64,000 nucleotides of DNA from Daphnia pulex (taxonomy: Eukaryota > Arthropoda > Branchiopoda > Diplostraca > Daphniidae). Each line of letters opens with the position of its first letter. Positions within the stretch are counted from its first letter, which is position 1. The translations under genes and the position numbers were made by a program. This document shows, piece after piece, positions 1 to 64,000 of the stretch. The notes beneath the pieces are model-generated. The model saw nothing but the letters and a program-made list of their open reading frames with translations. It had not been told where the DNA came from and made no database searches. The stretch covers positions 1,984,001 to 2,048,000 of the forward strand of contig NC_060020.1 in assembly GCF_021134715.1 (NCBI RefSeq), written 5' to 3'.

Positions 1-57
1 AAACAGAACCCCCCAAAAAAGAAAAGAAAACAGAATATTCAAGATCCTGTATCCTAC

Positions 58-651
58 CCTTCGATTTCGAAGTTTCCCAGTTTGGCTTTGGGTGAAGGTT
101 TCAGATCGTTGAGCGTTGGTGGCTGCTCGCAGATGACGATGCTTTGTGGATTGATGTTTCCGTGGATGATCTTCTTGTTGTGGAGGTAAGCAACGGCACT
201 CGAGATTTGGCGGAGAATCTCCTTGTGAGTGCCGATCTCCGGCTTAGTCGTTTCCGGTTCCGTATTCTTCCGTCCCTCCACACCCTTGAGAGCTATGACT
301 TCCAAAGTATCGGTGGTGTTTTCAGTCGCAATGTAGCTGCAAGAAAAAAGGTATTTCTATTAAGTAAAGACATACTTTGGATTTTGAGAAGGTAAATAAC
401 CGTTACTAGAACTCATCGTCGGCTTCGGTGATGTAATAACGAGTGATGCTCGGGTGATTGATCTCCTTGAGCACTTTTTTGTCGACTACGGCGAGCGAAT
501 TTTTGGCCCGCTTGACGGTAACTGGTGTTTTGCCGTCGTAGAGTCCTTGGAAAACGAAAACTTCGACACTTTTGGCGTTGGTTTGGGCAGACTGAGGGAA
601 ACTCAGTTTGCCGAGCGTGGTCCATTGCTGAGGCTGATTAGGAGCGGCCAT
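58..651 (-). CDS. IRE1-like pseudokinase, 5' part (partial gene, leaves the window)
   Basis: Two exons are visible: 407-651 and 58-336, joined across a 70-bp intron (337-406) with GT at 406-405 and AG at 338-337. The joined reading resembles the kinase domain of IRE1: a VTVKR lysine strand, then HPSITRYYITE (IRE1 has HPNVIRYFCTE), then IIHGNINPQSIVI at the catalytic loop. By eye the catalytic HRDxKP is changed to HGNINP, so both the catalytic Asp and the Lys are lost. The DFG position reads NFE, and the alpha-C Glu appears to be Lys. This points to a pseudokinase. There is no luminal or membrane segment before the kinase, unlike true IRE1. A donor-like GTAGGA follows position 58, so the gene probably continues off the left edge. 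I chose the ATG at 651 because G follows it; an in-frame ATG at 672 is possible. Family membership is fairly sure; function is not known. Confidence 0.75.
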
Positions 652-3600
652 GATTAGCGCTATTATGACCACAGACTGCGAGTAGTCGGACTGGATCCAC
701 TGGCCTAAGAGCGTGTCCTAGGCGCTCGCAAACTACTCCGCTGTCACCTTATTGGCGTTCCGGCTGTCACGTGATTCACGCTCCGCATCGCTGCATGCAT
801 CGTTCTCAACGCGATAACGTGTTAACCCTCAACGACCTTAGACTTTTAGTGCTTGAAATGAGAGCGGGGGGGAGGGGGGAAATCCAGCGTTTCGAATTAG
901 ACTCGAATAGAGTGAAGACAGCATCGATTTTGGTCATCCCCATAGGAATGGAAAAATGCTCGCCACCACAATCTGTCTAAAAGTGTTGCATACAGCTGGG
1001 GGCCATCCCTTAGGAAAACTAATGCAATAAACACTGTAATTTAGTAGTTTTTAAGCGACACTCCTTTGCTTATTTTTACCCGAGAGAGAATCTATTCTAA
1101 ACTGTGTTAACTGTACTCGTCGGTCGTCAGTATAATAGCATCAATCATTTGCAAAACCAAACAGCATGCAAATCAACGTTTACAGCTGAATAAATGAAGG
1201 CAAAATAACGAATAGGAATAGTACGTTTAGTTAGACCTCTGCATCTATTTCAGGATCTCACAACTAAGGCTAGAGACTAGACAATGGTATGCACACCAAG
1301 GCGGACAGATATAATAATAAGATTTTAATGGGCTTATTTGGGGAATTTTAATCCTTTTAATCCATCCATGTACAAGTCACGTTGAGATTTACCGTATCCA
1401 TTAATTTAAATGTAAGCTAATAGCTGGCAAAACTGTCGTCACTATTAATTGATACGGTATCCTATCTTCCCGCCTACGCCACGGGCATTTTGGCTGACAC
1501 TTAAAGATTTTTCTGCTTGGCAGCCAGTACCCGTAGCCCGTATCTTCAACAGCTAAAAATCGTGTAGGCCCTAGTGCAATCAAATATAGTTGCTTATGAC
1601 ATCACTGGAAGGAGCGTTTATTATCAGCTATTCGTTAACACCTCTTTTTTTATGCCACTTACAGGCCTCTTCCAGCCTCTTCATACCGAAATAAAATTGT
1701 TGTCAACATAAAGAGCGACAACTTGTCATTTTGGAGCAACCTGCTCTACACATCTCACTAATCTGATTTATTATGAGTGATCGAGTGGAACCTGAGGCTC
1801 AAATTTAGACGAGTGCTTTAAACTTGGCTCTACAACACCCGTCAAATTATTTTTAGCGCTTGGACTAGGGTATCAAGATTTGACTTCTAGGGTAGATTTC
1901 CGTTTCTCACGTAATTTAAGAGATTGAAAATTGTTTAAGTTAAAGTGGCCTACATGTAGCACTGTAGCCGGAACTGCAAAATTCTGAGTAAATGTAAACG
2001 TCAAGTAACATGTTTTCGGTTCTCCTTTGAAACTCGCGGAGAACTTTTATGAACTCTTGGAACACTCAACTCGCTCGGAGAAAATAAATAGACTTTGAGT
2101 GAGGCCGCGTTTCTCGTTTCACCGCTTTTTGCTTCAGCCCTTGCTGTTGAAAGATCCTTTTTGGCATGTTCTTTACTTCCTAGCTCGCGATCTCGCCGTT
2201 ATCAAGAACGGAAATATTAATCAGTAAAAAAATGACAGCCTCATCGTGTCATTTCGATAAGAGATTTTTTTGTTCGTTAATAAGAATGTTGAGTCATAGC
2301 CAAAGCCATGATTACGTATTCTATACATAGGACTCAACACTTTCCCAGAATAGCTTATGAATGGCGAAACGGAGAAGCGCTGATCAAATATTAAATTAAA
2401 CGTTAACTGCGGTCCAGAAATCCTATCAATTCAAAACGCATTAATTTAAGTAATTAGATAACTTGCGACTGTCCATTTTAAAATAACGAAATGAATTCAT
2501 CATCATTGTCAAATGATAATTTAACAATTTAAAAAAAAAAAGTCTCGAAAACAATTCTTGGAAAACAAGACGTCTGCGACTTCACCCTTCATTTTCTTTG
2601 GCAACAATCATATGAGTTAACATATTCCAGTCGACATGCGCTACAACAAAAATGACCACCCGGTAGTCACAATAAAAATATGGTTATTAAAGCAACAGTT
2701 TCAATTTTGCTAACTGGTAATTTCCTTTTGCCATCCTTGGACAAATTACAAATAATCTTCTTCTCCTTAACATGTAATTTGCTTACGTCATGTGTAAAAC
2801 ATTGCGTCTGTCTTAAAATCCAAGTTGTGACTTTTGTGATACTAGACTTGAAATTAAACTTCGCTAGTCACTGTCTGATTTAAGCCACTTTTTGGTTCCA
2901 TGACATCTATCAACTCTGGTCTAAGAATGGCCCAGTCACTCGACAAAAAATACTGTACGCTTGTACGGCGTAGAACCGTAGATCCGATCATTCCAGGCGT
3001 TAAAAAAAATTCAACATTCCAATTCATTTCTTGCGCTTGACTGTGTCCATTCCTAAAGACAGACGGCTGATGATGATGCATCTCAACGACCATGACGTTA
3101 GGTTAGAGGCCTCATCCAATACTTCTGTAAATCAGATTCCGGATCTCAGCATACACGGAAGAAAAATGACAGAGCGCATGTAAAGAAAACAATGTATTGA
3201 ATTGTTGAGGCTATAAAAACGGTCAGATCACTTGAAAATTCAATCAGTCCCAAGACAACCAAGACAAAATTTCTTCTAAAGCGAAAGCAATTTTGGAAAA
3301 GAATTTGAATACGAAGATTTTGCGTGTTATGTTTGTTAAGACATAGAAAACATCCCGGTGACATTCAAGACCCACGAGTTAATAAAGGAATAATAAAAGA
3401 TGAGATATACAGGCTTGAGAAGATAACGAAAGTTAGCCCTGAACTGCAATTCAAATGTATCTAGTGAATATTAGTTGCTCATTTTGATGCCACAATAAAC
3501 TGGTCGTCAACTTATTATAAGTGGCGCATTCAATTTGGACGCTGTCTGAATACTGCAAAGCGGCTTTGTTCAATTCGTTATTCTGTACAAATATTTGTTC

Positions 3601-3839
3601 GAATAATTTCGATAATGTTGTTGCTACAAGTGTGCGTGGAAGAATTAATAGTTTAAGTATCTTTCGAAATATTATAACCAAAGAGAAAATTCATAACGAG
3701 TCAACGAATCCACTTATGGACGTGCAGATCGGTCACATAGGTAGAAGAAATAGAGTTACAAAAGTTGAAACACACCAGATGAGGATGAAATTGGACGTAG
3801 GTAATTCGCTAGCGGGATTGCGAAGATTTCTTCTTCTCA
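652..3839. other. Gene-free stretch between kinase-like gene and tetraspanin
   Basis: This stretch is AT-rich and has no ORF that looks coding. It holds the 5' flank of the kinase-like gene (right after 651) and, toward 3839, the expected 3' UTR of the tetraspanin. The plus-strand ORF at 3521-3973 runs antisense across the last tetraspanin exon and has no recognisable features, so I treat it as chance. No repeats or RNA genes were recognised. Confidence 0.6.
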
Positions 3840-6292
3840 CTAACGACCCCATTTGGACTTTTGAGCGAAAATGTCAGCTCGCAAGTTTTGGGCAAAGCAA
3901 ATGCCGAGTATCTGGTGCGGGAGAAAGGATATGTTCATTATTAAAGGGGAATCAGTCAATCAGCCAACTATAAAGTAAACCTTTCTATCACATGAAAATA
4001 TAAATCTTATGCACAGTCCCATAGGAGCACGAGCTAAAAATACATACCGAAGTATTTTCGACTTTGCAAGGCATCTTGCTAGTCCCTAATATGTCCTTCC
4101 ATGCTTTAGTAATAATCAAATAAAAAAATACCTGGAGAAAAGCTACGCCGACAGCCACGCCAGCCACTATTAGGAGATTTCTTTCAAGCCATTCTTCTCC
4201 TGCAGGTAAGCAGCCTTTATCGTTGATGATTTTCGCCACGTCATAGTTCTAATGAGGACGAGTGGAGGGACGGATACAGAGAGAGAATGTTTTGAGTAAT
4301 ACAATATACTGATGATATTATGTATATCACTGAGGGAATGGAGAAAAGCGATCCAGCAACCAACCACCTAGTAAGATTTCAACAACCTCCGAAAACCATC
4401 ACCCGTCCCAGTCACCGAAGAGGAGAGAGTAAAGCCTGATCATAGAAGATACTAAATGTACTACATATTCGTGCAAACTCCTTTCAAATTTACACTAACA
4501 TGCTTAAACCAAATTCAGCCACTTACCTCTATAATCAAATACACGCCCAAATCGCTGGACTGTCGCTAAACATATAGATAAAGTTATGATTACGAGTTCG
4601 CTACTGTACCTGTAAAATGGCGATACCAACTGCTGCTCCTGCGACTGGAATGAGGTTAAACTCGACCCATTCTTCCCCTGCCCTCAAACAGCCCCGCTCG
4701 TATACAACCGTACTCCGATCGCCTGGCTGTACGTTAACCAAGCAAAATTTGGTTTGGAAAGAAGGTGAGATCAAAGATTCCATATGCCACCAACACCTTA
4801 TGCTTAATTTATAAGTGCTACCCACAGTGAAAGGTATTGATAAATATTTGGCGAAATATTGTGATTAGAGTGATCCGAGTTAAAGGATTTTAATGTGAGA
4901 TAACGTAACTATATATCGTGTTTAGTTTCAAATTCCAGTTATATGACGTTAGTGGTAGAAGAATGGCATCTGTGCAAATTAATATCCCATTTCATTTTGA
5001 CTAAGATGAATAGTTCAAGAGTGAAACCAACTGTTTCGATTTTTCTTTCAGTCGTATAAATGTCTTTCGTTATACTGCACGTTAAACTGAAGAAATGGGA
5101 CAATCGCGCACAAGAAATACGTACTTCTACCAGCAATTGATTTTGGCCTTTTACCCCGGATAAGGGACGAAATGTTGGTACAAAAATTCCCAAGCACTTC
5201 CACCAAAACCCATTAAAATACAACAAAAAAAGCGTGCTGGAATGGTTTAAGGTGAAATTTAACTTTAAAAAATTAAAGAAAGAAATCATATTTACATAAT
5301 CCGGTTTCCTGACGTCGTATCCACACTGCTTGTTTTTAATAATCTCCTAATAATAACCAGGAAAAATATGGGCATTAAATTGCTTGGGTAATTCAAATAA
5401 ATTATTAAAAATGTCTCAACGATAACATATTATGCATACATTGGGTTGAGGTTTGCAACAACTGAAAGGAACTCCACAAGCTTCTCTGCTTCCTACTTCG
5501 GCAGATGAGCAGTTGAAATAAATGTTTCTATCCCAATCCTTGGGTCCTTCAATGCCACAGCATTGCAGCTAGGGGAAATAATTTTTTAAATGAAATATAC
5601 AAACAATGTAAACATGGATAATTTAGTTACCCATCCTTCTTGTATCCAATCAATCAAATTCTGTTGATCAGGGTCATCCCGATAATGTACAATAAATGCT
5701 TGAAATCCTCCTGTGGCTTGTTGTTTGATCTATACAACACAAAATTAACTTTAAATTAAATATGTAAAACTTTTGTTTGTTATTTTGAATGATTTTACCC
5801 AATCTTTAAATATAAAACCTAGGATTCCTGCGGTCATTTCAAGTAACAATAGAATTGCAAGGAAGATTGCATACTGAAAAGGAGAAAGGACTAGGTAAAC
5901 CTTAATGAGAAACAAACAAAATTTAAAACACCATACTGCAGAGAGAAGAACAGTGTTTTCTCTGAGTGCCCCCACACAGCCTGTGAATCCAATAATGAAA
6001 GTGACTGCTCCTGCTACGATGAGAATGAAAGCTGGATCTAAAGCAACATTCGTAAGTCTTTGAAGGTTGCTGAATGTATCTTTTTCCGTCCAGGCCCAGA
6101 TGCCCACAGCCATAATTCCAAGTCCAGTAAGCTAATTACAGAAATAGAAACACACATGAACTTTAATTGAGCACATTAAGTCTTTGTTTGCAGGTTACTC
6201 ACCCAAAAGATGACATTAAATCCAAAAATGAGATACTTTAAACAACAACTAACTTCACTGTGATCTCGACGATACTTCCTGTTGGACGGCAT
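3840..6292 (-). CDS. TspanC8-type tetraspanin with alternative exon 7
   Basis: Eight coding exons, all joined in phase 0: 6203-6292, 5937-6131, 5799-5873, 5631-5729, 5440-5568, 5296-5346, exon 7 (4610-4726 or 4132-4248), and 3840-3911 with stop TAG. The product is 275 aa, the usual tetraspanin length. It begins MPSNRKYRRDHSEVSCCLKY and has four membrane segments. The large extracellular loop carries CCG, NCS, ACGV, SCC, QCGY and GCL, which gives eight cysteines, the mark of the TspanC8 group (vertebrate TSPAN5/14/17/33; Drosophila Tsp3A/Tsp26D/Tsp86D). That group escorts the protease ADAM10 and so affects Notch signalling. The short tail ILGICFAQNLRADIF is typical. The intron between exons 6 and 7a is about 570 bp; the others before it are 57-93 bp. 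The order, phases and full coverage make the model strong. Which of the three fly paralogues is the orthologue was not resolved. Confidence 0.93.
4132..4248 (-). other. Tetraspanin exon 7b (alternative, 39 codons)
   Basis: Acceptor TAG at 4251-4249 and donor GTATTT after 4132. It encodes NYDVAKIINDK, then GCLPAGEEWLER and the fourth membrane segment. Over the 28 residues from GCL onward, 20 are identical to exon 7a, while the first 11 differ almost completely. Both exons are 117 nt in phase 0; including both would duplicate the fourth membrane segment. Mutually exclusive use is therefore inferred. Confidence 0.85.
4610..4726 (-). other. Tetraspanin exon 7a (alternative, 39 codons)
   Basis: Acceptor CAG at 4729-4727 and donor GTACAG after 4610. 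It encodes 11 variable loop residues (PGDRSTVVYER), then GCLRAGEEWVEF and the fourth membrane segment. It has the same length and phase as exon 7b and carries the eighth loop cysteine, so either exon gives a complete tetraspanin. Confidence 0.85.
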
Positions 6293-6874
6293 TTTAGTTA
6301 AGATGCTCAACAGTAATTCGATGCCCTAATTTCTCGACATTTTTTATCAAACGGTTGCATCAAGGTTCAATGAAAAGCCAAAAGAAGTAAATGTACTGTT
6401 CTCTTTAGCTGCCTCGGGCTCTGTGTATTTTTTTTTCACGCAGACAAACAATCGATATCTAACTTTTCATCAATTTAACTCAGAATCGATTACTTACGAA
6501 CGTAAATCGGTGAATTGGCTAAAACAAAAAAATGTTTGTTTATGGATAACAAATGTTTTTGACGTTTGTGATTAATATTTTAAAAAGGATTTGGCAATTC
6601 AACAATTAATTTGGGGTTAAATCAATTGAGCGCGTACTTCCTGTAACATCAAACATAGAAATAGTTTCTAGAATGGACTAGAGTTCACAGAACCACCAGA
6701 CATTAACTTATTACGATATTTCAAAATTTTTTTTTTTTTTTTCCAGTTCATGGTCGCAAACTTGCAGGTAACCCTTGAGGATAAATCTTGCATACATGTC
6801 GTGCATCTAAAATGTACCAAACCAACTTAGTGACGTCAATTCGAGCTCATTTTTAACTCCCAACTGCCAGCGAG
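6293..6874. other. 5' flank of the tetraspanin gene
   Basis: AT-rich sequence upstream of the tetraspanin start, with a poly-T tract near 6728-6742. It presumably holds the promoter and 5' UTR. No TATA box or other clear element was identified. It ends where segment A begins. Confidence 0.5.
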
Positions 6875-8220
6875 TTTTTCCGGTTGTTACGGGAAACGGC
6901 CTGAATGTAATGTGCGTTGCAACGATTTTAATTGGCTGTTCTCAATAATCTCGTGGTGGTACTGAAGTCCGTTCTCACCGCAGAATAATTCAGCAAAAAG
7001 AATCAAATAAAATAAAAAGGATGGCAACCTGTCTGCGTATATTGATTACCCGGTCGTCAACGACGAATGAGGTAGGCAGATTCGTTCAAAAAGACTCGCA
7101 TGATAGCCGCACTCTTCTTCCTCTTTTGAAACTCTCCGTCTTCTCTGTGATGGCCTTGCGTTGAAAGTATCAACGAATTCAATCAAACAGCGTGAAAGGA
7201 CTGTTTATCACCGTTTTCTCATCTCGGACGTGAGAGTGATAGAGCAACATGACGAACATCCATTAGACAAAGTTTCTTTACAATGTCATCCTTTTCCTCC
7301 TCGTTCATTATCGTCGTGTAGCGATAAATATGGAGGAGGTGGTGGTGGGGGTTGAATCGAATGGGAATGGGGGAAAAATAGTCTTCCGTTTGAACCGAGA
7401 AAAAGATCCTTAAACAGATTCCGGCCAGCGTATATAATTTCGGTCAAATGCTATGGCTGGGGGAAGAACAAATTCCGGAACTGCCGTGTCATCGTTTCAA
7501 CATAACATATTACGCACCGTCCAAGAGGGGAAGAAAAATATTTCACGGTCTCGACATTTCCAAGTTTTCCTGTCGTTGTTGATTTTTTAATGTTTATTAT
7601 TTAGTTAATGTCTCTTATTTTGGCATATGAACGGATGTCACTCGTTTTCCCATGCAGACCGCACACACAACAATACAGTCACGAAAAAATTTATACGGCC
7701 AAAAAGTGACACACACGATTAAATTGAAAACGCGAGCAGATTTTCATTCACCTTGGAGAGAAAGCCGTTAGCTCATATTGAATTGAATTCTACTGTTAAA
7801 AAAAGGAATAGGAAATTACGGAGCCAAAGAAAAACTTTCCCAGGCCGGCCGACAACAATTACATATACACATCAGGGTCGCAAAGAAGAAGATGCGGCCG
7901 CCACCGCCGCTCCGTGCCTCGTTGATCTTGATATTCAAAATATTACTGTGCATTACTATATGTATACTATCTACGTGATGCTACTGGTCGATGACGTCCA
8001 AAAAAGAAAGCGTTACGGTACATCTTCCATTTCTGATTCTTAACGCTTGACTGGATTCAATTCGACTCACGTCAAACCTTTTCAGTCATATCCCCCCATT
8101 GGAATAAAATTAAAAAAATAAGAAATATAAGTCTCAAGGGTGCTTTCAAAAAAAGAGATAGTCTCTCAACTGAATGGGCGACGCGTTCTCTCTCGGTTAC
8201 TGTTTCCTTCAGCCGCACGT
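6875..8220 (+). repeat. Segment A, left copy (direct repeat of 41235-42573)
   Basis: This 1.35-kb stretch reappears in the same orientation at 41235-42573 with only a few substitutions noticed (for example near 7529, 7901 and 8009) and small indels near 8105-8130. It has no convincing gene: the short ORFs at 7161 and 7753 occur in both copies but show no known motif. The right copy continues into atonal upstream sequence, so the left copy may be the derived one. That direction is an inference. Confidence 0.9.
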
Positions 8221-8222
8221 GC

Positions 8223-9630
8223 GTATATTATTCAAGGGATTTCTAAAATAAATAGCACTAGTCGAGTGCTATTATTTTAGGGGTCATTTGGCGTTCCGTA
8301 TTCTAGTGATTAGATTTAAAATTGCGTCGTGGGGTTTCACCATTTCACCGTCGTGGGATTCAAATATGTATAGTTTATATTTTTTTTCTTTCTTATATTT
8401 TATGTCATAAGTATATATTTCCTACGGGAACCTCACAACCCAAATTGATGTATTTTTATTTGTCATTACAAATTAGCACCATTTTGAAAAAGCCGCCATA
8501 ATTTTTCTTTATTGACCACCTAGTAGTGGAATTTTGAACTGCTCTATCGAATCATGATTGCTTGTTGTCGTCTGCCTTATTGACTTATTTCCGCGTGGCG
8601 TGCTTTATTGAACTTGTTGGTTGGTTAAAATGGTTATGACCGAAGAAAAGAAACTTGAGTTGATTTCTTTATGACCATTCCATGAAATATTTGTTGTTAA
8701 GACTATGTGAAATGGAAAGATTAGAAAAAAACGGACATAGACAAACAGTAAATTAATTTTTTAAGATTAAATTCTGTTGGTTTGGGTACAAAGTGCATTA
8801 ACAAAACGTTGAGAAAACAGCAAGTTTTTCTGTTGGATGTTGGTTAGTTTATTAAATTTTCATTTATTAATTAACAGATAACAGATTATGCACACATTAT
8901 GCAGGGAAAGGGAATTTTTGACACAGACCTGTCATTACAAAGTCCAAAACTACTTTAGCGTAAGTACCAGTAATCACATTGGTTAGGTGAGCTAAAATTA
9001 GTTGTTTGTATAGTTGAGGTAAACCAAGAAGAAGATGAGCCAGCCATCACATTCAAAATTTAATTAGAGCTTGTTAATTGTATTTCTTTAATCATAGACC
9101 ACATAACAATACATTAGAGTCTGGTTTTTTAATTAAATATTCATATTTTACCACATAGGTAAGGGCTGGAAGACCTGTCAATTGAAGAATGTCAAAATTG
9201 TCGGAGATAAAAAAAAGAAAACAGAAGATGGATGGTGACGTCTCTTACTAAAAGATACAACACAGAAGAATATTGTTGAGTCTGGACCTTACCCCAACAA
9301 GGATGGTGAAGGAGTCTTGTCCTGTCCTATTTTCCAATTGTTGACTCTCTAAAAAGAACATCCCAATGGAGAAGAACATATCTAAAAAGTTACATGTCAG
9401 CAGTTTTCAGCTGCAATGTTGTGGACAGATCAAGCTGAATTATTCACATCCAAAACATCAAACAAAGAAAAAGTGAATCATATAGTTGGAAAATGTTTAG
9501 TGACTGTATTCTAGGTAATTGAATTTGTACAAATTTCTATTTTCTAAGCTAATAAAACTGTCTTTATCTTTTGTGATAACAAATAAGCTAGGTGCATTAT
9601 CTACGTTATCTCCAATAAAACCGAATTAGG
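8223..9630 (+). repeat. Segment B, left copy (inverted repeat of 39773-41210)
   Basis: About 1.4 kb that recurs in reverse complement at 39773-41210, roughly 96-97% identical by eye with several small indels. The right copy has an extra 9 bases close to the inner end. B starts 2 bases after segment A ends and begins GTATATTATTCAAGGG. The outer end carries a hairpin (8243-8280). No gene was recognised inside. Together the two copies act as inverted ends of the 33-kb block between them. Confidence 0.9.
8243..8280. repeat. Near-perfect hairpin at the outer end of segment B
   Basis: A 38-nt palindrome: a 17-base arm starting CTAAAATAAATAGCACT pairs with the reverse arm, with one bulged base and a short loop. 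The same hairpin, inverted, is at 41153-41190. It lies 20 bases inside both outer breakpoints of B. Confidence 0.8.
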
Positions 9631-10603
9631 TCAAGATTTGTGCATTAGATTTTTCTACCTCGTCATGCTTGAAGCAACAATTGAGATTAACACACTTAGG
9701 CTACACCTACTAAGATGAGTTGACTCGACACTTTGACGACGCTTAGTTGTGAGATGCTGTTGTCAAGCCAGCGTCAAAACAAGGTTAAAGGGGAGGAGAG
9801 ACAAAATAACAGTATCAAGGCTGTTCGCTACCAAACGATGTTGAGTTCAAATTGGTTCAATAAAGGTTACTCCTCCCCTCAATTGCTCCATTTTCATCTG
9901 ACCTCGAATACCGGAAAATACCACCAGGGGTTTTGCTGCGGGAAATCGGCGTGCCGATGGGCATTCCAGAGGCCAAAAAATGCTCAGTAGTCCACGTATT
10001 CGCACGGTGTACACTTGTCTCTTAGTTTGCTGCTGTAGTTTTGCATCTTCACGCCTTTGCACTTGGATTAATTGCGTTTTATGCATTGCCTACACAATTT
10101 GCCGTGGTTTCTCTGTAGTGTTTTGTGTCATTGATGGTCGTAGATTTCGTTTTACTATCTCATCACTATATCAGCAAAATTGCATCTGCACTAAAATAGT
10201 CTTGTAGTGTTCGTAGATTGATTCACATTATTTGTTGTCCACACCAGTAGCTACCTAATTAGAGTAAGCCAATCTAGATAAGATTAAAGTTAAGCATAAA
10301 ATAAGGATATTGTAGGTTAAGACGTTAAGCTAACCTAAGGCTATTGTAGGTTAAGCTAAGTTTAGGTTTAAGTTCACGATAGAGTTAGTTGCCAATTTAC
10401 TGTGGTGCCTCTGTGGTGTGGAAAATTCGTCTTTAGCAATCCCCAACCCTTACGTGTCAACTAATAATCCTTTTCTTTCACTTTCAGGAAATTGTGAATC
10501 TAAATTGAATGTTTTAGCTGTATATTTTCTATTTTTGCTTAATTGATTGTGGTTTAAAAAAAAACTATAAAGTTTATCCACCATTTGTCGTTGATGTAAT
10601 TAG
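9631..10603. other. Unique sequence before the exon array
   Basis: No gene is supported. The ORF at 9980-10207 has no recognisable feature. Around 10300-10370 the sequence repeats 'attgtaggttaag' and similar words that loosely resemble arthropod telomere-type TTAGG units, but too degenerately to call. An acceptor-like AG at 10602-10603 precedes the first exon-like segment of the array. Confidence 0.5.
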
Positions 10604-10681
10604 GATCATGGACCGGAGAGGATCGCCGCCGCCACTACAAGATCGTCGCTTCAAGATAGGACCCTGGCCCACGGGTCGAAG
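10604..10681 (+). other. First exon-like segment of the array
   Basis: A B-type segment with a different 5' end (GATCATGGACCGGAGAG). It has an ATG at 10608 followed by an open frame (MDRRGSPPPLQDRR...) and a donor GTAGAT after 10681. Spliced onward, the frame continues through exon A and stops in exon B, giving roughly 75 codons. This could be a short ORF of a spliced transcript; expression is unknown. Confidence 0.4.
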
Positions 10682-13600
10682 GTAGATTTCAATTGATTTT
10701 AAATGCTAAAACTTCTTCCATTAATGTTTTTGGATTTTCTTTAGACTGGAGAGGATCGCCGCCGCCACCGCCGCCGTCACCACTGGAGCCGCTTCAAGAT
10801 CGCCGCACGCTAGGACCTTCGCCAATGGATGTCAGGTATATTGTTTTCTTCTAAGTGTCTAACCATACTTTTTTTATGTACTCTAGATGGGACCCAGGAC
10901 CAAGGAAGATCGCCGCCGCCACTACAAGATCGTCGCTTCAAGATAGGACCTGGCCCACGGGTCGAAGGTAAATTTCATTTGATTTTAAATGCTAAAACTT
11001 CTTCCATTAATGTTTTTGGATTTTCTTTAGACTGGAGAGGATCGCCGCCGCCACCGCCGCCGTCACCACTGGAGCCGCTTCAAGATCGCCGCACGCTAGG
11101 ACCTTCGCCAATGGATGTCAGGTATATTGTTTTCTTCTAAGTGTCTAACCATACTTTTTTTATGTACTCTAGATGGGACCCAGGACCAAGGAGGATCGCC
11201 GCCGCCACTACAAGATCGTCGCTTCAAGATAGGACCCTGGCCCACGGGTCGAAGGTAAATTTCATTTGATTTCAAATGCCTTAAACTTCTTTTATTCATG
11301 TTTTTGGATTTTCTTTAGACTGGAGAGGATCGCCGCCGCCACCGCCGCCGTCACCACTGGAGCCGCTTCAAGATCGCCGCACGCTAGGACCTTCGCCAAT
11401 GGATGTCAGGTATATTGTTTTCTTCTAAGTGTCTAACCATACTTTTTTTATGTACTCTAGATGGGACCCAGGACCAAGGAGGATCGCCGCCGCCACTACA
11501 AGATCGTCGCTTCAAGATAGGACCCTGGCCCACGGGTCGAAGGTAAATTTCATTTGATTTCAAATGCCTTAAACTTCTTTTATTCATGTTTTTGGATTTT
11601 CTTTAGACTGGAGAGGATCGCCGCCGCCACCGCCGCCGTCACCACTGGAGCCGCTTCAAGATCGCCGCACGCTAGGACCTTCGCCAATGGATGTCAGGTA
11701 TATTGTTTTCTTCTAAGTGTCTAACCATACTTTTTTTATGTACTCTAGATGGGACCCAGGACCAAGGAGGATCGCCGCCGCCACTACAAGATCGTCGCTT
11801 CAAGATAGGACCCTGGCCCACGGGTCGAAGGTAAATTTCATTTGATTTCAAATGCCTTAAACTTCTTTTATTCATGTTTTTGGATTTTCTTTAGACTGGA
11901 GAGGATCGCCGCCGCCACCGCCGCCGTCACCACTGGAGCCGCTTCAAGATCGCCGCACGCTAGGACCTTCGCCAATGGATGTCAGGTATATTGTTTTCTT
12001 CTAAGTGTCTAACCATACTTTTTTTATGTACTCTAGATGGGACCCAGGACCAAGGAGGATCGCCGCCGCCACTACAAGATCGTCGCTTCAAGATAGGACC
12101 CTGGCCCACGGGTCGAAGGTAGATTTCAATTGATTTTAAATGCTAAAACTTCTTCCATTAATGTTTTTGGATTTTCTTTAGACTGGAGAGGATCGCCGCC
12201 GCCACCGCCGCCGTCACCACTGGAGCCGCTTCAAGATCGCCGCACGCTAGGACCTTCGCCAATGGATGTCAGGTATATTGTTTTCTTCTAAGTGTCTAAC
12301 CATACTTTTTTTATGTACTCTAGATGGGACCCAGGACCAAGGAGGATCGCCGCCGCCACTACAAGATCGTCGCTTCAAGATAGGACCCTGGCCCACGGGT
12401 CGAAGGTAGATTTCAATTGATTTTAAATGCTAAAACTTCTTCCATTAATGTTTTTGGATTTTCTTTAGACTGGAGAGGATCGCCGCCGCCACCGCCGCCG
12501 TCACCACTGGAGCCGCTTCAAGATCGCCGCACGCTAGGACCTTCGCCAATGGATGTCAGGTATATTGTTTTCTTCTAAGTGTCTAACCATACTTTTTTTA
12601 TGTACTCTAGATGGGACCCAGGACCAAGGAGGATCGCCGCCGCCACTACAAGATCGTCGCTTCAAGATAGGACCCTGGCCCACGGGTCGAAGGTAAATTT
12701 CATTTGATTTCAAATGCCTTAAACTTCTTTTATTCATGTTTTTGGATTTTCTTTAGACTGGAGAGGATCGCCGCCGCCACCGCCGCCGTCACCACTGGAG
12801 CCGCTTCAAGATCGCCGCACGCTAGGACCTTCGCCAATGGATGTCAGGTATATTGTTTTCTTCTAAGTGTCTAACCATACTTTTTTTATGTACTCTAGAT
12901 GGGACCCAGGACCAAGGAGGATCGCCGCCGCCACTACAAGATCGTCGCTTCAAGATAGGACCCTGGCCCACGGGTCGAAGGTAGATTTCAATTGATTTTA
13001 AATGCTAAAACTTCTTCCATTAATGTTTTTGGATTTTCTTTAGACTGGAGAGGATCGCCGCCGCCACCGCCGCCGTCACCACTGGAGCCGCTTCAAGATC
13101 GCCGCACGCTAGGACCTTCGCCAATGGATGTCAGGTATATTGTTTTCTTCTAAGTGTCTAACCATACTTTTTTTATGTACTCTAGATGGGACCCAGGACC
13201 AAGGAGGATCGCCGCCGCCACTACAAGATCGTCGCTTCAAGATAGGACCCTGGCCCACGGGTCGAAGGTAGATTTCAATTGATTTTAAATGCTAAAACTT
13301 CTTCCATTAATGTTTTTGGATTTTCTTTAGACTGGAGAAGATCGCCGCCGCCACCGCCGCCGTCACCACTGGAGCCGCTTCAAGATCGCCGCACGCTAGG
13401 ACCTTCGCCAATGGATGTCAGGTATATTGTTTTCTTCTAAGTGTCTAACCATACTTTTTTTATGTACTCTAGATGGGACCCAGGACCAAGGAGGATCGCC
13501 GCCGCCACTACAAGATCGTCGCTTCAAGATAGGACCCTGGCCCACGGGTCGAAGGTAAATTTCATTTGATTTCAAATGCCATAACTACTTTTATTAACGT

Positions 13601-16600
13601 TTTTTTTATTTTCTTTAGACTGGAGAGGATCGCCGCCGCCACCGCCGCCGTCACCACTGGAGCCGCTTCAAGATCGCCGCACGCTAGGACCTTCGCCAAT
13701 GGATGTCAGGTATATTGTTTTCTTCTAAGTGTCTAACCATACTTTTTTTATGTACTCTAGATGGGACCCAGGACCAAGGAGGATCGCCGCCGCCACTACA
13801 AGATCGTCGCTTCAAGATAGGACCCTGGCCCACGGGTCGAAGGTAAATTTCATTTGATTTCAAATGCCATAACTACTTTTATTAACGTTTTTTTTATTTT
13901 CTTTAGACTGGAGAGGATCGCCGCCGCCACCGCCGCCGTCACCACTGGAGCCGCTTCAAGATCGCCGCACGCTAGGACCTTCGCCAATGGATGTCAGGTA
14001 TATTGTTTTCTTCTAAGTGTCTAACCATACTTTTTTTATGTACTCTAGATGGGACCCAGGACCAAGGAGGATCGCCGCCGCCACTACAAGATCGTCGCTT
14101 CAAGATAGGACCCTGGCCCACGGGTCGAAGGTAGATTTCAATTGATTTTAAATGCTAAAACTTCTTCCATTAATGTTTTTGGATTTTCTTTAGACTGGAG
14201 AGGATCGCCGCCGCCACCGCCGCCGTCACCACTGGAGCCGCTTCAAGATCGCCGCACGCTAGGACCTTCGCCAATGGATGTCAGGTATATTGTTTTCTTC
14301 TAAGTGTCTAACCATACTTTTTTTATGTACTCTAGATGGGACCCAGGACCAAGGAGGATCGCCGCCGCCACTACAAGATCGTCGCTTCAAGATAGGACCC
14401 TGGCCCACGGGTCGAAGGTAGATTTCAATTGATTTTAAATGCTAAAACTTCTTCCATTAATGTTTTTGGATTTTCTTTAGACTGGAGAGGATCGCCGCCG
14501 CCACCGCCGCCGTCACCACTGGAGCCGCTTCAAGATCGCCGCACGCTAGGACCTTCGCCAATGGATGTCAGGTATATTGTTTTCTTCTAAGTGTCTAACC
14601 ATACTTTTTTTATGTACTCTAGATGGGACCCAGGACCAAGGAGGATCGCCGCCGCCACTACAAGATCGTCGCTTCAAGATAGGACCCTGGCCCACGGGTC
14701 GAAGGTAAATTTCATTTGATTTCAAATGCCTTAAACTTCTTTTATTCATGTTTTTGGATATTCTTTAGACTGGAGAGGATCGCCGCCGCCACCGCCGCCG
14801 TCACCACTGGAGCCGCTTCAAGATCGCCGCACGCTAGGACCTTCGCCAATGGATGTCAGGTATATTGTTTTCTTCTAAGTGTCTAACCATACTTTTTTTA
14901 TGTACTCTAGATGGGACCCAGGACCAAGGAGGATCGCCGCCGCCACTACAAGATCGTCGCTTCAAGATAGGACCCTGGCCCACGGGTCGAAGGTAAATTT
15001 CATTTGATTCCAAATGCCATAACTACTTTTATTAACGTTTTTTTTATTTTCTTTAGACTGGAGAGGATCGCCGCCGCCACCGCCGCCGTCACCACTGGAG
15101 CCGCTTCAAGATCGCCGCACGCTAGGACCTTCGCCAATGGATGTCAGGTATATTGTTTTCTTCTAAGTGTCTAACCATACTTTTTTTATGTACTCTAGAT
15201 GGGACCCAGGACCAAGGAGGATCGCCGCCGCCACTACAAGATCGTCGCTTCAAGATAGGACCCTGGCCCACGGGTCGAAGGTAGATTTCAATTGATTTTA
15301 AATGCTAAAACTTCTTCCATTAATGTTTTTGGATTTTCTTTAGACTGGAGAGGATCGCCGCCGCCACCGCCGCCGTCACCACTGGAGCCGCTTCAAGATC
15401 GCCGCACGCTAGGACCTTCGCCAATGGATGTCAGGTATATTGTTTTCTTCTAAGTGTCTAACCATACTTTTTTTATGTACTCTAGATGGGACCCAGGACC
15501 AAGGAGGATCGCCGCCGCCACTACAAGATCGTCGCTTCAAGATAGGACCTGGCCCACGGGTCGAAGGTAAATTTCATTTGATTTTAAATGCTAAAACTTC
15601 TTCCATTAATGTTTTTGGATTTTCTTTAGACTGGAGAGGATCGCCGCCGCCACCGCCGCCGTCACCACTGGAGCCGCTTCAAGATCGCCGCACGCTAGGA
15701 CCTTCGCCAATGGATGTCAGGTATATTGTTTTCTTCTAAGTGTCTAACCATACTTTTTTTATGTACTCTAGATGGGACCCAGGACCAAGGAGGATCGCCG
15801 CCGCCACTACAAGATCGTCGCTTCAAGATAGGACCTGGCCCACGGGTCGAAGGTAAATTTCATTTGATTTTAAATGCTAAAACTTCTTCCATTAATGTTT
15901 TTGGATTTTCTTTAGACTGGAGAGGATCGCCGCCGCCACCGCCGCCGTCACCACTGGAGCCGCTTCAAGATCGCCGCACGCTAGGACCTTCGCCAATGGA
16001 TGTCAGGTATATTGTTTTCTTCTAAGTGTCTAACCATACTTTTTTTATGTACTCTAGATGGGACCCAGGACCAAGGAGGATCGCCGCCGCCACTACAAGA
16101 TCGTCGCTTCAAGATAGGACCTGGCCCACGGGTCGAAGGTAAATTTCATTTGATTTTAAATGCTAAAACTTCTTCCATTAATGTTTTTGGATTTTCTTTA
16201 GACTGGAGAGGATCGCCGCCGCCACCGCCGCCGTCACCACTGGAGCCGCTTCAAGATCGCCGCACGCTAGGACCTTCGCCAATGGATGTCAGGTATATTG
16301 TTTTCTTCTAAGTGTCTAACCATACTTTTTTTATGTACTCTAGATGGGACCCAGGACCAAGGAGGATCGCCGCCGCCACTACAAGATCGTCGCTTCAAGA
16401 TAGGACCTGGCCCACGGGTCGAAGGTAAATTTCATTTGATTTTAAATGCTAAAACTTCTTCCATTAATGTTTTTGGATTTTCTTTAGACTGGAGAGGATC
16501 GCCGCCGCCACCGCCGCCGTCACCACTGGAGCCGCTTCAAGATCGCCGCACGCTAGGACCTTCGCCAATGGATGTCAGGTATATTGTTTTCTTCTAAGTG

Positions 16601-17490
16601 TCTAACCATACTTTTTTTATGTACTCTAGATGGGACCCAGGACCAAGGAGGATCGCCGCCGCCACTACAAGATCGTCGCTTCAAGATAGGACCCTGGCCC
16701 ACGGGTCGAAGGTAAATTTCATTTGATTTCAAATGCCTTAAACTTCTTTTATTAACGTTTTTTTTATTTTCTTTAGACTGGAGAGGATCGCCGCCGCCAC
16801 CGCCGCCGTCACCACTGGAGCCGCTTCAAGATCGCCGCACGCTAGGACCTTCGCCAATGGATGTCAGGTATATTGTTTTCTTCTAAGTGTCTAACCATAC
16901 TTTTTTTATGTACTCTAGATGGGACCCAGGACCAAGGAGGATCGCCGCCGCCACTACAAGATCGTCGCTTCAAGATAGGACCTGGCCCACGGGTCGAAGG
17001 TAAATTTCATTTGATTTTAAATGCTAAAACTTCTTCCATTAATGTTTTTGGATTTTCTTTAGACTGGAGAGGATCGCCGCCGCCACCGCCGCCGTCACCA
17101 CTGGAGCCGCTTCAAGATCGCCGCACGCTAGGACCTTCGCCAATGGATGTCAGGTATATTGTTTTCTTCTAAGTGTCTAACCATACTTTTTTTATGTACT
17201 CTAGATGGGACCCAGGACCAAGGAGGATCGCCGCCGCCACTACAAGATCGTCGCTTCAAGATAGGACCTGGCCCACGGGTCGAAGGTAAATTTCATTTGA
17301 TTTTAAATGCTAAAACTTCTTCCATTAATGTTTTTGGATTTTCTTTAGACTGGAGAGGATCGCCGCCGCCACCGCCGCCGTCACCACTGGAGCCGCTTCA
17401 AGATCGCCGCACGCTAGGACCTTCGCCAATGGATGTCAGGTATATTGTTTTCTTCTAAGTGTCTAACCATACTTTTTTTATGTACTCTAG

Positions 17491-17571
17491 ATGGGACCCA
17501 GGACCAAGGAGGATCGCCGCCGCCACTACAAGATCGTCTCCGCCGCAGCAAAGGACTTCGAAGATCTTTAA
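17491..17571 (+). other. Terminal, diverged exon B of the array
   Basis: The last B segment matches the others up to about 17538 and then changes to CTCCGCCGCAGCAAAGG. Here the frame that is closed in all other B copies stays open from ATG 17491 to TAA 17569-17571 (26 codons, ending KDFEDL). Such an end is what a 3' terminal exon would look like. Confidence 0.4.
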
Positions 17572-18816
17572 ATGGTACGGTATTACTTTTTCTTGCCTAA
17601 GGTTGTGTGAGTGTTTTATTGTGTTAAATGTGTGTTTGTGTAAGTATGATTTTCTTGTTTATTCCCTCTCCAATATAACCTGAACCACCTTAACCACAAT
17701 TATGGCATATCATTATGGTCTAGAAACAGTAGTCACTTTGGTTTTGCTGCTGGTCTAGTTTTACTTCATTTATAGTTTTAGTTTAGTTTTAGTTTAGTAG
17801 TTTTAGTTTAGTGTTCTAGACGGTGGATTAGTGTTGTAGTTTAGTTTTGATTTAGTTTTAGTTTAGTTTTAGTTTGAATTAGTGTTTTACTCGGTGATTT
17901 AGTTTTATTACAGTAAATATTCGGTAACAATCTAGGTTGTTGTTATTGTAGTTTGGTTTTTAGTCTTTTTATTTTTTTATTGTTTTCGAAATTTTGAAAG
18001 ACACATATCTGGAATCTGAATTCTGATCATCACAATTTTTCCACACATATCTGAAGTATTTTTGTTTGGCAACGTCATATACTCATATGGATCGCATGTA
18101 CGCATCATTCGTCAATTCGTCTGTGGCTCGTTCTGGTCTGATCTGTTCGTTCGTATTGTTTCTCCCAACATTGGGAAGAGTGAGTGACTCACACTGCGTT
18201 GAAGAATAGAAGGAAATTAATCATTTTATAAATAAACAATTATGTGAAGGTTCAATCAATCAAGTATCAGGAAAGTTCAAAGTGATAAATTATTGCAGAT
18301 TGAATCTGGTTCGAACATGGACATAAATTTCAAAAGTTGTTTTAAAACTAGGTAACAAACCAGCCTTCACATTCAAATTGTCCTCAATGCTCAAGAGGAC
18401 AATATACTAAGAGCTTGTGGGCTACAGGCTGAAGAAGAAATGCAAGATTGGGGTTACAACATTTTCCGATATTGAAAAATTTGCAATCACTACCTACAAT
18501 GATTTAAGAGGATTAATTGCAACAGAATCCAAACCGAGTAACAAAAAAATTATTGAAGGTAAACATTTCCTCTTTCTTTCTGATTTTATGAAACATTTCT
18601 GTTTGCAACTAAATTTTCAACTTGACAACTCTAGAACATCCAGAACAAGTCATCTCTGTTGAAAGTTAAATCAAGCTTCCGCAATGAAGTGCAGCTCACG
18701 GATTAGGGTGTGTTGACTGTTGACTCCACACAATTCTATAAAACCAGGAAAGAAAGATTCATTCTCATGCAGTGGCAATAGTTGAAGAAAAGTTGTCCCA
18801 AAATCAAGAATTGACA
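17572..18816. other. AT-rich sequence with TTTAG repeats and coding-like traces
   Basis: Between about 17760 and 17900 there is a run of AGTTTTAGTTTAG-type short tandem repeats. From about 18417 an open stretch ends at a donor-like GTAAAC (18559) and an acceptor-like CTCTAG (18631-18636) follows, as in a decayed spliced gene. The product is not recognised. The region runs up to the target duplication of the LTR element. Confidence 0.45.
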
Positions 18817-18821
18817 CAGAA

Positions 18822-19108
18822 TGTTGGGAATTTATTGCATCCCAACAGTGATCGACATTATTGCTACTGTTAATTCTGTGTAATTTGTAGGGACCTCAAC
18901 AGAGGGCCCCGATTTTACCCTCTCTTCCCATTCAATCTATTGTTCCCTACCCTACTCAACCCTAAACCAACTATTGAAATACCAAAATGCTGTATTATAC
19001 GGCAGTGTGAAATATAAGGACGAACTAGCAACAACAAAGGTGTCATCTCTTATCTCAATCTTGGAAGTTGAACGGTCGACACCGCCAACAAGAGTTCCAT
19101 TTCCAACA
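18822..19108 (+). repeat. 5' LTR
   Basis: 287 bp with TG...CA ends. The first 26 bases form an inverted repeat (TGTTGGG ... CCCAACA) around a 12-base loop. No difference from the 3' LTR was seen. Confidence 0.92.
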
Positions 19109-19124
19109 TGGTCCTTCGAACCGG
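19109..19124 (+). other. Putative primer-binding site
   Basis: TGGTCCTTCGAACCGG starts at the base after the 5' LTR, where tRNA-primed elements keep their primer site. The TGG start fits a tRNA CCA end. Which tRNA would pair was not determined. Confidence 0.6.
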
Positions 19125-19499
19125 AGTTTTCTCCAACCAGTGTTAAGTTAGTTTCGCTCTATCACACTCAAATCTTTCTCTCGTTATCTCCTTTTGCTTA
19201 ATCATTGCCGCCATTTATCAAAGAAAATTGTGTTTAATTATGGCAGGTCAGTCATTTATTAGAATCTTTTTCTCTCCCTCTGAGTTTAACTTGTTCTCAG
19301 GGGTCTAGTAAGCAAATAGATCCCTTTAAACAGTAAATTATTTCTCTTCTCTCTCTTGAATTAAAGCTAAAATATTTCCTCAAAGTTTCTTAAAATTAGA
19401 ATACGATTCCTAAATCATTTTTGAAGGGGGATTCTTTTCTTGTCACGCAAATTATCATCGCCTAAGTAAAATTATTCTCTCTTCCCTTTCAAAGAATTT

Positions 19500-20095
19500 T
19501 GTGGATATTGCCTTTCCATCTCTTAGATCGGGAAAAATCGGGAACTTCCCTACCTCTTTAACGTGTTCACCTCGTGTGAGCCTTAGGTGATATTCTCTCT
19601 CTATCTCTTGATACGCCTCCCGGCATTGTCAAAACGAATCTCAGCTGATTGGGTTCACTGCCCGTTCTTTAAAAATGGGATAACGCGGGAATCTCTTTCC
19701 TTTCAAGAATTTTTTTTGGGGGGGCTTGCTTCCCTACCTCTTAGATTGGGAAAACGCGGGAACTTCTCTAACCCTTCAATGAGTTCGCCTCGTGTGAGCC
19801 CCAGGGTGAAAAGACTTAAATAAATTATCGCTCTCTTTGCTATGGCCTTAGACCATTTCCCGAAAACAAATCTCTCTCATTTTTTTTAATTTGCATTGTT
19901 TGTTATTCAATCATTTGGGTAAATCTCTCTCTGTCTCAGAAGGCACAACGATCTCTCTAAATACGACAGAAAAATATTCTCTTTTTTGGGGGGCTAGGCC
20001 GGTTTCCCCTTTAAACTGGAAAAAACGCGGGAAAATTCTCTACCCTTTCAACGCGTTCGCCTCGTGTGCGCCTTAGGGTGATTAAAACTTGAATT
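19500..20095 (+). repeat. Degenerate tandem repeats in the LTR element leader
   Basis: Three copies, about 245-265 bp apart, of a block reading roughly 'ggaaaacgcgggaa...ctctacccttcaacgcgttc', then 'gcctcgtgtgagccttaggg'. They lie near 19525, 19750 and 20020 in the 1.45-kb untranslated leader before the gag-like ORF, separated by CT-rich tracts. They might be a packaging or dimerisation region; this is inference. Confidence 0.7.
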
Positions 20096-20560
20096 TTTTT
20101 TCTCTCTCTCTATTTACAAAGGCCTTCCGCCATTTCGAAACAAATCTCGCGCTCTTACGCTCTTGCATTTTTTGTTTGCTTAAAGGGAAATCTTTCTCTT
20201 TTTCTGAGAAGGCACAAAGCGCCCTCTGAGCACAAAATTGGGAATTAGAAACCGCCGTCTTGCGGCAAAAACTCTTTAAATTCTCTTTCCTAAAAATTGT
20301 TATTATGCCGTTTGTGGGATTGTAAGGAGCTAGAAAATTACCCTAGCTCCAAAATCATTCAGTTTTTGCAGATATCTTCACATAAAGGAATTCAAAGAAA
20401 GTGGAAAAGACAGCAGAATTTAATTCGGCACCACGAATCTCCGAAGACCGAGCAGAACAACAAACAAAAAGGCTAATCAACTTAATCAAAACATTAATTT
20501 AAACTAATTATCTTCTTTTCGTACTCTCAGCAGCTCCTTAGGAGCCACCTCCAACTCACA

Positions 20561-22552
20561 ATGGCTCCAAATTACGCAAGAACTTTAATTAAAAAGCATA
20601 TCACCCGTATCATTAACCTCGTCGAAACGTACAAATCAACAGAAATGACGTTGGAAGCGTTTATCGAAGTCGAAAAATTAGAAAAAAAGCTAGATGGATT
20701 CTACAAAACTTATGAGATATTCTCAAAAAGGGTCCAGGCTGAAATGTACAAAGAAGGCGAAGACCAAGAAGAGATCAATGCAGACATCGACACCATGTAC
20801 CAAACAATGGACGATGTTATTGTCGCCAAAATTCACATCTTAAAGAAAAAACGAAGAGAATGGTTAGACAAACTCGAAAAGGAAGCAGATGACGAAGAAT
20901 GGGAGAAGGACAGAGAAAGAATGCTCCAAATTCTCCAACATCAGGCAGCAACCCAGGCAGCAAACCAGGCAGCAACCCAAGCACAACTCAATCGGGACAT
21001 AATCAGTCAGGTGATCGCAGCCATCTCAACAGCCTTTTCAGTGCCCGTCGCTCCAGGAGATGTCAACTTATCACCAACAGCTTCTCAGGAGCCAGCTTCT
21101 CAAACAAATCCAGTAATAGAGTCAATTCTCAAAACCCTCTCAACATCTCAATTTGCAGCAGTATTAGTGCCAAACCCAACTCCACTAGAAGTGTCGTCGC
21201 TTACGACAACAAGCTGTAGTTTTCAAAACACCCCTTCATACCAGTCAAAAGAAAATATCCAGACGGAAGAAAAAGAGACTGGAACGGCCAGTCTCCCTCA
21301 CCCACCGAAAAAAGGAGACTCACTCTCGGATTCTCCGGATGGGCCAGACGGATATCCCGACAAAAAAAGGTTTGAAAGGAACGAAATAAAAGAAAATAAT
21401 TCCTTTGTTTCAAAGTTAGAAAACTCAGCAAATCTGGAAGGAGCAGAAAAAATCCCATCATCGAACGCGAAAAGTTGCTACAGCGACCAAAACGTCAAAT
21501 CAGCCCAGTCAAAAGAAGTCCCGATGGAAAAGGAGCCTGGAACAGCCAGTCTCCAACAACGACCAAAAAAAGGGCTATCAATCTCAGATATTCCGGTCAA
21601 ATCCAGTGGAAACAAAGACGAAAAAAGGTTTGAAGACGAGCTGAAAGCAACTAACCTCAAATTTGCAAACTTAGATGGTGTAGATGCAGTGGAGTCCAAA
21701 AATCTCTTGAGCTCCTCTAGCAACGAAAAAACTGCTTGCACACTCATTATTCAAGAAGCTCCAGCTACTCCGGCAGAAGCTCCTCGTCCTCTCATTATTC
21801 TAGAAGCTCCAGCTACTCCGGCAGAAGCTCCTGGTACTCTCAATCTTCAAAAAGCTCCAGCCAATCCGGCAGAAGCTCCTCACTCTCTTAGTCATCAAGA
21901 AACTCCTACTTATCAAGCAGAAGTTCCTGACACATTCAATTGTCTAAAAACTAAAGATTCAATTATTAGGATTCCGCCAGCCGGCTCCAAAGAAAAGGAT
22001 ATTCCTACCTTTCTTTTTTTCCCCTCGGGAAGGCCAGCTGCATCGCTGGAAACACTTAACTCTTTTCCGAGTCAACTTAAACAAACCAACTTCTCTTCTT
22101 CTGGAAATTTATCATCGTCGCCAGAAATCCAGGAAGCTTCGAAAGAAAATCCTCAAGAAGCCGCTGCATTTGTCAATTCAACAAACGTAGAAAGCAACCA
22201 AGAAATCATTCCGAAGTTCAGATCGCCGTGCAGTCAAGCAGCAATTCTTCCGGAATTGGCCAATCAACAAAACTCAATGAAACGGAAGCGCTTGGAGCCA
22301 GTAAAACCAGCTCCTAAACGCATCTCAAGGTTACCAAGTATAGAAGAACATCTCATCAACCAGTTGCTGTTCTCTTATTCGTTAACCCAGGTACCAAACA
22401 AAATCGTTTCACATCTTCTAAAAAATATTCTTGTGTTAAAGGACATTGAAGAAGATTCCAACACACACCAATCGGTATGGGATCCTGGTGGCAAACTTCC
22501 AAAGAGTCAGCCAACTCTCAATCGGAATCAAATGGAATGGACAATTAACTGA
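20561..22552 (+). CDS. Gag-like protein of the non-autonomous LTR element
   Basis: 663 aa, intact from ATG to TGA. Residues 1-115 are charged and helical-looking, with the layout of BEL/Pao Gag N-termini (a helix rich in leucine and lysine, then LDGFYKTYEIFSKRVQ). Next comes a Q/A-rich linker (AATQAANQAATQAQ, about 128-141). Two related blocks, each around GTASL followed by KKG and KKRFE/EKRFE, lie near residues 235-275 and 322-362. Residues about 395-465 hold four imperfect 16-aa repeats of the type EAPATPAEAP. No CCHC zinc knuckle and no enzyme motif was seen. A retained long ORF in an element without pol suggests the protein still serves the element, perhaps for particle assembly, or that the insertion is too young to have decayed. 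The BEL/Pao assignment is moderate. Confidence 0.8.
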   Translation: MAPNYARTLIKKHITRIINLVETYKSTEMTLEAFIEVEKLEKKLDGFYKTYEIFSKRVQAEMYKEGEDQEEINADIDTMYQTMDDVIVAKIHILKKKRREWLDKLEKEADDEEWEKDRERMLQILQHQAATQAANQAATQAQLNRDIISQVIAAISTAFSVPVAPGDVNLSPTASQEPASQTNPVIESILKTLSTSQFAAVLVPNPTPLEVSSLTTTSCSFQNTPSYQSKENIQTEEKETGTASLPHPPKKGDSLSDSPDGPDGYPDKKRFERNEIKENNSFVSKLENSANLEGAEKIPSSNAKSCYSDQNVKSAQSKEVPMEKEPGTASLQQRPKKGLSISDIPVKSSGNKDEKRFEDELKATNLKFANLDGVDAVESKNLLSSSSNEKTACTLIIQEAPATPAEAPRPLIILEAPATPAEAPGTLNLQKAPANPAEAPHSLSHQETPTYQAEVPDTFNCLKTKDSIIRIPPAGSKEKDIPTFLFFPSGRPAASLETLNSFPSQLKQTNFSSSGNLSSSPEIQEASKENPQEAAAFVNSTNVESNQEIIPKFRSPCSQAAILPELANQQNSMKRKRLEPVKPAPKRISRLPSIEEHLINQLLFSYSLTQVPNKIVSHLLKNILVLKDIEEDSNTHQSVWDPGGKLPKSQPTLNRNQMEWTIN

Positions 22553-22695
22553 ATCCGTAGCCAGTCAACGAAACAGCTCCTCGTAATCCAGGCCATCCGG
22601 CCATCCTTCTTCAACCGCATTCTCAGATCTCTAATCCAACGGATATCAAGTCGATCAGGATGTCGAGCCAATTGAACGGGCTCTACTGGGGAGTG

Positions 22696-22982
22696 TGTTG
22701 GGAATTTATTGCATCCCAACAGTGATCGACATTATTGCTACTGTTAATTCTGTGTAATTTGTAGGGACCTCAACAGAGGGCCCCGATTTTACCCTCTCTT
22801 CCCATTCAATCTATTGTTCCCTACCCTACTCAACCCTAAACCAACTATTGAAATACCAAAATGCTGTATTATACGGCAGTGTGAAATATAAGGACGAACT
22901 AGCAACAACAAAGGTGTCATCTCTTATCTCAATCTTGGAAGTTGAACGGTCGACACCGCCAACAAGAGTTCCATTTCCAACA
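22696..22982 (+). repeat. 3' LTR
   Basis: 287 bp, apparently identical to 18822-19108, followed by the CAGAA duplication. Confidence 0.92.
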
Positions 22983-22987
22983 CAGAA

Positions 22988-23950
22988 CTTGACACTTGTA
23001 ACTTCAAGCAACCCAACTTAAAGTTTGAAAAGGATTTGAATAGAGAAAACTCTCAAAACATTTGAGAAAGAGCTGAAACACGGAATTCCAATGGGTCAAA
23101 ACTGGAGAGTTCTCATTCATTGGCACCTACCACATCTTATTGGTCTCGGTCTACAACGGAAGAAGAAAATGCAACCGATGTAGGGCGTTGATAAAGTTGC
23201 ACTCATCCCCTGACTGCAGAAGAAGAGAGATCCAGGTCTTCTATTTAATGGCTTCACCCGATGGCTTTCACGTGACACGAGTCTTCACATATTGCTGGAT
23301 TCGATTGACGACTTGTTTTCATAAAAAAAGGACAACTACGCAAGCGGACCTCAGGCGAGAGACGATTTTGAAAATGGTTTATCCCGACTGCTAGTTCAGC
23401 AGACGAATCTAGGTTTAGAACTTGATAACATTACTGAACAGTCAAAGCCTTCCATCAATTCCTGCTGAAAAATGAAACTTCGTTCTCGGCCTACGTTAGA
23501 AGAGTCTTTGATGGTCGACCATCCGTGCAACTAGAACACGCCCGAAGAAAAATTACCGACTTCGACGAATCTTTATACGCTCACGTGTTCACTGAAGAAG
23601 TTGATCGTTTTATCGTGACACGTGATCGACAGGCAGTGCTATTGCAGAAGATTTTGCACTTGACGTCATCCCCGAATTTGTTTTCAAAAATGCTTATTTG
23701 GAATTGGGTAATTCTCTGGTGGTCCTTCAGCGAAAATCGATAATTTGGCAGCCATCGTCACTTCTGCCCCAATTACAAGAACCCATCCTTGCCGATTTGT
23801 TTGGTATATCACAATTTAAAATTACGTGCTTGTTTCTCTGATTTGAATTTATATTTTTAGAATTACAGAAGAAAAATCGAACGTTGGCTGAGGCTCGGTC
23901 TGTTCTCATTTCTGCCATAACACGTCTTCCCTCGTGATACCAAGCCACTA
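22988..23950 (+). pseudogene. Decayed coding-like region interrupted by the LTR element
   Basis: After the target duplication the sequence has long but broken open stretches that change frame, such as one around 23490-23690 reading YVRRVFDGRPSVQLEHARRK. A donor-like GTATAT near 23800 and an acceptor-like TTTTTAG near 23857 also look like remnants of a spliced gene. The part left of the insertion (18417-18816) may belong to the same locus. I do not recognise the protein. It could equally be an old transposon. Confidence 0.3.
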
Positions 23951-24182
23951 ATCACAAGCAAAGTGGGCAATCATTCAGATTCACACTCACATTTCCTAAA
24001 CTGAAATTAGAAACGAAACTAAACGTTAATCAGGTTAGTGATGCAACTACCCTTTGTACTTGCTTTTACCATAGAATTTTAACGCCACTCGCATCTGTGC
24101 TAATTATATAACCCAATTACAAGATGCGGAGTGAAGGGCTTTTTTTCCCGTTCGGAGCACAATATTTTTTGTCAACTTCCCC

Positions 24183-24271
24183 TGTATAAGATTTGAACTC
24201 GCCCCGGTGGCCATGCTGCAGCAGCATGTGCATATGGTGGTTATCAATACCACTGCTCAGTTATCTTACAA
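24183..24271 (-). pseudogene. Degenerate tRNA-like sequence or SINE head
   Basis: On the minus strand, TAACTGAGCAG fits the RNA polymerase III A box in 10 of 11 positions, and AGTTCAAATCT, about 45 nt later, fits the B box. The 89-nt span could fold with a long variable arm (ATGCTG/CAGCAT). The acceptor ends pair imperfectly and the T-stem is poor, so an active tRNA is unlikely. Confidence 0.35.
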
Positions 24272-25253
24272 ACGAATGCATATTACATGTTTCACATATG
24301 CAAAACGCTCTGTCGCTGTACCGTCAAGTCCCACACGCAACTTCGTACTATGCAATAGCAAAGGTACAGGAATACGAAACCATTTCATTTCCGCTCAGCT
24401 ACCGAGAGATTAATGAAGTGATGCTGTGATAGGTTTATGAAGTAGGTATATTTCGACAATCCCGATTTTTTTTGTAATAGCGTTACCAACTTGTACCGTA
24501 AAATTCAATATCCCTTTTTGTTACTATCCTAGTTGATCTCTATTCATTCCGATTCCCTTACTACCCTTCTACTCAACTGTCAACACCTTTCACTCATATA
24601 GTTGACCATTTGGATGATCAGACAAAATCTCTTAAAATTTGAAGCAGAAATACCAGTGTAACTAGTCTGTTTTACATTAATAAGAGACTACGCCAGTTTT
24701 CGTTGTGGCTAGTCATGCAGAATCAGCGTTTTAGAGCGTGTGGTATTCCTCCGTGCATTTACATTTCTCGCATGCATAAGCTGTTCATAGATCTAGACTT
24801 AGAAAGTTCTCTCTTTTATTGCGCCTTTTTTACCATTTGTTTTCAATTATCTGGCTCTTCTCTTCCCCCCCCCCCCCTTTTCAACGAAGAACTGCGCTTC
24901 ACTTTCTAAAACAAGAACTTAGGGTAAAATAAAAACTCTTTAGAAGTTCTATTCCCGGGTGTTCAACAGCTCGTTGTTTATTCCCCCTCTCTCGTTATGC
25001 AACAATTATGTGGTAGTGGCCTCAAATGCTTGTTAATTAGAACAATTATTCCAATTTCCAATTGATTTACCGAAAATTTATTTACTTTTTAAAATAATTT
25101 CCCTTAACTGTTGAGTAAAATGTGCCGAGGTAACAGTAAATAGCTACTATAGAAGGAACAAATACGATTAGAAAATATTTGCACTAAACTCAAGCTTGTT
25201 TACAATGCAGTAATACGCGCAAGACTTCCGCGTCTTTGGGTGCTGTACAAGAA

Positions 25254-25390
25254 GGTCGGCGGTGCGGGGACCATCAAGCATGGTTAGACAGTCAAAATCA
25301 AATCAAATGCCTTAGATACATCAGGGGAGGTCCTACGTGACGATCTTTGAAACGAAGATCTTGAAGAGACGATCTTGTAGTGAGAAGAAG
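25254..25390 (-). repeat. Diverged inverted relic of one exon-array unit
   Basis: Read on the minus strand it contains CACTACAAGATCGTC, TTCAAGATC and CGTAGGACC in the order found in the array exons, then TGTCTAACCATGC (array intron: GTGTCTAACCATAC), then GATGGTCCC and CCGCCGACC like the start of exon B. Exon and intron parts both match, so it descends from the same unit. Confidence 0.65.
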
Positions 25391-25792
25391 TTGTACAAGG
25401 AAGGTCAGCCAATCGGAAGTTGAAACGCCCAACAAAGTTGGGTGTGACTGCAAAGTGGAGTGGGTATCGGCCTTTCGTCTCATGACCTTATTAATAATAT
25501 TTAAACCTTTTCTGGTACGAGATTGATTTCTTTCCTCCGATTAATGCTTATTTCAAGGTGATCCCGTACACTGATTTGGCTTTTTTTTGTTTACCTGTTT
25601 AATTACCATTGCCAACCTGTCGAGGATGTTTACACCAGTTTACGCAACACGCTTATGGTGTTTGCCTTTCTCTTTTTCGATTGTAGAACTGTAGTAAGGT
25701 TTTTTTTTCTTTTTCCATCAAAGGGTGACAACCAACATCTCTTTTATGAGAGAACGAAAAACGAGGTGGGAGCAAGAGTGGACTGGTTAGTC

Positions 25793-25800
25793 TATATAAA
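25793..25800 (+). promoter_or_regulatory. TATA box for the secreted protein gene (left copy)
   Basis: TATATAAA, followed about 30 bases later by a plausible start region (near 25825) and then by a noncoding exon ending at a good donor (25889). It lies outside the palindrome arm, so the right gene copy does not have it. Confidence 0.6.
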
Positions 25801-25824
25801 CCCCGTTTGGCTGTGGACGGGTCC

Positions 25825-25889
25825 ATCGAGTGTTCAACTCAAGAACGAATTCCACCGACATATTTCGGCGTAACAAGTATTTTGTACAG
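25825..25889 (+). other. Putative 5' noncoding exon of the left secreted protein gene
   Basis: It ends TTGTACAG followed by donor GTAATT. The matching acceptor is most likely TTTTTCATAG at 26191-26200, with the next exon running from 26201 into the ATG at 26313. The start is inferred from TATA spacing. Confidence 0.5.
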
Positions 25890-26312
25890 GTAATTTGTAT
25901 TGTTATTTTATTTTTTGTATTTTATCTTGTATTTTGATTATTTTATTTATTTTTATTTTTTATTTTTGCTAGTTTACATTTTGTTTGTATTTTATTCGAA
26001 TTTTTAACAGGTATTTTGTACAGACATTTTGGCGTAACAGTCGTTTGTTACTCTTCACTCATCAACCACGGTATTAAAAATTATTCTAATTTTAAAAACA
26101 GTTTAAGTTATAATATTTCTAAGGATAAAGTATTTCGACGCAATGTCATGTATTTTATTTATTTTTATTTGTTTATTTTTATTTATTTATTTTTTCATAG
26201 AAAGATTGCAGTTAATTAAACAAAGACAGAGTTTGTTTCGCCATAACAAAGAGTCTAGGGAAAGCCCCGGACAAACCCGTTCTTGTTATAAGAACACGAA
26301 GCATTTAAGGAA

Positions 26313-27723
26313 ATGTTTGCTTCAGCCATAATATTTGCAGCTGCTGTCCCACTGGTATTGGCAAACAACGCCCCAACCTATTCTAGTGATGTCTCCAGTA
26401 CGGCCGACAATTCGTGTGAGAATTATCCTCCGCTTAGTGGTGCAAAAGTTCCACAAAATGGAAAAGCGTCTAATTCTTCTTATCCTGATGATGGCTGTGG
26501 AGACTATTCTGTCCGATTTAAGGGCGATGGATACTGTTATTCACTTCTGAAGAAAGGACCTTGTGAGAATGTGTTATTTTGGATTACGGTCGACCCGTAT
26601 ACTTACGAGGTGGGATTTTAATTCTTTTTAGAATTAATAGTTTATTTGTATTTTATCAAACGTGACTTTTAGGGAATATGCACTCCTCGCCTTTGTGGCA
26701 GAGAAAAAGTGTTCGTCGGTCGAGATGGTCTTTGTCACGATGTTTACGATACTAAAGAGTGTCGCGGAGGTAGGCGTCTTTATTACTCGGCTTACGGAGA
26801 TCCAATTTGTGATTGTCCTATTGGGCAATATCCATTCCCATCGGAAGAAGACGATTGCGTTCCTTTATTTACTCAAGGTGCAGTAAACGCCAATTTTCCC
26901 AAATTATTTGTTAATTAATTTTCTTTTATCATTTTTTTTAAGGGCCGTGTCCAACCAATCAGGTTGTATCCGTTAGTTCATCTGGTAAATTAGAGTGTTT
27001 CCCCAACACTTGTCAACTTGTTGATAGATATCAGGACTGCCTCCTGCAATTGGTCCCAGTTAAACAATCAAGAATAAGTAACGATGACAACGGCGATGAA
27101 TATGGATACTGCTATGGGTTAGGCACTCGTGGACCTTGCTCACCTTCTGAACTTTTTGGTTACAACATCTTTCACTGTCAGGGAGAGTGTGTTGACATGG
27201 ATGACCCTAGAACGCCTTACTTTTCTTCTCCGGAAGAGAATGCAATTTTAGATGATGTCTTTGATCGGGCCGCAAACGAACCCATAAAAACAAAGAATAA
27301 CAAAAGTAATACGTTTTTATGTGCACAACGGTTATCAAGAAAACGAAGACAAGGTATCAATACTTTTGGGATATTCCAACAGACAAGTAGAATTCCAACA
27401 TCTCTCCTAAATCCTTGTCAACCTGGCGGTCGAAACGGAAATAATTTCAAGTGTGCAAATCCTTTGGTGTAAGTTATTTATGCACGCATTTTAGCAAACA
27501 TTTAAGGACGCTTGATAATTTAAATTTATGTAATAATATCTTCTTCAGTCCTAGTAGACCCATACGTGACGTTAGTAAGCCTGTCAGTCCTGCTTTCGGT
27601 TGCCGACCAAATGATTTCTTGCGAGCTACTGGACAATGCGGTAGCAACCGTGTGCCAGCTAGCTGCGGACCTTCTTACAAATTCATCAAAGCTACAAACC
27701 AATGTAGACCAATTCGCTTTTGA
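26313..27723 (+). CDS. Secreted cysteine-rich protein, left copy (DUF4789-like)
   Basis: Four exons: 26313-26609, 26673-26877, 26943-27468 and 27549-27723, with GT...AG introns of 63, 65 and 80 bp. The spliced product is 400 aa. It starts with a signal peptide (MFASAIIFAAAVPLVLA) and has no later membrane segment, so it should be secreted. Cysteines recur in modules of the pattern GYCYxLxxxGPC (exon 1 and exon 3) and CVPLFTQGPC across the exon 2-3 junction. This resembles arthropod DUF4789-type proteins, a family of unknown function; the family call is from memory and moderate. RKRR at residues 300-303 is a furin-type cleavage site, so a C-terminal piece of about 97 aa may be released. The start has a TATA box and a 5' noncoding exon upstream. 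An inverted near-identical copy lies at 38096-39506. Confidence 0.85.
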
Positions 27724-27740
27724 ATTAAATTCGCTTTGTA

Positions 27741-27746
27741 ATTAAA
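27741..27746 (+). other. Likely polyadenylation signal
   Basis: ATTAAA, 18 bases after the stop codon of the left secreted protein gene. The mirror copy is at 38073-38078 on the minus strand. Confidence 0.45.
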
Positions 27747-28832
27747 GAATATAGTGGATAATCCTGAAATTCAACACAACTAATTTCGTAATTGATGCGA
27801 AAATACAAGTTTCTTAATATCATACAGTTAGTAAAATCACTCAAGTTTTCTTTTGTTCAAGCTGACTTAATTTAACTAAGAAATTTTATAGTATACGTAT
27901 ACCAACATGATGAATAGGTGACTGCTGTTTGAGACGATTTCTGCGAAATGATATATGGAGAAGGTAAGCGGTGAACGTGATTAGGAGCACATTGTGTGTA
28001 CGGACCGATGCAACTCACATTCAGACTATAAGCACAATATTTTCAAACCGATTTTTTTAACACTTAACTTCGGATTGGAGGAAAGAAAGGTCCAGAAATC
28101 CCCCACTAGGTGCCAGTGCAGTTTAACAACAACAACAGTTAAACAACAATGGCTGCCATTCCCTATATTGCTAACTGTGCTTAGTGGTCTTCTGTGCCGT
28201 TTGTCTTTCACGTTTCGATGCAGTGTTAACTGTTAAGGTGAATATTTTAAAATGTTTTAGCAGATTAAGTATTGCTAAACCCAATTAGTGGGTCATGCCG
28301 ACTACTTCCGCGTATTTAAAGTTCACACAGTTTAAGTGAGTGCTAACTAAAAAACTAAGTGTTAACTCAACCCAAAAAAAAGTCGCAAGTCACCATGTAA
28401 CTTGGAGAAAATATTACGTGAGTATCAAAGTTACTTGCCTTTAATTTTTATTTTTTTCAAGTAAGTGTAAACGAGCTAGAGCGGACATTGTTTTCATGTA
28501 AACGTTTCTTTTTCCTGGCGCTAGACGGCAAAGCCTTTGATCATTTTCCGCTCAGTTTAGTTTCGTTAACTTTGCACACCTCTCAAGAAATTTCTCGCTG
28601 CTACCACAAGGAAATTTTGGGTGATGGCTGTCAGTTTCTGTTTCAGCAACAAAGCTCACTTGTTAGTTTTTAATAATAATGTGCTTTTTTTCTACTTCCG
28701 GTTTTCTCATTTCTGTCAGTAGTTAAGTAAATATTCATCTGACGCACAAAAGAACCACATATTCGTGATCCTCGTCAAATTTGTGGTAAAGTTCATGTTT
28801 TTTTTTTTACGTACGCGTACTTCCGGTTTCAA

Positions 28833-28864
28833 GAATTTTCCTGAACTATAGTTCAGGAAAATTC
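28833..28864. repeat. Perfect 32-bp palindrome
   Basis: GAATTTTCCTGAACTA followed at once by its exact reverse complement, with no loop. The mirror copy is at 36955-36986. Confidence 0.9.
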
Positions 28865-30429
28865 TCGATTTTGGCCAAATTTTGGATTTCGTTGAAATCA
28901 CACCTAATCGACCCCAAATTTCATGGAGATCACGAATATTTGGTTTATTTGGTCGGCAGCTCAATGGTTAAGGCGCTATCGCTTACTTCCGGTATACTTC
29001 CGGAAAATTTGCATGAAAGTAGCAAGTGAACTTTGTTCTCTGTACAATTCTAAGGATTGAATGCTAGATTTTAGCTAACAAAAATGCTTTTTTCAAGTTT
29101 TGTGAGTATCTTAAGACTAGTCCTTCAAATACTGAGTTTTGAGACGTGTCAAAAATGTCAAATAGATGGCGTGTTCATTGTGTTATGGAATGGCAGTTTG
29201 CTGTCAAAAGTTAAGCTATCCTTTCTTTGACAATTACCAATGAATTCATAGGTAAATTCGAGTGATTTCGTCTCTAACTTGTCGGTGATGTGTTCTATTC
29301 CGTGTATATGTTGGATAACCTGAATGTTTCTCATCAACTTATAGGAGTTAACGTGAAAGGGTCGTGGCCGTAATACAGCCTACTGCCTACCGTCAACTAT
29401 TATGTTCAAAATCATAGTATTCTACTGAATGTGCCATCGAAATTATACAGGTAACAACCAACACTAGCTTTATCCATTTCATGTATTGCTGAAACATGTA
29501 TTCTTCTCGTCTTTTATTAGGAGTCATAATTATCTGCTGTTTGTATTGGACTTGCTAGATCACCAACCCCAGCATAGACCAATCTCTCATTTCTTTTTCT
29601 CGAGAGAAGATTGGATAACTGATTGGTGTTTTCATGTGTAGGTTCACTTATCATGTCACTGAACTTTTTCCGTTGCAGTCTAATATGTATTTAAAGTATT
29701 GATCTCCACTTATGTCTATCTAATGTTTAAGAGACGCTTTTGAGTGTATACTGATAATTGTTTATTCTTTTAGATCATAGACGTCAAGCACATTGATGAC
29801 AGAAATGATAAACAAGTTGATTTTTTTTTTATTTTTTTATTTACAGGTTCTAAACTCTAAATTTAGTCATGTCCTTTCAATAAAGTCAACAAGGTCCCTT
29901 GTTTACTAACCTGTTGGCTGCTACCCTTGAATCTCCCTTTTTACTTTCTTAAGCGGGCCATCTTTATTTAAGGTATTGCTTATTCTGTCGCTACAATCTT
30001 GCTTGAATATTATTGCCATCCAAATAAATGTTCATTCTGCTTACAGGGTATTCCTTCGCTACTTGTCATGGACTTCATCCACTGGTGAAAACCGACGAGA
30101 GAATGCTGTAATCCAAGACTGATAAATTGTGTAGTTAGGTTCAATTACAAGTGCATATCTGGGCTCCCTTCTTTTCTGTGGCCCCGTTTCCCTAACTAAC
30201 CACTAACCAACGCCCGCCGGTGGTCACTCACCCGCTGTGAAACCAGGAGGAGGGGAGGGCTCTGGTCGAACGGGGACTTGGAAGGCGCATGATCCGACGA
30301 AAACTTTTGGAGGGTCATGAGTCTAACCCGGAAGCCTAGTATGACTACATCTCCCCGGAAAAACTTGCCTCGTACTTCTCTCTTCTTCTCGGTCCAGATA
30401 AATATCTCTGGGGGCCGTAGACATGTCCT

Positions 30430-30886
30430 ATAACAGCATGTGCGAGTTAAACAAAGCAACCCACTACCCAATGAAACAAAAAGCCATGGTTTATTATTTG
30501 CGCAAATCTCCGTCAGTCAAGTTACAAATTTTTCTAATTCAACAACTCACGTAAAATTTTGCATCTAGTCTATTAGTGCAAATCGCGATTCCATCATGTG
30601 TTTGGTAGTTAAGAAAATGGTTGTTTAAAAAACAAACAATGGGGTGTTCTGTGTAGCCAAAAAAACTCACCATTGTATGTTTTTTAAACAACCATCTTCT
30701 TAACTACCAATCACATAGGATCGCTATTTGCACCAGTAGATTAGATGCAAAATTCGACAGAAGTTGTTGAGTTTGAAAAATTTGTAACTTAACTGACGCA
30801 GATTTCCGCAAAACTAAACCACCGCTTTTTGTCTCATTGCCGCAGCGGTGGTGGCGGGTTGCGTTTAACTCGTACAGAAGAAAAAC
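30430..30886. repeat. Foldback repeat inside the left arm
   Basis: Two diverged inverted halves meet near 30657. Shared words include GTTACAAATTTTTC, TGGTAGTTAAGAA, GGTTGTTTAAAAAACA and GTTTAACTCG. It resembles a long-inverted-repeat foldback or MITE-like element. No transposase or clear target duplication was seen. Confidence 0.75.
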
Positions 30887-32094
30887 GTCTTGAACCGGAC
30901 GCTCTGTTTATTGAATTTTTTGAACATTTTAACAAGAAAATAAAAAAATTGGTTCATATAATATATTTATTTTTATTTATTACAGATATTACATGGTTAA
31001 GGTTTAACATTGGTTTATAGGGTTAAGGGTATAAATTTAAGGGTTAGTGGTGTATGTTTTCGGGGTTTGAAGGATTGGAAGGTATATGTTTGTGGGGTTT
31101 GGAGATTAATTGGTAGGGCAACATTTGTAGGGTTATAGATTAACTGATTTTTTATCCAAACTTGAAATATCCTCCCCCTCTCCAACATTCTCCACTTTCC
31201 TTTCCCAATCCCGAAAACATGTTTATTATTTGTTGACATAAACATCCCATATTTGTTTTTGTTGCTTCTTAACTTATTAACGGTAAACTGCAGTCACGAT
31301 GACAATTTAACAAAATAATGATGCGATTTCGGTACCACGACACCAGCAGTCCAGCACCAAGGAACGGCTAACTGAATTTGATGCAGAAAGATCTATCACC
31401 AGCAGAGGCTGAAACAACGTACCACAGCGGACAGCAACAACGCGAACAAACACGATAAACCTGTAACCATAATGAAATGAATTAATTTTCAGCATCAATG
31501 GAAATGCTGTCAATCAGTCAATGAAAAGATGAATAAATGTCACTTTATGTGGTTTTAGTTATACCAAATATTTGGAAAACAATATCTGATAGCTATTGTT
31601 CAAACAAAAACAAAATGTGTGATGTAGACTGCAACAACGAATATGTTATGTTAATCCTGCTTTAAAAAAAAATTTGTTACTATCAAGCAATGAATTCTCA
31701 TGCGACGATAGAAAAAATGACACAAGTACAGCTAAACATCTCTCATTGTCAGTTAGCGAGCTTTTTGTTACCGCCAGACAATAGAAGGTTGATTGAAATA
31801 ATTACTTCAGTTGTTCATGTTTCTTCATTTGACGAAACACACAGCAGTACAGGTAGCAAGAGGAACACCTGGCTGCATTAAATCCATGTGTACATTGGCA
31901 GCAACGACGAAGCTCAGACTTTCCCAGACTGTTAATCACAAAAAAAAACTCAATTACTATCAAGGACACAAGCATCTCAAATGACAAAAACAAAAATGAC
32001 AGAAGTTAAAGTTAACTACACAATCCTTCAGAAAAAACGTTGCAAAGGAACCTACAGCTAGCAAGCTTTTCCAAGGTAGACAACTAAAGTTCTA

Positions 32095-33724
32095 CGACAG
32101 GCAAGTTAAGACATAGTCAGTAGTCACCAACTAACTAAGTCTCACAGTTAGAAAGTTGAACATATTTACCTGATTTGTTCTGAAGTGATTCTTACAAACA
32201 GCCGGTACAGGAAAAAGAGACGACATCTTGGCAAAATGTACAGATGCTCAGGTTCTGCTCAGGCCACATGATCAGCTGGAATTTCCAAGTAGAAATTATA
32301 GGCTAGGTTACCACACAAATTACTAAATTCACACACAAATAATTAGGATTCAGTAACATCTAACAATCAAAACGGGAAATACCATTTTTATGAAGAAAAA
32401 TGTGAGGAAGGAAAATACGCCGTACGGATACGGATAACGTACGCTTTCAATCAGTGCTCGAAAAAAAATGGCGGCTAGCTTGCGTAACGAAGACTTATTG
32501 TTCCATATCAGTAGTTGTAAATGTGAATCATAGATGGCGATGAATTTTGTATTTTAGTCTGCTAAAGAATATTATCGATTGACTTTATCGATTGCTCAAT
32601 CGTAGCCTCGTAGGATCCTCCCGTCCTTCAACAATGTGGTTAAAACAAAGCAGGCAATGTTCTAAATGTTTGAAATAGCCCAGGACTATCCTGAAGAGGG
32701 TTCAACAACATAAAACATCATATATATCAAGTAAAGAGGAAACATTTTCATCTCTTTCCAAATCCATATCTAATGAAATTTTATTGACTTTTGCAGATAT
32801 GACAACACTTAAGATGAAGAATTTAGCCCTAACTGTTGATGTGGAGTTGGTGCTAATTTGCTGCCATTCCCTTTCGTGATGTTTTCAATGTCAGTAATGC
32901 ACATTAATAGCTGGACGCTGACAAATTGTCACTCACACCTGAGGTAATTTTGCAGTTAACTGTTGTGATGAGCATTTAACTCATTGAATTGTTTTTTTTT
33001 TCATATATTTCTTAGAACAGGCTGGTGAATTCTGAGCTTCTTTGTGTCAGTCCAATGTGCTATGTGCAGATGGGTTTGTTGCAGCCAGCCGGTGATAGGT
33101 GCATTTCTTGCTACCTGTACCAGCTGTATGTTTCATATCGTAAAAAACACTGAACAGAATGAACTGAACTTCAGAAGAATGAAGGTAATTATGTTGAACA
33201 GCTTTCTAACTTGAATGCTACTGTTATTATTAGTTGATGACTAGTTCTTTGCTGATGCTTGCTTTTTATGATGGTAATATAAATTCTGTTCTTCATTCTG
33301 TTAAGTGTTTTTGTATGACACACTTCAGAACAATGAAGTTAACTATGTTGATCAGCTTTCTAATTTAAATGCTACCAATATTGTTAGTTGATGACTTTGT
33401 TCTTTGCTCATCTGTTGTAGAATTTTCAGTCTAGTTTACAAAGGAAAAACTTGCCAACTGTAATTCCTTTGAAAGTAATTCTGAAGAATTGTATAAACTT
33501 ATCTTCTGTAACTATGCTTTCACATACTGTTTTCTGTTGGTATTTTTTTCTTAATAGGATTAACAGCCTGGTGAAGTATGAGCTTCTTTGTTGCTGCCCA
33601 ATGTTCACATGGATTTGACATAAAGCGGCAGGTAAAGGTTTTTCGCTTGCTTCCTGTACTGTTGGGTGCTCAGTCCCTTGAAGAAACACTTAAGAACTAT
33701 TGAAGTAATTATTTTAATAAATTT
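32095..33724. repeat. Palindrome spacer with degenerate modules
   Basis: 1.63 kb not shared as an inverted repeat. Its right half holds diverged copies of a block that continues into the right arm: 'ctggtgaa..tgagcttctttgt', then 'catggattt', then 'ttgctacctgtac', at about 33018, 33565 and 33893. Some copies have splice-like ends. No gene is supported. Confidence 0.6.
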
Positions 33725-34932
33725 TAGAACTTTAGTTGTCTACCTTGGAAAAGCTTGCTAGCTGTAGGTTCCTTTGCAACGTTTTTTCTGAAGGATTGTG
33801 TAGTTAACTTTAACTTCTGTCATTTTTGTTTTTGTCATTTGAGATGCTTGTGTCCTTGATAGTAATTGAGTTTTTTGTTGTGATTAACAGTCTGGGAAAG
33901 TCTGAGCTTCGTCGTTGCTGCCAATGTACACATGGATTTAATGCAGCCAGGTGTTCCTCTTGCTACCTGTACTGCTGTGTGTTTCGTCAAATGAAGAAAC
34001 ATGAACAACTGAAGTAATTATTTCAATCAACCTTCTATTGTCTGGCGGTAACAAAAAGCTCGCTAACTGACAATGAGAGATGTTTAGCTGTACTTGTGTC
34101 ATTTTTTCTATCGTCGCATGAGAATTCATTGCTTGATAGTAACAAATTTTTTTTTAAAGCAGGATTAACATAACATATTCGTTGTTGCAGTCTACATCAC
34201 ACATTTTGTTTTTGTTTGAACAATAGCTATCAGATATTGTTTTCCAAATATTTGGTATAACTAAAACCACATAAAGTGACATTTATTCATCTTTTCATTG
34301 ACTGATTGACAGCATTTCCATTGATGCTGAAAATTAATTCATTTCATTATGGTTACAGGTTTATCGTGTTTGTTCGCGTTGTTGCTGTCCGCTGTGGTAC
34401 GTTGTTTCAGCCTCTGCTGGTGATAGATCTTTCTGCATCAAATTCAGTTAGCCGTTCCTTGGTGCTGGACTGCTGGTGTCGTGGTACCGAAATCGCATCA
34501 TTATTTTGTTAAATTGTCATCGTGACTGCAGTTTACCGTTAATAAGTTAAGAAGCAACAAAAACAAATATGGGATGTTTATGTCAACAAATAATAAACAT
34601 GTTTTCGGGATTGGGAAAGGAAAGTGGAGAATGTTGGAGAGGGGGAGGATATTTCAAGTTTGGATAAAAAATCAGTTAATCTATAACCCTACAAATGTTG
34701 CCCTACCAATTAATCTCCAAACCCCACAAACATATACCTTCCAATCCTTCAAACCCCGAAAACATACACCACTAACCCTTAAATTTATACCCTTAACCCT
34801 ATAAACCAATGTTAAACCTTAACCATGTAATATCTGTAATAAATAAAAATAAATATATTATATGAACCAATTTTTTTATTTTCTTGTTAAAATGTTCAAA
34901 AAATTCAATAAACAGAGCGTCCGGTTCAAGAC

Positions 34933-35389
34933 GTTTTTCTTCTGTACGAGTTAAACGCAACCCGCCACCACCGCTGCGGCAATGAGACAAAAAGCGGTGG
35001 TTTAGTTTTGCGGAAATCTGCGTCAGTCAAGTTACAAATTTTTCAAACTCAACAACTTCTGTCGAATTTTGCATCTAATCTACTGGTGCAAATAGCGATC
35101 CTATGTGATTGGTAGTTAAGAAGATGGTTGTTTAAAAAACATACAATGGTGAGTTTTTTTGGCTACACAGAACACCCCATTGTTTGTTTTTTAAACAACC
35201 ATTTTCTTAACTACCAAACACATGATGGAATCGCGATTTGCACTAATAGACTAGATGCAAAATTTTACGTGAGTTGTTGAATTAGAAAAATTTGTAACTT
35301 GACTGACGGAGATTTGCGCAAATAATAAACCATGGCTTTTTGTTTCATTGGGTAGTGGGTTGCTTTGTTTAACTCGCACATGCTGTTAT
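34933..35389. repeat. Foldback repeat, mirror copy
   Basis: Mirror image of 30430-30886, with the same diverged inverted halves. Confidence 0.75.
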
Positions 35390-38095
35390 AGGACATGTCT
35401 ACGGCCCCCAGAGATATTTATCTGGACCGAGAAGAAGAGAGAAGTACGAGGCAAGTTTTTCCGGGGAGATGTAGTCATACTAGGCTTCCGGGTTAGACTC
35501 ATGACCCTCCAAAAGTTTTCGTCGGATCATGCGCCTTCCAAGTCCCCGTTCGACCAGAGCCCTCCCCTCCTCCTGGTTTCACAGCGGGTGAGTGACCACC
35601 GGCGGGCGTTGGTTAGTGGTTAGTTAGGGAAACGGGGCCACAGAAAAGAAGGGAGCCCAGATATGCACTTGTAATTGAACCTAACTACACAATTTATCAG
35701 TCTTGGATTACAGCATTCTCTCGTCGGTTTTCACCAGTGGATGAAGTCCATGACAAGTAGCGAAGGAATACCCTGTAAGCAGAATGAACATTTATTTGGA
35801 TGGCAATAATATTCAAGCAATATTGTAGCGACAGAATAAGCAATACCTTAAATAAAGATGGCCCGCTTAAGAAAGTAAAAAGGGAGATTCAAGGGTAGCA
35901 GCCAACAGGTTAGTAAACAAGGAACCTTGTTGACTTTATTGAAAGGACATGACTAAATTTAGAGTTTAGAACCTGTAAATAAAAAAATAAAAAAAAAATC
36001 AACTTGTTTATCATTTCTGTCATCAATGTGCTTGACGTCTATGATCTAAAAGAATAAACAATTATCAGTATACACTCAAAAGCGTCTCTTAAACATTAGA
36101 TAGACATAAGTGGAGATCAATACTTTAAATACATATTAGACTGCAACGGAAAAAGTTCAGTGACATGATAAGTGAACCTACACATGAAAACACCAATCAG
36201 TTATCCAATCTTCTCTCGAGAAAAAGAAATGAGAGATTGGTCTATGCTGGGGTTGGTGATCTAGCAAGTCCAATACAAACAGCAGATAATTATGACTCCT
36301 AATAAAAGACGAGAAGAATACATGTTTCAGCAATACATGAAATGGATAAAGCTAGTGTTGGTTGTTACCTGTATAATTTCGATGGCACATTCAGTAGAAT
36401 ACTATGATTTTGAACATAATAGTTGACGGTAGGCAGTAGGCTGTATTACGGCCACGACCCTTTCACGTTAACTCCTATAAGTTGATGAGAAACATTCAGG
36501 TTATCCAACATATACACGGAATAGAACACATCACCGACAAGTTAGAGACGAAATCACTCGAATTTACCTATGAATTCATTGGTAATTGTCAAAGAAAGGA
36601 TAGCTTAACTTTTGACAGCAAACTGCCATTCCATAACACAATGAACACGCCATCTATTTGACATTTTTGACACGTCTCAAAACTCAGTATTTGAAGGACT
36701 AGTCTTAAGATACTCACAAAACTTGAAAAAAGCATTTTTGTTAGCTAAAATCTAGCATTCAATCCTTAGAATTGTACAGAGAACAAAGTTCACTTGCTAC
36801 TTTCATGCAAATTTTCCGGAAGTATACCGGAAGTAAGCGATAGCGCCTTAACCATTGAGCTGCCGACCAAATAAACCAAATATTCGTGATCTCCATGAAA
36901 TTTGGGGTCGATTAGGTGTGATTTCAACGAAATCCAAAATTTGGCCAAAATCGAGAATTTTCCTGAACTATAGTTCAGGAAAATTCTTGAAACCGGAAGT
37001 ACGCGTACGTAAAAAAAAAAACATGAACTTTACCACAAATTTGACGAGGATCACGAATATGTGGTTCTTTTGTGCGTCAGATGAATATTTACTTAACTAC
37101 TGACAGAAATGAGAAAACCGGAAGTAGAAAAAAAGCACATTATTATTAAAAACTAACAAGTGAGCTTTGTTGCTGAAACAGAAACTGACAGCCATCACCC
37201 AAAATTTCCTTGTGGTAGCAGCGAGAAATTTCTTGAGAGGTGTGCAAAGTTAACGAAACTAAACTGAGCGGAAAATGATCAAAGGCTTTGCCGTCTAGCG
37301 CCAGGAAAAAGAAACGTTTACATGAAAACAATGTCCGCTCTAGCTCGTTTACACTTACTTGAAAAAAATAAAAATTAAAGGCAAGTAACTTTGATACTCA
37401 CGTAATATTTTCTCCAAGTTACATGGTGACTTGCGACTTTTTTTTGGGTTGAGTTAACACTTAGTTTTTTAGTTAGCACTCACTTAAACTGTGTGAACTT
37501 TAAATACGCGGAAGTAGTCGGCATGACCCACTAATTAGGTTTAGCAATACTTAATCTGCTAAAACATTTTAAAATATTCACCTTAACAGTTAACACTGCA
37601 TCGAAACGTGAAAGACAAACGGCACAGAAGACCACTAAGCACAGTTAGCAATATAGGGAATGGCAGCCATTGTTGTTTAACTGTTGTTGTTGTTAAACTG
37701 CACTGGCACCTAGTGGGGGATTTCTGGACCTTTCTTTCCTCCAATCCGAAGTTAAGTGTTAAAAAAATCGGTTTGAAAATATTGTGCTTATAGTCTGAAT
37801 GTGAGTTGCATCGGTCCGTACACACAATGTGCTCCTAATCACGTTCACCGCTTACCTTCTCCATATATCATTTCGCAGAAATCGTCTCAAACAGCAGTCA
37901 CCTATTCATCATGTTGGTATACGTATACTATAAAATTTCTTAGTTAAATTAAGTCAGCTTGAACAAAAGAAAACTTGAGTGATTTTACTAACTGTACGAT
38001 ATTAAGAAACTTGTATTTTCGCATCAATTACGAAATTAGTTGTGTTGAATTTCAGGATTATCCACTATATTCTTTAATTACAAAGCGAATTTAAT

Positions 38096-39506
38096 TCAAA
38101 AGCGAATTGGTCTACATTGGTTTGTAGCTTTGATGAATTTGTAAGAAGGTCCGCAGCTAGCTGGCACACGGTTGCTACCGCATTGTCCAGTAGCTCGCAA
38201 GAAATCATTTGGTCGGCAACCGAAAGCAGGACTGACAGGCTTACTAACGTCACGTATGGGTCTACTAGGACTGAAGAAGATATTATTACATAAATTTAAA
38301 TTATCAAGCGTCCTTAAATGTTTGCTAAAATGCGTGCATAAATAACTTACACCAAAGGATTTGCACACTTGAAATTATTTCCGTTTCGACCGCCAGGTTG
38401 ACAAGGATTTAGGAGAGATGTTGGAATTCTACTTGTCTGTTGGAATATCCCAAAAGTATTGATACCTTGTCTTCGTTTTCTTGATAACCGTTGTGCACAT
38501 AAAAACGTATTACTTTTGTTATTCTTTGTTTTTATGGGTTCGTTTGCGGCCCGATCAAAGACATCATCTAAAATTGCATTCTCTTCCGGAGAAGAAAAGT
38601 AAGGCGTTCTAGGGTCATCCATGTCAGCACACTCTCCCTGACAGTGAAAGATGTTGTAACCAAAAAGTTCAGAAGGTGAGCAAGGTCCACGAGTGCCTAA
38701 CCCATAGCAGTATCCATATTCATCGCCGTTGTCATCGTTACTTATTCTTGATTGTTTAACTGGGACCAATTGCAGGAGGCAGTCCTGATATCTATCAACA
38801 AGTTGACAAGTGTTGGGGAAACACTCTAATTTACCAGATGAACTAACGGATACAACCTGATTGGTTGGACACGGCCCTTAAAAAAAATGATAAAAGAAAA
38901 TTAATTAACAAATAATTTGGGAAAATTGGCGTTTACTGCACCTTGAGTAAATAAAGGAACGCAATCGTCTTCTTCCGATGGGAATGGATATTGCCCAATA
39001 GGACAATCACAAATTGGATCTCCGTAAGCCGAGTAATAAAGACGCCTACCTCCGCGACACTCTTTAGTATCGTAAACATCGTGACAAAGACCATCTCGAC
39101 CGACGAACACTTTTTCTCTGCCACAAAGGCGAGGAGTGCATATTCCCTAAAAGTCACGTTTGATAAAATACAAATAAACTATTAATTCTAAAAAGAATTA
39201 AAATCCCACCTCGTAAGTATACGGGTCGACCGTAATCCAAAATAACACATTCTCACAAGGTCCTTTCTTCAGAAGTGAATAACAGTATCCATCGCCCTTA
39301 AATCGGACAGAATAGTCTCCACAGCCATCATCAGGATAAGAAGAATTAGACGCTTTTCCATTTTGTGGAACTTTTGCACCACTAAGCGGAGGATAATTCT
39401 CACACGAATTGTCGGCCGTACTGGAGACATCACTAGAATAGGTTGGGGCGTTGTTTGCCAATACCAGTGGGACAGCAGCTGCAAATATTATGGCTGAAGC
39501 AAACAT
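38096..39506 (-). CDS. Secreted cysteine-rich protein, right copy
   Basis: Mirror of the left gene, with exons at 39210-39506, 38942-39146, 38351-38876 and 38096-38270. All splice sites and the 400-aa frame are intact. The only amino-acid difference noticed is residue 251: Val on the left, Ala here. The signal peptide, GYCY...GPC modules and RKRR site are the same. The noncoding segment just before the ATG is present, but upstream homology ends at 39771. Therefore the TATA box and the first noncoding exon of the left copy are missing and inverted segment B lies there instead. The copy can only be expressed from another promoter. An intact frame without the original promoter fits a recent duplication or ongoing gene conversion. 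Confidence 0.85.
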
Positions 39507-39772
39507 TTCCTTAAATGCTTCGTGTTCTTATAACAAGAACGGGTTTGTCCGGGGCTTTCCCTAGACTCTTTGTTATGGCGAAACAAACTCTGTCTTTGTT
39601 TAATTAACTGCAATCTTTCTATGAAAAAATTAATAAATAAATAAAAATAAATAAATAAAATACATTTCATTGCGTCGAAATAATTTAGCCTTAGAAATAT
39701 TATAACTTAAACTGTTTTTTTGTTTTTTTTAATTAGAATAATTTGTAATACCGTGCTTGATGAGTGAAGAGC

Positions 39773-41210
39773 AAGCTAATTCGGTTTTTATTGGAGATAA
39801 CGTAGAGTCGTAGATAATGCACCTGGCTTATTCGTTATCACAAAAGATAAAGTCCATAAAGACAGTTTTATTAGCTTAGAAAATAGAAATTTGTACAAAT
39901 TCAATTACCTAGAATACAGTCACTAAACATTTTCCAACAATATGATTCACTTTTTCTTTGTTTGATGTTTTGGATTTGGATGTGAATAATTCAGCTTGAT
40001 CTGTCCAGCGTTATTCTTCCACCAACATTGCAGCTGAAAACTCATGTAACTTTTTAGATATGTTCTTCTCCATTGGGATGTTCTTTTTAGAGAGTCAACA
40101 ATTGGAAAATAGGACAGGACAAGACTCCTTCACCATACTTGTTGGGGTAAGGTCCAGACTCAACAATATTCTTCTGTGTTGTATCTTTTAGTAAGAGACG
40201 TCACCATCCGTCTTCTGTTTTCTTTTTTTTATCTCCGACAATTTTGACATTCTTCAATTGACAGGTCTTCCAGCCCTTACCTATGTGGTAAAATATGAAT
40301 ATTTAATTAAAAAACCAGACTCTAATGTATTGTTATGTGGTCTATGATTAAAGAAATACAATTAATAAGCTCTAATTAAATTTTGAATGTGATGGCTGGC
40401 TCATCTTCTTCTTGGTTTACCTCAACTATACAAACAACTAATTTTAGCTCACCTAACCAATGTGATTACTGGTACTTACGCTAAAGTAGTTTTGGACTTT
40501 GTAAAGACAGGTCTGTGTCAAAAATTCCCTTTCCCTGCATAATGTGTGCATAATCTGTTAATTAATAAATGAAAATTTAGTAAACTAACCAACATCCAAC
40601 AGAAAAACTTGCTGTTTTCTCAACATTTTGTTAATGCACTTTGTACCCAAACCAACAGAATATAATCTTAAAAAATTAATTTACTCTTTGTCTATGTCCG
40701 TTTTTTTATATTCTTTCCATTTCACATCGTCTTAACAACAAATATTTCATAGAATAGTCATAAAGAAATCAACTCAAGTTTCTTTTCTTCGGTCTTAACC
40801 ATTTTAACCAACCAACAAGTTCAATAAAGCACGCCACGCGGAAATAAGTCAATAAGGCAGACGACAACAAGCAATCATGATTCGATAGAGCAGTTCAAAA
40901 TTCCACTACTAGGTGGCCAATAAAGAAATAATTATGGCGGCTTTTTCAAAATGGTGCTAATTTGTAATGACAAATAAAAATACATCAATTTGGGTTGTGA
41001 GGTTCCCGTAGGAAATATATACTTATGACGTAAAATATAAGAAAGAAAAAGATATAAACTATACATATTTGAATCCCACGACGGTGAAATGGTGAAACCC
41101 CACGACGCAATTTTAAATCTAATCACTAGAATACGGAACGCCAAATGACCCCCTAAAATAATAGCACTCGACTAGTGCTATTTATTTTAGAAATCCCTTG
41201 AATAATATAC
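39773..41210 (-). repeat. Segment B, right copy (inverted)
   Basis: Reverse complement of 8223-9630 with scattered substitutions and indels. It abuts the right palindrome arm on its inner side. Its outer end carries the hairpin at 41153-41190. No gene is supported. Confidence 0.9.
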
Positions 41211-41218
41211 AACTGGGT

Positions 41219-41233
41219 GGCGCCATCTAGTGG
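41219..41233 (-). promoter_or_regulatory. CTCF-like insulator motif
   Basis: The minus strand reads CCACTAGATGGCGCC, which fits the conserved CTCF core CCASYAGRKGGC at every position. It lies in the 24-bp gap between segment B and segment A. The left counterpart (just before 6875) reads ...CTGCCAGCGAG and has lost the core, if it ever had it. Confidence 0.55.
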
Positions 41234-41234
41234 T

Positions 41235-42573
41235 TTTTTCCGGTTGTTACGGGAAACGGCCTGAATGTAATGTGCGTTGCAACGATTTTAATTGGCTGTT
41301 CTCAATAATCTCGTGGTGGTACTGAAGTCCGTTCTCACCGCAGAATAATTCAGCAAAAAGAATCAAATAAAATAAAAAGGATGGCAACCTGTCTGCGTAT
41401 ATTGATTACCCGGTCGTCAACGACGAATGAGGTAGGCAGATTCGTTCAAAAAGACTCGCATGATAGCCGCACTCTTCTTCCTCTTTTGAAACTCTCCGTC
41501 TTCTCTGTGATGGCCTTGCGTTGAAAGTATCAACGAATTCAATCAAACAGCGTGAAAGGACTGTTTATCACCGTTTTCTCATCTCGGACGTGAGAGTGAT
41601 AGAGCAACATGACGAACATCCATTAGACAAAGTTTCTTTACAATGTCATCCTTTTCCTCCTCGTTCATTATCGTCGTGTAGCGATAAATATGGAGGAGGT
41701 GGTGGTGGGGGTTGAATCGAATGGGAATGGGGGAAAAATAGTCTTCCGTTTGAACCGAGAAAAAGATCCTTAAACAGATTCCGGCCAGCGTATATAATTT
41801 CGGTCAAATGCTATGGCTGGGGGAAGAACAAATTCCGGAACTGCCGTGTCATCGTTTCAACATAACATATTACGCACCGTCCAAGAGGCGAAGAAAAATA
41901 TTTCACGGTCTCGACATTTCCAAGTTTTCCTGTCGTTGTTGATTTTTTAATGTTTATTATTTAGTTAATGTCTCTTATTTTGGCATATGAACGGATGTCA
42001 CTCGTTTTCCCATGCAGACCGCACACACAACAATACAGTCACGAAAAAATTTATACGGCCAAAAAGTGACACACACGATTAAATTGAAAACGCGAGCAGA
42101 TTTTCATTCACCTTGGAGAGAAAGCCGTTAGCTCATATTGAATTGAATTCTACTGTTAAAAAAAGGAATAGGAAATTACGGAGCCAAAGAAAAACTTTCC
42201 CAGGCCGGCCGACAACAATTACATATACACATCAGGGTCACAAAGAAGAAGATGCGGCCGCCGCCGCCGCTCCGTGCCTCGTTGATCTTGATATTCAAAA
42301 TATTACTGTGCATTACTATATGTATACTATCTACGTGATGCTACTGGTCGATGACGTCCAAAAAAGAAATCGTTACGGTACATCTTCCATTTCTGATTCT
42401 TAACGCTTGACTGGATTCAATTCGACTCACGTCAAACCTTTTCAGACATATCCTCCCACTGGAATAAAATAAGAAATATAGAAGTCTCAAGGGTGCCTTC
42501 AAAAAAAGAGATAGTCTCTCAACTGAATGGGCGACGCGTTCTCACTCGGTTACTGTTTCCTTCAGCAGCACGT
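41235..42573 (+). repeat. Segment A, right copy
   Basis: Direct repeat of 6875-8220, about 99% identical by eye. It continues without a visible break into the upstream flank of atonal, so this may be the original copy. Confidence 0.9.
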
Positions 42574-45500
42574 CGCTTTTGTCATCAGCCAAGAACTTTT
42601 TTTTTATGGTCATTTCAAAAGAACGGTCATATCGGCTATACTTTTTTGGTATGGTTGCATAGTAATTCGAGTAGTAGTTCAACTTTGTATAATATTTAAG
42701 ATTTTTTACTTTTAAAAAGAAATGAATCCATTCATTCTCCGTGCTTTCGGTGATACTTGCATACGAATGTGAATGGTCTTTACTAATTAGTCTACTACTT
42801 GTTGATTGAAATCCCTATACACACAAGAATGTTGATAGAGTCTGGACCAGATGAATTCGTCATCAGAGATAATCTGCGTTATGTCCTGTGTGGGCCGTGG
42901 GCGTTTGAAACAACAACAGGGACATAAAATTCTGTCACGCGCGCCACAAATGCTCCGAGCTTTAGTTCTATGCGCGGCGCGGTACTATACCGTCGATAAA
43001 ATAAGAATAAGCTTTTCAAGGCATGTGTTATATAATAAGAATAAGCCCGCAAAACCCGATCATGTTTTCTTTTTTTTTCGAATAAAAGGCAAACAGTTGT
43101 ACGGCATTTTTATTAAAGTGAAACGCGGCTGTCCGTCACTCCATCGTTTGCAGGTATAAAATGTAGGCTACTACTATGCAATCCCGGAGAAGATGCGATA
43201 AATTTTTTTTTGCGACTCTCTATTAAAATATAATTTATACACGATTTTCTCTTTTGTCTTTTATCCATCCAAAAAAACCGACACGTCGCACGGTAAAATC
43301 ATGGCCAGGCAAGAGGAACATGACTTTTGAGTTGATTCGAATTCAGTGAGCCCCGAAAATTTGTTGAGTGGATAAAAAAATAAATAAATAAATAAGAAGC
43401 GTTAAAGCTACGGGTATAGAAATTATGTTGAATGAGTCGTGCCTTTTTTCCTTCCCCCTTTTTCTGTTTACTACACACGTTCGACATGGTAACTGACTCG
43501 CTATTCACGGCAGCGGAACTCGGAGCCAAATTGTGAACGAGGTCGTGAAATACTCGAAATAAACTACCGCGGCGTATGAATGGAGGAGACGGAGGACGGC
43601 ATCGATCCAAACGGAAGTACAGCTGTATCGATATGGATATCAGCAATATTGACGCAAAAAAGAAAAAGCCAAAGAAAAATGTTGTTTTTGGTATTTGTTT
43701 TGTAAATATAGCCTGGAATTCGTTTGTGCTATTTAGAAAATTTTGTACATCGTAGTTTCGCCTATAATGATATCGGTTCGGTATCACACACGCTGTTATC
43801 GCATTTACTTACATAATTTAAAGACGTTTTTTTTTAAAGCAAAACGTCAAGAGACCTTTGAAGCGAAGAGGAAAAAATTCGATTAAATTGGATCTGATTA
43901 AGAGGACGATCGATCGATATCGTTTATTATCCGGAATGTTTATAGTTTGATTCGATATATCTCAAAAGCAGTTTCACGTTAGAAATAGCTGTTGGTATAA
44001 AATGCCATTCATGTTGTTTTCTCGAGTGAAACATGCATTGTTTTAGGGTATTATCAAAACATTGGGGGTCACACTTCATCGCAGGAAAACGATATCGCAT
44101 TATGCCAAAAAATCAGATTCCCGAACAGGAGAAAGAGAACGTCTTGGTGGCGGGGAGTGAACCGCACACAGACATATAAGACAGATAGACTCAATAAGTA
44201 TGCAGATTATTTAACATATGCCACATAGACATTTATGAAATGGGCAAAAAAAAAATTAATCGCGTATATAAATACATTTGATAACGAAATACAAACGTTT
44301 GTTATTCATTTGACTTCTATCAAAACGGGATTATAATAAAAGCAGCTAGGGGAAAAAAAGTAGCGAAATTGTATTTGCCATTTTCGTCTAGAATAGAAGA
44401 ATCTGCCGTATAGCTCGCACAGAGGACGAACTTTATTTGCTTGAAACGCAATCGTTAATGAGATGCAACGAAACGAGAAGGACATTGCACTTGGCTGCCA
44501 CCAGCGCGACACCCATTCAGGTGATACGCATAGAGTCGCGGTAAATAGAGGACTGTCTTTATGGGCGACATTGTGTTGTGTGTATATATGGCTAAGATGG
44601 TGTGTACGAAAAAGAAAAAAAAAATAGCAATTGCCGATTTCGCTCGCCTGGTGAGATCGCGTTTCGCCTCAACGATTGGAAAAAGAAAATAATAAAAGAA
44701 TCCCAGATACTAAAAACAGATGCCGAATTGTTGCTGCTGCTGCTGGTGGTCGGTATATTATTGTGAGACTAGACCTATTTTGTCCGCCTCTCTCTCTCTC
44801 TTTCCTCTTATGTAATATATGGAAGGCCGGAAAAAAAAATAAACTTATTGTTTTTCAACAATCCATGAAACTGATGGGATAGTCTTTGGGTGGTCGAGAC
44901 CAGAAAAAAAAAGAAGATTAGCCATCAAAATCATCATATCGTTTGATTTTCGGAATATGTGTTGTGTACACAGAAACCGTTGGCGGGGGTTTATCGACCG
45001 CAAGATGAGTCAACTCTATCTAGTTAATAAATTGCGGCGATTTCGGTACTATCCTATATTTTCTGTTTGTGGATGGACGAGAATAGAAAGGGCCGTGTGC
45101 ATGCAAAAGTATGTTGATGAGTTGGATAAATATAACCAAAGTAGCGAGATAGACACACAGGCCGAAGAAGGGAAATAGATGTAGAGCCTACTGCCTACTA
45201 CACCAATAAATGTGTATTCTCGATGATGATGTCGACAAAGAGATGAACCAACGTGATCTCGGAATAGTTTGATGTATACCGGCGTGACCGCAACGTGCCG
45301 GGTCCCTTATACTTATTTCCGAGTGTATGATTCAATCGTCCTTGGGTGGTCAAACTCATCAGCCGTCGATGTGCCGTTGAACAACAGTCAACCGCACGAG
45401 TCGATTGTACTCGAATGTCACCGTACCGTGTCGGTGGTGCCGGGCTTCGTTTCTTGGTCGTTTCATTTGTGCTGCGCCGAGTTCCAAAAGAAAAACCACG

Positions 45501-48500
45501 GCGGGATTGCGACGAGACGAGAGCATATAGTGCTGCTCTCGGAAAGGTATTTAGACTATTATATAAGGGGGCTGTATATAGTCTGTGGCTTCATCGATTG
45601 AGCGAAACGTTTCCTCAATCACACTCACGGTTCACAAATCTCATTAAAATGATGTCCTTTATAACCATCCACCCCTGGGTTCTTTTTCTCTCTTTCTTTC
45701 TCCTTTCGCAGTTTCATGCACCGGAGATTGTCGTGTCCCAAGAATCTTACAGTCGTTTATTTTCACCAGCTTTTTTTAAGGAAATGAATTTCATTTATAT
45801 CCGCTGGGTATTAGAATGATATGGTCTAATATAATGTACTTGCGGTGATAAACTATATCCCGAGCTTATATAACATATGGCGGAACGCTTTATAATCTAA
45901 AGTTTTGACTTGTGGCTGTTCTGTGACATCGAAGATTTAGATCTTTCAAAAAAGAAAAAGGAGCAAACAAGTAGACCGGAAAACCAAGTCAAAATTATTT
46001 AAAAGAAAACAAAAACAGAACATGTAATATTCAGTCAAGGGATAAACCTTAATTGGGGAGAGAAAAAAGGGAACACTATCATCGAATTAAAGGCACCGAA
46101 AAAAAAACCCGTACAGATCCTGCGAACCGACTGGGAAAATACGCTTCCGACCATTCAATTTCACCCTACAACACACAATAAGTAATCACCATAATGTACA
46201 TCCCAAATGGGGCGAGTATACTACGTACATCAACCCGTAACTCTGCCAGACTCTACTGTATTAGACACTCACGCTGCCCTATTCAAGATATCGTAAAATA
46301 GGCCTTTAAATGCAATGCCAAATTAGACGACGGCATCAGGCCGGGCATATCACGTCGTCTTCATCGCTTCTGTCCGCCGCATATACTGTAAATTGCCTAC
46401 CTGACTTCGAATGCCACGCAAATGGCGCGTCCTGGCAAAGTCTCAAGACTAAACGGTGTTTTTTTTGTTATAATAGGTTTTCCCTTTGTTGTTGGGTCAA
46501 GTTATTTGGCTGTTGTTGTTGTTTTTTCCACGATTTCGATAATAATACGGTTTGCTCCTATATTCCTTTTATCAATTTAGTCTTTTTCTTTTTTTGTTTC
46601 TGCGCTGGTCTCTGTAGGCAAGTATAATTGGAAGAAGAGCGTGCGTGATGGAGATTTCTCCTCCCGAAAATGGGAGGAGGAAGAGCGTTTGCTTTGATGG
46701 ATGGGGACCCACAATGTGTACCCGAGAGAGAGATGGAAGACTTTCGCCGGAAAAACGACGCTAAATTGTTTGTATCAAACGGTTATGATTATACACAGAA
46801 TCTCTTATAGCGCGCCGTGCTGACCGGATAGGCTCTCTAACCAGCACCTACAGGGCCGCAAACAGCCAGCAGATATGTATGCATATAGAGTTCATGTTTT
46901 AGCAGTATAACAGCAGCCGTTATACGAAGAAGAATATGGCACAATGCACAGACACAGAGGCGGCTCAGCAATGCGCTTGCCCGGCACTTTAAAAAGACGA
47001 CAGATGGTCTCTCTCTCTCTTTTCACTATATACACTTAATAACAGTGGGGGGAAATATGCGTTCAAGAGACTGACGGAATGAGATTCTTGCATCAGCACA
47101 TCAAGCGAAAAAAAAAAAGTAAGAAAGAAAGGGAAAAATGAAGAAAAAAGTTATTATAAAGGGCCAATTCATAATATCAAAACAGCCTCGTCAAGAGGTC
47201 TTTAGCCCTGCTGGTCCTCTTCTGTCCTGTGTGTGTGTTTCCCTGTTTTTATTTCTTACCCCCTAACCGTGCAACATCCATTCGTTCCCGGCCGTTTCTC
47301 TGACGACGGACTGGACGATAGCTGTCGAGACACACAGCATCTAACAGTCGTGTTTAATCTTCTTCTTCTCTTTTGACATTGCCAGATTTTCGCCAGAGAT
47401 ATACACGCACAAGTCACAAGATATGCACTTTTAGTTGTTGCACCTGCGTACATATATCTCTCTAACAGAGAACATCGTCGTATAATTCTACTAATCTGTT
47501 TGGGTCCCGCTATTGTAAAAGAAAGCTAAACCATATGATCGTGTAATGGTGTTTGATTTTTATCTATTACAAGTATTAACCATATAGCTTCCTCCCCTAT
47601 CGCCTTGTATCCCCCCCCCCACCCACCTCCTCACTCTCAAGTTCTTGGGTTTGGGTTCGGCCCAAAATTCCCGACGTCGAATAATCCCGATAATCAAAAA
47701 ACCGCAAGTGTAATTCCAAAGTGGAACGGCCCCACCTTGAAGAAGGAAAAAAGAAAAGAAAAAAAAAAACAATAACACTGTCAAGAGAAGGATAAGACCC
47801 CAGCACTCTCCTTCTCCTCCCACCGCCGACCACCGCCATCCCATATCGAAAGGAACAACCAGCAACTTATAATATGAAAAGAAAAACCCTGATTCCAAAT
47901 AATATAGCATTCAGTCTGGGGGAGAGGAGGAGTCGCTAACAAAACTCGTGGGACTCGGATACGTACCTCCTCCCACCCAGCGTTAGAGAGGTACGACGAA
48001 GAATAAAATTTCAGAACCCCCCCACAAAAAAAAAACCTATGTGTATTATCCATATCTCTCTCTCTCTCTCCACAGTCGAATGGTTTTTCTTTTCCTATAC
48101 ATCGTGTTATGTAGACTCCGGTGGCTGGTTATTTTTTTTTTAAACACTGGGAAAAGAAAACCCCGAAATGACCAAAACAAAAGCCAAAAATAAAAATAAA
48201 AAAGAGTGTAGATAGATTCCATATACGCATAGCATATATGTAAAGAGAGACTCTGCTGTGTGAGTTTCCCTTAAAGGAAAAAGACAAAACAAAAATCCAT
48301 GGTCAATGTATAGAGCCGAGGCTCAATCAGGTCAGTGGCTTCCGTGTTGCATACGTATAGGCGTCGAAAAGACACTGGGACCGGCCTCCAAGTCTCCAAA
48401 AGTGGGCGGAGAGGAAGCAAGACGACGCTCATTTTTCTGCAAGCCGAGCGGAAGAAATATAAGAATACTAAAGAAACGGCCCAGACAACAACAACAACAA

Positions 48501-48897
48501 CAACTTTAAGTATAATAAGGACGAGAGAGAGAGAGCAGAAAAATGAGTTCCCAAACGGAATCCCGGCATTAGACGATCGTTAACCATCTCGTTCATGGCC
48601 AGTTCAGTTATATGAAACATCGTCGTTCGCTCGTTGCCGGAATTGTACAGCAGAAACAACCGAAAAAACTTTGACTAAACTGAGAATAAATATGCGAACT
48701 CGGCTGTTTGTTTCATTTTTCTTCTTTCCTTAAAAAAAACAGCCGAACGACTTGGGTTGGCCAGTGACCGAATCACGTGACTGGGACCCGGTCCCGACGG
48801 AGCAATTGGCAGAGAAGAGGAAAGAAGAGGACGAAAGGGGCGTGCATGGTCATAATGCATGCTCGGCTGCTTTGCCACAGCCTTTTTTCGCTACTAC

Positions 48898-48915
48898 CTT
48901 CTTCTTCTTCTTCTT
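48898..48915. repeat. CTT microsatellite
   Basis: Short CTT run upstream of atonal, matched about 150 bp later by a GAA run (49067-49100). The two could pair in a transcript. Confidence 0.8.
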
Positions 48916-49066
48916 TTGTTAATTCATTTCGGTTTTCTTTTCTGTCCTTCGCTTCTTTTCAACAACAAAAGGAGGAAAACAGGGCGGTACTTTTAAACTT
49001 GGGAAACTCGGTAGAAAGAGAGGGAACCGAAATGAAAGAAAAACAAAAGAAAAGATAAAGAAAGAT

Positions 49067-49100
49067 AAGAAGAAAGAAGAAGAAGAAGAAGAAGAAAAAA
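49067..49100. repeat. GAA microsatellite
   Basis: AAGAAGAAAGAAGAAG-type run about 220 bp before the atonal start codon. Confidence 0.8.
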
Positions 49101-49320
49101 CAAATTCAATTTGGCTCATTTCATCGTCTCTCATCTACACGGGGCAACGTTAGCTGCAAGTGTCAATGCACCAAGTGGCCGGGACTTGATGGTGGACGCT
49201 ACAACCGGACGGATTGCAGCGAAAAACAGCTCCGTGATTTTTGTTTTTAGATTTTAGTGGCTTCTTCTTCTTCTTTCTTCCATCTCGAGTGATTTTGAAC
49301 AGTTTTTTCGGTTCGACAAT

Positions 49321-50202
49321 ATGTCGCAGCGTTTGTTTTATCCGGGCGACGAGGCCGTTCTGCCGGGCGAAAGTGCGCAGTTCCTGCTGGCCGACGAACT
49401 GCCTTACTACAACAACAGTAGTACGCCAAATTTGCCCAGTTGTGGATACCAGCACCACGGAGACGAGAATCTCTACCGGACTCCGTCGATCGCCATCCAT
49501 CAGCAGCCGTCCGGATTCCCACCGCTGCCGCCGCCGCCACACGCCTCAGTTCCGATTTCCGATGGCGCAAATCCCGGTGACGGCGGAGGTAATTCACCCG
49601 GTGGCTACCCGACCGACGCGTGTGATTTCACCCAGTTGACCAGCAACGTTCGCCATAATTCAATCAACGGGATGTCGGCGGCCGGATTCGACGAGCCGGT
49701 CGAGCCAGCCAAGTGTTCCGTTCAGCAGCAGCAGCAGCCGCCCGTTCGACCGCTGTCCGACCACGAGACGTGGAAACCACCACGACCGGAGGTCGTCGTA
49801 GCCCTGGAAGCCCAGCACCAGTCCATCAAACAGGAATCCGGACCGAATAACCCGCAAATTGGCCGGAAGAAAAATGCCAAAAAATCCGTGGCAAACGGCC
49901 AGAACGCTTCCAGGAGCAAACGCGGCAGCGGCGACGGCGACGCTGGTAGCCCCAACAAAAGTACAACGACGACCAATGCAGCGGCGTCGGCGGCGGCTCC
50001 ACCGGTCGAAGTCATGAAGAAGAGACGGACGGCGGCCAACGCCCGAGAGCGTCGCCGCATGAACAGCCTGAACGACGCCTTTGAGAAACTGCGCGAGGTT
50101 GTGCCGTCGCTGGGCAGCGACCGCAAACTCTCAAAATTTGAGACACTCCAAATGGCCCAGACCTACATCAACGCCCTCCACGAACTGGTTAAACATCACT
50201 GA
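49321..50202 (+). CDS. ato: Atonal-family proneural bHLH transcription factor
   Basis: A single-exon gene of 293 aa. The C-terminal bHLH (about residues 234-288) contains [20 protein letters not shown] in the basic region and helix 1, and [17 protein letters not shown] in helix 2, the signature of the Atonal group. It binds E-boxes as a dimer with Daughterless/E proteins and in arthropods specifies sense organs and photoreceptors. MNSLNDAF resembles fly Amos as well as Ato; because amos looks like a dipteran duplicate, I name it ato. The protein ends four or five residues after the bHLH, as is typical. The N-terminal part is low in complexity: a PPPPP stretch near residue 67, Q-runs near 139, and an A/T-rich segment near 215-226 just before the domain. 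The ATG has A at -3 (CAATATG). Long gene-free flanks on both sides fit a developmental regulator. Confidence 0.93.
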
Positions 50203-51262
50203 CCCCCACCGTTATCTATTTCCAAATTGTTATTGTTGTTAATGAGATGCAAAACACCGATGGGGCTATGTATAATTGAGATGCGTATAGATATAGTGAC
50301 GGTGATGGGGCCAAGGGTTACACATTTGTTGTTTTTCTCTCGTTTAAAAAAAAAATGTCCAATAATCAACTCCGCCTTCTTGTTTCAATTCCACCCAATT
50401 CTCTCTAGTCAAAGAATGTTATTTATATGATTGTGCTGCTATTATTACAGCTATCGCTAAATGTTGGAAAAAAAGAAGATAAACCTCCCAGAAAATATTC
50501 CATCGTTATTTGCTTTAATTGAGTGCAATTACAAGTTGCTTGGTTTCTTCCATCATCAAGAAAACAAGAAAATGCCTTGAGTACTCGATTGTCGGTCGAA
50601 TGTAACACTGCAGCCACACGCATAGACAACAGCCAGAACAGGGGGATATAGACGATTCAGGGCCAGTCTAATGGGCGAAAACGGTTGCACTGGCACTAGC
50701 CATTCATCTTATGAGAGGGTTCATACATATATACACACGGATAGAAAAGATGGTCCATCATCTTGCCATTGTTATGTAGTGAGAGAAGTTGGGTAGGATG
50801 GAGAGAGAAATGAACGATCTGCATGATTGCTTCGCACATTTACGACTGGTTTTCCTTCGTCGCTATTTGGACTCGTCATAACGAGTTGAATAATATTCCT
50901 CTGTATTCTTTTTTTTTTGAGAAATGAAAAGAAAGAAACCTGACCGTCTTGTCTACACAGTTATTAGAATACGGCGAAGGGCGGTTGAACCCACAGACAG
51001 TTATAATCCCCCCTTGTTGCCCTCTGATCCTTTTTTTCTACCTTTTTACATCACTGTTGTATAGTGTTGTAATGCGTAGAAGACCAAACGCTTTTGCCAC
51101 TGGACACAAAAGACCACACAAAGCGGACCATTTCTTTAAAATTTGTTAAATACAAAAAAAAAGAAAAAGAAGAAGAAAGTCTCGATGGGCATTAGTCCGT
51201 ATAACCCTGTCGTCTCCTTTCTGCTGCGAATAATAATTACAACCTGTTAATTTGGCAAGATA
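50203..51262. other. 3' flank of atonal
   Basis: Contains the atonal 3' UTR, T-rich and A-rich. No gene or clear repeat is seen. The polyadenylation site was not fixed. Confidence 0.5.
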
Positions 51263-52103
51263 CATAGTTGCAAATGAAGTCGTCTAACGGAACGAATGTG
51301 TTTGAATTGTGTGAAGCTTCCCAAAATTGATATTTTGTTTTCGTGTTTGATTTGATTGTTTACCTGAATTGATACCGTAAACGATACCAGATTTTTGACA
51401 CGCAAAATATCTCGGGGAATTCTTCTCGCTCTGCATATGTAGCCGACGGGTTGTCTGCGCATATTAATCAAAAAGGGTTCTCAATTTTTGACCTGTTGAT
51501 CAGTTCGGACTAACAAAGTAATAATGTACGTACTCTACGCCCTCGAATGCATTTATAGATCTTTTCGTTTCCGATGGCAAACTTGGTTTTTTAAATAAAA
51601 CAATGTACTCAAATGTACTGTCCTCTTCTTCTGGCGTCGTTCGCTATACGCCCGGCTGTTTCTCTGAAGACGAGCATAGTTGCAATCGCTAATGAAGTTG
51701 TCTAACGGATTATAACATATAGGTGTGTTTGAATTGTTTGAATATTCCAAAATTGATAATTTTTTGTTTCGTGCTTGGTTTAATTGTATACCTGAATTTA
51801 TAGCGTAAACTATACCAGATTTTTGACGCGCAAAATATCTCGGGGACTCAGCACTCTGCAGATCTGTAGCCGACGGGCTGTCTACGCAATATTAATCAAA
51901 AAGAGTTCGTGATTTTTGGCTTGTTGATCAGTCCGGACTAACTAAGTAACTATGTTCATATGAGTATGTACTCTACGCCCTCGATTGATTTCACAAATCG
52001 TTTCGTTTCCGATGGCAAACTTGGTTTTAAGAAAACAATGTATACTGCCCGCTTCTTCTGGCGTGGTTCGCCATATACGCCCACCTGATTCTCTGAAAAC
52101 GAA
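51263..52103. repeat. Two-copy tandem duplication downstream of atonal
   Basis: Unit 1 (51263-51674) and unit 2 (51675-52103) share most of their sequence in order: 'catagttgca', 'gtgtttgaattgt', 'gcaaaatatctcgggga', 'tgtagccgacgg', 'ccgatggcaaacttggtttt' and 'ctctgaa.acga'. Similarity is about 80-85% by eye, so the duplication is old or evolves quickly. The short minus-strand ORFs inside show no motif. Confidence 0.85.
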
Positions 52104-55100
52104 CCGACACTCACGCACGCACACGAGTCCAGCAGCAGTAGAAGGGTAGCGAGTACGAATTCCCCGGGTGAAAGCGGTTTATCTCGAAAACCAGCCAATA
52201 AATTGTAAACTGTTGTCCCTTATTGTATTTTTAGAGGCAACAAATCATTTTTTTCAACCAACTGCGCATCACCATGGATTCTATATTTAGCGATGATCAC
52301 GGCGTCCGTGGCAATTAAAAAAAATGTGCAAAACCAGCCCTCCGTCGAACGACCAACTTTGTGTAAAAGGAAATAACCATTTTTTTTTTCTAACAGTCAG
52401 AAATATTTATAACAAAGAAAAAACCCAACAAAAAAATAAAAATAAAAAATGCTGTACTGTATAACTCTTTTCGATTCATTTTCCTATGGGCGATCGTGCT
52501 ATCAGACCATTATAAATGTGCATGATAGCAATATAAACTGCACAAGAATAATAATTATAGATCTCGTCGTCCCGTGGCCGGCGAACAGTTCAACAGCACA
52601 TTGTGCCCATTTTTATTTACTTTTTTTTTTCGATGTGTGGAATTTCTTTTGTTTTCCCATTTTTTTTCTTTTTTAAGGATATTTTCCAAAGAGTTAATTT
52701 TTCACACTTGGCCGCGCTTCATCGACGGCGGCAACGAGTTCGAAGACGTTGGAGGACACACACACACACGGACATTTTCTTTACTTTTATAGGTTTTCCC
52801 TTCGATTCTTCCGCGACTGGAGATATTAAAAAGAAAATGTTTGTTAGTTGTGTGTCCTGGGATAGTCCGTCGTCGCCATCGCAGTCGTCGCTAGCGTGTG
52901 AAATGTATACGAGCCTTTACAAACACAGACTATATCGTGAGCGCTTGACGTTATTGGGATAAAAAAAAAGGGGGTGCCGGACGTTATTTGGCCACCGTTT
53001 GACCGCGTAACAGTTTCAATTGCGTCACTAATGAAGCTCTTTTTCTCGCTCTCTCTTTATTATTATCTCTTGTATTTTTATGAGTTTTCACCAACCCTTT
53101 TCGGTCCTTTCCCTCTCTATATACACATTCCTCCTCCTGCATGTATTGCTAGAGGGGGGGAGGGGTGTAAAAATAAGATTCTTCAACAAGTCACAATTGC
53201 GGTCTGCATGGACGTTTTCAGGTGGCGACTTTCACAGGTCCCTCTTGGTATAAAAATTCTCTAGTTGCACTTTGCTTAAGTGTTTAAAGTTCAAATATTT
53301 TCGAATGTGATGATTTACCCACAGAAAAATGTGTGAGGTACAAAACAAGCCTGATCTGCTGTCGTTAGACAAATGAGATTTTTAGTGAACCCTTACTGAG
53401 AAAAAACCAAAACGGAGAGAGAAAACAGTTGCAGTCATGCCAGTCAACCGCCTAGCTCAGGAATAAACATACCCCACGTGACTACGTAACGATTTATAAT
53501 CAACGCCACCAAAAGTTGTCCAAAAGGAAGAATATTTGATCTATTTTGTCCTACCTTTATATGCCTGGGAAATACAGCCAGGCATCTACAGTTGCTCCAT
53601 CCATCCGCTGAAAAATGACACCAGACGGGATAGGGTAAAAAGGATGTCCTCGTGAATAAACCCACATTCACATGGGCGTACACGTGGACATTTAAAGAAA
53701 GGGGAAAGGGAGAGATCCGCAACTCGATTGACATCGGTAGTTTTCCCAATGCAGTGTGATGCTTCTTATCTAAATAAAAAAAGAAAATGGGTTACGAAAA
53801 AAATGTTGACAGAAACAAGTCAGGAAAAGTTGAAAATGAGACATTGGGTAAACCCAAATTTTTAATAAACGGGAGAATTAAAGGTTTACATGTAATACAC
53901 TGCATTGATGCAGGTAATGCAGCATTAAAATATCTAGCAGGTCACAGGTCAATAAAAGTAATGGAAATCATTACCCAAGCGATGATCCTGAGATTGTTGC
54001 TGATGACAGATTAACACCTGCACAAGCAAGCTTGCATATCTTGTTGTTATGGTGGCTGGCTAAGGCCTCAAATCTGCAAAAAATAAAAAGTTTATATAGT
54101 ACAAACAAACTGTCATGCATCAACAGGGCAATCACATGATAAATGCTAGTCAACTAACATTTCACAAATTTGGAACAGGTTTAACATTTTTATAGCTCCC
54201 ACAATCATTCTATTTGTACTCTTAGTTTTATTTACCCGCTAAACAGCATGGAGTATGACGGTTATAAAAAATCTATAAGAATATAAGAATATAAATCTTG
54301 GAACTTTGTCTTTGACTTTTTCGAAATTTTCAACTAAACGCAAGCAGACGACACTTGTCCAATTTTCTTCTAATAAGTTCTAATCAGCATGCTTACGATA
54401 ATACGATATCCATAGAAATTAGAAATAATCAAAAATCATTTTAAAATCAAACTCCCCCCTCAAAATCCAAACCGCTCAAAAATGATAAGGGAATAAGTAT
54501 GATAAATATGATAAAGAAAAAATCGACCTCTTCCCAAAATCCCAACGGCAAAAACGATCAAAGCGGTTTAATCGCCATCGCCAACATCCGCTGAACGGAT
54601 CGGGATTATTTTCATATCAATTTGTTCTTCTCAACAAATTTGATCCCACCCCCCTTTTCTCTGCCCAGGACCCTCTTGGAAGCCAAGAGGGAATAAATAT
54701 GTTCTTTTCTTCGACTCCGGGCACAGGTGTAAAGGTAGTAGTATATAGTACCATAGCCTAGTAGTCTACATCTTTATGGGAGAGCCTCTCTCTCTCTGGT
54801 TGCCTACAGCCTCTTTTTAACACACTAGAGAGACCAAAGCCGGACTCTTGAGGCTGACAGGAAGCTATTGGACGTCATGAATCACGGCCAGGGGTTCGGA
54901 ACAATAACACGCAACTGACGTGAAGTTTTTTTTTCTTCTTCTTTTTAAAATTTTCTCACTTCTCTATTCGTCTATTAGATTCCTCTCCGTTTCTTTATAT
55001 AATACACGCAGAAAAGAGGCCCAACAACCACAGGAGCCGCACGAAATCTTCCTGATAGTTATTTTCATTTCTCTCTAGATACTTCCAGCTCCAGCGTATA

Positions 55101-58100
55101 ATACGGAGAAAGAGAGAGAGAAGGAGAAATGATGGATGAGTCCATCCGTCGTCCTGTATAGCTCCGGTCGGTGTAAATATTCCGGGTTTGTTGTGCAGAG
55201 CTTGTAGGTTTCGTTTTACGTTGAAATCAGTCACATAACTCAATAAAGAAAAAAAAAAACACAGCAACATCCACCCCAAAAAAGGAGAGCTTAGAGAAAC
55301 GAAAAACAACCGGCCATTACAGCATTGGCCGTTTGCTCCATTACAATAAGTCCGAGTCCGAATTTTTATAGTATACGAATTCTTTTCCTCTTTTTTTATT
55401 TATTTATTTTTTTGGCGTGAGCCACAGAGTGCGTGGCAGTACAACGAACTCGTCGTCTGTCTGACAGGGATCGTTTTTCTTTCTTGCATTTATTCTCTTC
55501 TGAAAATTATAATCATCAAGAATATGGGAGACACAATTTGAGAATTTGAGGTTTTTGCGCAACTGATGTTTACCTTCGAGTCTTTCGAATTTTTCTTTGC
55601 TGGTCAGAATGGTGTCCGATCTGCTGCTCAAGCAGGCCGGGTAGTAGACTGTGCATATTTGTCGTCACATCTGTAGAATTATTTTTCATTTTGTTTCTAT
55701 GGTCTTTTGGCTTCATATTTCCTACACACTTTATTTTCGGTGTTGTTTATTCCACCCATTAGAATCCTGGTTTGTGTGAGTAGTGTAATATAACTGTCCG
55801 AAACCGTTTTATTAGATCTTTCTCCTTCATTAAAAGTATATGCCATTCGAGTGTGCAGTTTCTCTTCTATTCTTGTTCTTCCTTTTTTTATTTCCCTTTG
55901 ATTATAGCGCCACAGACAGTCCAGCAGCAGGGACTGTCCGTATTCCATGCAATACCAGCGATGGAAATAAACGCCTTCCTTTTATACACACACACACACA
56001 AATTTTTGGGTTTCTCCCTTTCGGATGAGGGAGAATTTTGTTTTTTCTTCTTCTTTTATTATATCCCGAACGGTCTCCGCCTTTTATTCACGGGAGAAAT
56101 CCTCCCCAAAGAAAAGAAAAAAACTGTTGCTGCCAGTGACAGCCAGCCAACGGTATAGAACACCACAGCATAGCCGAGCGTTTCACGGTAAAGAAAGCAC
56201 GCCGGTTTATGTATATTATTTCGGGGGAAGAAGAAAATAACGACTCAAAGGAATGAAGATTGGCAACTGTCCGCACAGATGCAATATAAATGTTTCATGT
56301 GTGCACACACACAAAAAAAAATGTTGAAAAAAGAAAACAAACGTAAAACCAAAAACATATGCCGCATTTTGAGGGGATTTTTCTTTTCTCTCCTTTTCTC
56401 TTTGTAAAAGAAACATTTCGGGTTGAACAAAAAAAAAAGACAGTGAAATAATTACCCATGTAAGTTTTTTTTTTTTTTTTTTTGTTATTACGACTTCCCT
56501 GGAAGACCAGGGAACTAAGAAATTCCCAGGCCGTCTTCTTCCCTGGAGCGGTGCGTAGGTCGTCTTCGCTAAAAAGACGTCATTGCTGGCTGACCGCAAA
56601 AATTACAAACGAAAAAGGCGCTTAACATTTCTTCAATTTTTTGATTCTTTGGAATAACACTTAGCGCGATTTCGTCGTAGGGAAAATAATATGAGAGAAA
56701 AAAGAAAACAAAAAAAATTGAGGACAAATAAGTTTTTGGTTCTCATTATTTGTTAAGTCTTTCTTCTTTCCATCTCTGGCTGGTTTTTCTCTCTCTCTCT
56801 CCACTTCCAGTCAGTGGGAAAAAGAAGAATTGTTCCAGCGGGATGACGGCAGCAATTACACGTTGGCCGTATAGTCATAGCTCACGTCGTCCCATTTGAC
56901 GTTATATATTCTCCTTCTGTCTAGCATTTTGGGACTTTGTCTTTTTTTTTTTTTCTTTTTCTTTGCGGGTTCGACTGGCTCACCGCATCCTCAGACGCGC
57001 GGACAAGTGTAAAATAAGCCACCGGTAACTCCGCTCCGTTTGCCCGGTTATAAGTTTTCTCCGCTGCTGATCAATGTGTGAATATTCTCTTAGGGAGCTG
57101 CTGCATCATCTTCTGTTATCTATACTGGATCGCCATCTTTCAAAGGAACACGTCAGATGACTGGCTTAGATTATTGCGTAATTGCTCGTCGTTATATTCC
57201 CTTTTGTCTTTCTCGATATTATTCCTTATCTCCGTGTTTAACATCTTTTGGCATTTCATTTCTTTTCTTTTACGTTGCTGGCCGCTGCTGCCTTTCGTCC
57301 GGGAGCTCTACAGCGTGATAAATGGACCTTTATAGACGTCGAGAACTAAAGCCTCTAGCTCCTTAATTAAAGCGGTCGGCCCCTATTAAACATCATCAAC
57401 AGTATAGGAGCGCGGTAAGCAGCAGCAGCAGCGTGAGCATATACGCGCCGAGTCCAGTCCCGTCGTATAGTCTGAGAAGAAATAAAAAAGAAACCCGCGC
57501 GTTCAGCAGTCTTCTGTATTATATTATTAGGAGACCAGAGACCCCCGGAGATGCCGAAAACGTCTCGTTTTGAAGACACCAGGTCGTTTGTTTCCTTCTT
57601 CATGTCTCATCTCTTTCCCTTTTCTATTCCCGACCAGAATTGAGCCATAAAAAAAGAAAATCTTCTTATGTTTTTCTTTTGTTTTTCTTTTTCAGGGTCT
57701 TTTTTTTTTGGTGGTGGGGATAGTTGGTCGACTATGTGCAGTGCAGTGAGTCGAGTGGACTTGAAATATTCAAGAACCAAAGGGAAACAAAAAACAATCT
57801 TTTGAAATGAGCGAACTCGACAGGACCGTAAATTACACCCACCCACCTGATGAGACGTCGGTTTTTGATGGAAAAGGTATTTCAGAACACGGCCATGGAC
57901 GGCGCGGCCACACACAAGACACACACACACGCAGGAACGTCTTGACCGCGCCAGTGTGTGTGGGTATATCAGCGGAAATTTGCCGCAGTCCTACCTCCTA
58001 CCGCTCATTTCAGAGATTTTTTTCCCCCTTGCGTCTGTATCGTCTTGATATCATCTCGTATTTTTCTCCATATCTCCGTTTCCGCTTGATTTCAATCGAA

Positions 58101-61100
58101 AGACAAAAATCGGGATGCAATCTCTGCTGCGCAGTTGAAAGAAAACAAGGCAAAGAATTCCAAACACCGGAACAAAGCACCGAGAAGAATCCAGCACGAC
58201 TTGGGAAATAATATAATATATTTAATAGGGCTGTTAATTAAAAGCTACTAAAAGACGAAAAAAAAAACAGAAATAAAAATTTTTCCCACTGAACTTTATA
58301 AAAATGGTCACCATAATCCCATTTTTGGGTTGTAAAAAAAAGTTTAAAAAAAAATTACAACAAAAATGCCGTGGAAATGCCATCGATCCTGATCACCCAA
58401 TCAAAAGGAAGAAAATAAATAAAAATTAACCGCCCTAGAAAGTGGATAAAAGCCCAACTATAAACGAATGGGAAAATAAAAACAAGGGAAATTCCATGAC
58501 ATAACGGGGATATAATATACTATACACAAAGCTCAATCACCTCAACCCCGTCTCTATTTCTCATCCCCGCTGTCCGACCAAATTAACTCGTCATTTTTCT
58601 TTTTTTTCTTCCTTTTTGTTTACCTTCTGTCAGTTTTCCAGTTTTCCTTTTTCTTTGATATTTCGAAAAGAGTTTCTCTTCTCATTTTTTTCTCGTTCAA
58701 TTTGACTTCATATTTAGTTGTCCTCCTTTAGGATAAACTACAACCGAGTCTGGTACAAATACCCGCCGTCTCGACCGTAACAAACTTCCTGTTTATTCTT
58801 CTGGGCTCGTTCTTCGAACAATAAAAATAAAGCCTCTCTCTCGCTCCACGCCATCAATATACCCAAGGTACTTGTGTACAAAATATACCGCCGATGCATT
58901 CACAAAAGAATATAGTATACATATATCTCTAATTTTTATACACCCAACGTACCCGTCTAATTGGCAGGGATAAAATTCTATTTTGGTGCATCGCAGCCCA
59001 CCCGGGTGGTTTGCGTTGTTGTTGTTGCTGGTGGCTGGGGGCTGGCCGTTTTTTTTTTTTGCGGCGAAAAGAATCTCACGCCCGCGCAAAGAGATTCTCG
59101 TCTTTCCTCTTGCTATTCATTTCGACTCGGCGGTCGTTACTGTTCAAAACGAGAATTTCTTGCCTACCGCGCGCGACCAAACGGAAAGGGATCGCTATGC
59201 CATCCGTCAATTTCCTTTTAAAGGAAAATATTAAAAAAAAACCAAAGTGTTTCGAAAGGCAACCCGAAATGAATTCTGAACGGCCGAGACGATTTCAAAA
59301 GTTCCCGCGAACGAAACGATTGAGAAAAAGAATTTCTTACGACAACAAAACCAAAAATGTGGATATGTGGACAGAGTTATTTCAGAGGAAAACCGAAAGA
59401 ATTGGGTACTATTGTTTGTTTTATTCCTTTAGGACAAATTAAAGTGGCCGCCGCAGACGGGGGGAGTTGAAAATAAAATAAAATAAAGTCAAAAAATTTC
59501 CCTTTGGTTTATTTTTATCGTCGAGAGAACTCTGTTAAGGATTTTAATACGCTTGTTTTGGTTCTCTCCCAAAATGAAAAAAATCTTCTTAATAACCCGA
59601 AAAGCCGACGATGAAACAATAGGGGCTCGGCAGATTAGCTATGCGCAGGGTGATAAATGCTGATAAATTCGTCCTGGAGCAAATTATTCGGTGTGGTGTT
59701 GGTTACCATCCATAGGCTACTTCATTGTCTTATTTCGCCTCCCATTTCGGCTGTTTGGCTGAGCTGGGAAAACAGAAATCCTCCCTCGCGATTGTATGAA
59801 CAAGAAGACAACGGCCAAATAGATACAGAAGGAAGCGTAAAATTGGTGATGGCGCCATCCATAAAATAAAAAATAAAAGAACTTTTGAACCTTCTCTATT
59901 TTCTGTATCAATAGAACATACCCCATAATGTAACAACTATATACCTGGCCGAATTCTTCCCATGCTATATACGCGCTATTACTTAAATCCGGGAGGCATT
60001 TAGTTCTAGTCGCTTTTTCAAAAAAATTAAATAAGTGAAACCAAATGGCGAACATTTGATTATTATAACAGAGACAGAGAAATAAAGAGAGTCATCAGTC
60101 GTAGAGTCTGCTGCTGTGGACAGATCTAATCTGGCAAGACTCTCTCTCTCTCTCTCTCTCCGATGCAAAAGTGTAATTATCCTTTTTAAGTGAAGATGAT
60201 GATGATTCGTGAGTGCCCTTATTAAGGGCCAGCCCCGTATCAGAGCGGCGATGATTGCGCACCTTTCGCTGACACCGGCGGGGCACAGACCGTAACGCGC
60301 CCTGACACGTCGTTACAATCACAATTACGTTGTTGTAATAAATTGAAGACGTGTAATAATAAATTGCCTTTCTCCTCTACACACACAGAGTCTATATACG
60401 ATCCTCCCACCACCTCCCCCATTCTTCCAGTTCCATTTAAATAAAAAGCTCAAATCAAGGCAACACTGATCTTTTCATCCATTCTGCTATAGAGCTATAA
60501 CAATAGTCTGCACGTTTTTCGACGGATTTTTCCTCGGTGCATATGTAATGGAGATAAACCTAGCCCAGGGGGGCGTGCAGAAAAAGTATGGGCGTTTGTT
60601 CAACCTTTTAAATATTCAAAAAAAATGCTAATTCGTTATACTGGTCGTCTGAAAAGTGTTATAATCAGTTTTCTAAACCAAATAAAGTTCAAATGTATAG
60701 TCAACAATCTTCCACCTGTATGCTCTCTCTGCTGTACCCTCCCAGCAGCATCCGTTAGAGTCGAATGATGATATTTAAATTTCTTGGACTGCGTAAACTT
60801 TGTTCCCCAATTCTCCACAGCAGCCAGAAAGGCTCTAGAAAATGGAGGGTCAAATGCGTGGCAAATTGGCAACAATTGGGAGCATAATCTCGAGATGATC
60901 GAGTTGATAGGGATGAACGAACATCCATTATCCATACGACGGAATTCGGACGGGCCACAGCGCTCATTTGCCTTTTCTCTAAACCCAACAGGCAAGTCGA
61001 GAAGGCGGCCATCCTCGCCTGGACAATTGGGATCTTTATCTCACCTATCTGAACTCTTATATTTCTCTTTTCTCTCTCTCTCTCTCTTCAAAACGGTGCC

Positions 61101-64000
61101 TCCAAAGGAAAGTTTTTAGCACAGAGCGCTAGAGAGAGAAAAAAAGAGGGGTATTATTTATAACACGTCTGGATGGCACGTCCCTTTTGTGTCCGTTCTC
61201 ATTTGTTCGGCGAGAATATAAGCCAAAATACAAAAAAAAAAAAAAAACCAAGAAGAAGAAGAAGAAGAAAAAAGAGGCAAAATGGTTCGCCCTTAGCTTC
61301 TGGAGGTCGCGTCTAATGAACAGTCATTACGGTTAAGCACGCAACGGCTTTATATATTTCTCACACAGAGAAAAAAGAAAAAATGGGAAACAAAACTTGC
61401 ACAACATAAAGATGTAACCCTACGCACAAACCATTCTTCTTCTTGGCGTCGACAGCCCAGCGGTGCAACACACACATACCTTTGCTGGCTCTCCTTAAAC
61501 TATGGCAGAGCAAAGAATTTCTCTAATTACCCCCATAGCAGTCGACAAACAGCTCGGGACTTTATCTTTGTTGCTGGTGGTGTCTTTGTGGAATTACATA
61601 CAACAAGAGGTGGGGGCAGCGCAAGAAATTCCACGCAAGATAAAAGAGAAAAAAAACGATAATAGCATAGACAAACACGAATGATTAGTATATATAAAAA
61701 CCAGTCGAAAAAAAAAAAGCCAATGAGCAAATCGAATGCGCGTTGTTAAGTTGTAAATACATTCGTCGTGGGGTCTGTTAAGAACATGTTCGTCTGCGTA
61801 TATAATTCGAGGTTCGCGTGCGCGTGCTGCTTTCCAGGCATTTTTCGAGGCCGCACAGGTTGAAAGGTCCGCGCGCGGATCAAATTGGCCATCGGAATAT
61901 ATATACGAAACGCAGCAGGAACTGCTGCTGCTGCTGCTTGCCGCCCGTCCTGACCCGTGCATCATCGGTTTATTTCTGACTGGCTCGTCAATAAGAAGAC
62001 TACTATCTATTTTGTTTTGATATCAACATCGTTATTATATCTCTATTATAGACCATGTTTTGTCTTGTCTTGGCTGATGATGGCGTATTATACCTATCGA
62101 GTGGCCTCCTGGGTTTTTCTCTTCTTTTTGGGATTTTTTCCGAGCAATACTCAGTGGATGCTGGGGCACAGACAGATATGATGTAATAAGAGAGAAAGTA
62201 TCGTGTGGTGATTGGTATCTTTTGAGTATTTTGTTCTGGGGGATTTTCGCGGGTGGTCCAAGAGTCTTCCGCCTATAGTCGACCTGCTGTCAATCTCCAA
62301 TAGCTTTTTTTTGTTTTGTTTTATTTTTTTTATCGGAAAAGCCCAAAGAGAAAATCTCTATACAACTGAAATCAACCAACAAAAAAGTCAAAGGTCTATA
62401 ACTCGTCCAAAGAGATTTTCTGGGCTCGGTAGAATCTTCTTCTCTGGATCCGAAAAAGGAGAAGAATTTCCGTTTTGATGCGACTTCGAACCAGCGGGTT
62501 ATATACTACTACACGCGCAATTGAAGTTATTTATACATCCTTTGGTCTGATGGACATCAGCACAGCAGTCAGCCGTCCGTGATCGGGACGTACTTGAACG
62601 AATTACATGGAAGAAGAAACCCCGGCCCAAAGAAGAGCTGGAGGACTTTGAGGCCATTACCAATTCATCATCATCCGAAATAGTGAACTGGCAAAGTGTT
62701 GCAGCGCACGGCTTGTGTCTGCACGTGTATATATCTCTACCAACGCACCGTGCGGATGCGCTCCGCTGGACCAACATAATCACTTCTCTCGGAAGTTGCT
62801 GTGTCAGCCGACTCGAGGGTCGCTTTAGACTTTTTCGGGAAGAAAAATGAGGGGAAAAATGGTTCTGGTCAAGAAATATACAATGAATTCTACTATGTAT
62901 ACCGTCATCAGTTATTATATCTATACCATACAGGTACTTGATGGTAGTAATAGTATAAGTATAGCGCCTAGCTGACTGTCAAATGACGTGCTTGTATTTA
63001 TAGAAGGGTGTGCTGGGTGGAGGTCAGATTCGGTAAAAGATCAGCACGCCCGTATTTTGTTCATCACGCTCGGCGTGTAATACGTAAAGAATTTCGTCCG
63101 CTGACGAATCTGGTACACAAGAAAGGAATGCTGTTACAGCATTATCATAATAATATCGAGTTCTGTGCGAGGAAAAATATGGAATTGGTGTGGAGTAAAA
63201 AAGGAAAAGTCATGGCTTTATATGCCATTCGCTTTTATACATAACAAAGATTTCCCTCTCTCTACATGTATACTCCCATCCCTTTCCCTTTCTTATATTC
63301 TGAACGGATTGTTACAGTCTATTTTATTCAGCATAATAGGGCGAGCACGAGAACTTTTACCACAAGTCTCAAAAAAAAAATTTCTTCCAACACCAAAAAG
63401 CGTTTTTAATTTGTACGATGGAAATTGGACGATACTTGTTCTTTGGATAAATCAAGTGAATTGTTGCAAACGTTGAAATGGGCAACCGAAAAGGGTTAGT
63501 ACTAATCCTCTTCATCTTTAAGTGGGGTAGGGCAGTGCTGTTGATGTTGACAAATAGGTACAAACATTGGGCTTGGAAACGAGTTGGCTGCATATCAATT
63601 GGAATTTAGAATTGAACTACCAGCACTCGTCCCGCAATTCATTCCGTCCGGCTATTAGCCCTGAATTGTACGAACCCCCGTTGGATGCGCTCGAGAATGG
63701 TGCAATAGAATGTGTATCGAAATGGGTTGTCGACTCGATCACCGAGACAGAAGGTCAAGTACCTTGTCTTAGATTCACGCCCCGAGAGCGCACAACCTGA
63801 GAGAAATGGCTGTATATACGAGAGGGAGATAATACGTGAATAATTCAACTATAGCGCATAATTTCTAATAATAAGAGCATGAATAACATTTATTTATTCG
63901 TCTTATCGGTTAATATCCATAGCACGAAAAAGATATGTAAAATCATCTACATTTCCTGATGGAACTTTTCCATAAAACAACTTGTTTTGGCCCGGCCATC
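52104..64000. other. Gene-poor downstream region to the window end
   Basis: About 11.9 kb with no gene I can support. It is rich in simple sequence: CA run near 55985-56002, poly-T near 56466-56483, CT run near 60139-60161, GAA run near 61250-61270, GCT run near 61923-61938. Small hairpins occur at about 54671-54691 (CCCTCTTGG/CCAAGAGGG) and 56496-56515 (TTCCCTGG/CCAGGGAA). Around 53440-54080 the sequence is less biased and has open stretches on both strands, possibly a remnant of a mobile element, but nothing is recognised. It may hold atonal enhancers. Confidence 0.5.

Follow-up and report, generated by a model that had tools for sequence, protein, structure and literature searches.

In the available portions of their published accounts, several systems approach the locus described here. 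The Drosophila hsr-omega gene is noncoding; its first exon carries a short open reading frame (ORF) of 23 to 27 amino acids, and tandem repeats of about 280 bp form a long array. These repeats remain in an RNA that is confined to the nucleus and sequesters hnRNPs, and that portion of the source does not call them exons (PMC9865238). The IPW-A exons of the SNORD116 host transcript, from the Prader-Willi region, are tandem, spliced, and noncoding, and the introns host snoRNAs (PMC9369261). The human NBPF genes, according to an account likewise available in part, carry Olduvai repeats, which are two-exon tandem units of about 1.6 kb that encode a protein domain (PMC9584774). The human FAM230 lincRNA family, in the available part of its description, consists of noncoding genes formed by segmental duplication (PMC6162681), and DAPALR of Daphnia magna, in the accessible part of its own, is a long noncoding RNA that overlaps the Dsx1 5' UTR and acts as a decoy of an RNA-binding protein (PMC8351930).

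The array studied here lies in a 64,000-nucleotide stretch of the Daphnia pulex genome (contig NC_060020.1, positions 1,984,001 to 2,048,000), which we call the window. It resembles hsr-omega, as far as that gene is described in the available text, in its long tandem array (288-bp units), in the short ORF at its first exon, and in having no long conserved frame, since none of the 11 arrays of its family was open with the obvious splice sites and the four that opened with an alternative acceptor were not open from the ATG. Unlike hsr-omega as so described, its repeats are exon-like. Genes of the hsr-omega type would transcribe a long array from one promoter; here arrays occur at 11 loci, and a TATA box marks a putative promoter upstream of 10 of them. 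A sequence relationship was probed through an Rfam search alone. As in the available description of IPW-A, exons are tandemly repeated, apparently spliced, and probably noncoding. Unlike the IPW-A/SNORD116 arrangement in that description, there was no snoRNA per intron, with no Rfam match in window positions 9400 to 26050 and introns of 49 to 66 nt. Introns of this length are too short to host snoRNAs. The family shares with NBPF, in the part of its account available, a two-exon unit amplified in tandem within a gene family and differs from it in that the units are 288 bp long and no common frame was found: a coding family of the NBPF type would be expected to keep one frame in most members, and here 0 of 11 arrays did so with the obvious sites and 4 of 11, not from the ATG, with the alternative acceptor. 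Like FAM230, it appears to be a noncoding family spread by segmental duplication, and like DAPALR it is a crustacean candidate for a long noncoding RNA with a decoy role; unlike the array family, neither is described as an array in the available text, the FAM230 description mentioning no tandem exon array and that of DAPALR no repeat array. The nearest systems in working would be hsr-omega and IPW-A and the nearest in gene architecture NBPF, and on what was testable the family meets the full definition of none of the hsr-omega, IPW-A/SNORD116, and NBPF types. A literature search turned up no system that joins short tandem exons, dispersed copies, and constraint on the exons at the nucleotide level, which is weak evidence given that subscription journals were mostly uncovered.

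Tandem Repeats Finder reported 24.1 copies of a 288-bp period at window positions 10618 to 17538 (98% matches, score 13150), and the array of 24 exon-intron-exon-intron units proposed by the sequence-only reading is thus real. Segmentation yielded 49 exon-like blocks in the window, comprising a first block, 24 B exons, 23 internal A exons, and a truncated last block, and confirmed that each unit holds two exon-like segments, the 82- or 81-nt exon A and the 91-nt exon B (letters opposite to those of that reading). Within the window, exon A was 82 nt long in 16 of 23 copies and 81 nt in the other 7, exon B was 91 nt in all 24, intron 1 was 63 to 65 nt, and intron 2 was 51 nt in 24 of 24. The claim that the GT...AG splice dinucleotides are conserved proved to be near-universal over all loci (124 to 127 introns per class): intron 1 had a 5' GT in 127 of 127 cases and a 3' AG in 126 of 127, intron 2 began with GT and ended with AG in all 124, and an AG preceded exon A in 127 of 127, a count that includes three further introns beyond the 124. 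Branch-like words had been ascribed to all copies. Judged by the word CTAA, this held for intron 2, where it was present in 124 of 124, but not for intron 1, where it was present in 46 of 127.

Beyond what that reading could have known, the genome contains at least 11 dispersed arrays of this kind, the one in the window among them. They have a common promoter-like region and 127 B exons in total, and two decayed relics (L019 and L020) were found in addition. A search of the 133.19-Mb genome (13 contigs) with 601 bases of the array gave at least 75 matches, and since such searches score the best candidates only, the array and match counts are lower bounds. The 11 arrays, resolved from the fetched matching places, are that of the window (W) and those of L009 to L018. 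Genome searches with a relic unit or a B-frame peptide revealed no further arrays among the best candidates scored, nor did the genome searches find an ancestral single-copy gene among theirs, giving just the two relics; viral contigs had no match to one exact pattern of the array. Each member consists of a conserved upstream region, in which 10 of the 11 loci carry a TATA box, followed by a first exon, between 2 and 24 A-B pairs with short introns, and a last exon common to all. Locus-specific variants were shared within arrays, which varied from 2 to 24 in B exon number. Decayed RNF213-like gene pieces lay downstream of the array at 10 of the 11 loci (all but L009, as fetched). The distance between W and L010 in this pseudogene sequence was 0.019, and that between W and the eight other loci with a value was 0.13 to 0.17; judged by these distances, the duplication that separates W from L010 is recent, and these close relatives differ in array length and B types. 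The dispersed copies with their shared promoter-like region turn the lone array into what is, on this comparison, a gene family.

The positions of the main features are given in Table 1. The p-distance between loci was higher further upstream than the promoter-like region, at 9360 to 9759, where it was 0.12 to 0.49 per 40-bp bin in 8 of 10 bins and 0.09 to 0.10 in the other two. The first block, GGATCATGGAC, was common to all 11 loci, as was the ATCATGG start context, and at all 11 the array ended with a truncated A block followed by common 3' sequence. The observation that the first and last segments are unlike the rest therefore extends to every locus, although the length of the first exon varies, being 14 nt shorter in eight loci (L009 and L012 to L018). 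At the usual distance from a TATA box, the start site would fall near 10591 to 10597, so that the first segment of the sequence-only reading is probably the true first exon; this exon may start a few bases further upstream if the TATA box is used.

Table 1. Features of the array locus, related features, and number of B exons at each of the 11 loci (W, window; positions are those of the window unless a locus is named).
Feature	Position	Strand	Details
Conserved promoter-like upstream region	9800..10603	+	Mean between-locus p-distance 0.02-0.10 per 40-bp bin, 11 loci
TATAAA box	10566..10571	+	37-38 bp before GGATCATGG, in 10/11 loci
Array of 24 units (A - intron 1 - B - intron 2)	10604..17571	+	49 exon-like blocks
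First exon with ATCATGG start codon	10604..10681	+	ATG at 10608
Truncated last A-type exon with own 3' part	17491..17574	+	TTTAAATG then GTACGG, putative donor
3' flank of family unit	17575..18821	+	Conserved first, then decaying
LTR element, 4.16 kb, within 3' flank, outside family unit	18822..22982	+	Identical 287-bp ends; 684-aa open frame
Decayed RNF213-like gene pieces	23283..23934	+	Broken frame
Intact RNF213-like 1010-aa open frame	L021 842-3874	-	Relative of decayed pieces beside arrays
B exons per locus			W 24, L009 9, L010 8, L011 13, L012 12, L013 18
B exons per locus, continued			L014 14, L015 10, L016 8, L017 9, L018 2

Exons and introns differed greatly in divergence. Between loci, the p-distance was 0.0051 for exon A (113 copies), 0.104 for intron 1 (127 copies), and 0.0415 for intron 2 (124 copies), and within loci the corresponding values were 0.0026, 0.0418, and 0.0069. 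Three of the 116 internal A exons, one each from L012, L013, and L016, are absent from the 113-copy distances and from the codon-position counts below, and the same 113-copy set underlies the pair comparisons, the medians, and the variability of the first 11 nt; the relics are excluded from the unit statistics. With all 116 copies the between-locus value for exon A was 0.0062, and for its interior, which is unfixed by the finder motif, it was 0.0040, compared to 0.104 and 0.056 for the interiors of introns 1 and 2. All 55 locus pairs had a smaller distance for exon A than for intron 1, and 52 of them a smaller one than for intron 2, the pairs not being independent. Ten of the 55 pairs had too few comparable pseudogene bases (300 or fewer) and were left out; over the remaining 45, the median distances were 0.130 for the pseudogene, 0.105 for intron 1, 0.051 for the promoter, 0.049 for intron 2, 0.033 for the B core, and 0.006 for exon A. 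Divergence of intron 1 was near that of the pseudogene pieces (about 10% versus 13%), and that of exon A was about 20 times lower. In the short stretches that could be compared in the two relics, exons (0.15 to 0.20) and introns (0.10 to 0.16) were alike in divergence, and base composition alone therefore does not explain the difference between exons and introns in the arrays. Exon and intron alternate every 50 to 100 bp or so in the 11 loci, and because of this alternation homogenisation alone should not spare introns. These results suggest that the exons are under strong purifying selection at the nucleotide level, now or until recently.

The explanation that we prefer, with somewhat less than even confidence, is that the arrays are RNA genes with tandem exons, driven by a TATA box and acting through their spliced RNA. 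Among the three ideas of the sequence-only reading, a putative spliced repetitive noncoding RNA is the best supported, between-locus divergence of exon A being about one twentieth that of intron 1 and no codon periodicity appearing in the few changes seen. Purifying selection would act on the exons as nucleotide sequence. A transcript made by polymerase II from the TATA-bearing region would begin near the predicted start site and would be spliced into a chain of repeated 173-nt A+B units that acts as RNA. With its many C-rich sites, nearly identical and weakly structured, this chain could bind a protein or another RNA at many points along its length, which would make the multivalent A+B RNA a sponge or scaffold, and unequal exchange could alter array length freely while exons and splice signals remain intact. 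The splicing, start site, and stability of this transcript are predicted from the DNA, and its binding or scaffold role is likewise putative. Should this be so, it is possible, and we say so tentatively, that the family represents a new class of tandem-exon RNA gene in which dozens of near-identical exons, along with their splicing, are maintained by selection for their role as RNA alone, the concatemer being built by splicing and unit number being free at each locus.

Stable RNA structure as the cause of conservation was rejected. None of 100 dinucleotide shuffles folded as weakly as the spliced A-B-A-B sequence of the window (z = +5.25), and exon A (z = +1.14) and exon B (z = +3.22) were also weaker than shuffles on average, one window allele being folded in each case. 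Such weak folding may suit many accessible binding sites, and clustered C alone may explain it. An Rfam gathering search of window positions 9400 to 26050 gave no match, so the array and its flanks hold no known structured RNA or snoRNA host. Selection on repeat-bearing long noncoding RNAs can seldom be judged against a control within the locus. In this family the introns supply one: they lie bases away from the exons and have diverged almost as much as the pseudogene pieces, and constraint on the spliced product can be gauged by comparison with them. Confirmation of splicing by RNA data would make the family an example of a repeat RNA assembled through splicing, in which multivalent RNA function and concerted evolution could be put to the test.

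The main rival is a repetitive proline-rich protein gene read through non-obvious splice sites and now broken at some loci, which we regard as unlikely; if it is coding, the array belongs to a proline-rich repeat gene family with an easily missed splice pattern. Joined at the obvious splice sites, the exons of the window gave a longest open frame of 147 to 148 of about 1405 codons, about five exons, and over the 11 loci the longest ran for 87 to 316 codons with no array open throughout; the earlier claim that the frame breaks within about five exons therefore stands. Its companion claim, that only chains of 81-nt exons stay open, was too narrow, because other splice choices also yield long open frames. 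When the A acceptor was moved 11 nt downstream (cut at ACCCAG|GACC, the +11 model), 4 of 11 arrays became fully open, not from the ATG: L013 (977 of 977 codons), L014 (774 of 774), L015 (546 of 546), and L017 (504 of 504). The other seven were broken, namely W (940 of 1317), L009 (352 of 519), L010 (134 of 468), L011 (293 of 730), L012 (453 of 670), L016 (352 of 473), and L018 (69 of 129). In the +11 model the frames from the conserved ATG ran for just 39 to 124 codons, and with any of 12 acceptor combinations they did not exceed 182 codons at any locus. Openness itself was cheap: the mean open fraction over 10 loci (L018, with one complete unit, was skipped) exceeded 0.6 in 39 of 183 splice models, and in a periodic, GC-rich array openness is therefore weak evidence for coding. 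A single long protein was looked for with these 12 acceptor combinations and 183 splice models and is disfavored; openness by itself discriminates poorly.

Other features of the exons bear on the same rival. The first 11 nt of exon A, which would be intronic in the +11 model, were more variable than the rest (0.027 versus 0.007) and held 4 of the 10 A variants found in the 116 A exons, as a downstream acceptor would lead one to expect; however, the +11 AG was present in 112 of 116 A exons and lost in 4, compared to 127 of 127 for the nearest AG, the G of which is fixed by the exon-finder motif. In favor of a protein, B lengths were of the form 3n+1 in 113 of 127 copies, the parts outside the CCG/CCA run being constant in length in all 127, and the peptide RGSP(n)EPLQDRRTLGPSPMD was kept in most B copies in one frame; triplet slippage in the CCG/CCA run would be expected to give the same 3n+1 lengths. 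A coding sequence should also change mostly at third positions, and no such synonymous excess was found among the few substitutions counted, where power was low. By codon position they numbered 4, 2, and 2 of 8 in exon A (P = 0.61; likely third positions, 4 of 8) and 13, 12, and 8 of 33 in exon B (P = 0.53; 13 of 33), and inclusion of all 116 A copies gave 4, 4, and 2 of 10 (P = 0.67). There was no codon periodicity among these A and B substitutions, so few that a weak signal could be missed, and mostly synonymous change in one B frame was not upheld by the count. Taken together, the frame and substitution tests make a protein running through the array unlikely.

The conserved ATG, which was in a good context at all 11 loci, is expected of an mRNA and counts against the reading of the transcript as RNA only. 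It could belong to a short-ORF messenger, in which the first one to three exons or so encode a peptide of 39 to 74 amino acids (132 at one locus) and the remainder is an untranslated tail or a decay trigger. In its favor, all 11 loci keep the ATCATGG context, 10 have the TATA box, and 8 (all but W, L010, and L011) would give a related peptide of 39 to 53 amino acids spanning exon 1 and the first B exon. At those three, however, the peptide differed in frame and length (74, 72, and 132 amino acids, respectively), and a messenger of this kind leaves the conservation of the far-downstream A and B exons unexplained; we consider it improbable.

A dead gene whose exons have become a satellite, with their conservation reflecting recent homogenisation by unequal exchange and conversion, appears quite improbable. 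Such a satellite would account for the variable copy number (2 to 24 B exons), for the sharing of locus-specific variants, and for the dissimilarity of the close pair W/L010 in array length and B types. A functionless satellite is also expected to evolve at one rate in all parts of the repeat, which was not found (0.005 for exon A versus 0.104 for intron 1): introns that lie bases away were far more diverged between loci than exon A, and the relics, over the short stretches compared, had no such contrast between exon and intron. The suggestion that a satellite had grown out of a gene was therefore not supported, because the exons look constrained.

That a transposable element carries the arrays about is highly improbable. 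In its favor are the copies themselves, at least 11 and dispersed, and a homologous block that extends, in window coordinates, from about 8460 to about 25100. Against it, the edges read (9 on the left and 4 on the right, not counting those of the window) had neither termini in common nor a target-site duplication, and subgroups share extra flank on either side. Most copies are old (W versus eight others, 0.13 to 0.17 in pseudogene sequence), so that segmental duplication suffices and, given the lack of transposon ends at these edges, is the simplest route of spread. The better-covered of the decayed RNF213-like copies match residues of about 628 to 719 and 885 to 1009 of the intact L021 protein and skip the part between, and this common gap points to one pseudogenic founder. 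In the L021 protein itself a Pfam domain of the RZ zinc finger type was identified (PF20173, E = 3.9e-9), and its sequence matches RNF213 chains (E of about 4e-7).

Several neighboring features of the window were recorded separately. The LTR element is probably young and nonautonomous; it held no further open frame of more than 110 amino acids, and a Pfam search with its 684-aa frame gave nothing above the cutoff. Downstream of the array, at 25276 to 25395, is a short inverted, degraded relic of the repeat unit (about 75% alike), which had no match in the related copy at C6:2092005-2092630. Further on, positions 26051 to 32094 and 33725 to 39771 form a large palindrome with arms that are 99.5% identical, flanked by an inverted pair (8223 to 9629 and 39776 to 41210) and a direct pair (6875 to 8220 and 41235 to 42573). 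The inverted arm at 39776 to 41210 is without an array; its interpretation as an empty insertion site was ruled out because other array loci share 9482 to 9629. One palindrome arm contains an open frame (26942 to 27472) with weak similarity to DUF4789 (E = 1.2e-5), its score of 26.2 bits being just below the curated cutoff of 27. Each arm also carries a 371-bp sequence, at 30469 to 30839 and 34980 to 35350, that matches its own reverse complement at about 84%.
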